A stretch of 52,809 nt of DNA, taken from positions 1 through 52,809 of the forward strand of contig JAETOE010000025.1 of assembly GCA_021771815.1 (NCBI GenBank), read 5' to 3'. The position numbers and the translations under genes are program-made. This DNA is from Roseburia hominis (GTDB lineage: Bacteria > Bacillota > Clostridia > Lachnospirales > Lachnospiraceae). Below are positions 1-52,809 of this stretch, piece by piece. The notes below the pieces were generated by a model. It saw only the letters and a list, made by a program, of their open reading frames with translations. It searched no databases and was not told where the DNA came from. Numbering within the stretch: position 1 is the stretch's first letter; every line of letters begins with the position of its first letter.

Positions 1-11
1 TTGTATTCATG

Positions 12-78
12 ACGGTTGAGTTCCTTTTTATAGATTTTTGGTTTGGCGATTAAAATTCTATAGGATTCAACCGTTTTT
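12..78 (+). terminator. possible terminator of an upstream gene
   Basis: An 8-bp perfect inverted repeat (ACGGTTGA at 12-19, TCAACCGT at 67-74) is followed by a short T run. The loop is long (about 47 nt), so this is only a plausible terminator for a gene left of the window. Nothing else is recognisable in 1-146. Confidence 0.35.
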
Positions 79-146
79 GTATAGTAGCAAGGTGTCACAT
101 CAATTGTAACTCTACAAAATGGGGAATACAGCAATTAAAAAAATAG

Positions 147-175
147 TTGACAAAAAATTCCTCATGTTATATAGT
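147..175 (+). promoter_or_regulatory. sigma-A promoter of the mntP transcript
   Basis: TTGACA at 147-152, a 17-bp spacer and TATAGT at 170-175 form a near-consensus housekeeping promoter. Predicted transcription starts near 182, about 25 nt before the manganese riboswitch. Confidence 0.75.
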
Positions 176-206
176 AAGAAAACAGTATCGGCGTAAGCCA
201 TATATA

Positions 207-300
207 GCAGATTTCGTGAGGGAGTAGTTCGCGTGCGAGCGTGATTTGTCAACAGACCGGTCAGAGCGGCATAGTATGCCGGATGACCTGGCAAATCTTA
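207..300 (+). ncRNA. yybP-ykoY manganese riboswitch
   Basis: The hallmark GGGAGTAG lies at 220-227, right after the 5' strand of a perfect P1 helix (AGATTT at 209-214 with AAATCT at 293-298). The second conserved region follows a GGCAT/ATGCC hairpin and reads GACCTGGCAAA, matching the family's conserved GCAA region. Members of this class bind Mn2+ and switch on Mn2+ exporters; here the downstream gene is mntP. A terminator hairpin follows directly, so control is probably transcriptional, with Mn2+ binding favouring read-through. Confidence 0.85.
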
Positions 301-306
301 AAGAAT

Positions 307-376
307 GAGACTCATGTGTATTTCCGGAATTCAGCATCAGCGCGGAGATCGGAGATATGCATGCAGTCTCTTTTTT
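307..376 (+). terminator. riboswitch-controlled intrinsic terminator
   Basis: GAGACTCATG at 307-316 pairs with CATG-C-AGTCTC at 360-370, followed by six Ts at 371-376. It lies between the Mn2+ aptamer and mntP and is the expected expression platform. Confidence 0.65.
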
Positions 377-499
377 GTTCTGTTGGAAATCGACAATTTT
401 CATGAAATTGTGTGTATAGGGAATGCCGGAACGAGATGTGTATAGTTGGAGCGCAGGAGAGTACAGGATAGGATGCGCCGGGAAGGTAGGGAAGCTATT

Positions 500-967
500 A
501 TGGGAATTTTTATTGAGCTGCTTTTGATGGGAGTCGGTCTTGCCATGGACGCTTTTGCGGTATCGATCTGCGAAGGACTTGCCATGCGTAAGGTCAACAA
601 GAAGCAGGCGGTTGTAATCGGCCTGTTTTTCGGAGGTTTTCAGGCGTTGATGCCGTTTATCGGCTGGGTGTTGGGAAGCCAGTTTGAGAGCTATATTACC
701 AGCATCGATCACTGGATCGCCTTTGTGCTGCTGGGATTTATCGGCGGTAAGATGATCGTGGAGGCGGTAAAGCCGGAGGATGAGAATGTAGAAATAGATC
801 AGATGGATCCGCCGCTCGATATAAAGGAAATGTTCTTGCTTGCGATTGCAACGAGCATTGATGCGCTTGCGGTGGGTGGTGCTGCTTGGCGCCCGGATTC
901 TGCTGTCGCATCTGGGGCTCCTTGGATAGAAGATGGCATGAGGGACTCATATATGCGAACCGGATAA
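500..967 (+). pseudogene. mntP: Mn2+ efflux pump MntP, internally deleted and frameshifted
   Basis: MntP is a small inner-membrane Mn2+ exporter of about 185 residues with two repeated halves. From the ATG at 500 (GGAAGG about 10 bp upstream) the protein matches the family through the first half (MDAFAVSICEG, IGWVLG, HWIAFVLL) and into the second repeat (IATSIDALAVG, to about residue 126). It then runs out of frame into unrelated residues up to 967. In the +1 frame, 879-929 encodes VLLGARILLSHLGLLG and a stop, which resembles the normal MntP C-terminus. About 50 residues containing transmembrane helices 4-5 are therefore missing between about 877 and 882, with a frameshift. The GGTGGGTGGTG sequence at the junction fits a microhomology deletion, or an assembly error. 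As read, the protein should be inactive although its riboswitch is intact. Confidence 0.85.
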
Positions 968-1062
968 AAGGAAGCAGGAGATAAATATAACACGCGTGTG
1001 CAATGAGCGCGCAGTGAGAAAATAGATGCAAACAAATTATAAGCACGAGAGAGGAGAAGCTT

Positions 1063-2004
1063 ATGTCAGAGATACTTTGGTCAGTGTTTTTACTGGTAGT
1101 CGGTTTTGTTTTATTGATTAAGGGCGCGGATTTCTTTGTGGAGGGAAGTTCTGCGGTGGCTAAGATGTTAAAGGTTCCGTCCATCATCATCGGACTTACG
1201 ATCGTTGCGATGGGGACAAGCCTTCCGGAGTGCGCCGTCAGCATCACGGCATCCATGACGAACAACAATGCGCTTGCGGTCAGCAATGCGATCGGGTCTA
1301 ATATTTTTAATCTGATGGTAGTCTGTGGATTCTGTGCATTGTTCAATCCGCTTGCGGTGGAGAAGAGTACGCTGCTCAAGGAGTTTCCGTTTTCGGTCAT
1401 CTGCGCGATCCTGCTGTTAGTCGGCGGCTATTTGGGAATGGAACTTGGCAGGGCGGACGGACTGATTCTGCTTGCAGTGTTTGTCTGTTTTCTGGTCTGG
1501 ATGGTGCGTTCCGCAATGAAGGCCCGCGCTAACGCTTCGGATGAAGAGTATGAGGCGCTGCCTGTCTGGAAATGCATCGTGTTCATTGTCGGCGGTATTA
1601 TCGCGATCAAGTTCGGCGGTGACTTTGTCGTAGACGGAGCATCCACAATCGCAGCCAAGGTGGGACTCAGCCAGAATTTAATCGGTCTTACGATTGTAGC
1701 GTGCGGAACAAGTCTTCCGGAGCTTGTGACATCAGTAGTTGCGGCACGCAAGAATGAGCTGGACATGGCGCTTGGAAATGTAATCGGTTCGAATATTTTT
1801 AATATTCTTTTTGTACTTGGCATTGCATCAACGATCAGCCCTATTGCATTTATCACGGAGAATATCATTGATATTGTGATCCTGACCGCAATGAGTCTGC
1901 TTGTGTGGATTTTCGGATGGACAAAGAAAAGGCTGGACAAGCCGGAAGGTATAATCATGCTGCTGATGTATGCGGCGTATCTTGTATATATTTGCATAAG
2001 ATAA
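1063..2004 (+). CDS. calcium/sodium antiporter, CaCA family (YrbG-like)
   Basis: This 313-residue polytopic membrane protein exchanges Ca2+ (or another divalent cation) for Na+ or H+. It shows the internal duplication typical of the family: each half carries an alpha-repeat with GTSLPE followed by GSNIFN (residues about 48-90 and 212-255). The glutamates in the GTSLPE motifs are the ion-binding residues in characterised relatives. Length is normal for YrbG-type antiporters (about 310-325). The ATG at 1063 is preceded by GAGAGGAG. It sits 95 bp after the broken mntP and may share its transcript, giving a small metal-export unit. Ion specificity cannot be read from sequence. Confidence 0.9.
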   Translation: MSEILWSVFLLVVGFVLLIKGADFFVEGSSAVAKMLKVPSIIIGLTIVAMGTSLPECAVSITASMTNNNALAVSNAIGSNIFNLMVVCGFCALFNPLAVEKSTLLKEFPFSVICAILLLVGGYLGMELGRADGLILLAVFVCFLVWMVRSAMKARANASDEEYEALPVWKCIVFIVGGIIAIKFGGDFVVDGASTIAAKVGLSQNLIGLTIVACGTSLPELVTSVVAARKNELDMALGNVIGSNIFNILFVLGIASTISPIAFITENIIDIVILTAMSLLVWIFGWTKKRLDKPEGIIMLLMYAAYLVYICIR

Positions 2005-2016
2005 GTATGTTTCCCG

Positions 2017-2045
2017 TTGCCGAAATCCCAAAACCGCGTTATACT
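2017..2045 (+). promoter_or_regulatory. sigma-A promoter for the zinc-ribbon gene
   Basis: TTGCCG at 2017-2022, 17-bp spacer, TATACT at 2040-2045; about 93 bp upstream of the next start codon. Confidence 0.5.
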
Positions 2046-2138
2046 AAAAAAAGATGCAGGAGATTATGCAGTTTGTGGCGGCGCGCTGTCCGGCATGAGG
2101 CTGCTTGTGCATAAAACAGCGCAGAAACGAGGGTAGAT

Positions 2139-2513
2139 ATGGATTTTTTTGATAAGTTGGGAGAGTCCTTAGCTATGGCAGGGAAGGACGTTACGCAGAA
2201 GGCTAAGGATGTGTCTGAAATCGCAAAGTTAAAGCTTGACATCAAGTCCAAGGAGGATTATGTGCAGAAGCAATATATGGCGCTTGGGCTTGCTTACTAC
2301 GAGAAGCACAAGGATGAGGAGGGCATCGAGGAAGCAGAGCAGTTTTTCCTGATCAAAGAGGCTATGGAGGAAATCGAGCGTATGAAGGCGGAGGTACTCC
2401 GCATTCAGGGTTCTGCGGAATGCCCGAAGTGCGGTGCGAAGATGCCGGAGGGAGCGACTTTCTGCAGCAGCTGCGGCACGAAGATGGACGATATGTATGA
2501 GGAAGAGGCATAA
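2139..2513 (+). CDS. zinc-ribbon domain protein
   Basis: A 124-residue cytoplasmic protein. The N-terminal two thirds is charged and helical, probably coiled coil (residues about 15-90). The C-terminus carries a zinc ribbon, CPKCG then CSSCG, about 15 residues apart, followed by an acidic tail. Proteins of this build are common in Lachnospiraceae and have no established function; the ribbon probably binds one Zn2+ and mediates protein contacts. The ATG at 2139 follows GAGGG. It is followed after 16 bp by a membrane protein gene and probably shares its transcript. Confidence 0.75.
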   Translation: MDFFDKLGESLAMAGKDVTQKAKDVSEIAKLKLDIKSKEDYVQKQYMALGLAYYEKHKDEEGIEEAEQFFLIKEAMEEIERMKAEVLRIQGSAECPKCGAKMPEGATFCSSCGTKMDDMYEEEA

Positions 2514-2529
2514 GAAAGGACGCAGCGCA

Positions 2530-3864
2530 TTGAAGAAGACAAAGACAGGCGCATATGTGAAAGCATATGCGCCCTTTATTCTGGTAGCAGTGATCGGGCT
2601 GGTCTATCATCTGCTTATGAAGCCGATGGGAGGGGACGACGTTTTCTTTTATGAGGCGACGAAGAGAACGACGCTTGGGGCTTACCTTTCACACCGCTAT
2701 GTGCATTGGACGTCCAGAGTTGTATCAGAGTTCGTACTTGTGAATGTAATCCAGTGCCCGATTCTCTGGCGGATCATCGATTTTCTGATGTTTGCAACGC
2801 TTCCGGTTCTTATTTCGCGTATTCTGGGCGGCGGCAGGCTCGCAAACTGGGCGGCGGCAGCGGCGGTTCTGCTGTTCCCGTTCCACGACATGGGAACCGC
2901 CGGGTGGGTGACGACGACCGTCACGCATTTCTGGCCGTTCTGGGGTATTTTCTATATTGTGATGCTGCTTAAGAAGATGGCGGCAGAGGAGCGGATTCAT
3001 ACGGCGGAGGCGGTGTTTGGCGTGCTCGTTGCCGTGGTGACGGGCAGCCATGAGCAGTATGCGGTAATCATGGCGGTGCTTTTGGTGCTTTACGGCGTGT
3101 ATCTGTGGCTGCAGAAGAGGAAGCCGGGGAATCTTCCGGTGCTAGTGCCGCTTATGCTTGTGAATGTAATTTCGCTTGCCGTGATCGCGTTATGCCCGGG
3201 AAATGCCGAGCGGAACAAGGTCAGTATCGCAGATCTGCCGATTTACGGGGAGTTTGGGTTCGGCGAGAAGCTTTATCTGGGCCTGCTCAGTATCGAGCGG
3301 GTGTTCATCGCGAATGCTGACATTGTATTTTTCATTGTGATTTCGGTCTGGACGGTACTCGTCTGCGGAAAGACGAAGGATTTTAAAAAGACGCTCATTT
3401 CTACCCTGCCGCTTTTTATTCTGTTCGGGCAGACCGTGCTTCGGACGGCTTACCCGGGGCTGTCCGGGCTTTTCGTGATGCCGGGGCAGATATTGGAGTG
3501 GAGTTGGAGCGATTTGTCTACATGGATACCGATCGTATATCTTGCGGTGACGGTCGCGTCGATGATCTATGCGCTGTATCAGCTTTTCGGGGAAAATCTG
3601 TATGAATACATTTGTCTGTTGATTTTGCTCGGCTGCGGATTCGGCGCCGGAATGATTCTCGGATTCATGGCGACGATCTATGTTTCCGGCGAGCGCGTGT
3701 ACGCGCCTCTCTACGGGATTCTTATGATGGTGACGCTGCTTGCTGTAAACCGGCAGAAAGAGACTGTGTCAGAGGAATTAAAGACTGCGGGCGGAAAGCT
3801 GGCTGTGTCCGGCGTCTCGCTTTGCTGTCTTGTGAATGTGTTGTTTATTACGCTATCCGTTTAG
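2530..3864 (+). CDS. polytopic membrane protein, DUF6056-like
   Basis: About 444 residues with roughly ten hydrophobic segments and a conserved early acidic loop (GGDDVFFYEAT, about residue 40), the layout of glycosyltransferase-C-like integral membrane proteins. It resembles the family I know as DUF6056; a lipid-linked sugar transfer role is possible but unproven. I chose the TTG at 2530 because GAAAGGA lies 10 bp upstream; the open frame extends to an ATG at 2497, but that would overlap the preceding gene and add a basic, non-membrane leader. The stop codon lies within the loop of the terminator that ends the transcript. Confidence 0.7.
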   Translation: MKKTKTGAYVKAYAPFILVAVIGLVYHLLMKPMGGDDVFFYEATKRTTLGAYLSHRYVHWTSRVVSEFVLVNVIQCPILWRIIDFLMFATLPVLISRILGGGRLANWAAAAAVLLFPFHDMGTAGWVTTTVTHFWPFWGIFYIVMLLKKMAAEERIHTAEAVFGVLVAVVTGSHEQYAVIMAVLLVLYGVYLWLQKRKPGNLPVLVPLMLVNVISLAVIALCPGNAERNKVSIADLPIYGEFGFGEKLYLGLLSIERVFIANADIVFFIVISVWTVLVCGKTKDFKKTLISTLPLFILFGQTVLRTAYPGLSGLFVMPGQILEWSWSDLSTWIPIVYLAVTVASMIYALYQLFGENLYEYICLLILLGCGFGAGMILGFMATIYVSGERVYAPLYGILMMVTLLAVNRQKETVSEELKTAGGKLAVSGVSLCCLVNVLFITLSV

Positions 3865-3879
3865 GCGGATAGCGTTTTT
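3851..3879 (+). terminator. intrinsic terminator overlapping the stop codon
   Basis: A perfect 9-bp stem CGCTATCCG/CGGATAGCG with a 6-nt loop and TTTTT at 3875-3879. The TAG stop of the membrane protein gene lies in the loop. Confidence 0.9.
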
Positions 3880-3942
3880 CACGTACGCCCGGCGCACGTT
3901 TATATCGGGGACTTAGGGGTGGTGGGCAGCAGAGAGAAAATA

Positions 3943-4707
3943 TTACCTGATAAGGGATATTTCAATGCCATCCGTCAGAATATCTTCGCACGCGGCAATT
4001 TTATATTTTTGCCGTATGCTTTTACCGTTTTTTAATACAATATCAGCGATGATGGTCGATTCCTCAGTGGAATAGGAAGTATCGCCCGTCTTATCAGCCT
4101 TTAAGACAATACCGTACTGTGCGTCGTCCGGACCGTCGCAGGGAATCGTACAGGTATTTCCGACCAGAAGGGTTACAATGGAAAAATCTTCGTTGGAGAG
4201 CATAGAAAGAAAATTTTCGTTTGATTCATACTTCGATTCCATTTGCAGATAGGAATCGCGGTCGAAGGATCTGTTTTCTACAAAGTATGCGGAATGCTCC
4301 GCCAGATTGTTTCTTGTTATTTCCATATCCGAGCAGGATAAGGTAACGGTATCAAGGTTCTCTTCGTCAAATTGGAAATAGAGATAAATGTTGACTTTCG
4401 AATCGGTTTCTAAACCGTCCTTTATAGTAGAGGTAACAGATGATACATCCGCATTCAGACGTAAGGAGGCTGTTTCATCCGACAGACGGATATTGCTGCC
4501 GTCGGCGGCGTAGACTGTGACGGCGACAGTGGGGCTCTGGCGAACAGAGCCTATAGCGAAGACACCAACGAGAAACAAGCAGAGCGAAAGACAGAGCGCC
4601 TGGCGTTTTTTTCGTCTTCTTCTCCGGCATTCTTTCATTAATTCCTCCGTAGAGAAATGTTTTATTTCCAGTTCATTTAGCATCTGGCGATATTGGTTTA
4701 TGTTCAT
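3943..4707 (-). CDS. anti-sigma factor, membrane-anchored
   Basis: A 254-residue single-pass membrane protein. Residues 1-35 are cytoplasmic and basic at the end (CRRRRRKKRQ), residues about 36-55 form the membrane segment, and the remainder is predicted extracytoplasmic. The start (ATG at 4707, GGAGG upstream) overlaps the end of the ECF sigma gene by 35 bp, the usual arrangement for a sigma and its anti-sigma. By analogy the short N-terminal region would hold the sigma factor and the outer domain would sense a surface signal. No zinc-binding HxxxCxxC anti-sigma motif is visible. The sensed signal is unknown. Confidence 0.7.
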   Translation of the reverse strand: MNINQYRQMLNELEIKHFSTEELMKECRRRRRKKRQALCLSLCLFLVGVFAIGSVRQSPTVAVTVYAADGSNIRLSDETASLRLNADVSSVTSTIKDGLETDSKVNIYLYFQFDEENLDTVTLSCSDMEITRNNLAEHSAYFVENRSFDRDSYLQMESKYESNENFLSMLSNEDFSIVTLLVGNTCTIPCDGPDDAQYGIVLKADKTGDTSYSTEESTIIADIVLKNGKSIRQKYKIAACEDILTDGIEISLIR

Positions 4708-5185
4708 CTGCTTCCTCCATTAATTTTTTGATTTTTTTTCGTGCGCGGTGCAGGAGTGACATTACCGTATTTTCTTTTATGTTCAAAACGGCGCCTATTT
4801 CGCGGACGGATAATTGCTCATAGTAATATAAATGTATGACGATTCGGTATTTGGCAGGCAGCTCCATTACCGCGCAGGTGACATCAGAGTGATCTGCGGG
4901 AGCATCGATCGGAATCGTGGTCTTGTCATACAAAAGCTGGTATTTTAGTCTGCGGAAATGCTTTTTGCATTCATTGATGGTCACGCGTATCAGCCATGCC
5001 TTTTTATGCTCGTCATCTGTGTATTTGGTTGTAGATGTCATATAGGCAATCAATACGTCTTGTAGAATGTCCTCTGCCTCCGCGCTGTTTTTTGTGTAAG
5101 AATATGCAATTTTGTAGATAAGAGCGGAATTTTGAGTTGCCGTTAATTCAATATCGTCTTTGCTTTTCTCTGGTTTCGTTCGCAT
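4673..5185 (-). CDS. ECF-type RNA polymerase sigma factor
   Basis: 170 residues. Region 2 is at residues about 20-85 (YSYTKNSAEAEDILQDVLIAY, then KAWLIRVTINECKKHFR), the usual promoter-melting and -10 recognition part. Region 4 is at about 105-160 (LPAKYRIVIHLYYYEQLSVREIG), ending in an HTH (VLNIKENTVMSLLHRARKKI). Length and order match group IV sigma factors. ATG at 5185 has AGAGAGG upstream. It is cotranscribed with its overlapping anti-sigma partner. I could not find a convincing autoregulatory ECF promoter in the 200 bp upstream. Confidence 0.9.
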   Translation of the reverse strand: MRTKPEKSKDDIELTATQNSALIYKIAYSYTKNSAEAEDILQDVLIAYMTSTTKYTDDEHKKAWLIRVTINECKKHFRRLKYQLLYDKTTIPIDAPADHSDVTCAVMELPAKYRIVIHLYYYEQLSVREIGAVLNIKENTVMSLLHRARKKIKKLMEEADEHKPISPDAK

Positions 5186-5366
5186 AATTACCTCTCTTTA
5201 CCTATAACATCCATGAGCGGGGTGAAATATTGCATTGGGAATGGAAAAAATTTGTTACTAAGGTTTATAATATAATAGAAAGGGCGCTTTGCACATGGCA
5301 GAGAGTCTTTTTTGTTAAACGGATTTATTACAAAAAAGCGAATTTGGACGTCAAGAAATTAATATA

Positions 5367-5395
5367 TTGACAAAACGAGGTTACGGGCATAACAT
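5367..5395 (+). promoter_or_regulatory. sigma-A promoter for the HTH/kinase pair
   Basis: TTGACA at 5367-5372, 17-bp spacer, TAACAT at 5390-5395, about 50 bp upstream of the first gene. Confidence 0.6.
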
Positions 5396-5446
5396 ACAGG
5401 TAAGAGAGATGCTATAAAAGAGAAGCTATAAGAGGGAGGCGGGGAC

Positions 5447-6022
5447 ATGGCAAAAGTGAATGAACGCGGTGCGGGAAGGAAACGGGCGCTTAACGCGGAG
5501 AAGATTGCACAGATTGCGAAGCGGCATGAGGCGGGGGAGACGCTTACGGCGCTTGCCGCAGAGTACGGCATTTCCCGTCAGACCTTGTCGGGTTATCTGA
5601 ACCGCAGGGAAGAAGAACAGGAACAGATTTGCCGCACAATACGTAAATGGGCGGAACTTAATCGTAGATTTCGTGACGTCAATGTAGAGGAATATACGAT
5701 GCGGATGGATTTCATGTGCGGGGACGAGTGCTGTACCGAAATACTTGTGGACTTTGCAAGACAAAGAATTGCCGTGGAGAACCGGACGGACGATCTGATT
5801 CACCGTGCGTTCGGCATCAAGGCAAAGCCGACGTGGGAGGATTTCGAAGAATTTTTGGAAAGCCGCTGCTTTCCGCGGACGAGGGAGCATCTGCGTCTTG
5901 TATTGAAAGATCTCGGACTGGATTCTTACGATCCACTCGCTATTGTCGAGCGGACAAAGGGACGGATGGCGGAGGATATGCAGTGGATCGCGATTACCTA
6001 TTTCGATGCGGCGGCGAGATGA
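5447..6022 (+). CDS. HTH protein, partner of a HipA-like kinase
   Basis: 191 residues. The N-terminus (about 10-50) carries a Hin/resolvase-like helix-turn-helix (EKIAQIAKRHEAGETLTALA then YGISRQTLSGYL). The rest (residues about 80-190) is a conserved-looking alpha/beta region including a run with FEEFLESRCFPRTR, seen in proteins paired with HipA-family kinases in Firmicutes. It probably represses its own operon and may act as the antitoxin-like partner. ATG at 5447 follows GGGAGG. The kinase gene starts 88 bp downstream on the same strand. Confidence 0.6.
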   Translation: MAKVNERGAGRKRALNAEKIAQIAKRHEAGETLTALAAEYGISRQTLSGYLNRREEEQEQICRTIRKWAELNRRFRDVNVEEYTMRMDFMCGDECCTEILVDFARQRIAVENRTDDLIHRAFGIKAKPTWEDFEEFLESRCFPRTREHLRLVLKDLGLDSYDPLAIVERTKGRMAEDMQWIAITYFDAAAR

Positions 6023-6110
6023 GCCATGATGCCGGACAGTTCATGGCGGTGGGTTCAGGCAGCAGCGGAGAAGCATCTATGCAGAACAGATTGTGGAGGA
6101 GGTGCGGCAA

Positions 6111-7082
6111 ATGCAGAAGACGATTGAATGCGGCGGGAGCAATAACCCGGAGATTACGATAATCGGGAAGAATATAGAGACGGGCGAAGGACATTCCTCG
6201 AAGGGCAATCAGCTCAAATGGGAGCAGGACGGTTGGTGGTACAAGGCGGATGCGTTCGGCTATGAGAGTCTTGCGGAGGTCGTCGTTTCAAGACTTCTCG
6301 CGCAGTCCAATATCCCGGATGCCGTCATGTATGAACCGGTTTTTATCCGCTATCAGGACAAGGTTTACCGCGGCTGCCGCAGCAGGAACTTCCGTAGAGA
6401 GGGTGAGGAGCTTGTCACGCTCGAACGGATTGCACGTAGCTGCACGGGCTTTGGTCTGGCAAAGCAGATGGCGCATATCGCGGATGTGGGGGAGCGTATT
6501 GGCTACATGGAAGAGTTGGTGCGCAATGTGACAGGAATCGAAGACTTTGGCGTATATCTGACGAAAATGCTTGAAATCGATGCCTTTTTCTTAAATGAGG
6601 ACCGCCACACGAACAATATTGCGCTGCTCTACGACCCGGCGAAGCGGGAATACCGGCTCTGTCCGTTCTTTGACATGGGGCTGTCGCTCTTTTCAGACAC
6701 AAGGGAGTCATACCCGTTCGGGAAGGATTTTGCGGCGTGCCGTAAGACGATTTGCGCAAAGCCGTTTTCGAGGGATTTCGATGAGCAGCTTGACGCGGCG
6801 AACGAGCGGTATGGCTATTATCTGAAATTCGATTTTCCGGCGAACCGGATCTGCGAAGTGACGAAGGAACTGAGGAGCATGTGTGGAATGCCGGGGTGCT
6901 TGGGGAATGTGCGCGGAGCATCGGAAGATTTCGGTAATGCGTGCGGAACGCCGGAACGCCTTGGAAATTTATGCCAGGAAGCGGCGAAAAGCAGGGGGCA
7001 GACCGGATATACGGAGGAAGAGTTTGCACGCGTGGAGGATGTGCTGCGCTATCAGGCGGGAAAGTATGGGTATCTATTTTAA
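6111..7082 (+). CDS. HipA-like protein kinase
   Basis: About 323 residues. Kinase-fold hallmarks are visible: the catalytic loop FFLNEDRHTNNIALL (residues about 160-175) with the expected Asp and Asn, and a DFG-like metal loop CPFFDMGLSLF shortly after. This is the pattern of HipA/CtkA-type Ser/Thr kinases; HipA toxins phosphorylate aminoacyl-tRNA synthetases, but the substrate here is unknown. The ATG at 6111 is preferred because GGAGGAGGTG sits 6-8 bp upstream; a GTG at 6093 lies before that ribosome-binding site. Near the C-terminus (about 255-290) there is an imperfect tandem repeat (CGMPGCLGNVRG, CGTPERLGNLCQ). The pair with the HTH protein is toxin-antitoxin-like. Confidence 0.7.
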   Translation: MQKTIECGGSNNPEITIIGKNIETGEGHSSKGNQLKWEQDGWWYKADAFGYESLAEVVVSRLLAQSNIPDAVMYEPVFIRYQDKVYRGCRSRNFRREGEELVTLERIARSCTGFGLAKQMAHIADVGERIGYMEELVRNVTGIEDFGVYLTKMLEIDAFFLNEDRHTNNIALLYDPAKREYRLCPFFDMGLSLFSDTRESYPFGKDFAACRKTICAKPFSRDFDEQLDAANERYGYYLKFDFPANRICEVTKELRSMCGMPGCLGNVRGASEDFGNACGTPERLGNLCQEAAKSRGQTGYTEEEFARVEDVLRYQAGKYGYLF

Positions 7083-7164
7083 TGGCCCAGGTTTTCGTAA
7101 ACTGTAGTCGAAAAGCGCGTATGGTCTGTTCAAAGTGTCGCCCCATAATTTGTGAAATGTGTGG

Positions 7165-8364
7165 CTATTTGGGTACATCCGGATTTTTCCGGTATTCCAT
7201 AGGGGTCATTCCAAATTGTTTTTTAAACGCTGTCTGGAAGTGGCTTTGACTGGAAAAGCACAGGTAATTACTGATAATACTCAGCGGTTTGTCTGTATAC
7301 AAAAGAAGTTCACGACCTTTCTCCAGCTTGCATCTGAGAATAAATGCCGCGACGGAAAAGCCCAGTTCTTGTTTGAAATACGCAGAAAAATAGGAACGGC
7401 TGAAGCCCACATGATCTGCTACATCTTCGACCGTGATATGCTGATTGGGGTTCTGCTGGATAAAGCGTATCGCTTTTTGAATCCGGTCGTTGGAGGTGGC
7501 AGGGGTTTTGGCTTCGTATACTTTTTCCGCAAAAGTATAGCCGATCTTTGACAATAATTCGTATAGGTTGTCGGCATTCTGGAGCTTTTCGGCAGCCTGT
7601 ATGAATTTGTCTGAGAGCTGGTAGGCGGTGTCGTAGTCAAGACCGCCGTCGATGGCGGCTCTGGTAGAAAGCGTCGTAGTAATAATGATGTTATTTTTCA
7701 ACTGCCTTAAGGCAGTGGGGGCTGTGACTCCGGCATGATAATGTGTTTCATTTATCTTTAATTCAAGGAATCCCTGCGGGTTGCCAGAACGTATCAAATT
7801 CAGGGTAAGCGCTTCAATTTCATAAGATTTATTATGATAAAACGACTCCTGGATTTCGTAGTTTTCTTCTGCGATGGAAGAAGCGTCTGATATTTCCGAA
7901 GCGTCATATGGAAGAAAATCACAGACAGAAAGCTTTTCCATGTGGAGGCAATAATTTACAAATGCAAGCTTTGTAAGAAATGAAGCTAGGGAAATCTGAG
8001 GGATTTTTCCCAGAAATTCCCGAAAGTCATTTCTTTGTTCTTCTGAGACAAGATAGTCATGATATATTTTCCGAAGATCCACATCGGAAAATGGAATATT
8101 TCCAAGAGGACCAAAAATCAGACGGCTTTCCGGGTAGTAATCAATTCGGATACATCCGTAGTAAATGCCATATTCTGTGGAACAATAGGAGATACGTTCC
8201 TGCTTTTCCATTAGAATATCCAGATATTTTTCAGGCGGAAATGTCAGCTCTGTCTGGGAGGGAACACAGAAGACGGGCGTTCCCTGTTTATACAGGTAAG
8301 TGGGAATATTGGAGTCCGCATAATACATTTCTAAAAAGCCTTGTATATTATACTTTTGATTCAT
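7165..8364 (-). CDS. AraC-family transcriptional regulator
   Basis: 399 residues. The C-terminal 100 residues form the double HTH of the AraC family: first helix-turn-helix VEDVADHVGFSRSYFSAYFK, second ending in FKKQFGMTPMEYRK. The N-terminal ~280 residues are a ligand-sensing region I do not recognise. I chose ATG 8364 because GGGGGA lies 6 bp upstream; the open frame extends upstream without a ribosome-binding site. It is transcribed divergently from the GH3-GPH-GH78 genes and probably activates them in response to a sugar. Direct AGTACAAA repeats between the two are candidate binding sites. Confidence 0.85.
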   Translation of the reverse strand: MNQKYNIQGFLEMYYADSNIPTYLYKQGTPVFCVPSQTELTFPPEKYLDILMEKQERISYCSTEYGIYYGCIRIDYYPESRLIFGPLGNIPFSDVDLRKIYHDYLVSEEQRNDFREFLGKIPQISLASFLTKLAFVNYCLHMEKLSVCDFLPYDASEISDASSIAEENYEIQESFYHNKSYEIEALTLNLIRSGNPQGFLELKINETHYHAGVTAPTALRQLKNNIIITTTLSTRAAIDGGLDYDTAYQLSDKFIQAAEKLQNADNLYELLSKIGYTFAEKVYEAKTPATSNDRIQKAIRFIQQNPNQHITVEDVADHVGFSRSYFSAYFKQELGFSVAAFILRCKLEKGRELLLYTDKPLSIISNYLCFSSQSHFQTAFKKQFGMTPMEYRKNPDVPK

Positions 8365-8498
8365 ATCATTCCCCCATCCAAACTTATACTCTGCCGTAAA
8401 CCTTGAATCCTTTTCTATATATAGATTCATAAAAAAGAATGAGTATAGATTCATAGCAGTATTATAAAGCAATAAATTATACGATGTCAATAAAACAG

Positions 8499-8533
8499 AG
8501 TACAAAAACATAAAAAATAGTACAAATATAAAA
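8499..8533. promoter_or_regulatory. AGTACAAA direct repeats, candidate AraC operator
   Basis: Two direct copies of AGTACAAA followed by an A/T-rich run begin at 8499 and 8519, 20 bp apart, which places them on one helical face as AraC-family activators need. The 236-bp divergent region (8365-8600) is otherwise A/T-rich and holds no gene; no consensus -35/-10 pair was found. Confidence 0.4.
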
Positions 8534-8600
8534 TAAATCGCACGTTTGATGTTATAAAATGACTATATCAAATAAACAGAAACCATGTTGGAGGGTAAAG

Positions 8601-10883
8601 ATGAGAAAGGAAGAAATAAAAAGTCTGGTTTCAAGGATGACGCTGGAGGAAAAAGCGGGGATGTGTTCAGGCGCCGATTTCTGGTATCTAAAGAGCATTG
8701 AGAGGCTTGGCATTCCGCAAGTGATGGTGACGGACGGTCCTCACGGAATCCGTAAACAGTCCAATCAGGCAGACCATCTGGGTATCAACGAAAGTGAAAA
8801 ATCAGTCTGCTTTCCCGCCGGATGTGCCACCGCATCAAGTTTTGACAGAAGTCTGTTGACGAAACTGGGAGAAACTGTCGGACATGAGTGTCAGGCGATG
8901 GGGGTCAGCACCATTCTGGGTCCTGCCATGAACATCAAGCGCTCCCCTTTGTGCGGCAGGAACTTCGAATACTATTCCGAGGATCCGCTGGTATCCGCAG
9001 AATTGGCAGCGGCGATGATTACCGGTGTGCAGAGCAAACATGTTGGTACAAGCGCCAAACATTTTCTTGCCAACAATCAGGAGAAACGACGCATGACGAA
9101 TTCTTCTGAGGTGGATGAGAGGACGCTTAGAGAGATTTATCTTGCTTCTTTTGAAGGAGCAGTGAAAAAAGCGAAACCATGGACGGTGATGAATTCCTAT
9201 AATCGCATTAACGGTGCATTTGTAGGAGACAGCAAAGAATATCTTACGGATATCCTCAGAGACGAGTGGGGATTTGACGGGTATGTTGTGTCTGACTGGG
9301 GGGCTGTCAATGACCGGGTACAGGCGTTAAAAGCGGGTCTGGATCTGGAAATGCCGTCCAGTAACGGAATCAATGATAAGCTGATCGTGGATGCGGTGCA
9401 GAATGGAAAACTTGAAGAGACGGTTGTGGATCAGGCTTGTGAGAGAATTTTAGATGTAATTTTCCGCTACACAGAGAACCGGGACGAGACGGCAGTCTTC
9501 GATTATGAAAAGGATCATGCCACAGCAGCAGAGATGGAAGCTGAATGTGCGGTACTGTTAAAAAATGATGATCAGATTCTTCCGCTGAGAAAAAATTCCA
9601 AAATCGCTTTTATCGGGAAATATGTGAAAGAGCCGAGATATCAGGGAGGCGGAAGTTCCCATATCAATAGCTGGAAAGTGGAATCAGCATTGGAAGCAGT
9701 AAAAGATATTGCCGGGGTCACTTTTTCCAGAGGATTCGATGATGTAGAAGATATTGTGGATGAGAAGCTGCAGGAAGAAGCCGTAAAGGCGGCACAGGAA
9801 GCGGAAATCGCGGTTGTTTTCGCCGGACTTCCTGATAACTTCGAATCCGAAGGATATGACCGTAAGCATATGAATCTTCCTGATTGTCAGAATACGCTGA
9901 TTGAGAGAATTGCGTCGGTACAGAAAAATGTGGTCGTGGTGCTTCATAATGGTTCTCCGGTACGGATGCCATGGAAAGAGCAGGTAAAGGGAATTCTGGA
10001 AGCCTATCTTGGAGGGGAGGCAGTGGGAAAAGCAGTAGTTGATCTACTGTTCGGCAAAGCAAACCCCTGCGGCCGTCTGGCGGAAACCTTTCCTGAACGT
10101 CTGGAGGATACGCCATGTTATCTTACCTACGGCAAAGGAAAAGATACTGCATTGTATCAGGAAGGCGTCTTTGTAGGATATCGTTACTATACTTCCAGAA
10201 ATGTAAAGGCGGCTTACCCATTTGGTTACGGTCTTTCCTATACGACATTTGCTTATGAAAATCTAACGGTTGACAAAAAAGAGATGGACGATACGGAAAT
10301 CTTAAAGGTTAGCGTAAACGTAAAAAATACAGGGGACAGATCCGGCAAGGAAGTGGTACAGCTTTATGTGCAGGCGCCAGGGGATGAGGTAGTGCGTCCG
10401 ATACGGGAGCTTCGCGGATTTGATAAGATCATGCTGGAACCGGGAGAAGAGAAAACGGTAACCTTTGAACTGGATATGCGCGCGTTCGCTTACTGGAATA
10501 CACAGATCCATGACTGGTTTGCAGAGGACGGCATTTATCGGATTTTAATCGGACGTAATGCGGAGGAAATGCTTCTGGAGGAAACGGTCACAGTCCACGG
10601 GACCAAAACGGTACCCAGAATTTATTCTATGAATACCTGTATGGGAGAACTGATGCGCGATCCTCATGCACAGGCTGTAATGGGACCGTTTTTGCAGGGA
10701 ATGCAGCAGAATACCGATGCGCAGAAAATGGCGGACGCGCAGGAAAACGATACCTCGGGAGCCATCAACGCCGAAATGATGAATGCCATGATGGAAGACA
10801 TGCCTCTCCGGCAGCTTTTAAGCTTTGTGCCGGGTATGAAACGGGAAATGTTAGACCAGCTTCTGGCAGCATTAAATCAATAA
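8601..10883 (+). CDS. GH3 beta-glycosidase (beta-glucosidase-like)
   Basis: 760 residues, no signal peptide, so cytoplasmic. It hydrolyses terminal beta-linked sugars. Domains: GH3 N-terminal barrel (about 15-300) with substrate-binding KH (KHFLANNQE) and nucleophile Asp in VVSDWGAV; GH3 C-terminal domain (about 315-540, ECAVLLKNDDQILPL); fibronectin-III-like domain (about 575-650, GKEVVQLYV, LRGFDKI). Residues about 674-760 are an extra helical, Met-rich tail (YSMNTCMGELMRDPHA ... LLAALNQ) not part of canonical GH3 and similar to the tail of the GH78 enzyme nearby. ATG 8601 is chosen for GGAGGG 5 bp upstream. First gene of the glycan operon; probably removes beta-glucose after a rhamnosidase acts. 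Confidence 0.9.
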   Translation: MRKEEIKSLVSRMTLEEKAGMCSGADFWYLKSIERLGIPQVMVTDGPHGIRKQSNQADHLGINESEKSVCFPAGCATASSFDRSLLTKLGETVGHECQAMGVSTILGPAMNIKRSPLCGRNFEYYSEDPLVSAELAAAMITGVQSKHVGTSAKHFLANNQEKRRMTNSSEVDERTLREIYLASFEGAVKKAKPWTVMNSYNRINGAFVGDSKEYLTDILRDEWGFDGYVVSDWGAVNDRVQALKAGLDLEMPSSNGINDKLIVDAVQNGKLEETVVDQACERILDVIFRYTENRDETAVFDYEKDHATAAEMEAECAVLLKNDDQILPLRKNSKIAFIGKYVKEPRYQGGGSSHINSWKVESALEAVKDIAGVTFSRGFDDVEDIVDEKLQEEAVKAAQEAEIAVVFAGLPDNFESEGYDRKHMNLPDCQNTLIERIASVQKNVVVVLHNGSPVRMPWKEQVKGILEAYLGGEAVGKAVVDLLFGKANPCGRLAETFPERLEDTPCYLTYGKGKDTALYQEGVFVGYRYYTSRNVKAAYPFGYGLSYTTFAYENLTVDKKEMDDTEILKVSVNVKNTGDRSGKEVVQLYVQAPGDEVVRPIRELRGFDKIMLEPGEEKTVTFELDMRAFAYWNTQIHDWFAEDGIYRILIGRNAEEMLLEETVTVHGTKTVPRIYSMNTCMGELMRDPHAQAVMGPFLQGMQQNTDAQKMADAQENDTSGAINAEMMNAMMEDMPLRQLLSFVPGMKREMLDQLLAALNQ

Positions 10884-10901
10884 AGTAGGAGGAGAGAGAA
10901 A

Positions 10902-12302
10902 ATGGCAAAGAACAAAGAACTTGGTCTGGATTCCATGGGAGTCCCAAAATCCATGCGACTGACAGATTATCTTGGGGATGGTCTGGGACAGCTTCCGCTG
11001 AATATCATGAGCGGACTCGTAGGACAGCTTACTTACTTTTACACAGAGAAAGTCGGTCTTGCCGCCGCTATGGTGGCGACAATGCTTCTGGTAGCAAAAA
11101 TCGCGGATGCTTTTTCCGATCTGGCTATGGGGAAAATCATGGATGCAGGTCATTCACCGAAGGGGAAATGCCGTCCGTGGTTCTTAAGAATGGCAATACC
11201 GGCAGCGGTTATGATTGTGCTGCTGTTCACCGTTCCGAAGAGTGCAGGAAGCGGTTTCCAGATGGCATATGTACTGATTACGAATATTCTTATTACAGCA
11301 GTGATATATACAGCGGTTGCCATTCCCTACGGTGCATTAATGTCACTTCGCACAAAAAGCTCGGATGAGCGTGGCAAAATGGGCGTGTTCCGTGCGGCAT
11401 TCGGATATATTGCAGGTATGATAATCGCGATTCTGTTAATTCCGATTACAAACGCGCTGGGAGGAACACAGGCGGCATGGATTAAGGTTGCGGTTGTCTT
11501 TGGATTGATTTCTCTGCTTTCGTTACTGATCCTGTATAAGGTTTCAAAAGAAAATGCAGGCGGAGAGGCTGCTTCGAAGGAACAGGAGCAGGAGGATGAA
11601 GATGTATCTTTTGCAGAGGGGCTTAAAATTCTGTTCCACAATAAATACTGGGTCATCATGCTGTTCCTTCAACTTCTTATGAATATTTCTTATGGCCTCA
11701 GCGGTGCAGGCGGAACGTATTATTGCAAATACATACTCGGAAATGATAATATGGTAGCGCTTCTTGGTGCGGTAGGTCTGATTCCTACATTTCTGGGGTT
11801 TGCGCTTACCGGTCCCATGGCAGGAAAATTCGGTATGACGAAAACATGTATGATTTCCTGCGTTCTCGGTGCGGCAGCCTGTGTTGTCAGGGTATTCACT
11901 CCGTACAGTCTGGTTACCTGCCTGGTGGGCGGATGTTTTACGACCTTTGCAAATATTCCGCTGATGTGTTTGTTCGGGGCAATGGTAAATAACTGCGTGG
12001 AATACAACGAATGGAAATTCGAGAAACGGATTGTCGGCATGACGAACAGTGCAAATTCTTTCGGATGTAAAATCGGATCCGGAATCGGCGGTTCCCTGAT
12101 CGGATGGCTTCTTGCATGGGGCGGTTACAGTTCAGCGCTGGAAACTCAGCCGGGTACGGTAAATATCGCAATCTTTGCATTTTCCATTTATATTCCGCTG
12201 GCATTATTCGTAACGATGTTCATTCTGCTTATGAAAAATGACCTGGAAAAGAAATACCCGCAGATCGTGGCGGAAATCCAGGCAAGAAAAGAATCAAGAT
12301 AA
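10902..12302 (+). CDS. GPH-family sugar:cation symporter
   Basis: 466 residues with about 12 hydrophobic segments, a glycoside-pentoside-hexuronide:cation symporter of the major facilitator superfamily. Recognisable family features are the N-terminal LTDYLGDGLGQLP, the acidic/amide cluster KIADAFSDLAMGKIMD in helix 2-loop, and GKCRPWFLRM in the first cytoplasmic loop. It imports a glycoside with Na+ or H+. It begins 18 bp after the GH3 gene with a strong AGGAGGAG. Its position between GH3 and GH78 implies uptake of a rhamnose/glucose-containing glycoside for cytoplasmic hydrolysis. Confidence 0.92.
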   Translation: MAKNKELGLDSMGVPKSMRLTDYLGDGLGQLPLNIMSGLVGQLTYFYTEKVGLAAAMVATMLLVAKIADAFSDLAMGKIMDAGHSPKGKCRPWFLRMAIPAAVMIVLLFTVPKSAGSGFQMAYVLITNILITAVIYTAVAIPYGALMSLRTKSSDERGKMGVFRAAFGYIAGMIIAILLIPITNALGGTQAAWIKVAVVFGLISLLSLLILYKVSKENAGGEAASKEQEQEDEDVSFAEGLKILFHNKYWVIMLFLQLLMNISYGLSGAGGTYYCKYILGNDNMVALLGAVGLIPTFLGFALTGPMAGKFGMTKTCMISCVLGAAACVVRVFTPYSLVTCLVGGCFTTFANIPLMCLFGAMVNNCVEYNEWKFEKRIVGMTNSANSFGCKIGSGIGGSLIGWLLAWGGYSSALETQPGTVNIAIFAFSIYIPLALFVTMFILLMKNDLEKKYPQIVAEIQARKESR

Positions 12303-12307
12303 AAAGA

Positions 12308-12345
12308 CAACAGGGCAGGGCTGACTGTGCAGCGCTGCCCTGTTG
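12308..12345 (+). repeat. intercistronic 11-bp stem hairpin
   Basis: CAACAGGGCAG (12308-12318) pairs perfectly with CTGCCCTGTTG (12335-12345). There is no T run, so it is more likely an mRNA stabiliser or processing site between the symporter and GH78 genes than a terminator. Confidence 0.6.
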
Positions 12346-12378
12346 TGAAAATATTACAATCGTGGGAGGGAACCAAGC

Positions 12379-15123
12379 ATGAAGATTTATGATCTTAGAA
12401 CAGAATATAGAAAAAATCCAATTGGTCTGTCTGTAAAAAGCCCCCGTTTTTCCTGGAAAATGGAGTCCGGGGAGAAAGATACGATGCAGAAATCCTATCG
12501 TATCATAATCAGAGAGAATGACGTTTCCGGGGAAAAGACGGTATGGGACAGCAATGTGGTGGAAACGGATACTTCCGTACTGGTGGAATATGAGGGAGCA
12601 GAATTAAAGCCGGAAACCAGTTATACCGTTTATGTGGAAGCAGCGGATAATCATGGTAAAACCGCTTTTACAGAAGGGACTTTTGAAACGGGAATTTTTG
12701 ATCGCAACCAGTTTTGTGCACGGATGATCACGCATGATTTTTTGCAGGAAGAGACGGCCTGCCCTGTTTTCTGGAAAGAATTCAAACTGGAAAAACCGGT
12801 GGCAAAAGCCCGTCTGTATGCCACTGCGCAGGGAGTGTATGAGGTGAATTTAAATGGAAGCAGGGTAGGGGATTATCGTATGGCTCCGGGCTGGACAAGT
12901 TATCACCACCGCCTTCAGTATCAGATTTATGATGTGACAGAAATGCTTTCACAAAATAATAAGATTGAAATGACAGTGGGGAATGGATGGTACAAAGGAA
13001 TCCTTGGATTCTACTGTCAGCCCAATATCTATGGAGACAGAGTGGGTGCGTTTGCGGAACTTCACGTGACTTATGAGGATGGTACGAAAGAGACGATTGC
13101 AACAGATGAATCATGGAGTGTACGCACAGGGGAAATTTCTTACAGTGAAATCTATATGGGCGAGACGATCGATACTTCTGCTCCCAATATTCGGGAAGGT
13201 ATGGTTTCCATTAAAGATTTTGATACATCTACGCTTACTGCACAGGAAAACGAGCCTGTCCGTATTACGGAAAGAATTCCCGCCAAGCAACTTATCGTTA
13301 CTCCGAAAGGAGAAAAGCTGGTGGATTTCGGACAGAATATTACAGGTTTGGTGGAAGTAAGAGTGAATGGTCAGAAGGGACAGAAAATTGTGATCCGTCA
13401 TGCCGAGGTGCTTGATAAGGACGGGAATTTCTATCCCGAAACACTCCGTCAGGCGAAATCCATTGATACTTACATCTGTAACGGTAAAGAACAGGTATTT
13501 CTCCCGCATTTTACGTTTCATGGATTCCGCTATATCTGCGTGGAAGGATTGGAGGAACTTTCCCCGGAGCAGTTTACCGCCTGCGTGATGCATTCGGATA
13601 TGGAGAAAACGGGTGATTTTACCTGTTCCAACAAAAAGGTAAATCAGCTTCAGAGTAATATTGCCTGGGGGCAGAGGGATAATTTTCTGGACATTCCCAC
13701 GGACTGTCCGCAGCGCGATGAAAGACTGGGATGGACGGGAGATGCCCAGATTTTCTCATGGACGGCTTCGTTTAACAGAAATACAGCGCTGTTTTTCTCG
13801 AAATGGATGCGGGATGTAGCAGCGGAATCTTCTCTGGAAAAAGGAGTGCCGCACGTGGTTCCGGATATTCTGCAGTCATACAGCGCCTCTGCGTGGAGCG
13901 ATGTTGCAGTCATCATTCCGTGGGTAGTTTATCAGACATACGGGGATAAGGGAATCCTTTCGGAAAATTGGAAATGTATGCACGAATGGGTGGATTACAT
14001 ACATAATCAATGCGGCGAAAACAAACTCTGGCAGACGGGTTTTCAGTATGGCGACTGGCTGGCGCTGGATAAGGAAGAAAGCGCAGATCGTACCGGTGCT
14101 ACCGACAAATATATGATTGCCAATGCCTATTACCTTTGTGTGACAGATCTGGTCCGTCAGAGTGCAGAAGTTCTCGGAAAAGAAGAGGAAGCTGTGAAAT
14201 ACTGTGAACTTTATGACAGTACATTAGAAGCTTTCCGCCAGGAATACTTTACGCCGACCGGCCGCATTGTGAGCGAGACACAGACGGGAGCTGTGCTGTC
14301 TCTGTACTTTCATCTTGCAAGAGAAAAAGACAGAAAAAGAATCCTAGGTACGCTGCTTACCAACATAGAAAATCACAAGAATCACCTGTCCACAGGTTTT
14401 GTGGGAACCCCGTATATCTGCCATGCATTATCTGAAAACGGTGCGCAGGAAACGGCTGCCACTCTTTTCATGAAAGAGGATTGTCCATCCTGGCTCTATG
14501 CAGTAAATATGGGTGCGACTACGGTCTGGGAGCGTTGGGATTCTATTAAACCGGACGGAACATTTGATGAATCCGGTATGAATTCCCTGAATCATTATGC
14601 CTATGGTTCCATTGGAGACTGGATGTACAGAAAAATAGCCGGGCTTTCCCAACTGGAGCCGGGATATAAGAAATTTCAGATTAAGCCGATGTTTGTTAAG
14701 GGAATCGAAGAGGCAGGAGTAGAATTTGAATCCGTATATGGCAAAATTGTAAGCAGAGTGAGCTGCAAAAACGGTACGATTCATGTACATGTGGAGGTTC
14801 CGGCAAATACTTCCGCCGAAATCTGGCTCCCGGAAAAGGAATCGTGCGAGAGAGTGGGCTCCGGCGTCTATGATTATGAATACGGAACAGAGACTTGTCT
14901 TGATTACGACCGGTTCAGTATGGACAGCACGTTCGGGGAAATTCTAAAACAGCCTCTTGCAGTGGATATGTTTAATCAGATGGCGCCGGGGATGCTGGAT
15001 AATCCGATGATCCAGTTCGCATATCAGCTGACTTTGGCGGAAATGCTGGGAAATGCGCCGGAAGCACGTCCGTTATATGAAGAGGTTATCAATGCGCTGA
15101 ATGAGGAAGACAGGAGAAGTTGA
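12379..15123 (+). CDS. GH78 alpha-L-rhamnosidase
   Basis: 914 residues, cytoplasmic. It releases terminal alpha-L-rhamnose. Order of domains: N-terminal beta-sandwich (KSPRFSWKM), Bac_rhamnosid_N-type domain (residues about 130-300, NGSRVGDYRMAPGWTSY), beta domain (LVDFGQNITG), and the (alpha/alpha)6 barrel (about 420-770) with signature DCPQRDERLGWTGDAQIF that contains the catalytic Glu of GH78, then a C-terminal beta domain. Residues about 844-914 add a helical tail (FSMDSTFGEILKQPLAV ... VINALNEE) that resembles the tail of the GH3 partner. ATG at 12379 has GTGGGAGGG upstream. Last gene of the glycan operon; the substrate is probably a rhamnosyl-glucoside such as a plant flavonoid or saponin glycoside (inference). 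Confidence 0.92.
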   Translation: MKIYDLRTEYRKNPIGLSVKSPRFSWKMESGEKDTMQKSYRIIIRENDVSGEKTVWDSNVVETDTSVLVEYEGAELKPETSYTVYVEAADNHGKTAFTEGTFETGIFDRNQFCARMITHDFLQEETACPVFWKEFKLEKPVAKARLYATAQGVYEVNLNGSRVGDYRMAPGWTSYHHRLQYQIYDVTEMLSQNNKIEMTVGNGWYKGILGFYCQPNIYGDRVGAFAELHVTYEDGTKETIATDESWSVRTGEISYSEIYMGETIDTSAPNIREGMVSIKDFDTSTLTAQENEPVRITERIPAKQLIVTPKGEKLVDFGQNITGLVEVRVNGQKGQKIVIRHAEVLDKDGNFYPETLRQAKSIDTYICNGKEQVFLPHFTFHGFRYICVEGLEELSPEQFTACVMHSDMEKTGDFTCSNKKVNQLQSNIAWGQRDNFLDIPTDCPQRDERLGWTGDAQIFSWTASFNRNTALFFSKWMRDVAAESSLEKGVPHVVPDILQSYSASAWSDVAVIIPWVVYQTYGDKGILSENWKCMHEWVDYIHNQCGENKLWQTGFQYGDWLALDKEESADRTGATDKYMIANAYYLCVTDLVRQSAEVLGKEEEAVKYCELYDSTLEAFRQEYFTPTGRIVSETQTGAVLSLYFHLAREKDRKRILGTLLTNIENHKNHLSTGFVGTPYICHALSENGAQETAATLFMKEDCPSWLYAVNMGATTVWERWDSIKPDGTFDESGMNSLNHYAYGSIGDWMYRKIAGLSQLEPGYKKFQIKPMFVKGIEEAGVEFESVYGKIVSRVSCKNGTIHVHVEVPANTSAEIWLPEKESCERVGSGVYDYEYGTETCLDYDRFSMDSTFGEILKQPLAVDMFNQMAPGMLDNPMIQFAYQLTLAEMLGNAPEARPLYEEVINALNEEDRRS

Positions 15124-15198
15124 ATCAAGTACAAAGATAAAAGCAATAAATGTTTACAGAAAGAGCAGAGTCTGCATTCTTCAAGTTAAAATCTGTAA

Positions 15199-15225
15199 AG
15201 TCAGGGAGAAAACTCCCTGGCTTTC
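15199..15225 (+). terminator. terminator of the glycan operon
   Basis: GTCAGGGAG/CTCCCTGGC stem with a 4-nt AAAA loop and TTTCT tail, 77 bp after the GH78 stop. The rest of 15124-15392 holds no gene; a TATAAT at 15349-15354 is a possible -10 for the next gene with no clear -35. Confidence 0.75.
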
Positions 15226-15392
15226 TACTATTCGGGGAAAAGTCAAGAAGTTTGCAAAAACAAAAATAGAGAGGAAAAAGAGAGAAAATGAAACGACATG
15301 AAATGAATAAATTACATAAAAGGCAATCACAAATTATGTCGTAAAAGATATAATAAAGTCATAATTTTCGAAGGAGGGCGGGTGCGAAAGTA

Positions 15393-17480
15393 ATGAGATC
15401 TATACGAAAGAAAATTGTTGCCGCAATTTTTTTATGTTCTATTTTAACGGCGCTGTTAGTCGGAACGATTGCTGCGGTCAATACAATGCAGATGGTGAAC
15501 AAAGACGCGCAGGAGCGAATGCGGATGACATGCCAGACTGAGGCGGAATCTTTGAACGCTATGATACTGCGAATCGAACAGTCGGTGGATATGCTCAGTG
15601 ACGTGATCATGGCGGATTTTGACTATGAGCGGTTTACACAGAATAAGCAGTATGCGGACGAGTATACGGAGCAGATGTCGGGATATGTACATAGCTTTGC
15701 GGAACGAACGGAAGGCGCAGTTACAGCTTATATTCGCTATAATCCTGAATATTCAAATCCTACCTCCGGATGCTTTTTATCGAGAGAATCCACTACAGCG
15801 GATTTTGACGAATTAGTTCCGACGGATTTTTCCATGTATGATGAGGATGACGCCGCGCATGTGGGCTGGTACTATATACCGGTCAGGAACGGCGGTCCCA
15901 TGTGGATGGAGCCGTACCTCAACGAAAATATCAATGTCTATATGATATCTTACGTTGTACCGCTCTACAGTGAGAGCGGGGAGTCTATCGGTATTGTCGG
16001 CATGGACATTGATTTTTCAAAAATTACGGAGATGGTAGATGCCATGACAGTCTACGATACCGGACATGCATTTTTGGTAAATGACTCCGGTACGATTATG
16101 CACGACAGGAATCTGGAAGTGGGGACAAACTTTGCAGATGTAGATGTCTCTGCTGCAGGGATCGCGTCGTCTTTTGCCGATGAGACAAAGCAGGGAGTCC
16201 TGCAAAATTACTCCTATCAGGGCATAAAACAGCAAATGCTGTTTTATGGCATGGCAAATGGTATGCGTCTGATTGTGACAGCGCCAAGAGGAGAGATTTA
16301 TTCCGAAGCGCATCGGCTTGTGATACTGATGCTTGTTGGTGAGATAGTTTCTATTTTGGTGTCGGGCGTTATCGGAATTTTTGTTTCCGGCGGTATTGCA
16401 AAGCCGATTCGTCAGTTGACAAATGTTATCACGCAGACCGCGCAGTTGGATTTTAAACCGACCGCGGACGGAAGCAAGCTGCGTAAGCAGAAGGATGAGA
16501 TCGGTATTATGGCGCGTGAGATTCATCAGATGCGGCGTATCTTAAAAGGTATGGTAGAGCAGATGAGTGAGACAGAGCGGGCGATTCTCGGAAACGTGGA
16601 TAATCTGGACGCCATTATGAAGGAGAACAGTACGCGCGCGGAAGATAACTCCGCAGCGACGCAGGAGATGGCTGCCGGTATGCAGGAGGCATCTGCGAAT
16701 ACCGCGCAAATCGTGCAGAATATAGAAGAGGTTAAGCGCAATTCAGAGCAGATTTATCAGCTTGCTTCGGACGGAGAGGCAAATTCGCGCGAGATTTATC
16801 AGCGTGCAGGGGATATGGAGCGTATCAGTCAGGAGTCAAGCGATAAGACGAACCATATGTATGAGGTGATGAAGGATAAGACCAATCTTGCGATTGAACA
16901 GTCACGGGCGGTACAAAGAATTAACGAGCTGACGGAGGATATCAAGAATATATCTTCCCAGACAAATCTGTTGGCGCTTAATGCAAGTATTGAGGCGGCT
17001 CGTGCGGGAGAGGCAGGAAGAGGATTTGCCGTTGTTGCGTCTGAAATCGGTACACTTGCGTCCGAGACGCTTCGGACAGTAGATAATATCAATTCCATTG
17101 TAGACGAGGTTAATACAGCGGTTTCCAATATGACGGATTGTATCACGACTATGATGCAGTTTTTGGAAATGACAGTACTTACAGATTACAATGTATTTCT
17201 TGAGTCCGGAAGCCAGTATCGGATAGACGCGGATTCGTTTATCAAGGTTATGCGGGAAGTCAAGGAAGCTGTTGAAGTGTTAGATCACTATATTACTCAG
17301 ATCGTTACGTCGGTGGAGGACATCAACGATACCGTAAGCCAGTCGTCCAACGGTATTAATGTGATTGCGGAGAAATCCTCTGAGACAGAGAGTACGACGA
17401 TCGAGGGCTACACGAAGCTGCAGGAGAGCAGAGAGACAATCGAAACGCTTCGTTCTATTGTGGAGCAATTTCAGATTTAA
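15393..17480 (+). CDS. methyl-accepting chemotaxis protein with dCache-type sensor
   Basis: 695 residues. An N-terminal membrane helix (about 8-30), a large periplasm-facing sensor (about 35-300) with dCache-like features ([28 protein letters not shown]), a second membrane helix (about 310-335), HAMP (about 335-390), and the signalling domain with the conserved tip [20 protein letters not shown] (about 517-536) then [11 protein letters not shown]. It controls CheA at the cell pole. The aromatic/acidic MWMEPY region suggests a small organic ligand such as an amino acid, but the ligand is not known. ATG 15393 has AGGAGG somewhat far upstream (16 bp), so initiation may be weak. Monocistronic: promoter and T-box transcript follow. 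Confidence 0.93.
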
Positions 17481-17485
17481 TGTCC

Positions 17486-17514
17486 TTGACTTTCCGTTAT
17501 TTCCGTGCTAATCT
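17486..17514 (+). promoter_or_regulatory. sigma-A promoter of the metG T-box transcript
   Basis: TTGACT at 17486-17491, 17-bp spacer, TAATCT at 17509-17514, only a few bases after the chemoreceptor stop codon. Start predicted near 17521. Confidence 0.65.
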
Positions 17515-17554
17515 TAGGAAAACTAAGAAATCATCAATTCATGAAACGCGAAGA

Positions 17555-17937
17555 AAAAGAGAGTACATTTGTCGGAACTTTACAGAGAGATTTCCAACCC
17601 GCTTCGTTGTGATGCAGGCTTTTACAGAAGGTCGCTACAGGCACCATTCGGAGACGGTTAGCTGAGAGGAAATGGGGAAAGGCGGATGGAACATGGCTTT
17701 GGAGCGGCAGGACTGAACCCCTGGAACGGTGCGATAGAAGCGCCAGTGGCGGGGGATAAGCTCTGACAGGATCGCCTGTTACAGCGGGGGATATTGAACC
17801 TTGGAAGAGGGAGATATCTGACAGAGGCACAGATCGTGAGGTCTGTGTGAATAGAAGTGGTACCACGGGATACGAAGTCCCGTCTTCTGGGTGTGTTGTG
17901 CAGTGGCACAGGACGCAGAGAAGACGGGGCTTTTTTA
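17555..17937 (+). ncRNA. T-box riboswitch controlling metG
   Basis: The T-box core TGGTACCACGG is at 17858-17868, followed by a terminator whose stem CCCGTCTTCT (17879-17888) pairs with AGAAGACGGG (17919-17928) before TTTTTT (17931-17936). Upstream lies a long stem I region with AGCTGAGAGG (17660-17669), typical of the apical part. T-boxes read uncharged tRNA; the downstream gene is methionyl-tRNA synthetase, so the specifier should be AUG. The ATG at 17693-17695 (in GGAACATGGC) is a candidate specifier, but I cannot fold stem I by eye with certainty. Confidence 0.9.
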
Positions 17938-17992
17938 CTCTATAGGAAATACCGTGTTGTTGTTAAGCGTGAAAGTACCGACTCCTATAGAG
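17938..17992 (+). repeat. 10-bp inverted repeat after the T-box terminator
   Basis: CTCTATAGGA (17938-17947) and TCCTATAGAG (17983-17992) are perfect inverted copies in the metG leader, between terminator and start codon. A GC-rich hairpin (CCCTGCCGGGCAGG) follows at about 18001-18014. Role unknown; could shield or present the ribosome-binding site of read-through mRNA. Confidence 0.5.
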
Positions 17993-18049
17993 CAAAAAGC
18001 CCTGCCGGGCAGGATGCGCACAGTGATGATTTAGGAAAGGAGCAATACA

Positions 18050-20047
18050 ATGAGCAAAGAGAAATTTTATATGACAACCGCGATTGCCTACACATCGGGC
18101 AAGCCGCACATCGGAAACACTTATGAGATCGTACTTGCGGACGCAATCGCACGATATAAGAGATTAGAGGGCTACGATGTTTATTTTCAGACAGGAACGG
18201 ACGAGCACGGGCAGAAGATTCAGGAGAAAGCAGAGAAAGCCGGAATCACGCCGAAGCAGTATGTGGACAATGTAGCGGGTGATGTAAAGCGTATATGGGA
18301 TTTAATGAATACTTCCTATGACAATTTTGTCCGCACGACCGATGAAGACCATGAGAAGCAGGTGCAGAAGATTTTCAAGAAGCTTTACGACAAGGGCGAT
18401 ATCTACAAAGGTTCTTACGAGGGACTTTACTGTACGCCGTGTGAGTCTTTCTGGACAGAATCACAGCTTGTGGACGGCAAATGCCCGGACTGCGGACGCG
18501 AGGTAAAGCCGGCGAAGGAGGAGGCATACTTCTTTAAAATGAGCAAATATGCCGACCGCCTGATCGAGCATATCAACACGCATCCCGAGTTCATTCAGCC
18601 GGTTTCCAGAAAGAATGAGATGATGAACAATTTCCTGTTGCCTGGCTTACAGGATCTTTGTGTATCGAGAACGTCCTTCTCATGGGGCATTCCGGTAGAT
18701 TTTGACCCGAAGCATGTAGTTTATGTATGGCTCGATGCGCTGACGAACTATATCACGAAAATCGGATACGATGCGGACGGTGATTCCTCGGAGCTTTTCA
18801 ACAAGAACTGGCCGGCGGACCTGCATCTGATCGGTAAGGATATCATCCGGTTTCATACCATCTACTGGCCGATTTTCTTAATGGCGCTCGATCTGCCGTT
18901 GCCGAAGCAGGTATTCGGACATCCGTGGCTCTTACAGGGCGGCGATAAGATGAGCAAATCCAAGGGAAATGTCATCTATGCGGACGATATGGTAGATTTG
19001 TTCGGCGTGGATGCGACGCGCTATTTCGTACTGCATGAGATGCCGTTTGAGAACGACGGTATCATCACGTGGGAGCTTGTCATCGAGCGTTTCAACTCCG
19101 ACCTTGCAAATATCCTTGGAAATCTCGTGAACCGCACCGTTTCCATGAGTAACAAATATTTTGACGGCGCAGTAAAGAGCACGGGCGTGACCGAGGAAGT
19201 AGACGCGGACTTAAAAGCTGTTGTGACAGGAGCGAGAGACAAGGTCGCGCAGAAGATGAAGGATCTGCGTGTGGCGGATGCTATCTCCGAGGTATTCGCG
19301 GTATTTCGCCGCTGCAACAAGTATATCGACGAGACGGCTCCGTGGGTGCTCGCAAAGGACGAGGCGAAGGCGGACCGCTTAAGCGAGGTGCTCTATAATC
19401 TGGTGGAGTCCATCATGATCGGCGCATCTCTTTTAGAGAGCTTTTTGCCGGAGACGGCGGAGAAGATTGCGGCGCAGCTTAACACAGAGCTTCGCACCTT
19501 TGAGGAGCTGGATAAGTTCGGACTTTATGAGAGCGGTAAGAAAGTGACGGATAAGCCGGAAATCTTATTTGCGCGTCTTGACGCAAAGGATGTTATGCCG
19601 AAGGTCGAGGCAATCAAGGAGGCGCAGAAGAAAGAGTTCGAGGCGGAGCAGCGCGCGCTTGGAGAGGATGTTCCGGCGGAGGATGCAGCAGGGGAGGCGG
19701 TCATCGACATTGAGCCGAAGGACGAAATCGCTTATGACGATTTCATGAAGATGCAGTTTCAGGTCGGCGAGATCATTGCCTGTGAAGCGGTGGAGAAATC
19801 CAAAAAGCTGCTCTGTTCCCAGGTGAAGATCGGCAGTCAGGTAAAGCAGATCGTCTCCGGCATCCGCAAGTACTACACGCCGGAAGAGATGGTCGGCAAG
19901 AAGGTCATGGTGCTTGTGAACTTAAAGCCGGCAAAGCTTGCAGGCGTGCTCTCCGAGGGAATGCTTCTGTGTGCGGAGGATGCGGAGGGCAATCTTGCAC
20001 TTATGACACCGGAGAAGCCGATGCCGTCAGGCGCGGAGATCTGCTAG
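18050..20047 (+). CDS. metG: methionine--tRNA ligase
   Basis: 665 residues, cytoplasmic; attaches methionine to tRNA-Met. Visible: class I HIGH-like HIGN (residues 20-23), a zinc-binding CTPC...CPDC knuckle in the connective domain (about 127-148), KMSKS (about 300-304, followed by KGN), an anticodon-binding helical domain, and a C-terminal tRNA-binding EMAP/OB domain from about 565 (FMKMQFQVGEI ... GIRKYY ... LSEGMLLCAE) that promotes dimerisation. Length fits the MetG type with the OB extension. ATG 18050 has AAAGGAG upstream. Expression is controlled by the upstream T-box. Confidence 0.97.
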   Translation: MSKEKFYMTTAIAYTSGKPHIGNTYEIVLADAIARYKRLEGYDVYFQTGTDEHGQKIQEKAEKAGITPKQYVDNVAGDVKRIWDLMNTSYDNFVRTTDEDHEKQVQKIFKKLYDKGDIYKGSYEGLYCTPCESFWTESQLVDGKCPDCGREVKPAKEEAYFFKMSKYADRLIEHINTHPEFIQPVSRKNEMMNNFLLPGLQDLCVSRTSFSWGIPVDFDPKHVVYVWLDALTNYITKIGYDADGDSSELFNKNWPADLHLIGKDIIRFHTIYWPIFLMALDLPLPKQVFGHPWLLQGGDKMSKSKGNVIYADDMVDLFGVDATRYFVLHEMPFENDGIITWELVIERFNSDLANILGNLVNRTVSMSNKYFDGAVKSTGVTEEVDADLKAVVTGARDKVAQKMKDLRVADAISEVFAVFRRCNKYIDETAPWVLAKDEAKADRLSEVLYNLVESIMIGASLLESFLPETAEKIAAQLNTELRTFEELDKFGLYESGKKVTDKPEILFARLDAKDVMPKVEAIKEAQKKEFEAEQRALGEDVPAEDAAGEAVIDIEPKDEIAYDDFMKMQFQVGEIIACEAVEKSKKLLCSQVKIGSQVKQIVSGIRKYYTPEEMVGKKVMVLVNLKPAKLAGVLSEGMLLCAEDAEGNLALMTPEKPMPSGAEIC

Positions 20048-20221
20048 TCCACAAAAGATCTGTCAGTCCACAAGTAGGTTTTGACCGGAAAACAACGCTG
20101 ACAGATATGGGAAGTTTAGGACAAAAAGCTTTATAACAAAAAAAGACAGATTCACGCACAAAATCTAACAAAAACGACCGTTTTATCCGATGTATAATAT
20201 ATGAACGGATTCATACAAAGC

Positions 20222-20266
20222 GCACCGCAGGGCAGGATTATCGATCCGTCCGGCGGGTGCTTTTTT
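20222..20266 (+). terminator. probable terminator between metG and the coiled-coil gene
   Basis: GCACCGC (20222-20228) pairs imperfectly with GCGGGTGC (20253-20260) before TTTTTT. The 311-bp gap 20048-20358 otherwise holds TATAAT at 20193-20198 and a CCGATGT at 20187 that could be part of a weak sigma-28 promoter (TAAC upstream, spacer one base too long). If transcription starts near 20205, this hairpin is an attenuator in the next gene's leader. Confidence 0.5.
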
Positions 20267-20358
20267 CTTTCATGCAGAGAGCAGAGCGGATGCGCCCGGC
20301 ATCCGGGCGCGAGAGAACGTACCGGCATTCTCTGCGGGAGCTTCAGGGAGGAATGGAA

Positions 20359-21240
20359 ATGAGTACGACGGTAAACGGCGTGGGAAGCACAAATTCCCGT
20401 ACCGCCATGATGGGAACGCTTACGATTCAGAAGAAGGATAATCCCTATGCGCGGATGGCGAATTTCGGGAAACCACAGAAAAAGGCTGCAAAACAGTTGA
20501 ACTATAATCACAGGGAAATCTCCGGTCAGATTATGCGCGCGAAAAAGGCGCAGAGCGCGGCGACCGTGCTGACGCGTGCAAAGAGCAAGCTTGCCGTGTT
20601 GCAGCGGCAGGCGGGAACAGGTCAGTATAATCAGAAAGAGGTGGCAAGCGCGATCGCGCACGCGAAGCGGATGGTGCGGTGCGCACAGCTTAAGGTGCGC
20701 AATCTCAGAGAAGAAGAGAGGGAGCAGAAGGCGCACCAGAAGGAGAACGGCGCAAAGACGCAGCAGAAGCAGGGCGAGGTGAGACGCCGGGTTGCGGCAA
20801 AGGAGCGCGAGTTAAAGCAGAAGGTTGCCATTGAGGAGACGCAGGCGGTCATAAAGGAAAAGCAAAAACGCAGTGAAATGGCACAGAAACGCCGGATGCA
20901 CCGCAATGAGGAGCACGGAAAGATCGCGGAGGCGGACATGAAATATATCAAGGAAATGTCCGGAAATAACAGCGGATGTACGGGCAGCAGTTATGATGAA
21001 GCATCCGGCATCGCATTTGATATCAGCAGTGCAGCGATTGCACTTGCCGAACTCGCGCTGATGGAACAGGCGAGAAATGAGATTGAGATGGAGGTCGAGG
21101 CGGAAGTAGAAGCGGAGATGGCGCTCGAATCAGGGCAGATGTCTGATGTCTCCGGCAGTATGGGCGGCGGAACGCCTGTGACGGACAGCAGTGCGGCAGC
21201 AGGAGGAGAGGCGGCAGCGCCGGTGGACGTGTCGGTATAG
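20359..21240 (+). CDS. coiled-coil protein of unknown function
   Basis: 293 residues. After a Ser/Thr-rich N-terminus, a basic region (LNYNHREISGQI, residues about 50-60) leads into long Lys/Arg/Glu/Gln-rich coiled coil (about 65-210), then a short hydrophobic helix (AFDISSAAIALAELALM, about 222-240), an acidic EVEAEVEAEM segment and a Ser/Gly/Ala-rich tail. No signal peptide. I recognise this build as a Lachnospiraceae hypothetical but know no function. The ATG at 20359 is chosen because GGGAGGA ends 6 bp upstream; the ATG at 20353 touches that site. Its position before a chemoreceptor, and a possible sigma-28-like -10, hint at a motility link, weakly. Confidence 0.65.
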   Translation: MSTTVNGVGSTNSRTAMMGTLTIQKKDNPYARMANFGKPQKKAAKQLNYNHREISGQIMRAKKAQSAATVLTRAKSKLAVLQRQAGTGQYNQKEVASAIAHAKRMVRCAQLKVRNLREEEREQKAHQKENGAKTQQKQGEVRRRVAAKERELKQKVAIEETQAVIKEKQKRSEMAQKRRMHRNEEHGKIAEADMKYIKEMSGNNSGCTGSSYDEASGIAFDISSAAIALAELALMEQARNEIEMEVEAEVEAEMALESGQMSDVSGSMGGGTPVTDSSAAAGGEAAAPVDVSV

Positions 21241-21291
21241 ATACGGCAAAAATCCTAAAAAAATGACACTCAAATAAAATGAAATACACTT

Positions 21292-21348
21292 AAAAAGACC
21301 CTTCCGGATTCTATGATAAGGATAACAAAAAAATGGGAGGGTCTTTTT
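21292..21348 (+). promoter_or_regulatory. terminator-like hairpin containing the chemoreceptor RBS
   Basis: AAAAAGACCCT (21292-21302) and AGGGTCTTTTT (21338-21348) are perfect 11-bp inverted copies. The 3' arm includes the ribosome-binding site GGGAGGG and its T run ends at the ATG (21349). A TATGAT -10-like box (21312-21317) lies in the loop, so a transcript starting there would lack the 5' arm. The hairpin can therefore end or silence read-through from the upstream gene while leaving native mRNA translatable. Confidence 0.6.
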
Positions 21349-23397
21349 ATGTCGCAGAGAAAAGGGAAGCAGAAAGAGGCGGCAAAGCGCCGGGCAGGAA
21401 TTTCTATCCGTCTGCAGCTTACAGTAGGCTTTTTGATACCGGTTTTGTTTATGGTCGGAATAGGTTTGATTTCTTATACAAAGGCGTCCGAAGGACTGAT
21501 CCGAAACTATGAGGCGTCTGCATGTACGGTGCTTGAGATGACGATGGCGTCCTTTGACGAGGCGATGCAGACGATATCGGCAATCACATTGGAGCTGGCA
21601 CAGGACAAGACCGTCAATTCGTATGCTCTGGGCGGATATCAGTCGGATACCTCTAAGCAGGGGCAGGCAAAGACGACGATCAGTAATAACATCAATGTCA
21701 AACAGACGGCAAGCTGGATGATTGAGAGCATTCATATCATTCCGGTGGACGGCGTTGAAATTATTACGACACAGAGGCAGGAGGCGAGCGGTATGGAGAG
21801 CTTTATCGGGGAGATGAAGAATGCGCAGGAGGGAGAACTGCTTGCGGACGGATACCTGCATTGGGGCAGCAGCCATGACTTTGTTGATGAAAAGATGAAT
21901 ACGGGAGACTATATTCTCTACTGCAGCCGATCCTTTAACAGCGGAGACATAAGAGGACTTATACTTGTAGATGTCAGTGAAAAGGCGATTGCAGATCTTT
22001 TGTCCGAGGTGGATCTCGGTCCTGGAAGCTATGTGTCCTTTATCACGGCGGAGGGAAGAGAAGTAAGCTCTGATGCGTCTTTTTCGGCAAAGGATCTGGC
22101 GCAGATCAATTGGGAAGGCGGCGCGGATTATGTGGATTATCAGGGGCAGAAATATTTCTATATGACGGCAGTAAGTTCTGTGACAGGCGGCAGGATGATC
22201 GCGATGGTGCCGAAATCCTATATTACAAAAAGTTCAGAGGAAATTCGCAATATCACGCTGATATTGGTGGTGATTGCCTGTGCGGCGGCTTTGCTCATAA
22301 GCACCTGCGTAATTGCAGGAATCAGCGGAAATATCAAAAGGAGCGTAAAGCGTCTGGATGAGGTTTCGAAAGGAAATCTTGCGGAGAGCGCAAAACGTGA
22401 GCATCCGGCACACAATGAGTTTGGAAAGCTTCACGAGGCGATGAGTAATACGGTCGTCAGGATGCGGGAATTGATACAGGCTGTTTCCGATATGAAGGAT
22501 GAAGTACTGTCATCCGGCGATACGGTCATGGTTTCCGGCAATGAACTGAGTTCGCTGATTGAGAGTGTAAGTATGCAGATGGAGGAGATCAATGATATTA
22601 TTGCATTGCAGAACGGGGAAGTTACGGAATGCAACGGGCAGATGGAAGAACTCTCGGTACAGATAAAAAATGTGAGCAGCAGCATCTTTAACACGATTGA
22701 AAATATCACAAATTCCAGAAAGATGATTGACGACGGGATGGAGACGGTCGATGAGATGGCGAGACAGTCGAGACAGACGGCGGACGCAACAAGGGAGGTG
22801 CAGGAGCATGTCATGCGGCTCGCGGGCAAGCTTGAGGAGATTGCAGAATTTGTAAGCGATATACAAAACATTGCATCCCAGACAAATCTGTTATCCTTAA
22901 ATGCATCGATCGAGGCGGCGCGCGCCGGAGAGCACGGAAGGGGCTTTTCCGTTGTCGCATCGGAAATTCGTAGTCTGGCGGACGATTCGGCAAGGACTGC
23001 GGAGGAGATACAGAAGATCATCGAGGAAGTTTCGGTATATTCCCATAGCGCGATTCAGAAGGTGGAAGAGGCGGAAGGCATCTCCAAGGGACAGATGGAG
23101 AGTGCGAAGCACACGACTGCGGCGTTCCATCAGATGAACGAAATCATGGAGGGACTGGTAGAGAGCATGCAGCAGGTGACAAGAGATGTGGATGAGATGA
23201 ATCATGACAGGAAGCAGGCGCTAAAATCCATTCACAGTATCGGAGAATCCTCCGGCAGCACAGTAAAAGCTGCGGATGAGGTGCGCAGCATTTTAGAGAG
23301 CCAGATGCAGTCGGCGGAGAGCCTTAAGGCGGAGACTGGCAGAATGAAGGAGAATATGCGGCAGCTTGAGGAAGCGATAGAGACGTTTAAGCTGTGA
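21349..23397 (+). CDS. methyl-accepting chemotaxis protein
   Basis: 682 residues. Membrane helix at about 20-42, extracytoplasmic sensor about 43-290 (Cache-like, with [14 protein letters not shown] and [13 protein letters not shown] near its end), second membrane helix about 300-322, HAMP-like linker, then a full signalling domain with tip [20 protein letters not shown] (about 510-529) and [22 protein letters not shown] 21349 is supported by GGGAGGG; the frame extends to 21313 through the regulatory hairpin and is not used. It differs strongly in sensor sequence from the chemoreceptor at 15.4 kb, so probably another ligand. No che genes are nearby. Confidence 0.92.
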
Positions 23398-23418
23398 TGA
23401 TCATGTGGTAACGGCTAC

Positions 23419-23447
23419 AAGGGGGAGGCGCTTGACGTCTTCCCCTT
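23419..23447. terminator. hairpin between convergent genes
   Basis: AAGGGGGA (23419-23426) pairs with TTCCCCTT (23440-23447) with one mismatch, between the convergent chemoreceptor and flavodoxin-like genes. A second palindrome, CTGACGCGTCAG, follows at about 23452. The T run is poor; a bidirectional terminator is likely but not certain. Confidence 0.45.
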
Positions 23448-23481
23448 AATTCTGACGCGTCAGGCGAGTTTGAGATTAGAT

Positions 23482-24252
23482 TTAAACTTTCTGTTCTGAA
23501 TCTGCTTTATGAATATATGTATCTTTTTTTAATAACGTAAAAATTATTTTACCATTGAATAATGCTGTAATAGTCATAAAAATATCTGCCATTGGTATAA
23601 ATAAAAATGCGGGAACCATAACACGTGTATAATGGTTCTTTATTTGTCGGAGTTTTCGCACATTTATAGACAGACGGGCTATAAAATAAAATATGCCGCA
23701 GTTAAAAAATAGATATATCCCAATATTTTCCATGAGGGGCTGCCAGGTGGAGAATGTAACCGCTGTTCCCATTGCATAGTGCTTTATAAGATTTACCACG
23801 ATCAGTACAGCAAAAACAATAGGATAATAAACGGCAAGACAATGAAACATTTCGCCACCGCCAATTCCAACACCGCCTCCCCATGTGAGTCCTGTCCGCC
23901 TGCACCAGCACTCATACATTCTCAAATGGGACTTGTTATGCGTACCTTCGATAAAACCATTATTGGATATTGCATATACTAAAAAATGACAACTATTTTT
24001 AATACAAAATTCTTCCGCCTGTTGCAGAAATTCCAGAACATGAGAGGGAATGCCATCCACATACAAAGGCGCAGCCAGTATAAGGGCATCAATGTCTTTA
24101 AGCTGCTGTAAAATTTTAGGATATTCGCTTTTTGTGCGTAGCGAAGCGTATTGAACCTTGCAACCTGTCAGAAGCACTCCCATAATTTTACCAAGAAATT
24201 TTGAAGTGCTGCTTTTCTTTTTGGGACTTCCATTCAAGATTAATATTTTCAT
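23482..24252 (-). CDS. flavodoxin-fold protein with C-terminal membrane segments
   Basis: 256 residues. The N-terminal ~150 residues are an NAD(P)H-dependent FMN-reductase/flavodoxin fold (KILILNGSPKKKSSTSKFLG phosphate loop; ALILAAPLYVDGIPSHVLEFL). The rest holds about three membrane helices (FAVLIVVNLI, IYLFFNCGIFYFI, MVPAFLFIPMADIFMTI), an unusual fusion suggesting electron transfer at the membrane. ATG 24252 is chosen for AGGAG 10 bp upstream and overlaps the upstream partner gene by 4 bp, implying translational coupling. Downstream of an ABC exporter. Substrate unknown. Confidence 0.7.
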   Translation of the reverse strand: MKILILNGSPKKKSSTSKFLGKIMGVLLTGCKVQYASLRTKSEYPKILQQLKDIDALILAAPLYVDGIPSHVLEFLQQAEEFCIKNSCHFLVYAISNNGFIEGTHNKSHLRMYECWCRRTGLTWGGGVGIGGGEMFHCLAVYYPIVFAVLIVVNLIKHYAMGTAVTFSTWQPLMENIGIYLFFNCGIFYFIARLSINVRKLRQIKNHYTRVMVPAFLFIPMADIFMTITALFNGKIIFTLLKKDTYIHKADSEQKV

Positions 24253-24737
24253 AATTTTATTGCTCCTATATCCTCGAAACATTTCGCAAAAAATATTTTA
24301 TGTGTGTCAGCCTCCATGTTGACAGCATGGCAAGCTACATATTCTTCGGCGGTTTTCCGTTCAAATTCACTGTATTCGCCATAAAAGTATACGATTAAAT
24401 TTCGCCTTATTTTATAACGGTTGGTATGATATGTTTTGCCTTTACGAAATGTAAGAAATGGCAGACAATCAGAGATTCCCCTGTCCAGGAAACGTTTGAC
24501 TGCGGGGCTGTAGCCGCCATAGCAAATGTTGCTGATAATTACAACATTTTCACTGTTTCCCACTGCAGCGCCGCTATGCTGAAAAGCATCCGCATACACA
24601 CAATATCCTGCATTTTTTGTCCAACACTTAAAGCAGCCTTGACATGGTGCCGTCTTAATATTAGTATTAATTATTTTAAAATCATCACCCAAATTTTGAA
24701 AAGAATAATTTTCCAAGTCATGTATCAAAATATTCAT
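24249..24737 (-). CDS. iron-sulfur flavoprotein-like oxidoreductase
   Basis: 162 residues of the flavodoxin-like superfamily. The Cys cluster APCQGCFKCWTKNAGYC (residues about 31-47) is typical of the iron-sulfur flavoprotein/FMN reductase relatives that carry a TxPCxGCFxCW signature. The glycine-rich ISNICYGGYSPAVKRFLDR follows, a flavin-binding loop. It overlaps the next flavodoxin-like gene by 4 bp and starts 25 bp after the ABC permease, with AGGAAA upstream of the start. Redox partner unknown. Confidence 0.75.
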   Translation of the reverse strand: MNILIHDLENYSFQNLGDDFKIINTNIKTAPCQGCFKCWTKNAGYCVYADAFQHSGAAVGNSENVVIISNICYGGYSPAVKRFLDRGISDCLPFLTFRKGKTYHTNRYKIRRNLIVYFYGEYSEFERKTAEEYVACHAVNMEADTHKIFFAKCFEDIGAIKL

Positions 24738-24762
24738 AATATTTCCTAACCCCTCACAAGTT

Positions 24763-25926
24763 TCAATTTGTTGAAACGGACCGCTGTCTCATTACCACCG
24801 GAACAAGAGCAAATACAGCGACGGCAAATAACAACTGGATGCCGACGCACTGCCAGTAGAAGCTGCTGTCAAAGACCTCACTGCCGAATCCGGCGAGCAT
24901 ATTGTTGGCACGGATGTACCAGTATGCGGGCAGGAAGCGGGCGACGGAGAGAACGGAATCCGGCAGTATCGACTGGGGAACGAAGGAACCGCAGAGGAAG
25001 GACATGGATAGTCCTAATACGTTTGCGACCATATTTAAAATATTGTCATCAGGTGCAAAGCAGCTGATAAACAGCGCCAGCGCCGCAGAAAAAAGAAGGA
25101 ATGCAAAACTGTTTATAACGGCGTAGAGCGCGTCAGACTGCAGCATATCATTTCCGTAGCGGATCAGTCCGAGCAGTAATAAAAGAATCCAGATAATAAA
25201 ACTGTATGAGGTACAGCCTGCGGTGAGCGCAAGTGTGCGTTTCAGACCGGGGAGAGCAGAGCAGACGGTACGCTCCTTTACATCGTGTCTGTTCAGTACG
25301 ACAAGAATCGGCGCCATACCGGTGCACAGAATCAAAAACATAATATATGGAAGAAACTGAAAAAAGTAAAAAACAGCGTCTCCGGTGTGCGTCTCTTCTT
25401 CCCGAAAGGAAAGAACCTCTGTCTTTGGCAGGGAAGAGAGCGCAGAGTCTGTCTGCTCAATCGCTTCCGCAAGCGTAAAGCCGCCTGCAAGGTGGAGCTG
25501 GATCGACTGTAGATACTGGGAAATCTGCTGATCCACATATGCCCCGCGGGTGCTTCCGGGAATCGAGAGCGAGGAGAGTAGCCCGTCTGTTTCGCCGGAG
25601 AGAAGGTGTTCCTCAAAGCCCCTGGGAATTGTTACAACATAATCTAAGGTGCGGTAATAAATCTGATCCAGTACCGCTTCCGCTTCGTCGTCCGCCTGCG
25701 TCACATTGTGGATGGAGGAAAGGTAATCGCGGAGCGCCCTGCTCGCAGTGCTATCGTCCTCATCCGTCAGTGAGACGGAGAGCTGCGTGGACTGGAAATA
25801 TCCCGTGTAGGTGTCCTCTGCGCTTCCGGAAAGCATGAGCGTCATGATAACATACACAACAAAGTAAATGGCAGCGGATTTCCAGCGTTTCTTTGCTATC
25901 TTAAAAAAAGTTTTAAAGACTTGCAT
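24763..25926 (-). CDS. ABC-2 type transporter permease
   Basis: 387 residues. One membrane helix near the N-terminus (AIYFVVYVIMTLML), a long extracytoplasmic domain (about 45-215), then five to six helices (FLPYIMFLILCTGMAPILVV, YSFIIWILLLLLGLI, LSMSFLCGSFVPQSILP, YWYIRANNML). The topology and the FxCGxFVPxxxLP region match the ABC-2/DrrB-type exporter subunit. ATG 25926 has AGGAGG; the start overlaps the upstream permease by 14 bp. It forms a heteromeric exporter with the other permease and the ATPase. Confidence 0.88.
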   Translation of the reverse strand: MQVFKTFFKIAKKRWKSAAIYFVVYVIMTLMLSGSAEDTYTGYFQSTQLSVSLTDEDDSTASRALRDYLSSIHNVTQADDEAEAVLDQIYYRTLDYVVTIPRGFEEHLLSGETDGLLSSLSIPGSTRGAYVDQQISQYLQSIQLHLAGGFTLAEAIEQTDSALSSLPKTEVLSFREEETHTGDAVFYFFQFLPYIMFLILCTGMAPILVVLNRHDVKERTVCSALPGLKRTLALTAGCTSYSFIIWILLLLLGLIRYGNDMLQSDALYAVINSFAFLLFSAALALFISCFAPDDNILNMVANVLGLSMSFLCGSFVPQSILPDSVLSVARFLPAYWYIRANNMLAGFGSEVFDSSFYWQCVGIQLLFAVAVFALVPVVMRQRSVSTN

Positions 25927-27226
25927 ATTTCTTCCTCCTAACCAGTGCAAAGCCGCCGAGACAAAGAAGTATAGAGAGTGCCAGCAGACTTATGATATTT
26001 GAAAAGAACCGCGCGTGCGACGGATAGACAATCAGTGCGTAGAGCGCGTCCGTAATCAGAGCCGACGGGTTGATGCGGTTTATAAGCGGGCAGAAATTTT
26101 CTACACGGATACGCATATCCGCGACCATCAGACCGCTTAGGAAACAGCCTGCCATAATGACAACCATCAGAATGGAGAATTTTATTGTTTTATTAAGCTG
26201 CCCGAAGGAGCCGACGAAAAAGCCCAGGCTGATTCCGGCAAAGCAGCCGCACAGGGCGGTCAGAGCCACATAACCAAGCTCGTCGCCAAAGTTCACGCCA
26301 AGCACGAGAGCCAGATAAGCAAGGGTGACCAGCAGCGTCAGAAATTCGAAGAGCAGCGAAGCGGTGAGCTGTCCGAGGATCGATACGAACTTGGGAACAG
26401 GGGAAATGTTTCTTCGCGCGCCAAGCTGGGATAGATTTGCCTGATTGTAGATGGCAACGTTATTTCCCATCATGGCGGCATACAGGCAGGTCATGGCAAT
26501 CAGATTAAAAAAGTAAATCAATGATTCGTCCAACGTATCAGCGGAGATGGATTCCTGCGTCAGATAATTTGCGTCCGTATTGTCGGAAAATGTATGAAGC
26601 AGCTTGGGGAGCGTCTCGGGGTGCGTCATTGCAGCCGAGAGGATCGCGTTATAATCCAGGTTGAACTGATCTACAAAGGCACTGAGGATGCTCTGGTAAA
26701 GCGGGTCGGAATTCATCTCTGACGAGACGGACAGGTGCAGCAGGGCGGCTGTTTCAGAGAAATCCGCAGCTGTCTCGGTTCCATCGGAGGCGACTTGGGT
26801 GTTGATAGAATCAGACATCGCGGAAAGGTCTGCGGTAATAATGCCGTAGATTTCCTTTTTCTCGAGCAGAGCACACGCTTCCTCCCAGGAGGCGTAGGTA
26901 ACCTCCAAAAATTGGTCGTCTCCCGGTTCGGACAGGGAATCAAAGAGTCCGCGGACGAGACTATCTGGAGAGAAAGAATCGGTTGAAGCAAAGCCCTCGG
27001 AAAGTCCGGCGGCGATGTCGGGTGGCAGCATCTGTTCGAAAGAGGAAGTGCCCCCTTCAATGACAACGGCAATGGGAATCGCTTCAAAGCGTTCATCGAT
27101 GCCAAGTCCGGCAAAGGTGAAGTGGAACATTGTGCCGAGCACCAGCGGAAAAGCAAAACACCAGAACAGAGAGCCTTTGTCTCGCAGCAATGTCAAAAAC
27201 ATATATTTCATAGAATGAAAGAACAT
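25913..27226 (-). CDS. ABC-2 type transporter permease
   Basis: 437 residues, same topology as its neighbour: first helix (WCFAFPLVLGTMF), a large external domain (about 45-235), then six helices including the family-typical MAGCFLSGLMV and a late FFSNIISLLALSILL. ATG 27226 has AGGAGG 7 bp upstream. It lies 11 bp after the ATPase gene. The pair resembles exporters controlled by LiaRS/NarL-like two-component systems in Firmicutes, often used against cell-wall-active peptides; export substrate not determinable. Confidence 0.88.
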   Translation of the reverse strand: MFFHSMKYMFLTLLRDKGSLFWCFAFPLVLGTMFHFTFAGLGIDERFEAIPIAVVIEGGTSSFEQMLPPDIAAGLSEGFASTDSFSPDSLVRGLFDSLSEPGDDQFLEVTYASWEEACALLEKKEIYGIITADLSAMSDSINTQVASDGTETAADFSETAALLHLSVSSEMNSDPLYQSILSAFVDQFNLDYNAILSAAMTHPETLPKLLHTFSDNTDANYLTQESISADTLDESLIYFFNLIAMTCLYAAMMGNNVAIYNQANLSQLGARRNISPVPKFVSILGQLTASLLFEFLTLLVTLAYLALVLGVNFGDELGYVALTALCGCFAGISLGFFVGSFGQLNKTIKFSILMVVIMAGCFLSGLMVADMRIRVENFCPLINRINPSALITDALYALIVYPSHARFFSNIISLLALSILLCLGGFALVRRKKYASL

Positions 27227-27237
27227 AGCATTACCTC

Positions 27238-28179
27238 CTAGTCGCGCAATTCTTTTCCGGTGATTTCCAGAAAAACATCATTTAAAGTGGGCAGCTCGGA
27301 ATAGACCCTGCCGAAAGAGACTTCCTCAGACTGCAGATAGGAAAGCACGCGCGGCAGGTTGTGTGTGCCGCCGCTGCAGAGCACCTTCAGACAGTGGTTT
27401 TCAAAGGAGGCCTCGTAGACATGTTTTAGCCCGCGGATAGCGTCAAGCTGTTCCGGTAAGAGGTCTAAGATGTCGATGGAGATGATCTCGCTCTTTTTAA
27501 TCATCCGCTTCAATTCCGCGGTCGTACCGATCGCCAGATTCTTTCCTTTATCCATAATCGCAACGCGGGTACAGATCTGCTCGACCTCTTCCATGTAGTG
27601 TGAGGTATAGATGATCGTCGCGCCCTGGCGGTTCAGTTCCTGGATGCCCTCAAGAATCCGGTTGCGGCTCTGCGGATCTACGGCAACTGTCGGTTCGTCC
27701 AAGAAGATGAGCTTTGGCTTGTGCGCAATACCGCAGGCAATGTTCAGGCGCCGCAGAAGGCCGCCGGAGAGCTTTTTGGGGTAAAATCTGCGGAAATCGG
27801 AAAGCCCGACAAAATCAATCGCTTCTTCCACACACTGTCTGCGGACTGCTTTGTCCTTTATGTAGAGTCCGCAGAAATAATCGATATTTTCGTAGACGGT
27901 CAGCTCATCAAAGACAGCGACATTTTGCATTACAACGCCGATCTGGCGTTTTAAGTCGTAGCTGTCCGGGTGCATTTCTTTTCCGAAGACTTCGATCGTG
28001 CCCTTGTCAAAGGCGAGCAGAGATAAGATACAATTAATGGTGGTAGTCTTGCCGGAACCGTTCGGTCCGAGCAGACCGAAGATTTCTCCCTCTTCAATCC
28101 GCAGATTAAAATGGTCAAGTGCGACCAGATCATCGTAGCGTTTTACGAGATTTTCTATTTTGATAACAGGTACTGGCAT
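27238..28179 (-). CDS. ABC transporter ATP-binding protein
   Basis: 313 residues. Walker A GPNGSGKTTT (about 38-47), Q-loop GVVMQNVAVF, signature LSGGLLRRLNIA (one variant: LSGGL instead of LSGGQ), Walker B LIFLDEPTVAVDP, and H-loop YTSHYMEE. The C-terminal ~80 residues are the usual extension of multidrug/ABC-2 ATPases. ATG 28179 follows AGGAG. First gene of the exporter operon and divergent from the two-component system, which likely controls it. Confidence 0.95.
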   Translation of the reverse strand: MPVPVIKIENLVKRYDDLVALDHFNLRIEEGEIFGLLGPNGSGKTTTINCILSLLAFDKGTIEVFGKEMHPDSYDLKRQIGVVMQNVAVFDELTVYENIDYFCGLYIKDKAVRRQCVEEAIDFVGLSDFRRFYPKKLSGGLLRRLNIACGIAHKPKLIFLDEPTVAVDPQSRNRILEGIQELNRQGATIIYTSHYMEEVEQICTRVAIMDKGKNLAIGTTAELKRMIKKSEIISIDILDLLPEQLDAIRGLKHVYEASFENHCLKVLCSGGTHNLPRVLSYLQSEEVSFGRVYSELPTLNDVFLEITGKELRD

Positions 28180-28321
28180 AGATGATTCTCCTTTCGAATC
28201 TCCCGGTATACAGCCCGGCGTCGGTAAGACATGTGATAAGCCGGGTGCGTCGGTTTGGTTTTATAGATATAGTATAAGGAAAGCGGGTGGGAAGAGGAAG
28301 TGAGTGGTGTCAGATTCTAAT

Positions 28322-28335
28322 GTGACAAATGTCAC
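28322..28335. promoter_or_regulatory. GTGAC-N4-GTCAC palindrome, candidate response-regulator site
   Basis: A perfect GTGAC/GTCAC inverted repeat with AAAT spacer lies in the divergent region between the exporter operon and the kinase gene. NarL-type regulators bind such short palindromes. The remaining 28180-28422 has no gene and no convincing sigma-A promoter, consistent with activator dependence. Confidence 0.4.
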
Positions 28336-28422
28336 GAAAGCTATGTATTTTGGCGCTGTAAGAAAAAAGTTGTGGAAAGAGAGAAAAGGAAATGTTATCG
28401 TGGAACTATAAGGGGGGCTGCT

Positions 28423-29580
28423 ATGACGGAGATGATAGAGAAAGCGCTGCTGCTTTGGTTTGGAATCATTCTGGCGGGACAAAACATGGAGGTGGCTGCG
28501 CCGGTGGTGGCGCTGCTGGTGGGAATTATCGCTGCTGCGCTTGGAAGCTATATATCAGAGGATAAATATAAATGCATTTATATGGCGGGATTTTTTGCCG
28601 GGTGCTTTTGGCTGCCCGAGCTGTGCTATTTCCTTCCGGTCGTGTTCTATGACTGTGCCATGAGCCGTAAGATGTGGCTGTGGTATGCCGGGGCGCCACT
28701 GTTAGGGATATATTTTGGCGTCAAAGGTGTAATGGAGCCGCGGACGCTCATGCTGCTTGCAGTGCTGCTTATGCTTGCGGCGGTGCTCGGGCGAAGAAGC
28801 GGACAGATGCGATTGCTGCAGCGCGAGATGATACGCCTGCGCGATACCAGCACGGAACTGAATCTGGTGCTGCGGGAGAAGAATAAGAACCTGATGGAGA
28901 AGCAGGATTATGAGATCCATCTTGCGACATTAAGAGAGCGAAACCGGATCGCAAGAGAAATCCATGATAATGTTGGCCATATGCTCTCAAGGAGCATTCT
29001 GCAGGTAGGCGCGCTTATGACGATCCATAAGGAAGAGCCGCTCTGCGCACAGCTAAAGAGCGTAGGGGAGACGTTAGATCAGGCGATGAACAATATCAGA
29101 GAGAGCGTGCACGACCTTCACGATGATTCGATCGATCTGCGTTCGGCAATCACGGAAGCGACGAGGGAGATGCAGGAGCATTATGATCTTATGATAGATT
29201 ATGATATGTCGGTCGGCGTTCCAAGAGAGGTAAAGTATTGTTTTATCACGGTAGTCAAGGAGGCGATGGCGAATATCACCAGACATTCGGATGCGAGTAG
29301 AATCAATCTGATTCTGCGTGAACAGCCTGCATTCTATCAGCTTGTGGTCGAGGATAACGGCAGTGTCATACATGGAGGCAGCTCGGATATACAGAAGGAC
29401 GTGGGACGGAAGGAAAGAGCGGGGCGGGAGGAAAACGCAGTGTGGCAGGAAGGCAGCGGGGGAATCGGGCTTTCGAATATGCGGGGGCGGGTCGAGGCGC
29501 TGCACGGAAGCTTTCGTATTCACACGGAAAAGGGATTTGTGATATTTATCTCTATTCCGAAGACGGAAGGGGGCATTTGA
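28423..29580 (+). CDS. sensor histidine kinase, NarL/LiaS-like
   Basis: 385 residues. Five to six short membrane helices in the first 125 residues with almost no outer loop (an intramembrane-sensing layout), a coiled linker, the HisKA_3 dimerisation helix with phospho-acceptor His in REIHDNVGHML (about residue 181), and an HATPase_c domain with N-box KEAMANITRHSDA, G-boxes VEDNGS and GGIGLSNMRGRVEAL. A Lys/Arg/Gly-rich insertion sits between the two G boxes. ATG 28423 has GGGGGG 6 bp upstream. It phosphorylates the regulator encoded next. Confidence 0.9.
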   Translation: MTEMIEKALLLWFGIILAGQNMEVAAPVVALLVGIIAAALGSYISEDKYKCIYMAGFFAGCFWLPELCYFLPVVFYDCAMSRKMWLWYAGAPLLGIYFGVKGVMEPRTLMLLAVLLMLAAVLGRRSGQMRLLQREMIRLRDTSTELNLVLREKNKNLMEKQDYEIHLATLRERNRIAREIHDNVGHMLSRSILQVGALMTIHKEEPLCAQLKSVGETLDQAMNNIRESVHDLHDDSIDLRSAITEATREMQEHYDLMIDYDMSVGVPREVKYCFITVVKEAMANITRHSDASRINLILREQPAFYQLVVEDNGSVIHGGSSDIQKDVGRKERAGREENAVWQEGSGGIGLSNMRGRVEALHGSFRIHTEKGFVIFISIPKTEGGI

Positions 29581-29599
29581 AGTGACAGGAGGAGACGAC

Positions 29600-30220
29600 A
29601 TGAGAGTATTGGTGGTAGACGATGATAAACTGGTGGCAATTTCCCTCAAGACGATTCTGGAAGCGGATGAGCAGCTTGAGGTTGCCGGACTCGGCGAAAA
29701 CGGACGGGATGCGGTGCGGCTTTATCGGGAGCTTGCACCGGACGTCCTGCTGATGGATATCCGTATGGAGGAAATGAGCGGACTTGAAGCAGCAGAATGC
29801 ATCTTAAAGGAAGATAAAGCGGCAAAAATTTTGTTTCTTACAACATTTTCTGACGATGAATATATCGTAAGGGCGCTGAATATCGGAGCGAGGGGCTATC
29901 TGCTAAAGCAGGATTTTGAGGGAATCGTGCCCGCGGTCAAGGCGGTCGCCGGAGGGCAGAGCGTGTTCGGCGGAGAGGTCGCAGGGAAGCTTCCGGTGCT
30001 GCTTTCCGGGAGGAATGCCTTTTCCTACAGTGATTATGAGATCAGTGAGAAGGAGCAGAGAATCATTGAGCTGGTCGCAGAGGGTTTAAGCAACCGGGAG
30101 ATTGCAGGAAAGCTTTTTCTCGGCGAGGGAACGGTGCGCAACTACATCAGTGTTATTTTAGAAAAGCTTGGTTTAAGAGACAGGACGCAGCTTGCAGTCT
30201 TCTATTACAAGAACTGCTAA
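29600..30220 (+). CDS. response regulator, NarL/FixJ family
   Basis: 206 residues. Receiver domain with VLVVDDDKL acidic pocket, phospho-acceptor Asp in LLMDIRM (about 52) and the conserved Lys in YLLKQD; LuxR-type HTH at about 140-200 (KEQRIIELVAEGLSNREIA ... GTVRNYISVILEKL). ATG 29600 follows AGGAGG, 19 bp after the kinase stop. It probably binds the divergent promoter region and regulates the ABC exporter and flavodoxin-like genes. Confidence 0.94.
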   Translation: MRVLVVDDDKLVAISLKTILEADEQLEVAGLGENGRDAVRLYRELAPDVLLMDIRMEEMSGLEAAECILKEDKAAKILFLTTFSDDEYIVRALNIGARGYLLKQDFEGIVPAVKAVAGGQSVFGGEVAGKLPVLLSGRNAFSYSDYEISEKEQRIIELVAEGLSNREIAGKLFLGEGTVRNYISVILEKLGLRDRTQLAVFYYKNC

Positions 30221-30250
30221 AGCTGTGCGCTGTATTTTAAGGCAAAATGT

Positions 30251-30928
30251 CTATTGCTGCGCCAAGGCGGTATCCGTGCTCTGCGTCAGCGACCGTATTC
30301 CGGTCGTGATGATATCGTTGGCAACCTGCGCCATTTCTTCGGCGGATCTGTGCGGGGAGGAGAAGAGCCAACTCTCGATCAGACCGACGCAGCCGGAGGC
30401 GATAAAGCTGTAGAAATATTCGAATTGTGCAGTATCTGTTTTGTGATATACTTCCGTCCACATCGTAAAAAGCGGCTGACGGAAGAGATTTTTCATGCGC
30501 AGAGGGAAGGAAATATCCCCATTTTTGCCTAGCAATGCAGTGCAAAGCGGCGCATTTTCACCAGAAAGGCAGAAAATACCTTGGATTAGAGGAAAGGGAT
30601 CATACAACAATTTTTCCGGCGCATGGGTGGAAATCAGCGATTCGAATTTGGTCATGATTTCCAGTTCAAGCTGTTCTACCATGTCGTAAATATCTTTGTA
30701 GTGCAGGTAAAAAGTTCCGCGGTTGATGTCGGCGTCGTCGCACAGTTCTTTGACGCTGATGTCCTTGATGTTTTTTGTCCCGAGCAGGGAAATCAGTGCA
30801 TTGGTAAGCAGCGTTCTTGTACGGCGGACGCGTCGGTCGGGCTAGTCGGTCTTTCCCCGTGAGGACGAATTTTTATGGGAAGGTGTTTCTGCCTGGGAAA
30901 TGCCTTCCTTTTTTGGTGTTCTCTTCAT
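30251..30928 (-). pseudogene. TetR-family regulator with an in-frame amber stop
   Basis: Reading from ATG 30928 (AAGGAG 9 bp upstream), codon 29 is TAG (30844-30842), yet the same frame continues into a full TetR HTH (RRTRTLLTNALISLL, then KDISVKELCDDADINRGTFY LHYK) and a ligand domain ending at 30251. The DNA around the stop reads GACCGAC-TAGCC-CGACCGAC: removing nine bases would give a continuous KTDRRVRR junction typical of TetR proteins. A small in-frame duplication carrying TAG has thus interrupted the gene. Without read-through only an HTH-less fragment could be made (from the ATG at 30682). It is divergent from the MMPL transporter it presumably repressed, so that operon may now be unrepressed. 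Confidence 0.8.
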
Positions 30929-31018
30929 GGATGTGGGCTCCTTTATGAAAAAAATATAAAATAAACGACAAAACGACAAAAAATGTCAAGTATTCGACGG
31001 ATGCGTGGGATATGACAC

Positions 31019-31047
31019 TTGAGCATTTTTTTGGGATTTATTATAAT
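31019..31047 (+). promoter_or_regulatory. sigma-A promoter of the MMPL operon
   Basis: TTGAGC at 31019-31024, 17-bp spacer, TATAAT at 31042-31047. TCAAGT and ACTTGA half-sites flank about 30 bp just upstream and overlap the -35, a possible TetR-regulator site. Confidence 0.6.
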
Positions 31048-31097
31048 GAAGAAAAGTAAAAAAATCAACACACTGTTAAGAAATGAAAGGAAGACGG

Positions 31098-33611
31098 ATG
31101 GAAGAAAAGCAGGAAAAGAAGAAAGGCAATTTCTGGCTCAGTCTGGCAACATTTATCGTGGATAAGCGTAAAGCGATTGAAATTCTGTTTGTGGTTGCGA
31201 TTATTTACAGCGTGTTGTCAGTCAATAAAGTTGAGGTCAACCAGGATATCACATCGTATTTGCCGTTGGAAAGCGAGACGAGACGCGGTCTTACGGTCAT
31301 GGAGGACGAATTTGTCACCTACGGTTCTGCGAGAGTCATGGTGTCCAACATTACGTGGTCCGAGGCAGACGGACTCGTGGAACGGATTGAGAACGTCGAG
31401 GGAGTAAAGGCGGTCACTTTTGACAATACAAAGGATCACTATATCGGGGCGAATGCATTGTTTGACGTTACAGTCGACGGTGAGGATGAGGATTCGGTCA
31501 GTATCAGTGCAATCAAGGGAATCAAGCAGGAACTTTCCGACTATGATATCTATGTCTCGACAACGATCGGGTCCGTGGAGGAGAGCGCGGAAATGCTAAA
31601 CCGTGAAATGGGAGTTATTCTGGTGCTGGCGGTCGTTATCATCATCGGCGTTCTGCTGCTCTCGACCAAAGCATATCTGGAGATTCCGGTGCTGCTAATT
31701 ACATTTGGCGTGGCGGCGATTCTTAATATGGGAACAAATTACTGGCTCGGGGAGATTTCGTTTGTCACGAATTCGATCGCTGTCGTGCTTCAGCTTGCGC
31801 TTGCGATTGACTACGCAATTATTCTCTGTGACCGCTTTATGGAAGAGCATGAGACGTTAGAATCGGAGGATGCGGCAAAGGTTGCGCTCTCAAAGGCGAT
31901 TCCTGAGATCAGCGCGTCCTCGTTGACGACGATTTCCGGTATGGTCGCACTGATGCTGATGCAGTTTAAGCTGGGCTATGATATGGGTATCGTTCTGGTG
32001 AAAGCGATTTTGTTCAGCCTGATCTCCGTGTTCTTCCTGATGCCGGGCATTCTGCTTATATTTGCAAAAGGGATTGATAGGACGCACCATAAGTGCTATG
32101 TGCCGAAGATTACGTTTCTTGGTAAAATCGCGGCAAAGACGAAGTATATTATTCCGCCGATTTTTATTATAGTGCTTGTATTCGCATTCATTGCGCAGAG
32201 TAATTGTAAATATGTTTTTGACGTCAATTCGGTGGAGAGCGCGAAGAAAAGTGAGTCAAAAATTGCACAGGAGAAGATAGAGAGCGTATTCGGTGCAAGC
32301 AACCAGCTTGTTGTGATCGTGCCGTCGGGAGACTACGACAAGGAAGGGCGTGTTCTAAAACGATTGGAGGAGCTTCCATATGTGACGAGCGCACTCGGGC
32401 TGGCAAATCAGGAAATCAGTGATGACTATACGCTGACGGATAAGATTTCGCCGCGCCAGTTTGCGGAAATGACGGATCTCGATGTGGAGATTGTGCAGGT
32501 ACTGTATTCGGCATATGCCTACAACGAGGAGCAGTATGGCCCGGTCATCACGGGAATTGATGATTATGAGGTGCCGATCATTGATATGTTCCTGTTTTTG
32601 TATGATCAGTATCAGCAAGGTTATGTAAATTTGGACGACGATATGGACGAGATGCTTACCACACTCTATGATACGTTGCACGATGCGCAGCTCCAGCTTC
32701 AAGGGGAGAATTACAGCAGGTTTGTCCTAAGTATTGATAAACCGGGTGAGGGCGAGGAGACGTATGCCGCCATGGATGAGATACGGGGCATTGGCGAGCA
32801 GGTCTACGGAAAAGGCAACGTCATCCTTGCAGGAAACTCAACGAGCGCACACGATCTGGAGTCTACGTTCTCCACGGATAATACGATTATTAATGTGATG
32901 ACGGCGCTTTTTGTTATGATTATCCTTTTCTTTACCTTCCAGTCAGCAGGGCTTCCGGTGCTTTTAGTAATGACGATTGAGGGAAGTATCTGGATAAACT
33001 TTACAATCCCGGCGATTCAGGGACAGACGGTATACTTTATTGCTTATCTGATTGTGTCAGCCATCCAGATGGGTGCGACGATTGATTATGCAATCGTAAT
33101 TTCAAGCCGCTATATGCAGTTGAAAACCGAGATGCCGATTGAGAAGGCGATTGTGGAGGCACTAAACCAGTCTTTCCCGACGATTTTTACCTCCGGCTCT
33201 ATCATGACCAGTGCGGGCTTTCTGATCGGAAATATATCAACGGATGCGACGGTGTCCGCGATGGGAACTACGCTTGGAAGAGGAACATTGACCTCGATAG
33301 TGCTTGTATTGTGTGTGCTTCCACAGGTGTTGCTGCTGGGTGACTGGATTATTGAGAAGACAGCGTTTACGATGAATCTTGCGAGGGAGCAGAAGGATGT
33401 TGCAGGACGTGTGCGTATTACAGGACATGTGCGGGGCTATGTGCAGGGTGAGATTGACGCGGACGTACAGGGCGTCTTCCATGGACAGATGAAAGTTGCA
33501 GTAGACACGGTGATTCCCGGACGGCAGGGTCAGGTGACGCATGTGGATGAGCCTGCGATCGAGCAAAAAGAGATCATTGACGTGACAGAGAAGGGAGGTA
33601 CGCAGGCATGA
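31098..33611 (+). CDS. MMPL/RND-family transporter
   Basis: 837 residues, 12 membrane helices in two halves, each with one N-terminal helix, a large external domain and five helices. Proton-relay motifs are LAIDYAIILCDRFMEE (about residue 237) and ATIDYAIVISSRYMQL (about 658). Such transporters export lipids, siderophores or drugs, powered by protons. After the last helix a cytoplasmic tail (about 770-837) contains short Gly-spaced beta-like repeats (GRVRITGHVRGYVQGEI, then DADVQGVFHGQMKV) reminiscent of bactofilin strands. ATG 31098 has AAAGGA upstream; 31083 does not. It overlaps the next gene by 4 bp (ATGA), so the two are coupled. Confidence 0.9.
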   Translation: MEEKQEKKKGNFWLSLATFIVDKRKAIEILFVVAIIYSVLSVNKVEVNQDITSYLPLESETRRGLTVMEDEFVTYGSARVMVSNITWSEADGLVERIENVEGVKAVTFDNTKDHYIGANALFDVTVDGEDEDSVSISAIKGIKQELSDYDIYVSTTIGSVEESAEMLNREMGVILVLAVVIIIGVLLLSTKAYLEIPVLLITFGVAAILNMGTNYWLGEISFVTNSIAVVLQLALAIDYAIILCDRFMEEHETLESEDAAKVALSKAIPEISASSLTTISGMVALMLMQFKLGYDMGIVLVKAILFSLISVFFLMPGILLIFAKGIDRTHHKCYVPKITFLGKIAAKTKYIIPPIFIIVLVFAFIAQSNCKYVFDVNSVESAKKSESKIAQEKIESVFGASNQLVVIVPSGDYDKEGRVLKRLEELPYVTSALGLANQEISDDYTLTDKISPRQFAEMTDLDVEIVQVLYSAYAYNEEQYGPVITGIDDYEVPIIDMFLFLYDQYQQGYVNLDDDMDEMLTTLYDTLHDAQLQLQGENYSRFVLSIDKPGEGEETYAAMDEIRGIGEQVYGKGNVILAGNSTSAHDLESTFSTDNTIINVMTALFVMIILFFTFQSAGLPVLLVMTIEGSIWINFTIPAIQGQTVYFIAYLIVSAIQMGATIDYAIVISSRYMQLKTEMPIEKAIVEALNQSFPTIFTSGSIMTSAGFLIGNISTDATVSAMGTTLGRGTLTSIVLVLCVLPQVLLLGDWIIEKTAFTMNLAREQKDVAGRVRITGHVRGYVQGEIDADVQGVFHGQMKVAVDTVIPGRQGQVTHVDEPAIEQKEIIDVTEKGGTQA

Positions 33612-36496
33612 AGAGAAAAGAACTGATAAAACGCGGCTTGCTTGTGATGTGTCTTAGCGTATCGCTTGCGTCAGCATCTATAAGCGTGTGCTATGCCGCG
33701 CCCGGAGAGGAAAAGGCAGAGACGGATGAAGAGAAAGAAAACAACCGGGAATCCGGCGAAGCCTCGGAGGAGAATCTAATAGAAATTACAAACGAAGATG
33801 AATTTCTGGAATTTGCAGAAAACTGTAAATATGACAGCTACAGTCTTGGTCGGACGGTAACGCTTACGGCGGATCTTGACCTTACGGGGCTTGACTTTGA
33901 GGGCGTAGCATATTTTAACGGCACATTTGAGGGAAACGGCCACATAATTACAGGATTTGCGTTGGAATCCAAAGGATCGGACTATGGCTTTTTCCGTTAT
34001 ATCGGCGAGAGCGGCACGGTACGGGATTTAAAGCTCACAGGAAGTATGAAGCCGTCCGGGACGCAGGAGAATATCGGCGGGCTGGTAGGCGTAAACTATG
34101 GAACAGCCGAAAATGTATCGTTTGAGGGAAGCGTGAACGGGCAGAACTTTGTCGGAGCAATCGCAGGACGCAATGCGGGAAGCGGAAAGCTGATTTCCTG
34201 TACCGGCAACGCAATAGTGCTCGGGACGAACTGCACCGGCGGCATCGTGGGGTTGAATCAGGGGCTTGTGGACGGATGCGGAAGCCAGAGCAGTGTTAAT
34301 ATAGAAGAATTGGAGCCGACGCTCGATCTCGGAGGCGTCGATCTTAGTTCCCTGAATTTGACGCAGAATGTCGTTACAAGAAATGACATGGGTGGAATAG
34401 CAGGTTCCTCAAGCGGCATTATCATGGACTGCGATAATCAGGGAACGATCGGATTTGCGCACACAGGGTACAATGTCGGCGGAATTGCAGGCAGTCAGAG
34501 CGGGATGATCCTTACCTCGACGAATGAAGGTAAAATTTATGGCAGGAAGGACGTCGGCGGTATTGTCGGTCAGGCAGAGCCGTATGTGGAATCAGAATAT
34601 CTCGAGGATAAGGTGCGGCAGACGCAGGATGACATCAAGCGGCTCAATAACACGCTGAATAATATATCGTCGACGATGACTGCGACTTCCAATCAGGTAA
34701 AGCAGTACACGGAGAATATCAACAGCCAGTACCAGGCGTCCATGGATCAGCTTGCCGGAAATTTGAACGCATTTAACAGTCAGATGTCGCAGAATAATCC
34801 GAATACACAGGCATATGTGGACGGCATTAACGGCGCGATGGATGAGATTTGGTCGATTCAGCAGAACGGCGGTGAACTGACACAGGAACAGGTGGACGCC
34901 ATCAAGAATCAGTTGGGGACGATCAACGATAATCTCGGGAATCTGGAGGGAACTTATGCGCAGGCGGGGCAGTCCGTGCAGGAACTGACAAACAATGTTT
35001 CCGGACAGCTACAGTCGCAGGCACAGAGCCGCACGGATGAGATCAAGAATATTGCAAACAGTCTGGATCAGGGCGTGCAGTCCATGGCAAATAGTGTGAA
35101 CAGCGCGGTGGGACAGATGAATTCCATCACGAACTCTATCAGCGACGACCTCTCTATTATCACGGGAGACGAAGAAATGGTGGAGGATATTTCTTCTCTT
35201 GAGACGGCGGAGAATATGGACGGCGTGCTTGTAAGATGCGTAAATTACGGGGAGATAAACGGCGATCTAAACGTCGGGGGGATTGCCGGAACGATGAATG
35301 TTGAGTATGACGGAGATCCGGAGGCAGACCTCGATATGACAGGAAAAATTAATGTCAGACTTCGTTCGAAGGTAAACGGCGTTGTTATTCACAGTGCAAA
35401 TTACGGGACAATTACCGCAAAGAAGAACTGCGTCGGAGGAATTGTCGGACTTCAGGCGCTTGGTTTTATCTATGATTGCGAGGGATATGGCACGGTTTCA
35501 TCTGACGCTGGAAGCTATCTCGGAGGGATTGCCGGAAGCAGTGCGGCGACGATCGAAAAGAGCTATAGCTTATGTAATGTCTCGGGGAAAGATTATGCCG
35601 GAGGAATCTGCGGTGTCGGTTATACGGTCAAGGATTGTATCAGCATCAGCGACATTGACGCGACCGGAGAGCAGATGGGCAGTATCGCCGGACATCTGGA
35701 GGAGGAAGGCGATGCCATGGGCAACTATTTCGTCAGCGATACGGTTCACGGAATCGACGATATTAGTTATGCAGGCGTGGCAGACCGCGTGACCTACGAG
35801 GAGGTTATGGAGATGGAGGGTCTTCCGGGCGGTTTCCATCAGGTGACGGTCACATTCGAGACGGAGGACGGCGTGCAGAAAGAGAAGATGATTCCTTACG
35901 GCGGAAGCATTGCGGAATCGGATTTCCCCAAGGTCATCGAAAAAGAGGGATATTATGTGGAGTGGCAGGACACAGATATGCTTCATGATATTAGAAGGAA
36001 TCTGACAGTCACCGGAGAATACGTGCCGTGGACAAAGAGCGTCGCGGGGGAGGAAGTATCCGAAAGCGGCAAGACATTGTTTCTTGTGACCGGAGAGTTC
36101 TACGAGGAAGCAAAGCTCGTGCTGGAAGAAACGGATGTGCCGGAAGCCGAAAGTCTTGCGGAGGGTGTGGAAGTGTCATATGCTTATTCATGGAGAATCG
36201 AAGACAACCGGGAAAAAGAGACGGAGCAGGTAACGGCACATTTTTTAAAGCCTAAGGATGCAAAGAATGTTGCGGTCTATGCAAAATGGGATGGCGTTTG
36301 GAACAGGCTGGATGCGCAGGAGGATGGAAGTTATGTGACTGCGGATCTGCCGTACGGAGTGGATTTTGCCGTTGTCGCAGAGCCGGAAGATTATACGAAG
36401 TATTTTGTCGCAGGCGGTGCAGGCGCGGCGGTTCTTGTTGCGGGCGGTATTTTCGTGTGGCGCAGAAAGAAGAAGGATAGAACCCGAGGCAAATGA
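33608..36496 (+). CDS. secreted/membrane-anchored GLUG-repeat coiled-coil protein
   Basis: 962 residues. Signal peptide (KRGLLVMCLSVSLASASISVCYAA, cleaved near 31), a GLUG-type beta-helix with repeated GGIVG/GGIAG-x-N/S turns (about 90-320), a long Gln/Asn-rich coiled coil (about 330-500), a second GLUG block (about 535-720), beta domains, and a C-terminal membrane helix (about 935-953) with an RRKKK stop-transfer tail. It is exposed at the surface and probably works with the coupled MMPL transporter (4-bp overlap), perhaps as its extracellular partner. Specific role unknown. Not LPXTG-anchored. Confidence 0.8.
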   Translation: MKRKELIKRGLLVMCLSVSLASASISVCYAAPGEEKAETDEEKENNRESGEASEENLIEITNEDEFLEFAENCKYDSYSLGRTVTLTADLDLTGLDFEGVAYFNGTFEGNGHIITGFALESKGSDYGFFRYIGESGTVRDLKLTGSMKPSGTQENIGGLVGVNYGTAENVSFEGSVNGQNFVGAIAGRNAGSGKLISCTGNAIVLGTNCTGGIVGLNQGLVDGCGSQSSVNIEELEPTLDLGGVDLSSLNLTQNVVTRNDMGGIAGSSSGIIMDCDNQGTIGFAHTGYNVGGIAGSQSGMILTSTNEGKIYGRKDVGGIVGQAEPYVESEYLEDKVRQTQDDIKRLNNTLNNISSTMTATSNQVKQYTENINSQYQASMDQLAGNLNAFNSQMSQNNPNTQAYVDGINGAMDEIWSIQQNGGELTQEQVDAIKNQLGTINDNLGNLEGTYAQAGQSVQELTNNVSGQLQSQAQSRTDEIKNIANSLDQGVQSMANSVNSAVGQMNSITNSISDDLSIITGDEEMVEDISSLETAENMDGVLVRCVNYGEINGDLNVGGIAGTMNVEYDGDPEADLDMTGKINVRLRSKVNGVVIHSANYGTITAKKNCVGGIVGLQALGFIYDCEGYGTVSSDAGSYLGGIAGSSAATIEKSYSLCNVSGKDYAGGICGVGYTVKDCISISDIDATGEQMGSIAGHLEEEGDAMGNYFVSDTVHGIDDISYAGVADRVTYEEVMEMEGLPGGFHQVTVTFETEDGVQKEKMIPYGGSIAESDFPKVIEKEGYYVEWQDTDMLHDIRRNLTVTGEYVPWTKSVAGEEVSESGKTLFLVTGEFYEEAKLVLEETDVPEAESLAEGVEVSYAYSWRIEDNREKETEQVTAHFLKPKDAKNVAVYAKWDGVWNRLDAQEDGSYVTADLPYGVDFAVVAEPEDYTKYFVAGGAGAAVLVAGGIFVWRRKKKDRTRGK

Positions 36497-36529
36497 TGCC
36501 TGCTTTATATGTTTGGATGGAGGTAAAAC

Positions 36530-37363
36530 GTGATATTTGAAACACATGCCCATTATGATGATGAGGCGTTTGACGGGGACAGGGAGCAGCTTCTTCGCTC
36601 TCTCCCGCAAAAAGGGATTGCGAGGGTCATCAATGTCGGAGCATCGCTTGAGACGACGAAAAGCACGCTAGCACTTGCAGAGAACTATGATTTCATGTAT
36701 GCCGCGGTCGGCGTACATCCGAGTGATATCGCAGACTTGAATGAAGAGACGTATGCATGGCTTAAGGAGCAGACTGCGCATCCGAAGACGGTAGCGGTCG
36801 GGGAAATCGGGCTGGACTATTATTGGGACAAAGAGCCGGAAGTGCAGGAGGCACAGCAGGAATGGTTCCGGCGCCAGCTTGTGCTTGCGAAAGAGAGCAG
36901 GCTTCCGGTCATCATCCATTCAAGGGACGCGGCGGAGGATACGATGCGTATCATAAAAGAGGCGGGAAGCTGGGAGACAAAGGCTTCCCATATGTCTGAA
37001 GAGGAGACGAAAGTTCCTGAAGAAGAGGCGGAGACTGTCTGCGGTGTGATTCACTGCTACTCGTACTCACCGGAGCAGGCGAAGGAATATGTAAAGCTTG
37101 GATATTATATCGGGGTCGGAGGGGTCGTTACCTTCAAGAATGCGAAGAAGCTTACGGAAACGGTACGACAGATTCCGTTGGAGCGTATTCTGCTGGAGAC
37201 GGACTGTCCTTATATGGCGCCCGAGCCGCACCGCGGTACGCGCAACGACTCCTCGTACCTTCCCTATGTGGCAGCGAAGATTGCCGAACTGAAAGGTGTA
37301 ACCGCCCAGGAAGTCCGGCGCGTCACCTGGGAGAATGCGTGCCGGCTCTTTGGGGTCGAATAA
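36530..37363 (+). CDS. tatD: TatD-family metal-dependent hydrolase
   Basis: 277 residues with a GTG start at 36530 (GGAGG 6 bp upstream). Metal-binding and active residues of TatD DNases are present: THAHYDD, GEIGLDYYW, VIHSRDAAEDT, GVIHCYS, LETDCPYMAPEPHRG. Members are 3'-5' exonucleases or phosphodiesterases acting in the cytoplasm. An acidic insertion of about 25 residues (MSEEETKVPEEEAE, about 160-172) precedes the HCYS motif and is not usual for the family. It closes convergently with the radical-SAM module. Confidence 0.9.
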   Translation: MIFETHAHYDDEAFDGDREQLLRSLPQKGIARVINVGASLETTKSTLALAENYDFMYAAVGVHPSDIADLNEETYAWLKEQTAHPKTVAVGEIGLDYYWDKEPEVQEAQQEWFRRQLVLAKESRLPVIIHSRDAAEDTMRIIKEAGSWETKASHMSEEETKVPEEEAETVCGVIHCYSYSPEQAKEYVKLGYYIGVGGVVTFKNAKKLTETVRQIPLERILLETDCPYMAPEPHRGTRNDSSYLPYVAAKIAELKGVTAQEVRRVTWENACRLFGVE

Positions 37364-37383
37364 AAGCAGCAGAGGTATTTGAC

Positions 37384-38172
37384 TTAGGCGAAGCGCGACA
37401 GCTCCGGCGTATCCGCCCAATAGCGTTTTGGTATCATCTGCATCTGCAGATGGGGGTTCGTCCGTGCTTCGATAGCGATATGATCGAAGAAGGTCAGCCA
37501 GAGATTGCGGAATTCCTGTTCATTTTCAGAATAGCGGTTCGCTTTTTCCAGATCAAGATCGGCTGCATCGGTCAGGATATAGCGCATCGACGCTTTATGG
37601 ACTGCAACTGTCTGGTGCGTCGCATCATAGATCATAAAGTTCTCGGTCGGGAGGCGGTCGGTAAAATGTTCTGCCAGGTAGGGCAGAACATTATCTTTTG
37701 GATGGATCGTGGCGAAGAGCACGCCGTTTTCCAACTCGCTAAAGCGCAGAAACTCGAGATGGTGGCAAGCTTCCCGGTTCGTTGCGCGGCACAGTTCAAA
37801 AATGCGGTAGACGCATGGTTCTCCAAGAGAGAGCAGCACCTTCTGCCCGTCGCCGCCTGCGAGCGCGAGGAGAATTGTCTCGTAGATGGCGTCCGCCTTG
37901 TCCATTTTTCCGGTAGCGCGAGCTTCTCCCGACATTGCCGCCTGATAGATGGATTCGTAGAACTGCATCCCAAAGCGGGAGGTAATCGTTCGAATGACCT
38001 TTTTCGTTTTTTCATCGGAGGGTGTGACATGGATATATTCGGAGAAAAGTTCATAGTTCTCCGGCTCTCCGGTAATCAGCCGGATATTCCGATGACCGAG
38101 CCTGCTTGCGCAGGCGTCGTAGACACCGCTGAAAATCCCTTCTAAATTGTCTTCGCATACAAATACATACAT
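37384..38172 (-). CDS. radical-SAM-associated DNA repair protein (TIGR03915-type)
   Basis: 262 residues. It matches the family that always accompanies the TIGR03916 radical-SAM protein (DUF4130-like): N-terminal MYVFVCEDNLEGIFSG, middle RFGMQFYESIYQAAMS, LFATIHPKDNVLPYLAEHF, and a C-terminal WLTFFDHIAIEARTN and KRYWADTPEL. ATG 38172 follows AGAGGT. It is the second gene of the unit, 97 bp after its partner. A role in DNA modification or repair is assigned to the pair by family annotation only. Confidence 0.85.
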   Translation of the reverse strand: MYVFVCEDNLEGIFSGVYDACASRLGHRNIRLITGEPENYELFSEYIHVTPSDEKTKKVIRTITSRFGMQFYESIYQAAMSGEARATGKMDKADAIYETILLALAGGDGQKVLLSLGEPCVYRIFELCRATNREACHHLEFLRFSELENGVLFATIHPKDNVLPYLAEHFTDRLPTENFMIYDATHQTVAVHKASMRYILTDAADLDLEKANRYSENEQEFRNLWLTFFDHIAIEARTNPHLQMQMIPKRYWADTPELSRFA

Positions 38173-38269
38173 GGTGATACCTCTTTTCTGTAAATTCACT
38201 GTGCCGGCATACTGCTTTAGAATAGAGCGGCTGCTCATGTAAGCGTTCAGAATGCCGGAGAGAAAACCT

Positions 38270-39622
38270 TTAGTGTGAAAATGTGCTTATCTCGTCTGCG
38301 ATTATCTTCGGCTGCTCCACCGCACCGCTGTCCGCCATTCCGCAATCGAACAGGGAGAGCTGTTTGTAGCCACCGTTTCGGATATCTTTTGGAATCTGCG
38401 TCCGGTCTGCCATGAGATTCTCACAGATATAATTCTCTTCAAGCTTTGTATTGTACATCATCCTGCCGGAGCAGGTGATGAAATAAAGCGCACGTTTTAG
38501 GACGACGCCGATTTTCTTTAAATCGGAAAAATCAAGCGTTGTATTTCGCCGCGCCTTAACGATACGGTCGGCAGACTTATACCCTATACCCGGTACGCGC
38601 AGTAGAGTGTGATAGCTTGCGCGGTTGATCTCGACGGGGAAGTATTCGAGATGGCGCAGCGCCCAGTCGCACTTCGGGTCGAGATAGATGTTGAAATTCG
38701 GGCGGTCGTCCGATAGAAGTTCACTCACCGTGAAATCATAGTAGCGCAGCAGCCAGTCCGCCTGATAGAGCCTGTGCTCACGCAGCAGGGGCGGACCGCC
38801 GGGGAGCATGGGAAGGTTCGAATTCTGATTCACGTTGATGAACGCCGAATAGAAGACGCGCTTTAGGTCAAAATTCTGATAGAGCGCTTCGGAGACCTGC
38901 ATGATCTGATAATCACTCTCCGGCGTAGCGCCGATGATCATCTGCGTACTCTGCCCGGCAGGAACGAACTTCGGCGCCTTGCGGTAGAGGACAAGTTCGT
39001 TCTTATTCTCGGCGATGCCGTTCTGGATCTGACGCATCGGCTTTAAGATGGTATTTCTTGATTTATAAGGCGCAAGCTTCTTCAACCCGTCCGAAGTGGG
39101 CAGTTCGAGATTGATGCTCATACGGTCGGCGAGGTAGCCTGCCTTCTCGATGAGAGCAGGGTCTGCGCCGGGAATCGCTTTGACGTGGATGTAGCCGTTA
39201 AAATGATGTATGTTGCGCAGCTTATAGAGTGTCTGGTAAATGAGATCCATTGTGTAGTTCGGACTTATCAGAATACCGGAGCTTAAGAACAGTCCCTCGA
39301 TGTAGTTCCTGCGGTAGAACTCCATGGTGAGCGTACAGACCTCATCCGGAGTGAAGGAGGCGCGGGGAACATCGGAGTTGCAGTTGTTCTGGCAGTAAGC
39401 GCAGTTGAAGATGCACTCGTTCGTAAAGAGAATCTTGAGCAGGGAAACACATCGCCCATCCGCGGCGAAGGAATGGCAGAGCCCGGCAGCAAGGCAGTTC
39501 CCAAGACTCATGCCGTCTCCGCCCCGATCTACGCCGCTTGAAGTGCAGGCGACGTCGTACTTGGCTGCATCGGTGAGAATCGCGAGCTTTTCCATAAGGG
39601 ACATATTCTGTTGGATGTTCAT
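38270..39622 (-). CDS. putative DNA modification/repair radical SAM protein
   Basis: 450 residues. The radical-SAM cluster motif CIFNCAYC (CxxxCxxC, about residues 69-76) binds a 4Fe-4S cluster and S-adenosylmethionine; additional NNC follows. A helix-hairpin-helix DNA-binding motif (LLRVPGIGYKSADRIV, about 345-360) supports a DNA substrate. Family TIGR03916. Its promoter contains a LexA-type box between -35 and -10 and a second box just downstream, so it is very likely induced by DNA damage. Forms a unit with the gene at 37384-38172. Confidence 0.92.
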   Translation of the reverse strand: MNIQQNMSLMEKLAILTDAAKYDVACTSSGVDRGGDGMSLGNCLAAGLCHSFAADGRCVSLLKILFTNECIFNCAYCQNNCNSDVPRASFTPDEVCTLTMEFYRRNYIEGLFLSSGILISPNYTMDLIYQTLYKLRNIHHFNGYIHVKAIPGADPALIEKAGYLADRMSINLELPTSDGLKKLAPYKSRNTILKPMRQIQNGIAENKNELVLYRKAPKFVPAGQSTQMIIGATPESDYQIMQVSEALYQNFDLKRVFYSAFINVNQNSNLPMLPGGPPLLREHRLYQADWLLRYYDFTVSELLSDDRPNFNIYLDPKCDWALRHLEYFPVEINRASYHTLLRVPGIGYKSADRIVKARRNTTLDFSDLKKIGVVLKRALYFITCSGRMMYNTKLEENYICENLMADRTQIPKDIRNGGYKQLSLFDCGMADSGAVEQPKIIADEISTFSH

Positions 39623-39715
39623 GGCTTCGCGGCACCTTCTTTCCGGTAAATATCAGCCGACTCGGGCAAGGATGTCGGATATTCTGAAATAATGCTTCAA
39701 TGGTATTTTAAAGAA

Positions 39716-39766
39716 GAACATACGTTCCTATAGAGATAGGATAGCACATATGTTCGATATAGTCAA
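39716..39766 (-). promoter_or_regulatory. SOS-regulated promoter with two LexA boxes
   Basis: On the minus strand TTGACT (39766-39761), a 17-bp spacer and TATCCT (39743-39738) form a sigma-A promoter. The spacer holds CGAACATATGTGC, one mismatch from the Gram-positive LexA consensus GAAC-N4-GTTC (39755-39744). A perfect box, GAACATACGTTC, lies at 39727-39716 near +10. LexA bound to either would block transcription, giving SOS control of the radical-SAM pair. Confidence 0.85.
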
Positions 39767-39832
39767 TTCTTTTTTACATATTAATATGCATTGGGAAAAT
39801 TTGAAAAAGAAGATATTTTCTGTGACGAACAA

Positions 39833-39954
39833 TAAAGCTCAAAAGACAGCCCTAACCCGCATGCGTTAATCAAGAAAGAGAGACGGGGAAAAATGTGGAC
39901 TTATCCCGGAAAGTCTCAGGAACGCAGGTGTTGGTTGAATTCTTTTGAGCTTTA
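39833..39954. ncRNA. unidentified long structured element
   Basis: Nested complementary segments define one long interrupted hairpin: TAAAGCTCAAAAGA (39833-39846) with TCTTTTGAGCTTTA (39941-39954), 14 bp perfect; AACC (39854-39857) with GGTT (39933-39936); TGCGTT (39862-39867) with AACGCA (39921-39926); GAGAC (39880-39884) with GTCTC (39913-39917); CGGG with CCCG at the top. It begins 54 bp after the flagellin stop, so it may be the flagellin 3' UTR/terminator on the minus strand, or an independent RNA on either strand. I do not recognise the family. The gap 39623-40007 otherwise holds only the SOS promoter. Confidence 0.55.
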
Positions 39955-40007
39955 CGATATATTGGCTGAAAGATAATGGAATAAATGCTTAGCTTGCAAG
40001 GAACTAC

Positions 40008-41432
40008 CTATTGCAACAATGCTAATATGTCTTGTGCCCGGTGGTTTGTCTGTGCCAGCATGGCTTGCCCTATCTGTGCCAAAATATTATTTTGCGAATA
40101 TGTAATCATTTCATCCGCTATATCCAAATCGCGAATCTTTGTCTCCGCGGCTTGCGTGTTTTCAGCGGTATTTTTGTCTATCGCCATCCCATGCTCCAGG
40201 CGATTCTGCTGTGCGCCGAATTCGCTTCGGTAACGACTTACAGTCTCGAGCGCGTTTTTAATCTGATCAATTGCATTTCCTGCATTGTCATAGCTGGAAA
40301 CATCCAGTGATCCTTTCGATAAGCCCAGACCATCTGACGTCGCGTCTACGAGAGAGAGAAACATGCTGTTTCCTGAATCTGCTCCCATTTGAATCCAAAG
40401 CTTGTCGGCGTCGTATGCTGACGAACTGACAGAAGAGAGCGATCCCTTCAGATATTCATAGGTATAGCCGGAATCCGAATAGTGACCGGAGGAGCCAGGT
40501 TCCGTATATACGCTTCCCGTTTGATAACTATGGGAGGGATAAGGCTGCAGCCCCACCTCTTTTTTGCCGGAAGGCGATGTGTTCACAATTAAATATAGCC
40601 TGCCATCCCAGCCGGCAGGAGCCGAGTCAATATGCCATCTATCATTCGGATTCAAACATGAGGAATCCGGACTCAAAGTATAGTAGATATAACCGTTTGC
40701 ATCTACCTTCAAATCACTTAATCGCAGGCTGTTATAGGCAGTTTTATAAATATTGCCGTGCTGAGCCACTATCGGATTGCCATCCTTATCTATAACTTCC
40801 ATCAGCTGGTCTTCCATCCACATGGTATTCGAATCCTTCAGCCGTAGCCCTGTCACATAAAATGTTTCTCCCGGTTTATAAGCAACGCCATCCGAGATAA
40901 TATCGATACCCGGTCTTTGACTATAATGAAAAACAGATTTCTGCGTATATTCCTCTATCGTCAGATCTCCGCTTAACGGACTCGACAGTGTAATCGATTT
41001 TACCCTTCCCCCGTGCAGCGGATAAATACTCTCGTTAAAAGTTGTTGTGTTGGTAATTCGGTCAAGCTCCTCAAGCAATTCGTCAATCTCGTTTTGAATT
41101 GCAGCCCGATCTGCGGCTTGGTTGGTGTCGTTAGCCGCCTGTATGGAAAGCTCGTTCATGCGATGCAGGATTGAATGTGTCTCATTAAGAGCGCCATCCG
41201 CGACCTGACAAAGGGAAATTCCATCCTGAATATTCCTTGATGCCTGCCGTAAACCGCGAATCTGCCATCGCATCTTTTCAGAGATTGACAGGCCCGATGC
41301 GTCATCTGCCGCACAATTTATCCGGTAGCCGCTGGATAATTTTTCGGAGGATTTTGTAGTTTCTTTCGTTACAATTCCAAATTGCCGATTAACGTTCAGT
41401 GCGGATAAGTTGTGTTGTGTAGATATCGCCAT
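40008..41432 (-). CDS. flagellin
   Basis: 474 residues, the flagellar filament subunit, exported by the flagellar type III system without a signal peptide. N-terminal D0/D1: HNLSALNVNRQFGI and EKLSSGYRINCAADDASGLSISEKMR, LSIQAANDTN. C-terminal D1/D0: SRYRSEFGAQQNRLEH, DLDIADEM, NNILAQIGQAMLAQTN, ILALLQ. Between them a long variable domain (about 150-380) makes the protein larger than the ~280-residue minimal flagellins of the family. ATG 41432 follows GGTGAGA. A sigma-28-type promoter lies upstream. Implies peritrichous or polar motility in this strain. Confidence 0.95.
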   Translation of the reverse strand: MAISTQHNLSALNVNRQFGIVTKETTKSSEKLSSGYRINCAADDASGLSISEKMRWQIRGLRQASRNIQDGISLCQVADGALNETHSILHRMNELSIQAANDTNQAADRAAIQNEIDELLEELDRITNTTTFNESIYPLHGGRVKSITLSSPLSGDLTIEEYTQKSVFHYSQRPGIDIISDGVAYKPGETFYVTGLRLKDSNTMWMEDQLMEVIDKDGNPIVAQHGNIYKTAYNSLRLSDLKVDANGYIYYTLSPDSSCLNPNDRWHIDSAPAGWDGRLYLIVNTSPSGKKEVGLQPYPSHSYQTGSVYTEPGSSGHYSDSGYTYEYLKGSLSSVSSSAYDADKLWIQMGADSGNSMFLSLVDATSDGLGLSKGSLDVSSYDNAGNAIDQIKNALETVSRYRSEFGAQQNRLEHGMAIDKNTAENTQAAETKIRDLDIADEMITYSQNNILAQIGQAMLAQTNHRAQDILALLQ

Positions 41433-41475
41433 TGCTCTCACCACTCTTTCCGGATTTTCGCGTATTCTAATATAT

Positions 41476-41502
41476 GTATCGGACGCTTTATATTAAAGCT
41501 TA
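41476..41502 (-). promoter_or_regulatory. sigma-28 (FliA/SigD) promoter of flagellin
   Basis: On the minus strand TAAG (41502-41499), 16 bp, CCGATAC (41482-41476), about 44 bp before the start codon. This matches the TAAA-N15/16-CCGATA(A/T) flagellar sigma consensus well. Confidence 0.75.
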
Positions 41503-41553
41503 ATTGCAAAAGTAAATTTCAGTGCATGGTTTTGGTGACAAGGCAAAGTTGAA

Positions 41554-41582
41554 TTGTATTTTCATTATAAATCCGCTATACT
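41554..41582 (+). promoter_or_regulatory. sigma-A promoter for the small gene and rsmA
   Basis: TTGTAT at 41554-41559, 17-bp spacer, TATACT at 41577-41582, about 70 bp upstream of the start codon. Confidence 0.55.
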
Positions 41583-41654
41583 AAGAGAAAGACTCTGACA
41601 GCATATTGATAGAATAAAAGGGTTGGAAATTGGCAAAAGGATAGGAGAAGGAAG

Positions 41655-42062
41655 ATGGAATCAGATATTTTTGAGCAGTTCCCCGACAGGGAAACCTTTG
41701 ATAAATACTGGACGGAAAATTACAAGCCTGTTGTATACGAGGATGTGCGCGAGGCATTTACGGATTTCGTGAAGGCTTCTGACGGGCACATTTATATTTC
41801 CGATTACGAGGAGAAAGGGTTGATTTCCAAGGCGGATTTTAAGGAAAATCTGTCGCAGGAGGCGCAGTTTACGTTTCAGGACGGGCTTACGGAAGTTTTT
41901 TACGACAAGAATCCCGAGCTTTACGAGACGGCGTTTGCGCTCTACGAGGAGGCGAAGCTCACCGGAATGGGGGACGCTTCTGTGGCACAGATTTTTCACG
42001 AGACGTTTCAGACGTTGTATACCGAGTTCTTGGATCGCCTGTACGATGAGGTGCTTGCATAA
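41655..42062 (+). CDS. small acidic protein of unknown function
   Basis: 135 residues, acidic and helical, no membrane segment or signal peptide and no motif that I recognise. ATG 41655 follows GGAGAAGGA. It overlaps the rsmA start by one base (TAATG), so the two are translationally coupled and cotranscribed from the promoter at 41554. A role linked to ribosome maturation is possible from context only. Confidence 0.7.
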   Translation: MESDIFEQFPDRETFDKYWTENYKPVVYEDVREAFTDFVKASDGHIYISDYEEKGLISKADFKENLSQEAQFTFQDGLTEVFYDKNPELYETAFALYEEAKLTGMGDASVAQIFHETFQTLYTEFLDRLYDEVLA

Positions 42063-42928
42063 TGGCGACGCTCGGAATCCCGCAGAATACGATTGCTATT
42101 CTGCAGAAATATCATTTTAATTTTCAGAAAAAGTTCGGTCAGAATTTTCTGATTGATACGCATGTACTTGAGAAGATCATCGAGGCAGCGGGAATCACAA
42201 AGGATGATTTTGTGCTGGAGATCGGACCGGGAATCGGGACGATGACGCAGTATTTGTGCGAGAATGCAAGGGAGGTCGTCGCGGTCGAGATCGATCAGAA
42301 TCTGATACCGATTCTTGGGGAGACGCTTGCGCCGTATGACAATGTCACTGTAATCAATGAAGATATTTTGAAGGTGGACATTGTGCGCCTCGCAAAGGAG
42401 AAGAACGGCGGCAGACCGATCAAGGTGGTCGCGAATCTACCTTATTATATTACGACTCCGATTATTATGGGGCTTTTTGAAAGCTATGTGCCGATTGATT
42501 CTATTACAATCATGGTTCAGAAGGAGGTCGCAGACCGGATGCAGGTCGGACCAGGGACAAAGGATTACGGCGCGCTGTCTCTGGCGGTGCAGTATTACGC
42601 AAAGCCGGAGATTATTGCGAACGTTCCGCCGAATTGCTTTATGCCGCGCCCGAATGTCGGAAGCGCGGTGATCCGGCTGACGCGCCATGAGACGGTTCCG
42701 GTCGCGGTGGAGGATGAAAAACTGATGTTTAAGCTGATTCGCGCATCCTTTAACCAGCGGCGCAAGACGCTTGCGAATGGGCTGAATAATTCGCCGGAGA
42801 TACGGCTTTCCAAGGAAATCATTCAGGAGAGCATTGCCGGGCTGGGCGTTCCGTTAACAATCCGGGGCGAGGCGTTGACGTTGGAACAGTTCGCAGAACT
42901 TTCGAATATTATTGGCAGGAAAATGTAA
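42062..42928 (+). CDS. rsmA: 16S rRNA adenine dimethyltransferase A
   Basis: 288 residues, cytoplasmic. Dimethylates two adjacent adenines near the 3' end of 16S rRNA late in 30S assembly. The N-terminal FGQNFLID, SAM-binding motif I EIGPGIGTMTQYL (about 57-69), acidic AVEIDQNL, and catalytic motif IV NLPYYITTPI (about 125-134) are all present, followed by the C-terminal helical domain with FNQRRKTLANGL. Length and motif order are normal for KsgA/RsmA. Confidence 0.97.
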   Translation: MATLGIPQNTIAILQKYHFNFQKKFGQNFLIDTHVLEKIIEAAGITKDDFVLEIGPGIGTMTQYLCENAREVVAVEIDQNLIPILGETLAPYDNVTVINEDILKVDIVRLAKEKNGGRPIKVVANLPYYITTPIIMGLFESYVPIDSITIMVQKEVADRMQVGPGTKDYGALSLAVQYYAKPEIIANVPPNCFMPRPNVGSAVIRLTRHETVPVAVEDEKLMFKLIRASFNQRRKTLANGLNNSPEIRLSKEIIQESIAGLGVPLTIRGEALTLEQFAELSNIIGRKM

Positions 42929-42939
42929 TAGTTCAGTCA

Positions 42940-43064
42940 GGACTTAGCATTTACTGCTAAGTCCGTGAGGAAGCGTAGTGGTCGAGATGCATCAAGCCAA
43001 CCGCGAAGCGGTTTTTGCATGGCTTGATGCCTGTAACAGGAAGCCGCAAGCTGAACTGTTACAG
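42940..43064 (+). repeat. three tandem hairpins in an intergenic leader
   Basis: Hairpin 1: GGACTTAGCA/TGCTAAGTCC (42940-42949, 42955-42964). Hairpin 2: GCATCAAGCCA/TGGCTTGATGC (42989-42999, 43020-43030), with an inner CCGC/GCGG. Hairpin 3: CTGTAACAG/CTGTTACAG (43031-43039, 43056-43064). All stems are perfect. No strong T run follows, so this is a structured leader or a mobile-repeat remnant before the gene at 43095, rather than a plain terminator. Confidence 0.65.
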
Positions 43065-43094
43065 GAAGATCGCAGAAGGAAGGAGCGAGTGATT

Positions 43095-43820
43095 ATGGGA
43101 GAAAACCAGAACGAATGGAACACAAACGATACACCGCGTACTTATGGTGACGATTCTAAGCTCTATGAGAGCGGACAGAACCCATACGGCGGGCAGATGT
43201 ACGGAAACGGACAACAGAACTACGGAGCAGGGCAGCAGAACCCATACGGGCAGCCGAACTACGGAGCAGGACAGCAGAATCCATATGAACAGCCGAATTA
43301 TAGCGGACAGAACCCATACGGTTATCAGCAGTACGGCAACTGGCAGGGGAATCTGAATCCGCAGATGCAGCAGACTCCCGTAACAGACGTATTCTGCAAC
43401 ATTTTACTGGGAATCTTTGTTGTGCGGCTGATTATTAGTTTCGTTCTTGTATATCAGGCATATGGGGTAATTGATGATTATTACAGCGTTCTAAGCCGCA
43501 GCTATCTGTTGGAACTGAACGGAACCGGATATCAGGTGCTTTCGGCGTTTTCAAATTTGCTGACGATTGCGATGATCGTATTTGTCGTGCTCGATATTGT
43601 GAAAGTCTCCAAGGCTCATTACAAGATTACGGGATTAATTTTGTTTGCGCTTCTCTTAAATCCGGGCTATTATCTCTGGAGAGCCCACATCCTCGGCAGA
43701 AAGAAAACATTCCCGATCGTGTACACAGTGATTTACGGCGGCGGAATGCTGGCATATTTCTGTTATATTTTCTATAAGGCGTTTGTGATTGCGTTTCAGT
43801 TCACGCAGGAGCTGATGTAA
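43095..43820 (+). CDS. Gly/Tyr/Gln-rich membrane protein
   Basis: 241 residues. The N-terminal ~95 residues are low complexity, with imperfect tandem copies of NPYG-Q-x-NYGAGQQ; this is followed by about four membrane helices (FCNILLGIFVVRLIISFVLVY, FSNLLTIAMIVFVVLDIV, ITGLILFALLLNPGYYLW, VIYGGGMLAYFCYIFYKAF). The layout resembles DUF805/TM2-like proteins with intrinsically disordered tails. Function unknown. ATG 43095 follows GGAAGGAG; the frame upstream to 42978 crosses the hairpins and is not used. Copy number of the repeat may vary between strains. Confidence 0.7.
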   Translation: MGENQNEWNTNDTPRTYGDDSKLYESGQNPYGGQMYGNGQQNYGAGQQNPYGQPNYGAGQQNPYEQPNYSGQNPYGYQQYGNWQGNLNPQMQQTPVTDVFCNILLGIFVVRLIISFVLVYQAYGVIDDYYSVLSRSYLLELNGTGYQVLSAFSNLLTIAMIVFVVLDIVKVSKAHYKITGLILFALLLNPGYYLWRAHILGRKKTFPIVYTVIYGGGMLAYFCYIFYKAFVIAFQFTQELM

Positions 43821-43830
43821 GGAAATATTA

Positions 43831-43880
43831 GAATGAGAATTCTCCCTGATTCATATAATAGATGGACAGGGAGAATTTTT
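43831..43880 (+). promoter_or_regulatory. sigma-E-like promoter within an RBS-masking hairpin
   Basis: AATTCTCCCTG (43838-43848) pairs perfectly with CAGGGAGAATT (43867-43877), whose GGGAGA is the spoIID ribosome-binding site; Ts end at the ATG (43881). In the loop CATATAAT (43852-43859) matches a sigma-E -10 (CATANAAT), with a poorer -35 (GAATGAG, 43831-43837) 14 bp upstream. A transcript starting there lacks the 5' arm and stays translatable, while read-through RNA is masked. Confidence 0.6.
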
Positions 43881-44786
43881 ATGAAGAAAAAAATAGATAC
43901 TTTGCTATCACTCGTTATTATCACCATATTTTTACCGCTTTTTATTACGATAATATGTCAACGTATGCAGTTGGAGGACGTGCTGTACGGAGAGCTGAGT
44001 GCATCGGTGGAGAGCGGTCAGACGGAGGATATCGAGGAAAAGGTGATCGGTATTGCCGCAAAAGAAATCGGAGCGAAAAGTGAGGAGGAAGCGATTCGCG
44101 CGCAGTGTGTGATTGCACGGACGAACCTTTATGACGCGCTTGCGCGGAATACGGACGAGCCCAAGGCTTTTACGACCGATGAAATGAAGAAACTGTGGGG
44201 CGACGATTACGAGAAAATATATGACAAATTCAAAACGTGCGCGGCGGAGACAAAGGACGAAGTGCTCACGTGGAACGGCAGATGTATTTATGCTGCATAT
44301 CATGCGCTCAGTGCAGGGCAGACCAGAGATATGGCGGAATTTTCCGGGGATGTGAAGCTTCCTTATCTCACCGCGCAGGAATGTCAGGCGGATATTACGG
44401 CGGAAGGGTATCTGGCGGTATCCTATTGTAAGAAGGACGATTTTATCCGGAAATGCCAGGAGGCATATCCCGAGGCGGGGATCACCGAACTTTCGCAGCT
44501 TGAGGTGGTAAGCCGTGACGGTGCGGGATATGTAGAGGAAATGAAAGTCGCAGGCACGACCTGTATGGGCGAGGAGTTCCGTTCGCGCATGGGGTGGAAT
44601 TCTGCCTGTTTTACCGTCACGGAAGTAGACGGTGAGGTGCGCATTGTAACAAAAGGATTGGGGCATGGCTTTGGACTGAGCCAGAATGAGGCGGAGCACA
44701 TGGCGGGCGAGGGAAAAACGTATGAAGAGATACTTGCCTACTTTTATCCGGGGGCGGAGCTTATGACGGCGGATCGATTGCAGTAA
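43881..44786 (+). CDS. spoIID: stage II sporulation protein D
   Basis: 301 residues with an N-terminal membrane anchor (about 7-27) and an extracytoplasmic SpoIID domain. Conserved points are EVIGIAAKEIGAKSEEEAIRAQCVIART (about 55-85, peptidoglycan-binding region as in LytB/SpoIID), AAYHALSAGQT and GHGFGLSQNEAEHMA near the end. SpoIID is a lytic transglycosylase that helps the mother cell engulf the forespore. ATG 43881 has GGGAGA. The gene order spoIID-spoIIQ is conserved in clostridia, and the upstream promoter fits sigma-E, the expected mother-cell factor. Confidence 0.88.
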   Translation: MKKKIDTLLSLVIITIFLPLFITIICQRMQLEDVLYGELSASVESGQTEDIEEKVIGIAAKEIGAKSEEEAIRAQCVIARTNLYDALARNTDEPKAFTTDEMKKLWGDDYEKIYDKFKTCAAETKDEVLTWNGRCIYAAYHALSAGQTRDMAEFSGDVKLPYLTAQECQADITAEGYLAVSYCKKDDFIRKCQEAYPEAGITELSQLEVVSRDGAGYVEEMKVAGTTCMGEEFRSRMGWNSACFTVTEVDGEVRIVTKGLGHGFGLSQNEAEHMAGEGKTYEEILAYFYPGAELMTADRLQ

Positions 44787-44794
44787 AAATAGTT

Positions 44795-44850
44795 GTATAA
44801 ACCATCCAGATCTGGAAACACTATTGTTAAAAATAAACGATATGGATGGT
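44795..44850 (+). promoter_or_regulatory. sigma-F/G-type promoter and RBS-masking hairpin for spoIIQ
   Basis: GTATA (44795-44799), 14 bp, GGAAACACTA (44814-44823) matches the forespore consensus GYATA-N15-GGNNANANTA except for a one-base-shorter spacer. ACCATCCA (44801-44808) can pair with TGGATGGT (44843-44850), which covers the spoIIQ ribosome-binding site; the 5' arm is lost in RNA starting at this promoter. TCCAGATCTGGA (44805-44816) is also a perfect palindrome that competes. Confidence 0.65.
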
Positions 44851-44858
44851 GAAAAATC

Positions 44859-45659
44859 ATGAAAAAGAATGGATTTGCCGCATTCTTACGGCGGAAACAA
44901 TATGTCATTGCTGGGGCAATCGTGATCGTTGCGGCGGTTGCGACAACTGTAATTTACAGTGGCGGCCAGGAGCAGGAGCGTAAGCAGATGGAGGCGGAGC
45001 TTGCCGAGGAGCAAAATGAACCGGATCCGCAGACAGTCGCGTCGACGGAAGAGAAGGATGAGACTGCGCAGGCGTCCGCGGTCATCCCGCCGAAGCAGGC
45101 AGAAGACACGCAGAAAGTACAGAGCACGGAGCAGGCCGGAGAGACCGAGGCGTCCGAGGGTACGGAGACGGCGGAGATCGAAGGGGCAAATAAGGCGAAC
45201 GAAGACGTCGCCGCTACCGGAGCGACGGAAGGTACACTGCATTTTGCACCGGAAGACGGAATGATCTGGCCGATGAAGGGCGACGTCATCTTGAATTACA
45301 GTATGGATTCCACGGTATATTATGCAACGCTTGATCAGTATAAACTCAATCCGGCAGTCATTATCGCAGGTGAGGTCAATGACGAGGTATATTCCGTAGC
45401 GAAGGGGAAAATTGCCGATATTTCCAGCAATGAAGTGACTGGATGCACGATGACGGTGGATCTGGGCGACGGTTATCAGGCGATCTACGGACAGCTCAAG
45501 GAGCCGAACTTTAAAGTGGGTGATTATGTAGAGTCAGGTCATGTGCTGGGCTACGTTGCGGAGCCGACAAAATATTTTTCCGTGGAGGGAAGCAACTTGT
45601 ATTTTGCACTGCAAAAAGACGGACAGCCTGTTGATCCGGTAGAATTTTTTGAGTCATAG
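44859..45659 (+). CDS. spoIIQ: stage II sporulation protein Q-like, M23 domain without catalytic residues
   Basis: 266 residues: cytoplasmic basic start, one membrane helix (about 15-33), a Glu/Thr/Ala-rich low-complexity linker (about 35-120), and a degenerate M23/LytM domain (about 125-262; WPMKGDVILNYSMD, YGQLKEPNFKVGDYVESGHVLG). The metal ligands of M23 enzymes are replaced (no HxxxD; the HxH region reads LYFALQKDG), so it is structural rather than an endopeptidase. SpoIIQ in the forespore membrane forms a channel with SpoIIIAH during engulfment. Follows spoIID; a sigma-F/G-like promoter lies upstream. Confidence 0.85.
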   Translation: MKKNGFAAFLRRKQYVIAGAIVIVAAVATTVIYSGGQEQERKQMEAELAEEQNEPDPQTVASTEEKDETAQASAVIPPKQAEDTQKVQSTEQAGETEASEGTETAEIEGANKANEDVAATGATEGTLHFAPEDGMIWPMKGDVILNYSMDSTVYYATLDQYKLNPAVIIAGEVNDEVYSVAKGKIADISSNEVTGCTMTVDLGDGYQAIYGQLKEPNFKVGDYVESGHVLGYVAEPTKYFSVEGSNLYFALQKDGQPVDPVEFFES

Positions 45660-45676
45660 ACAAGATGTGCCGATGC

Positions 45677-45705
45677 TTGAATCCGGCGACGTTCTTCTTT
45701 ATAAT
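45677..45705 (+). promoter_or_regulatory. sigma-A promoter for the GGDEF gene
   Basis: TTGAAT at 45677-45682, 17-bp spacer, TATAAT at 45700-45705, 32 bp before the start codon. Confidence 0.7.
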
Positions 45706-45736
45706 AGGGTGAGACGGGGTAAGGAGGAATCGACGC

Positions 45737-47356
45737 ATGGAATTTGGGGAATATAGCGGGGCGGTCAATGCGTGGGTCAATGAGGTGCTGCGCAACCGCG
45801 GTGTAAATGCAGAGCTTACGCTCAAATACTGCCGCGATATCGAACAATACGCGGAAAAAACAGACGATCCGAAGCTGATGGGCTTTGCTTATTACTACAG
45901 CGGAGAGACTTATTACATTTTAAATGATGCAGGAGGTCTTTTCCGCTGTATTACAAAAGCGATCAGCTATCTCGACCAGGCGAAGCAGTGGGACATGGTC
46001 GCGCGTTCCTATAATATCATGGCGATTACCTCGCAGAGCAGAGGGAATGCGCTGATCGCGATGGATTATTATCTCACCGGGCTTGGTTATTGCAGAAAGT
46101 ACCGGCTCTATGCGGAAGAAAATATTATCAATCTGAATCTGGGATCGCTTTATCTGGTGAACGGACAGTGGTCGGAAGCACAGAAGTATTTCGAGAAATT
46201 GGCATATTATGTGCGGGATGAAAAGACGACAGAGAATTATTACAGCTTGATGAGCTGTGTCGCGGTCAGTCTTGGCAGGTGCTTTTTGCAGAGGGAGCAG
46301 TTCGAGCGGGCGCAGCAGAAGATCGAGTGTCTCGATCAATGTATGGGGCGTCTGGAAAAGCCGGAACAGATCGCGGTGCTCTGCTTTAAGACAGAATTTT
46401 ATCATCGGGCGGGGCGTGTGACGCTGCGCGATGAGTGCATCCATAAGATTCACGGAATGATGGATATGGACATGGCAGTCATGGATCTCTTTGAGGATAT
46501 CTATGGGCTGTGTGAACTGCTGTTGGAGATTGATAATGAGAATGTATTCTGGGACATCATAGATATTCTGGAGAAATTGACCAAGAATGCCAATATTGTA
46601 AACTTACAGCGGAGAATTATTTCTCTGAAAATCAACTATTACAGACGCCACGACGACGAGGAAAGTTATCTGGCGCTGGCGGGGACATATTACGAACTGA
46701 CAGAGGCTATGGAGCGCGAGAACCATTATATGGTGGCGAATATGCTCGCGGTTCGAAGTTCTCTGGAGCAGGCGAATGCGAAGCGTCGTGAGATTGAGAA
46801 GGCGAATGAACAGCTTCTTGAAAAGTCGGAGACAGACCCGCTTACACATCTGGCGAACCGTTTTCGCTTAAACGACTACTCGGAGCAGACATTTGAGGAG
46901 GCGTTGGCGGCGGAGGAGCCGTTTGCAGTCGAAATCCTGGATATTGATTATTTCAAGGAATATAATGATAACTACGGGCATCAGGCGGGCGACGTCTGTA
47001 TTTTGGCAATTGCAGAGGAATTGCAGAAGATGCAGGGGGAGCGGATTTTCTGCGCGCGGTACGGCGGCGATGAGTTCATTATCATTTATAAGCAGATGAC
47101 GGAGGAAGAGGTATTTGCAGAGGCGGGAGGGCTTCGCGAACGCATTCTTGCACGGCGGATTACGCACGCATATTCTAAAGCGCTTCCGGTCGTCACGATT
47201 TCACAGGGGATTTGCTGGGACATTCCCGGGGAAGAAAACCGGAGTTGGGATTTTCTGCATGCGGCGGATGCGATGCTTTACCGTGTGAAAAAACGCAGCC
47301 GCAACAATATTTCCATGGGGCGTCTGGATGGATATGAAACGAAAAGCGGGGATTAG
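45737..47356 (+). CDS. TPR-GGDEF diguanylate cyclase
   Basis: 539 residues, no membrane segment. Residues about 1-330 form helical TPR-like repeats (SYNIMAITSQSRGNALIAMDYYLTGL, LGSLYLVNGQWSEAQKYFEKL), a coiled stretch, then a GGDEF domain (about 360-530) with an intact RYGGDEF active site (about 441-447) and the DPLTHLANR start. The usual inhibitory RxxD site before GGDEF is absent. It makes cyclic di-GMP, which commonly shifts cells from swimming to surface growth, relevant next to the flagellin. The TPR part probably senses a protein or peptide partner. ATG 45737 follows AAGGAGG. Confidence 0.9.
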   Translation: MEFGEYSGAVNAWVNEVLRNRGVNAELTLKYCRDIEQYAEKTDDPKLMGFAYYYSGETYYILNDAGGLFRCITKAISYLDQAKQWDMVARSYNIMAITSQSRGNALIAMDYYLTGLGYCRKYRLYAEENIINLNLGSLYLVNGQWSEAQKYFEKLAYYVRDEKTTENYYSLMSCVAVSLGRCFLQREQFERAQQKIECLDQCMGRLEKPEQIAVLCFKTEFYHRAGRVTLRDECIHKIHGMMDMDMAVMDLFEDIYGLCELLLEIDNENVFWDIIDILEKLTKNANIVNLQRRIISLKINYYRRHDDEESYLALAGTYYELTEAMERENHYMVANMLAVRSSLEQANAKRREIEKANEQLLEKSETDPLTHLANRFRLNDYSEQTFEEALAAEEPFAVEILDIDYFKEYNDNYGHQAGDVCILAIAEELQKMQGERIFCARYGGDEFIIIYKQMTEEEVFAEAGGLRERILARRITHAYSKALPVVTISQGICWDIPGEENRSWDFLHAADAMLYRVKKRSRNNISMGRLDGYETKSGD

Positions 47357-47582
47357 AGGAAACTTTTTCGGGAAAGAGCATAGAATATACTGTAACGGAA
47401 AATCCGCAATCGAATGATTACATTTTTACAAATGCGCAGTAGAGCCGGAAGTTACAGTTTGAGTGGAATACTTTTCTGTCGATTGCTTCTTATATGAGTA
47501 CTGCCCGAAACCAGCACGGTTTGGGGTTACATAGACATAGACGGAAGTGTGGCCTTTCGGGAATGGATCATATGCATTTTCC

Positions 47583-47611
47583 TTGACAAATCAAGGCTAC
47601 AGTGCTATGAT
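47583..47611 (+). promoter_or_regulatory. sigma-A promoter of the helicase gene
   Basis: TTGACA at 47583-47588, 17-bp spacer, TATGAT at 47606-47611, giving a leader of about 30 nt. The preceding stretch 47357-47582 holds no gene; an ACTGTAAC/GTTACAGT repeat (47389, 47451) could be a hairpin. Confidence 0.75.
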
Positions 47612-47649
47612 TCAAAATACTGCGCACACGCGCGGTGGAAAGGAAACAG

Positions 47650-49242
47650 ATGGAGACAGTTAGATTTGATGAATTAGAGTTATATCCCCAGGTGCTGCGG
47701 GCAATTGCGGAGATGGGGTTTGAGGAGGCGACGCCGATCCAGAGTCAGGCGATTCCGGTCGTGATGTCGGGTGTGGATGTGATCGGACAGGCACAGACCG
47801 GAACGGGAAAGACGGCGTCCTTTGGTATTCCGGTGCTGCATAAGGTCGATCCGGGAAGTAAAAAGACGCAGGTCATTATTCTCTCTCCGACGAGAGAACT
47901 TGCCATTCAGGTGGCGGACGAGATCCGCAAGCTGGCGAAGTACCTGCACGGCGTCAAGGTGCTTCCGGTGTACGGCGGACAGGAAATCGGCAGACAGATC
48001 AAGGCGCTCAAAGGCGGCGCACAGATCATCGTGGGAACGCCGGGGCGTGTGATGGATCATCTTCGCAGGAAGACGATCCGCTGTGAAGCGGTTCACACCG
48101 TTGTGCTCGATGAAGCGGACGAGATGCTCAATATGGGATTCCGCGATGATATCGAGACAATCTTAGAATATATTCCGGCCGAGGGACGTCAGACCGTGCT
48201 ATTTTCGGCGACGATGCCAAAGCCTATCTTAGAGATTACCAAGAAGTATCAGCATGATGCGGTCACGATCAAGGTGGTCAAGAAGGAACTGACTGTACCG
48301 AGCATCGAGCAGTACTACTATGATGTGAAGCGCAGCGATAAGGTTGAGGTTCTGACAAGGCTCCTGGATTACTATAACCCGAAGCTCTCGCTTGTGTTCT
48401 GTAATACAAAGCGCATGGTGGATGAGCTTGCCGAGGATTTGAAGGGACGGGGCTATTTTGCGGAAGGGCTGCACGGCGATATGAAGCAGACGCAGCGTGA
48501 CCGTGTGATGAAGGGCTTCCGTACCGGAAAGACCGAAATTCTGATTGCTACCGACGTTGCGGCGCGCGGAATCGACGTCGACGACGTTGAGGCGGTGTTC
48601 AATTACGATATTCCGCAGGACGACGAGTACTATGTACACCGTATCGGAAGAACGGGGCGCGCCGGAAGGACAGGACGAGCCTTTACCTTTGTGAAGGGCA
48701 AGGAAGTCTATAAGCTTAAGGACATTATGCGCTACTGTAAGACCAAGATCGTAGCAATGCCGATTCCGTCCACCGACGATGTGGCACAGATCAAGGCAGA
48801 GAAGGTCATGGACGAGATCGGAAGGATTATCGACGAGGAGAATCTTAAGGATATGATCGACATCATCGAGTGTCAGGTCAACGCTTCAGATTACACCGCG
48901 ATGGATATTGCCGCGGCATTTTTGAAGCAAGCGCTTGGACAGGTCAATCTGGACAGCGATGACGACGGTGAATACGACTTTGACAACACCGGTGCGGAGG
49001 AGGGAATGGTACGTCTCTTCATCAATATCGGTAAGAAAGACCGCGTCAAGCCGGGCGACATTTTAGGTGCCATTGCCGGAGAGTCCGGTATGCCGGGCAA
49101 ACTGGTCGGCGCGATTGATATGTATGATAAGTATACGTTTGTGGAGGTTCCGAGAGAGTACGGAAGAGAGGTGCTCGAGGGCATGAAGAACGCACGCATC
49201 AAAGGGCGTTCTGTCAGCATGGAACCAGCAAATCAAAAGTAA
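47650..49242 (+). CDS. DEAD-box RNA helicase, CsdA/CshA type with DbpA-like RNA-binding domain
   Basis: 530 residues. Q-motif and motif I AQTGTGKT (about 43-50), Ia PTRELAIQ, II DEAD (about 152), III SAT, IV-VI LVFCNT, ATDVAARGIDV, HRIGRTGRAG. The C-terminus (about 450-528) is a DbpA-like RNA-binding fold (VRLFINIGKKDRVKPGDILGAI). It unwinds RNA, with roles in ribosome assembly and RNA decay at low temperature. ATG 47650 has AAAGGAAA; an in-frame GTG at 47635 would include that ribosome-binding site and is less likely. Confidence 0.93.
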   Translation: METVRFDELELYPQVLRAIAEMGFEEATPIQSQAIPVVMSGVDVIGQAQTGTGKTASFGIPVLHKVDPGSKKTQVIILSPTRELAIQVADEIRKLAKYLHGVKVLPVYGGQEIGRQIKALKGGAQIIVGTPGRVMDHLRRKTIRCEAVHTVVLDEADEMLNMGFRDDIETILEYIPAEGRQTVLFSATMPKPILEITKKYQHDAVTIKVVKKELTVPSIEQYYYDVKRSDKVEVLTRLLDYYNPKLSLVFCNTKRMVDELAEDLKGRGYFAEGLHGDMKQTQRDRVMKGFRTGKTEILIATDVAARGIDVDDVEAVFNYDIPQDDEYYVHRIGRTGRAGRTGRAFTFVKGKEVYKLKDIMRYCKTKIVAMPIPSTDDVAQIKAEKVMDEIGRIIDEENLKDMIDIIECQVNASDYTAMDIAAAFLKQALGQVNLDSDDDGEYDFDNTGAEEGMVRLFINIGKKDRVKPGDILGAIAGESGMPGKLVGAIDMYDKYTFVEVPREYGREVLEGMKNARIKGRSVSMEPANQK

Positions 49243-49285
49243 ATTTAATTTTCGGAAGCGAGAGAAATAGAAGAAGCGAAGACGT

Positions 49286-49323
49286 AGAAGACGCCGCCGG
49301 GTAACCGGACGGCGTCTTCTGCA
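49286..49323 (+). terminator. terminator of the helicase gene
   Basis: AGAAGACGCCG (49286-49296) pairs with CGGCGTCTTCT (49310-49320), with an inner CCGG/CCGG extension; the T-rich tail is short (GCATTT). A strong stem, 44 bp after the stop. Confidence 0.75.
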
Positions 49324-49412
49324 TTTGTAAGAAATAATACAAGTTTAGGGAGAATGTGGTAAAATAGAAGACAGGGAGAAGGCTTGGTTGTAAGGATAGA
49401 GAGGGATGTATT

Positions 49413-50360
49413 GTGGAGCAGAATACACTTGGAGTCGTATTGTCATATTATAGGGAGAAATATGGATTTTCTTTGGAGGCGTTGTCGGGCGGGATATGCT
49501 CGACGACGACTTTATCACGCGTAGAGGCGGGTTCGCGGGAAATAGATTCGCTCATGGCGGAGGCGCTGCTCGGTCGTGTGGGAAAAGAGGTCACACAGTT
49601 TGAATTGCTGCTAAACGATGAGGATTATGCTATGTGGCAGAAGAGAGAGAGCATCCATGCGGCCTTAAAGGAGAAAAGGTACGATGAAGTGCTCGAGGGA
49701 GTCTGTCAATACGAGAATATACTGACGGAGGAGCAGTCTTTGCACTGGCAAAGATGTCTGGCATGGAGAGTGCAGTTGGTAGAGGCGCAGGGAGTCAGCA
49801 GGGAGAAAATCATCCGTCTTGCATCGGATGCGCTGGCATATACCATATCGAATATAGATTCAGGGATGGCAGGGCAGTTATATAATCCTTTGGAAATCAG
49901 GCTGATTCTGGTTCTTGCGCGCCACAATTATTTCTCTGCGGTTGAGAAAGTCGAGGATCGGCTGCTTCGCCTGGTTGGATATGTGGAAACGTATTATTCA
50001 GGAAGAATGAAGGAGACACTCGGAATAGAAATTCTTTTGACACTGATTGAATTGATGGAGCAAAATGGTGAGGATGATAAGGTTATCAGTTATGTAGACC
50101 AGGCTGTCGCGCTGATTGCAAAAGGGAGAGGGATCCGTCATGTAGCGAAGCTTCATTATATAAAGGCGCGGGCAATCGAACGGCTCTATTGTGGAAGTGC
50201 AAACTGGGAGGAACAGGAGCGATGCTGCCGAGAAGAGTGTGCTATGGCATACTATGTGGCGGAGATTATGGGAGAGAAGGAATTGATGGAAGAGATTACG
50301 GCGCATTGCAAGGAGAAATTATCATGGCAAATTACAGAGCAGGCGATGTTATTCGATTGA
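49413..50360 (+). CDS. XRE-family regulator with TPR-like domain (RRNPP type), first copy
   Basis: 315 residues, GTG start at 49413 with GAGGGA upstream. N-terminal HTH (about 7-60; LSYYREKYGFSLEALSGGI, STTTLSRVEAG) followed by ~250 residues of all-helical TPR-like sequence (LLLNDEDYAMWQKRESIHAALKEK... ). This is the build of Rgg/Rap/PlcR-like cytoplasmic receptors that bind a short imported peptide. The C-terminal 37 bp overlap the start of a second such gene. No cognate peptide is known; a candidate lies 1 kb downstream. Confidence 0.8.
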   Translation: MEQNTLGVVLSYYREKYGFSLEALSGGICSTTTLSRVEAGSREIDSLMAEALLGRVGKEVTQFELLLNDEDYAMWQKRESIHAALKEKRYDEVLEGVCQYENILTEEQSLHWQRCLAWRVQLVEAQGVSREKIIRLASDALAYTISNIDSGMAGQLYNPLEIRLILVLARHNYFSAVEKVEDRLLRLVGYVETYYSGRMKETLGIEILLTLIELMEQNGEDDKVISYVDQAVALIAKGRGIRHVAKLHYIKARAIERLYCGSANWEEQERCCREECAMAYYVAEIMGEKELMEEITAHCKEKLSWQITEQAMLFD

Positions 50361-51274
50361 CAAGACAGGCGGTCGGTATGACGCAGGAGACACTTTGCGA
50401 AAATATATGCTCGGTGGAGACGCTATCGAGGATAGAAAACGGAAAGCATAAAGTAAAAAGAGAGACGTATCGCCGCCTTATGGAGCGGATGGAGAGAATA
50501 CCGGAGAAGAACTATGCAATCTGTACCGGGAAGCATATGGAACTTCTGGAGGAAAAAGCCGATTTCGAGGATGCGGTTAGCAAATATGATTATGAAAAGG
50601 CTGAGATATGCTTACAGAGATTAAAGCGAAAGATTGGGGATGGTGTCTTAAATGAGCAGTATATTGCAAAGGCAGAAGCATTTGTATGTTATGATAATAA
50701 GCATATTGATGCGGACCAGATGATTTTCCGGTTGGAAGAGGCGATTCGGATGACGATTCCGGAGTATGAACAGTATCTGGATAAGGAATATCCATATACA
50801 GAGCAGGAAGTGCTGACACTGATGAATCTTGCAGGAGCGTATCGCGTGAAAAAGCGGTATGAAGACGGAATAAGAATATACCGCGCATTGCTTAAGTCTT
50901 TGCATTTGGGATATATGACAGAACGTGACAGCGTAATTCTGGAAATTAAGGTGATGCGGAATATGGCGCTTATATTTGGTGAGATGGATCGATATGAAGA
51001 GTCGAATGAGCTGTTGGAAAAGGTGATACGGCTCTCAAAGGAAATGGATTACGGGCAGATACTTTCAACAGCGCTCAGCCAGATTACATGGAACATGATG
51101 CACCAGATTGAGAATGGCGAACGGGATATGTCAGATATTGTACGTGTAAAAGCATATACGCGGCAGGCATATTATATTGCTGCCGCGCGGGATGATTATA
51201 TCCATGCTACGAAAATAAGAAAGTATTATGAAAATAAGTTTGAGGAAACTATTGAATTAAAGTCTCACATCTGA
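50324..51274 (+). CDS. XRE-family regulator with TPR-like domain (RRNPP type), second copy
   Basis: 316 residues. ATG 50324 (AGGAG 8 bp upstream) overlaps the first regulator by 37 bp. HTH at about 6-60 (VIRLTRQAVGMTQETLCENI, SVETLSRIENGKHKV), which shares the ICS-x-x-TLSR-(V/I)-E-x-G pattern with the first regulator, so the two are probably diverged duplicates. The rest is TPR-like helices (LMNLAGAYRVKKRYEDGIRIYRALLKSL). It is followed by a convergent small peptide gene and then the Cys-rich peptide gene. Likely ligand: a short peptide. Which of the two activates and which represses is unknown. Confidence 0.8.
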   Translation: MANYRAGDVIRLTRQAVGMTQETLCENICSVETLSRIENGKHKVKRETYRRLMERMERIPEKNYAICTGKHMELLEEKADFEDAVSKYDYEKAEICLQRLKRKIGDGVLNEQYIAKAEAFVCYDNKHIDADQMIFRLEEAIRMTIPEYEQYLDKEYPYTEQEVLTLMNLAGAYRVKKRYEDGIRIYRALLKSLHLGYMTERDSVILEIKVMRNMALIFGEMDRYEESNELLEKVIRLSKEMDYGQILSTALSQITWNMMHQIENGERDMSDIVRVKAYTRQAYYIAAARDDYIHATKIRKYYENKFEETIELKSHI

Positions 51275-51406
51275 AAGATAGAACTCGTCGCTAAGCGGAG
51301 CAATGCCGCTATTGCCCGGCAGTCTAAAATTTAAGTTCGTCAGTAAGGCGCAGACAAGGCAGAGTGTAAGGGTTAAATTCTTTAGTACTTTAAAAATTTT
51401 TTTCAT
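51257..51406 (-). CDS. candidate signalling-peptide precursor
   Basis: A 49-residue ORF convergent with the second regulator and overlapping its 3' end by 18 bp. ATG 51406 has GGAGGT 11 bp upstream. Sequence starts with a classic Sec/TM-like segment (MKKIFKVLKNLTLTLCLVCA), then NLNFRLPGNSGIAPLSD and a short C-terminal EFYLSDVRL. Exported precursors of RRNPP pheromones have this layout (signal segment, then a short hydrophobic active C-terminus), and SHP genes in streptococci also lie beside their Rgg gene on the opposite strand. Short and not otherwise supported; it could be chance. Nothing else is seen in the 51275-51460 region. Confidence 0.5.
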   Translation of the reverse strand: MKKIFKVLKNLTLTLCLVCALLTNLNFRLPGNSGIAPLSDEFYLSDVRL

Positions 51407-51461
51407 AAGTTAATTATACCTCCATAAGATTTTCGAATGTATTGTAGCAGAGATGGAGAAG

Positions 51462-51516
51462 AAAGACCATGTCAAAACTGGAAAAATTGCTTTTCCGGTT
51501 TTGATATGGTCTTTTC
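51462..51516. terminator. long hairpin, terminator of the regulator genes
   Basis: Arms of about 22 bp with two mismatches: AAAGACCAT-TCAAAAC-GGAAAA (51462-51485) and TTTTCC-GTTTTGA-ATGGTCTTT (51491-51514), with T-rich ends on both strands. It separates the regulators from the peptide gene and could work in both directions. TATAAT boxes follow at 51529-51534 and 51537-51542 with no good -35, fitting an activator-dependent promoter for the peptide. Confidence 0.75.
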
Positions 51517-51562
51517 TATGCGAAGAAGTATAATAATATAATAAAATTGTATTGGAGACCTT

Positions 51563-51742
51563 ATGAAGACAATTAGCGATTTGATTTGGGATATGGAGAA
51601 TGATGAGAAGAAAATTGAGAATACAGGGGGGATAAATACATGTAGTGTACATGGGATAGAGCAGGAAATTTCAATGTATGCATGTTGTGGGCTTGGTGGA
51701 GGATGGGGGTGGTCTGTTTCCTGCGGTAAACATAACTATTAA
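51563..51742 (+). CDS. Cys/Gly/Trp-rich peptide with double-glycine leader (bacteriocin or RiPP precursor candidate)
   Basis: 59 residues, ATG 51563 with GGAG 6 bp upstream, stop TAA at 51740. The leader MKTISDLIWDMENDEKKIENTGG is acidic and ends in GG (residues 22-23), the processing site of C39-peptidase exporters. The 36-residue core starts INTCSVHG and ends with ACCGLGGGWGWSVSCGKHNY: four Cys (27, 41, 42, 54 of the whole), seven Gly and two Trp. This fits a class II bacteriocin with disulfides, a thioether RiPP or a modified peptide; I cannot name a family. It follows two peptide-type regulators and precedes a membrane hydrolase. No modification enzyme or transporter lies within the window. 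Confidence 0.65.
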   Translation: MKTISDLIWDMENDEKKIENTGGINTCSVHGIEQEISMYACCGLGGGWGWSVSCGKHNY

Positions 51743-51809
51743 AAAATTTTATAATTAGAGTAGAAGTGACAACGTGATTAATTAAGAACAATCGTTTGGG
51801 GGAAGATGT

Positions 51810-52736
51810 ATGTATAAAAAGAGATGGCAATGTGTTTTTGTTTTTTTCCTGGGTTGCCTATTGATGTGTAATACATATGTATTCGAACAATCTTTGGATT
51901 TGAATCAAATTTTCGAGGAGTGGGAGAATGGAATTACACTTGAGGAAATTAGTATTAATGAGACATATCTTAAAAAGATGGAGCAGGATTGCAATAATCT
52001 AAGGCAGAAATATCTTCAATATGCGGATAATCCAGAGAACAAAACAGAATTGTTGCCGAGCGACCAGATAAAAAACTACAGATTTTTTTATGAGAGTGAC
52101 GGAGAAATAGTAGAGGGCTATATTTCGCTTCCAAATGATTATATGGAGAAAGAATATCCGGTACTTATTTTTAACCGCGGAGGTAATACAGATTTTTCGA
52201 TGTCTTCACCAGAAGAGTTTTGCTATTATGCCAGATATGGATTTATATCGCTGGGTACAGAATATCGTGGTAGTGCGAACAGTACCGGTGTAGATGAATT
52301 CGGAGGTGCAGACGTGAACGATGTAATACGTGTCGTTGATTTTGCAGAAATTATGAGATTTAGTAACGGGAAGATTTATATGTTTGGTTGGTCACGTGGA
52401 GCGATGGAAACATATATAGTACTAAAACAGGATAGTCGAATTGATGCAGCAGTCGTAGGTGCGGGTCCGACAGATATGCTTCAGTATTTTAAAGAAGAAC
52501 AGGAGATGCGACCGGATATGGCGCTTCTTCTTGGGATGTTGATCGGTAATCCTGCTTATAATAAGGAAGCCTATGAGGAGCGTTCTGCACTTTGTTTTGC
52601 AGAGCAGATTGATACACCGCTTTATATTGTGCACGGAACAGAGGATGAACGTGTTCCATTCCATAATTCGGAAGAATTTTATGAGAGGATGAAGGTGTTA
52701 GACGGCACATTGTGGGAGGGGCAAACCGCACTTTGA
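51810..52736 (+). CDS. membrane-anchored alpha/beta hydrolase, S9-peptidase-like, C-terminally truncated
   Basis: 308 residues as read. N-terminal signal anchor (about 7-24, VFVFFLGCLLMCN), then an alpha/beta-hydrolase fold of the prolyl-oligopeptidase (S9) type: VLIFNRGGNTDF, nucleophile elbow GWSRGAM (Ser about residue 198), TDMLQYF, and IVHGTEDERVPF with the catalytic Asp (about 275). In S9 enzymes the catalytic His follows ~30 residues later; here the frame becomes unrelated after ERMKVLDG and stops at 52736 without it. The missing His suggests truncation by insertion/recombination near 52700, or an assembly join. ATG 51810 has GGGGGA. Together with the peptide gene, a leader- or peptide-processing role is plausible but unproven. 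Confidence 0.65.
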   Translation: MYKKRWQCVFVFFLGCLLMCNTYVFEQSLDLNQIFEEWENGITLEEISINETYLKKMEQDCNNLRQKYLQYADNPENKTELLPSDQIKNYRFFYESDGEIVEGYISLPNDYMEKEYPVLIFNRGGNTDFSMSSPEEFCYYARYGFISLGTEYRGSANSTGVDEFGGADVNDVIRVVDFAEIMRFSNGKIYMFGWSRGAMETYIVLKQDSRIDAAVVGAGPTDMLQYFKEEQEMRPDMALLLGMLIGNPAYNKEAYEERSALCFAEQIDTPLYIVHGTEDERVPFHNSEEFYERMKVLDGTLWEGQTAL

Positions 52737-52809
52737 TTTCGGCAATAACATCTCTCCGATCGTGCGGTATCGGCACTTGCTGCAGACTCTCATCGGGATG
52801 ACCGTAGAT
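52704..52809 (+). other. foreign-looking end segment, open in another frame
   Basis: After the hydrolase match ends, the +1 frame is open from about 52706 to the window edge and reads GKPHFDFGNNISPIVRYRH and onward, unlike the hydrolase. This may be the start of an inserted gene or a rejoined fragment. I cannot identify it from 30 residues. Confidence 0.35.

Follow-up and report, generated by a model that had tools for sequence, protein, structure and literature searches.

A predicted peptide quorum-sensing locus of PlcR-PapR kind with two receptors in Roseburia hominis

Why would a peptide-signalling locus keep two receptors, and which genes would they control? Peptide quorum sensing has been worked out chiefly in bacilli and streptococci, and its textbook form has one receptor per signal. 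An earlier note on the Roseburia hominis DNA analysed here (the window, 52,809 nucleotides in all) had described two overlapping RRNPP-type regulators beside small peptide genes, had likened them to Rgg-SHP or PlcR-PapR circuits coupled to a bacteriocin or modified peptide, and had called duplicate receptors for one site unusual.

Two receptors, paired and fused

The two regulators were confirmed by the open reading frame list, Pfam and fold models: regA, encoding receptor A (315 aa; 49413-50360, + strand), overlaps regB, encoding receptor B (316 aa from an ATG start; 50324-51274, + strand), by 37 bp (50324-50360, + strand by the ORF coordinates). Both models were confident (pLDDT 89.4 and 88.8) and contained HTH and TPR regions, and for both the best PDB match found by Foldseek was the HTH-TPR receptor PlcR of the Bacillus cereus group with PapR7 and DNA; ComR and Rgg2 were further matches for both receptors, and PrgX for regA. 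The B profile matched PlcR with an E value of 1.3e-15 and the A profile with one of 0.023. The N-terminal HTH of PlcR-like RRNPP receptors was recognised in regB by Pfam, above the cut-offs for HTH_31 and HTH_3, and in regA by modelled helices that are the same as those of regB, its HTH_3 score being 20 against a cut-off of 23 bits. The C-terminal TPR superhelix was found by Foldseek in both proteins (the TPR_12 score of regB, 29.1 bits, lies slightly below the cut-off of 30.1), and the adjacent small propeptide gene that accompanies such receptors was also present, with secretion predicted by a hydrophobicity rule.

The duplication proved to be conserved rather than unusual. In a receptor set that omits a few short matches and genome G076, A+B pairs occurred at 13 loci in 11 of the 62 genomes of the genus, and at other loci A and B formed one fused chain of about 600-660 residues, with an A-like N-half and a B-like C-half. 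Except at L027 and L070, the paired genes overlap, by 14 to 58 bp (11 of the 13 loci). In the receptor tree, a single FastTree run, the 13 A receptors and 18 fused N-halves made up one pure clade (support 0.969). Derivation of all A-B fusions from the pair was rejected for 6 of 24 (L031, L035 and L083-L086), whose halves group side by side. Loci outside the genus were taken as the best 20 of the match list, skipping G116:C18 and G247:C45, which contain in-frame stops, and G455:C3; at L111 the receptor order is reversed. A scan of the genome-contig collection returned one locus, and phage and plasmid collections gave no similar DNA at the search sensitivity used. No earlier report of paired or fused receptors was found in the openly licensed literature searched, including the accessible portions of PMC10075063, PMC12700828 and PMC9765709.

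The receptors differ at a residue that, in RRNPP receptors, is described as contacting the peptide backbone, a conserved Asn (PMC3601957). Asn213 of regB aligns with Asn201 of PlcR, and regA lacks the conserved residue. It was present in none of 56 A-type units and in 26 of 54 B-type units; at the pair loci the counts were 0 of 13 for A and 10 of 11 for B. It was absent from 16 of the 24 fused C-halves; outside the genus, 8 of 14 such C-halves lacked it, as did the second gene in 3 of 5 pairs, a count that leaves out L111 and L124.

The convergent propeptide and the 53-bp palindrome

The convergent 49-residue signal-peptide-like gene of the earlier note was likewise confirmed (51257-51406, - strand); it overlaps the end of regB by 18 bp and its product is predicted to be secreted. 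The predicted pheromone region, GIAPLSDEFYLSD (propeptide residues 34-46; 51269-51307, - strand), is the same in the public variants P0110 and P0111. Convergent propeptides lay behind 33 of 49 related receptors versus 11 of 228 control genes, and their stop fell within -45 to +5 of the receptor stop for 29 of the 49 versus 1 of the 228, counts from which receptors with less than 260 bp downstream, L068 and one L039 fragment were dropped. They were also found at 15 of the 20 best-matching loci outside the genus, one of which, L128, encodes an exact GIAPLSD. The motif [IV]x[PTS][LCYF], picked after inspection and in some cases matched outside the presumed core, occurred in the tails of 29 of 46 propeptides, against a mean of 4.7 and a maximum of 15 after shuffling, the set excluding the near-duplicates L087 and L088 and the doubtful L071 and L095. 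Among the pair loci, no propeptide passed the filter at L021 and L026, the one at L025 scored under it, and the one at L023 lay 157 bp away. From these comparisons the propeptide is the probable peptide signal of regA and regB, conserved in kind.

An element absent from the earlier note, a 53-bp palindrome (51462-51514), lies between the propeptide gene and the gene for the 59-residue peptide, pep59, with predicted -10 boxes on both sides: TACAAT for the propeptide promoter (51441-51446, - strand) and TATAAT for the pep59 promoter (51529-51534, + strand), where the outer arm occupies the -35 place. Its half-sites are ACCATGTCAAAACTGGAAAA (51466-51485, + strand), with an outer ACCAT and an inner GGAAA box, and ACCATATCAAAACCGGAAAA (51491-51510, - strand). 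For 27 palindromes chosen by eye out of 52 rows, -10 boxes stood 37-48 bp from the centre in 17 on the propeptide side and 19 on the operon side; 2000 shuffles gave means of 5.0 and 4.6 and maxima of 13 and 12, respectively. The half-site was found in its own genome only at this locus. The pair locus L071 had no palindrome. An Rfam scan of the window returned nothing at gathering scores, so that no Rfam family accounts for the palindrome. Sequence comparison makes the palindrome a likely operator, shared by the propeptide gene and the pep59-hydrolase operon.

In 28 loci chosen by eye (9 of the 13 pair loci, 8 single-receptor and 11 fused loci), the inner box, scored as GGAAA or NGAAAA, was present in all 18 half-sites of pairs, in 14 of the 22 of fused loci and in none of the 16 of single-receptor loci, the last coming from close kin and therefore not being 16 independent facts. 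Outside the genus it was present in 8 of 10 pair and 6 of 28 fused half-sites. The fused loci weaken the inner GGAAA box as a mark of every A-type receptor and, since only 14 of 22 and 6 of 28 of their half-sites carry it, the assignment of GGAAA to receptor A may be wrong.

pep59, the hydrolase and the search for modifying enzymes

The 59-residue open reading frame described earlier as a GG-leader peptide is present (51563-51742, + strand) and is preceded by a -10 box and a GGAG site; it is rich in Cys, Gly and Trp and contains CCGLGGGWGWSVSCG. The Gly-Gly expected before the core of a double-glycine-leader bacteriocin is not conserved, in that it is kept in variants P0002 and P0003, which lack the Cys-rich end, and is Gly-Arg in P0001, a cluster seen on 88 contigs and 97% identical to pep59. 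Homology searches found only near-identical copies. In 299 genomes of the family the best non-self match (E 4.4e-4) lay inside a 519-aa frame and looks like noise, and none was found in viral contigs. Small Cys-containing frames do occur at a similar place in L025, L026, L067, L069 and L070.

The contiguous serine hydrolase gene (51810-52695, + strand) encodes an alpha/beta hydrolase (Peptidase_S9, E 1.2e-19) with an N-terminus that is hydrophobic by eye. The end given to it earlier, 52736, was wrong: at 52696-52809 (+ strand) lies the terminal part of an insertion-sequence-like repeat common to nine contig ends, so the last 13 residues of the predicted protein are not its own. The missing 34 residues are on contig C52, where they adjoin the TGAAGG duplication also seen at 52690-52695, and P0004 is an intact copy of 329 residues. 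The gene is split by an insertion sequence, with its tail on C52. Homologues were found in 2 other genomes of 62 in the genus and 2 other of 397 in the family; two such loci (L065 and L066) had no adjoining receptor pair, and no pep59-like frame was seen there.

Pfam scans found no C39 exporter or lanthipeptide enzyme among the 37 main open reading frames of the window, and neither these nor a radical SAM enzyme among the 8 frames of the 12-kb contig C52, the extension in which the earlier note had suggested looking for such genes. C52 was rejected as the source of a modification enzyme, as it holds other genes: a degraded FtsX-type permease, followed by a response regulator, histidine kinases, a VanW-like protein, an MFS protein and an acetyltransferase. 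In the window the scans showed a single radical SAM protein, of DNA-repair type (38273-39622) and 10 kb upstream, and no peptide-modifying one linked to pep59. DUF4135, the mark of LanM-type synthetases, had zero matches in the genome, and control genomes were equally silent. Coupling to a modified peptide, as suggested earlier, fits several relatives, in which radical-SAM peptide operons and transporters lie behind the operator (radical SAM enzymes at L021, L034, L067, L069 and L070, with L081 below the cut-off); it was not seen at this locus.

A proposed circuit and its alternatives

Judging from sequence comparison and fold models, we put at about 0.7 the probability that the locus encodes a PlcR-PapR-like peptide quorum-sensing circuit whose receptor has two subunits. 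The PlcR-PapR likeness drawn earlier has good support: PlcR matches the fold of both receptors best, propeptides of this kind are conserved, and a shared operator is likely. Gene arrangement, conservation, predicted fold, the Asn asymmetry, the palindrome with its -10 boxes and the relatives' operons are its observed basis, and we infer a division of labour between the receptors. After export, the 49-residue propeptide would be cut down to a short peptide around GIAPLSDEF, which would be taken up again and bound by receptor B. The two receptors, whose genes overlap, would sit jointly on the palindrome, probably as A2B2 with four HTH domains; those of one receptor type would contact the outer ACCAT boxes and those of the other the inner GGAAA boxes. 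As both divergent promoters have their -35 position under the palindrome, the signal would switch on its own gene, giving positive feedback by what we presume to be activation rather than derepression, and the pep59-hydrolase operon. pep59 would probably be the secreted product, and the hydrolase probably a surface enzyme that either acts on pep59 or gives self-protection.

We tentatively suggest, at somewhat less than even odds, that the receptor is an obligate hetero-oligomer, tandem or fused, in which B does the sensing, A is its DNA-binding partner and no longer senses peptide, and four HTH domains meet a bipartite palindrome. A and B might instead be separate receptors competing for the operator, one activator and one repressor, each with its own ligand. 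Streptococcal Rgg2 and Rgg3 have common operators and opposite effects, both models here contain confident HTH and TPR regions, and, as A lacks the usual Asn, its ligand could differ and may even be a pep59 fragment. Against this, the A/B overlaps at 11 of 13 pair loci and the fusions with A-like and B-like halves point to a joint unit, and we consider separate receptors unlikely.

Many of the palindromes are flanked by runs of A and of T and so resemble bidirectional terminators, and a terminator or insulator could be read in place of an operator. Such a role is very improbable, however, for an element that lies upstream of both genes, has -10 boxes within a narrow distance range outside both arms, and has arms whose sequence, not pairing alone, recurs in other genera. 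Rather less improbable, and still unlikely, is that pep59 serves as another signal or as a small regulator, or has no function, the circuit's target being the hydrolase or none being left here. The lack of a homologue above noise in the family, of a linked modification enzyme or C39 exporter in the window and C52 frames scanned, and of the Cys-rich end in P0002 and P0003 would fit, as would the interrupted hydrolase; the placement behind a -10 box and GGAG site, the near-identity in P0001 and the small Cys-containing frames of relatives argue for a product.

Streptococcal Rgg-SHP systems coupled to radical-SAM RiPPs use short hydrophobic signals and single Rgg receptors. Here the receptor is A+B or A-B, and the predicted secreted propeptides of relatives are about 34-73 residues long. 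The likeness is that a peptide pheromone system controls a radical-SAM peptide (PMC8092268, PMC13361665). PlcR-PapR has one receptor where this locus has two, and differs from the convergent propeptide gene and the bipartite operator apparently serving divergent promoters found here. Its papR is a small propeptide gene adjoining plcR, much as the propeptide gene adjoins the receptors here. The signals share a Pro-hydrophobic-acidic-Phe core, ADLPFEF in PapR7 and IAPLSDEF here (PMC6568020). In TprA2/PhrA2-lcpAMT of Streptococcus pneumoniae, phrA2 also lies on the strand opposite tprA2 and a neighbouring modified-peptide operon is controlled; TprA2 is, however, a repressor, the operon has a class II lanthipeptide enzyme and a C39 transporter, and the accessible part of the report describes no paired or fused receptor (PMC5436883). 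RRNPP_detector candidates likewise join a receptor to an adjacent secreted propeptide, with 196 biosynthetic clusters linked; the family list in the accessible part of that report is without Lachnospiraceae, and the default receptor length of 250-500 aa excludes the 600-660-residue fusions (PMC10075063).

The two-receptor or fused form occurs in many genera of the Lachnospiraceae, and its pheromones (GIxPLxDE-like) and operators can be guessed, which would open a direct way into silent modified-peptide clusters: the predicted peptide could be added and the product sought. It also raises the question of why a pheromone receptor keeps a twin without the peptide-holding residue. If the obligate hetero-oligomer is true, modified-peptide production in the Lachnospiraceae would have a general controller that length-filtered surveys overlook.

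Gene order and the interrupted hydrolase gene

The open reading frames named in the earlier note are real, and all are present at the locus. Two overlapping PlcR-like HTH-TPR receptor genes, regA (49413-50360) and regB (50324-51274), share 37 bp, and a 49-residue propeptide ORF on the minus strand (51257-51406) runs into the end of regB. Beyond a 53-bp palindrome (51462-51514) lie pep59, encoding a 59-residue Cys/Gly/Trp-rich peptide (51563-51742), and an alpha/beta serine hydrolase gene which begins at 51810 and is cut at 52696. The repeat cutting it is the terminus of nine contigs in the same assembly, and the missing 34 residues were found on contig C52, adjoining an identical TGAAGG duplication, indicating that an insertion sequence split the gene; as one element end is common to nine contig ends, the assembly of this genome is broken at many places. 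An intact hydrolase relative is known (329 residues, 98% identical). The two ends of the insertion-sequence-like element lie at 52696-52809 and at 12291-12177 of the C52 locus, L105. Directly past the hydrolase end, C52 carries an FtsX-type ABC permease remnant with a disrupted frame (L105 10784-12046), followed by response regulator, histidine kinase, VanW-like, MFS and acetyltransferase genes. Just upstream of regA are genes for a TPR-GGDEF diguanylate cyclase (45737-47356) and a DEAD-box RNA helicase (47635-49242).

Receptor pairs, fusions and convergent propeptides

Profiles built separately from regA and regB relatives were searched over 62 genomes of the genus; profile A matched in 31 (E 1e-6) and profile B in 32 (E 1e-9). 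An A gene with a B gene behind it occurred at 13 loci in 11 genomes, with overlaps of 14 to 58 bp, taking the B start given by the profile, at all except L027 and L070 (11/13); the B gene is a fragment at L068 and is truncated by the contig end at L027. Two receptor units are joined in a single chain in 24 more proteins, roughly 500-660 residues long, of which the three shortest are truncated by contig ends. A single FastTree run on 89 receptor units placed the 13 A units in one pure clade with the N-halves of 18 of the 24 fusions (support 0.969); in the drawn tree, the C-halves of 18 fusions clustered with the 11 pair-B units and three single receptors. The remaining six fusions look, in this tree, like an independent doubling.

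Propeptides were scored by hydrophobic stretch, basic N-terminus, start codon and ribosome site, in convergent orientation with an end close to the receptor stop. This rule found one at 33/49 receptors (pairs 8/11, fusions 16/21, singles 9/17) as compared with 11/228 other genes of the same loci; the propeptide stop fell within −45 to +5 of the receptor stop for 29/49 receptors and 1/228 other genes. None passed the rule at pair loci L021, L025 (below threshold) and L026, and that of L023 lay 157 bp away. In the gene neighborhoods of relatives, which the earlier note proposed to search, both the receptor pairing and the convergent propeptide recur. Outside the genus, among 20 loci taken as the best receptor matches with three passed over, 15 had a propeptide; L111, L116, L121, L123 and L124 had none.

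Structure models of A and B were both confident, and the best match for each was PlcR bound to PapR7 and DNA; the hits that came next included ComR and Rgg2 for both, and PrgX for A. RRNPP proteins hold the peptide backbone with an asparagine, Asn227 in RapF (PMC3601957). This residue aligned with Asn201 of PlcR and Asn213 of regB. In PlcR, Asn201 is the residue that makes this contact. The asparagine was present in 10/11 pair-B units, 8/24 fused C-halves and 9/17 single receptors, and in neither pair A units (0/13) nor fused N-halves (0/24). Outside the genus, where the count covered 18/20 loci with five pairs in tandem and 14 fusions, it occurred in 0/19 first genes or N-halves and 8/19 second genes or C-halves (2/5 pairs, 6/14 fused). 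Because A-type units lack it, A seems to be a partner without the usual mode of peptide sensing.

The same genome carries a second, single-receptor system of this family (L028; contig C51, about 30200-31117), with its own palindrome and a convergent propeptide ending GIAPCHYFEDAKDAW; it precedes glycosyltransferase-like genes, as judged by eye, and its kin are L036, L037, L039 and L087-L090.

The palindrome and the operons behind it

An inverted repeat was judged convincing in 27/52 receptor rows, roughly 65-370 bp past the receptor stop, in the stretch that separates the propeptide start from the next operon. TATAAT-like boxes (5/6 matches or better) lay 37-48 bp from its center on the propeptide side in 17/27 and on the operon side in 19/27, as compared with means of 5.0 (maximum 13) and 4.6 (maximum 12) in 2000 shuffles. 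In the window these are TACAAT (51446-51441, minus strand) and TATAAT (51529-51534, plus strand), and both −35 positions fall inside the outer arms of the palindrome. With −10 boxes on either side and −35 positions in the arms, the palindrome is what would be expected of an operator shared between divergent promoters. The typical half-site at pairs is ACCATGTCARAANNGGAAAA, its outer box deviating in L022 and L025; no further copy of the half-site, allowing up to three mismatches, was found elsewhere in the window's own genome. The inner box, GGAAA or NGAAAA, was present in 18/18 half-sites at nine pair loci, 14/22 at eleven fused loci and 0/16 at eight single-receptor loci, against a background of 195/2550 random 16-mers nearby; outside the genus it occurred in 8/10 pair and 6/28 fused half-sites. 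It tracks paired receptors, yet the counts at fused loci in and out of the genus show that it is no strict mark of A.

Several operons behind the operator encode radical SAM enzymes. At pair loci L067 and L070, a radical SAM/SPASM enzyme (PapB/SCIFF-like, below cut-off) is encoded together with a 48-49-residue peptide with a GGxGAxLxCxCxN-like end and an ABC-transporter-like protein, whose counterpart in L026 was scanned; the candidate precursors end LAGGGGALLVCMCNN and LAGGAGAILWCACVN, respectively. Among the other pair loci, L026 has a peptide and transporter, L069 three radical SAM enzymes, and L021 a radical SAM fragment alongside an ABC transporter and an MFS protein. At fused locus L034 a radical SAM enzyme is accompanied by an ABC transporter, and at L081 the radical SAM match is weak, with an E of 2.8e-6 that lies below cut-off. 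The operons at L022 and L071 fall outside this pattern; other genes, identified by eye, follow several of the fused loci and the single ones. Six radical SAM enzymes scanned against NCBIfam were closest to PapB, CefB, geopeptide and related maturases; as all matches were below their cut-offs, these names do not assign the products. The RiPP-like cluster of L069 (about 5720-11530) also encodes a protein of 329 residues in which an HExxH motif was seen by eye and one of 206 residues that has no Pfam match; in front lies a candidate precursor that contains Cys and has at most 70 residues.

pep59 occupies the position of these precursor genes. The earlier note had looked to an extension of the contig for a radical SAM or other modifying enzyme; C52 is the continuation, and no peptide-modifying enzyme was found on it past the hydrolase end, nor by Pfam scans among the window's other main ORFs. 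The window's one radical SAM protein (38273-39622) is of the DNA-repair type; it is the TIGR03916 member of a pair (37387-39622) completed by TIGR03915, both putatively in DNA repair and unrelated to the signalling locus. The searches made found no pep59 relatives beyond near-identical copies. The peptide to which a GG leader had been ascribed is present, but the Gly-Gly is not fixed, the commonest variant having Gly-Arg. Variants P0002 and P0003 are without the Cys-rich end; P0002 diverges exactly at the Gly/Trp run, and as a G-rich tract encodes this run, slippage or sequencing error could be the cause.

Proposed circuit and predicted pheromone

Earlier work already covers RRNPP receptors, opposite-strand peptide genes and their connection with RiPP operons. 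We came across neither paired or fused receptors nor linked clusters in Lachnospiraceae in a partial literature (including parts of PMC10075063, PMC12700828 and PMC9765709), which does not prove their absence.

By analogy, the circuit most likely follows PlcR-PapR logic: the propeptide would be exported, a short peptide imported, and the peptide-bound receptor would occupy the operator and switch on both promoters. The second receptor would be the element added to this scheme. That A and B are encoded by overlapping genes or as fusions speaks for their joint assembly, the asparagine asymmetry for B as the sensor, and the bipartite half-sites for four HTH domains per site. Either sign of regulation is conceivable, since TprA2, whose peptide gene is also on the opposite strand like that of the window, is itself a repressor (PMC5436883). 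We prefer activation over derepression because in the window both promoters show a good −10 box but lack an evident −35 box.

In two public propeptide variants GIAPLSDEFYLSD was kept and the spacer differed. The motif [IV]x[PTS][LCYF], picked after inspection of the data, occurred in 29/46 propeptide tails (shuffles: mean 4.7, maximum 15), including 9/15 in the out-of-genus subset (the last 15 peptides). For comparison, PapR7 is ADLPFEF (PMC6568020). The propeptide of L128, a fused-receptor locus in another genus, contains GIAPLSD, identical to the predicted pheromone core of the window; cross-talk between genera is therefore possible.
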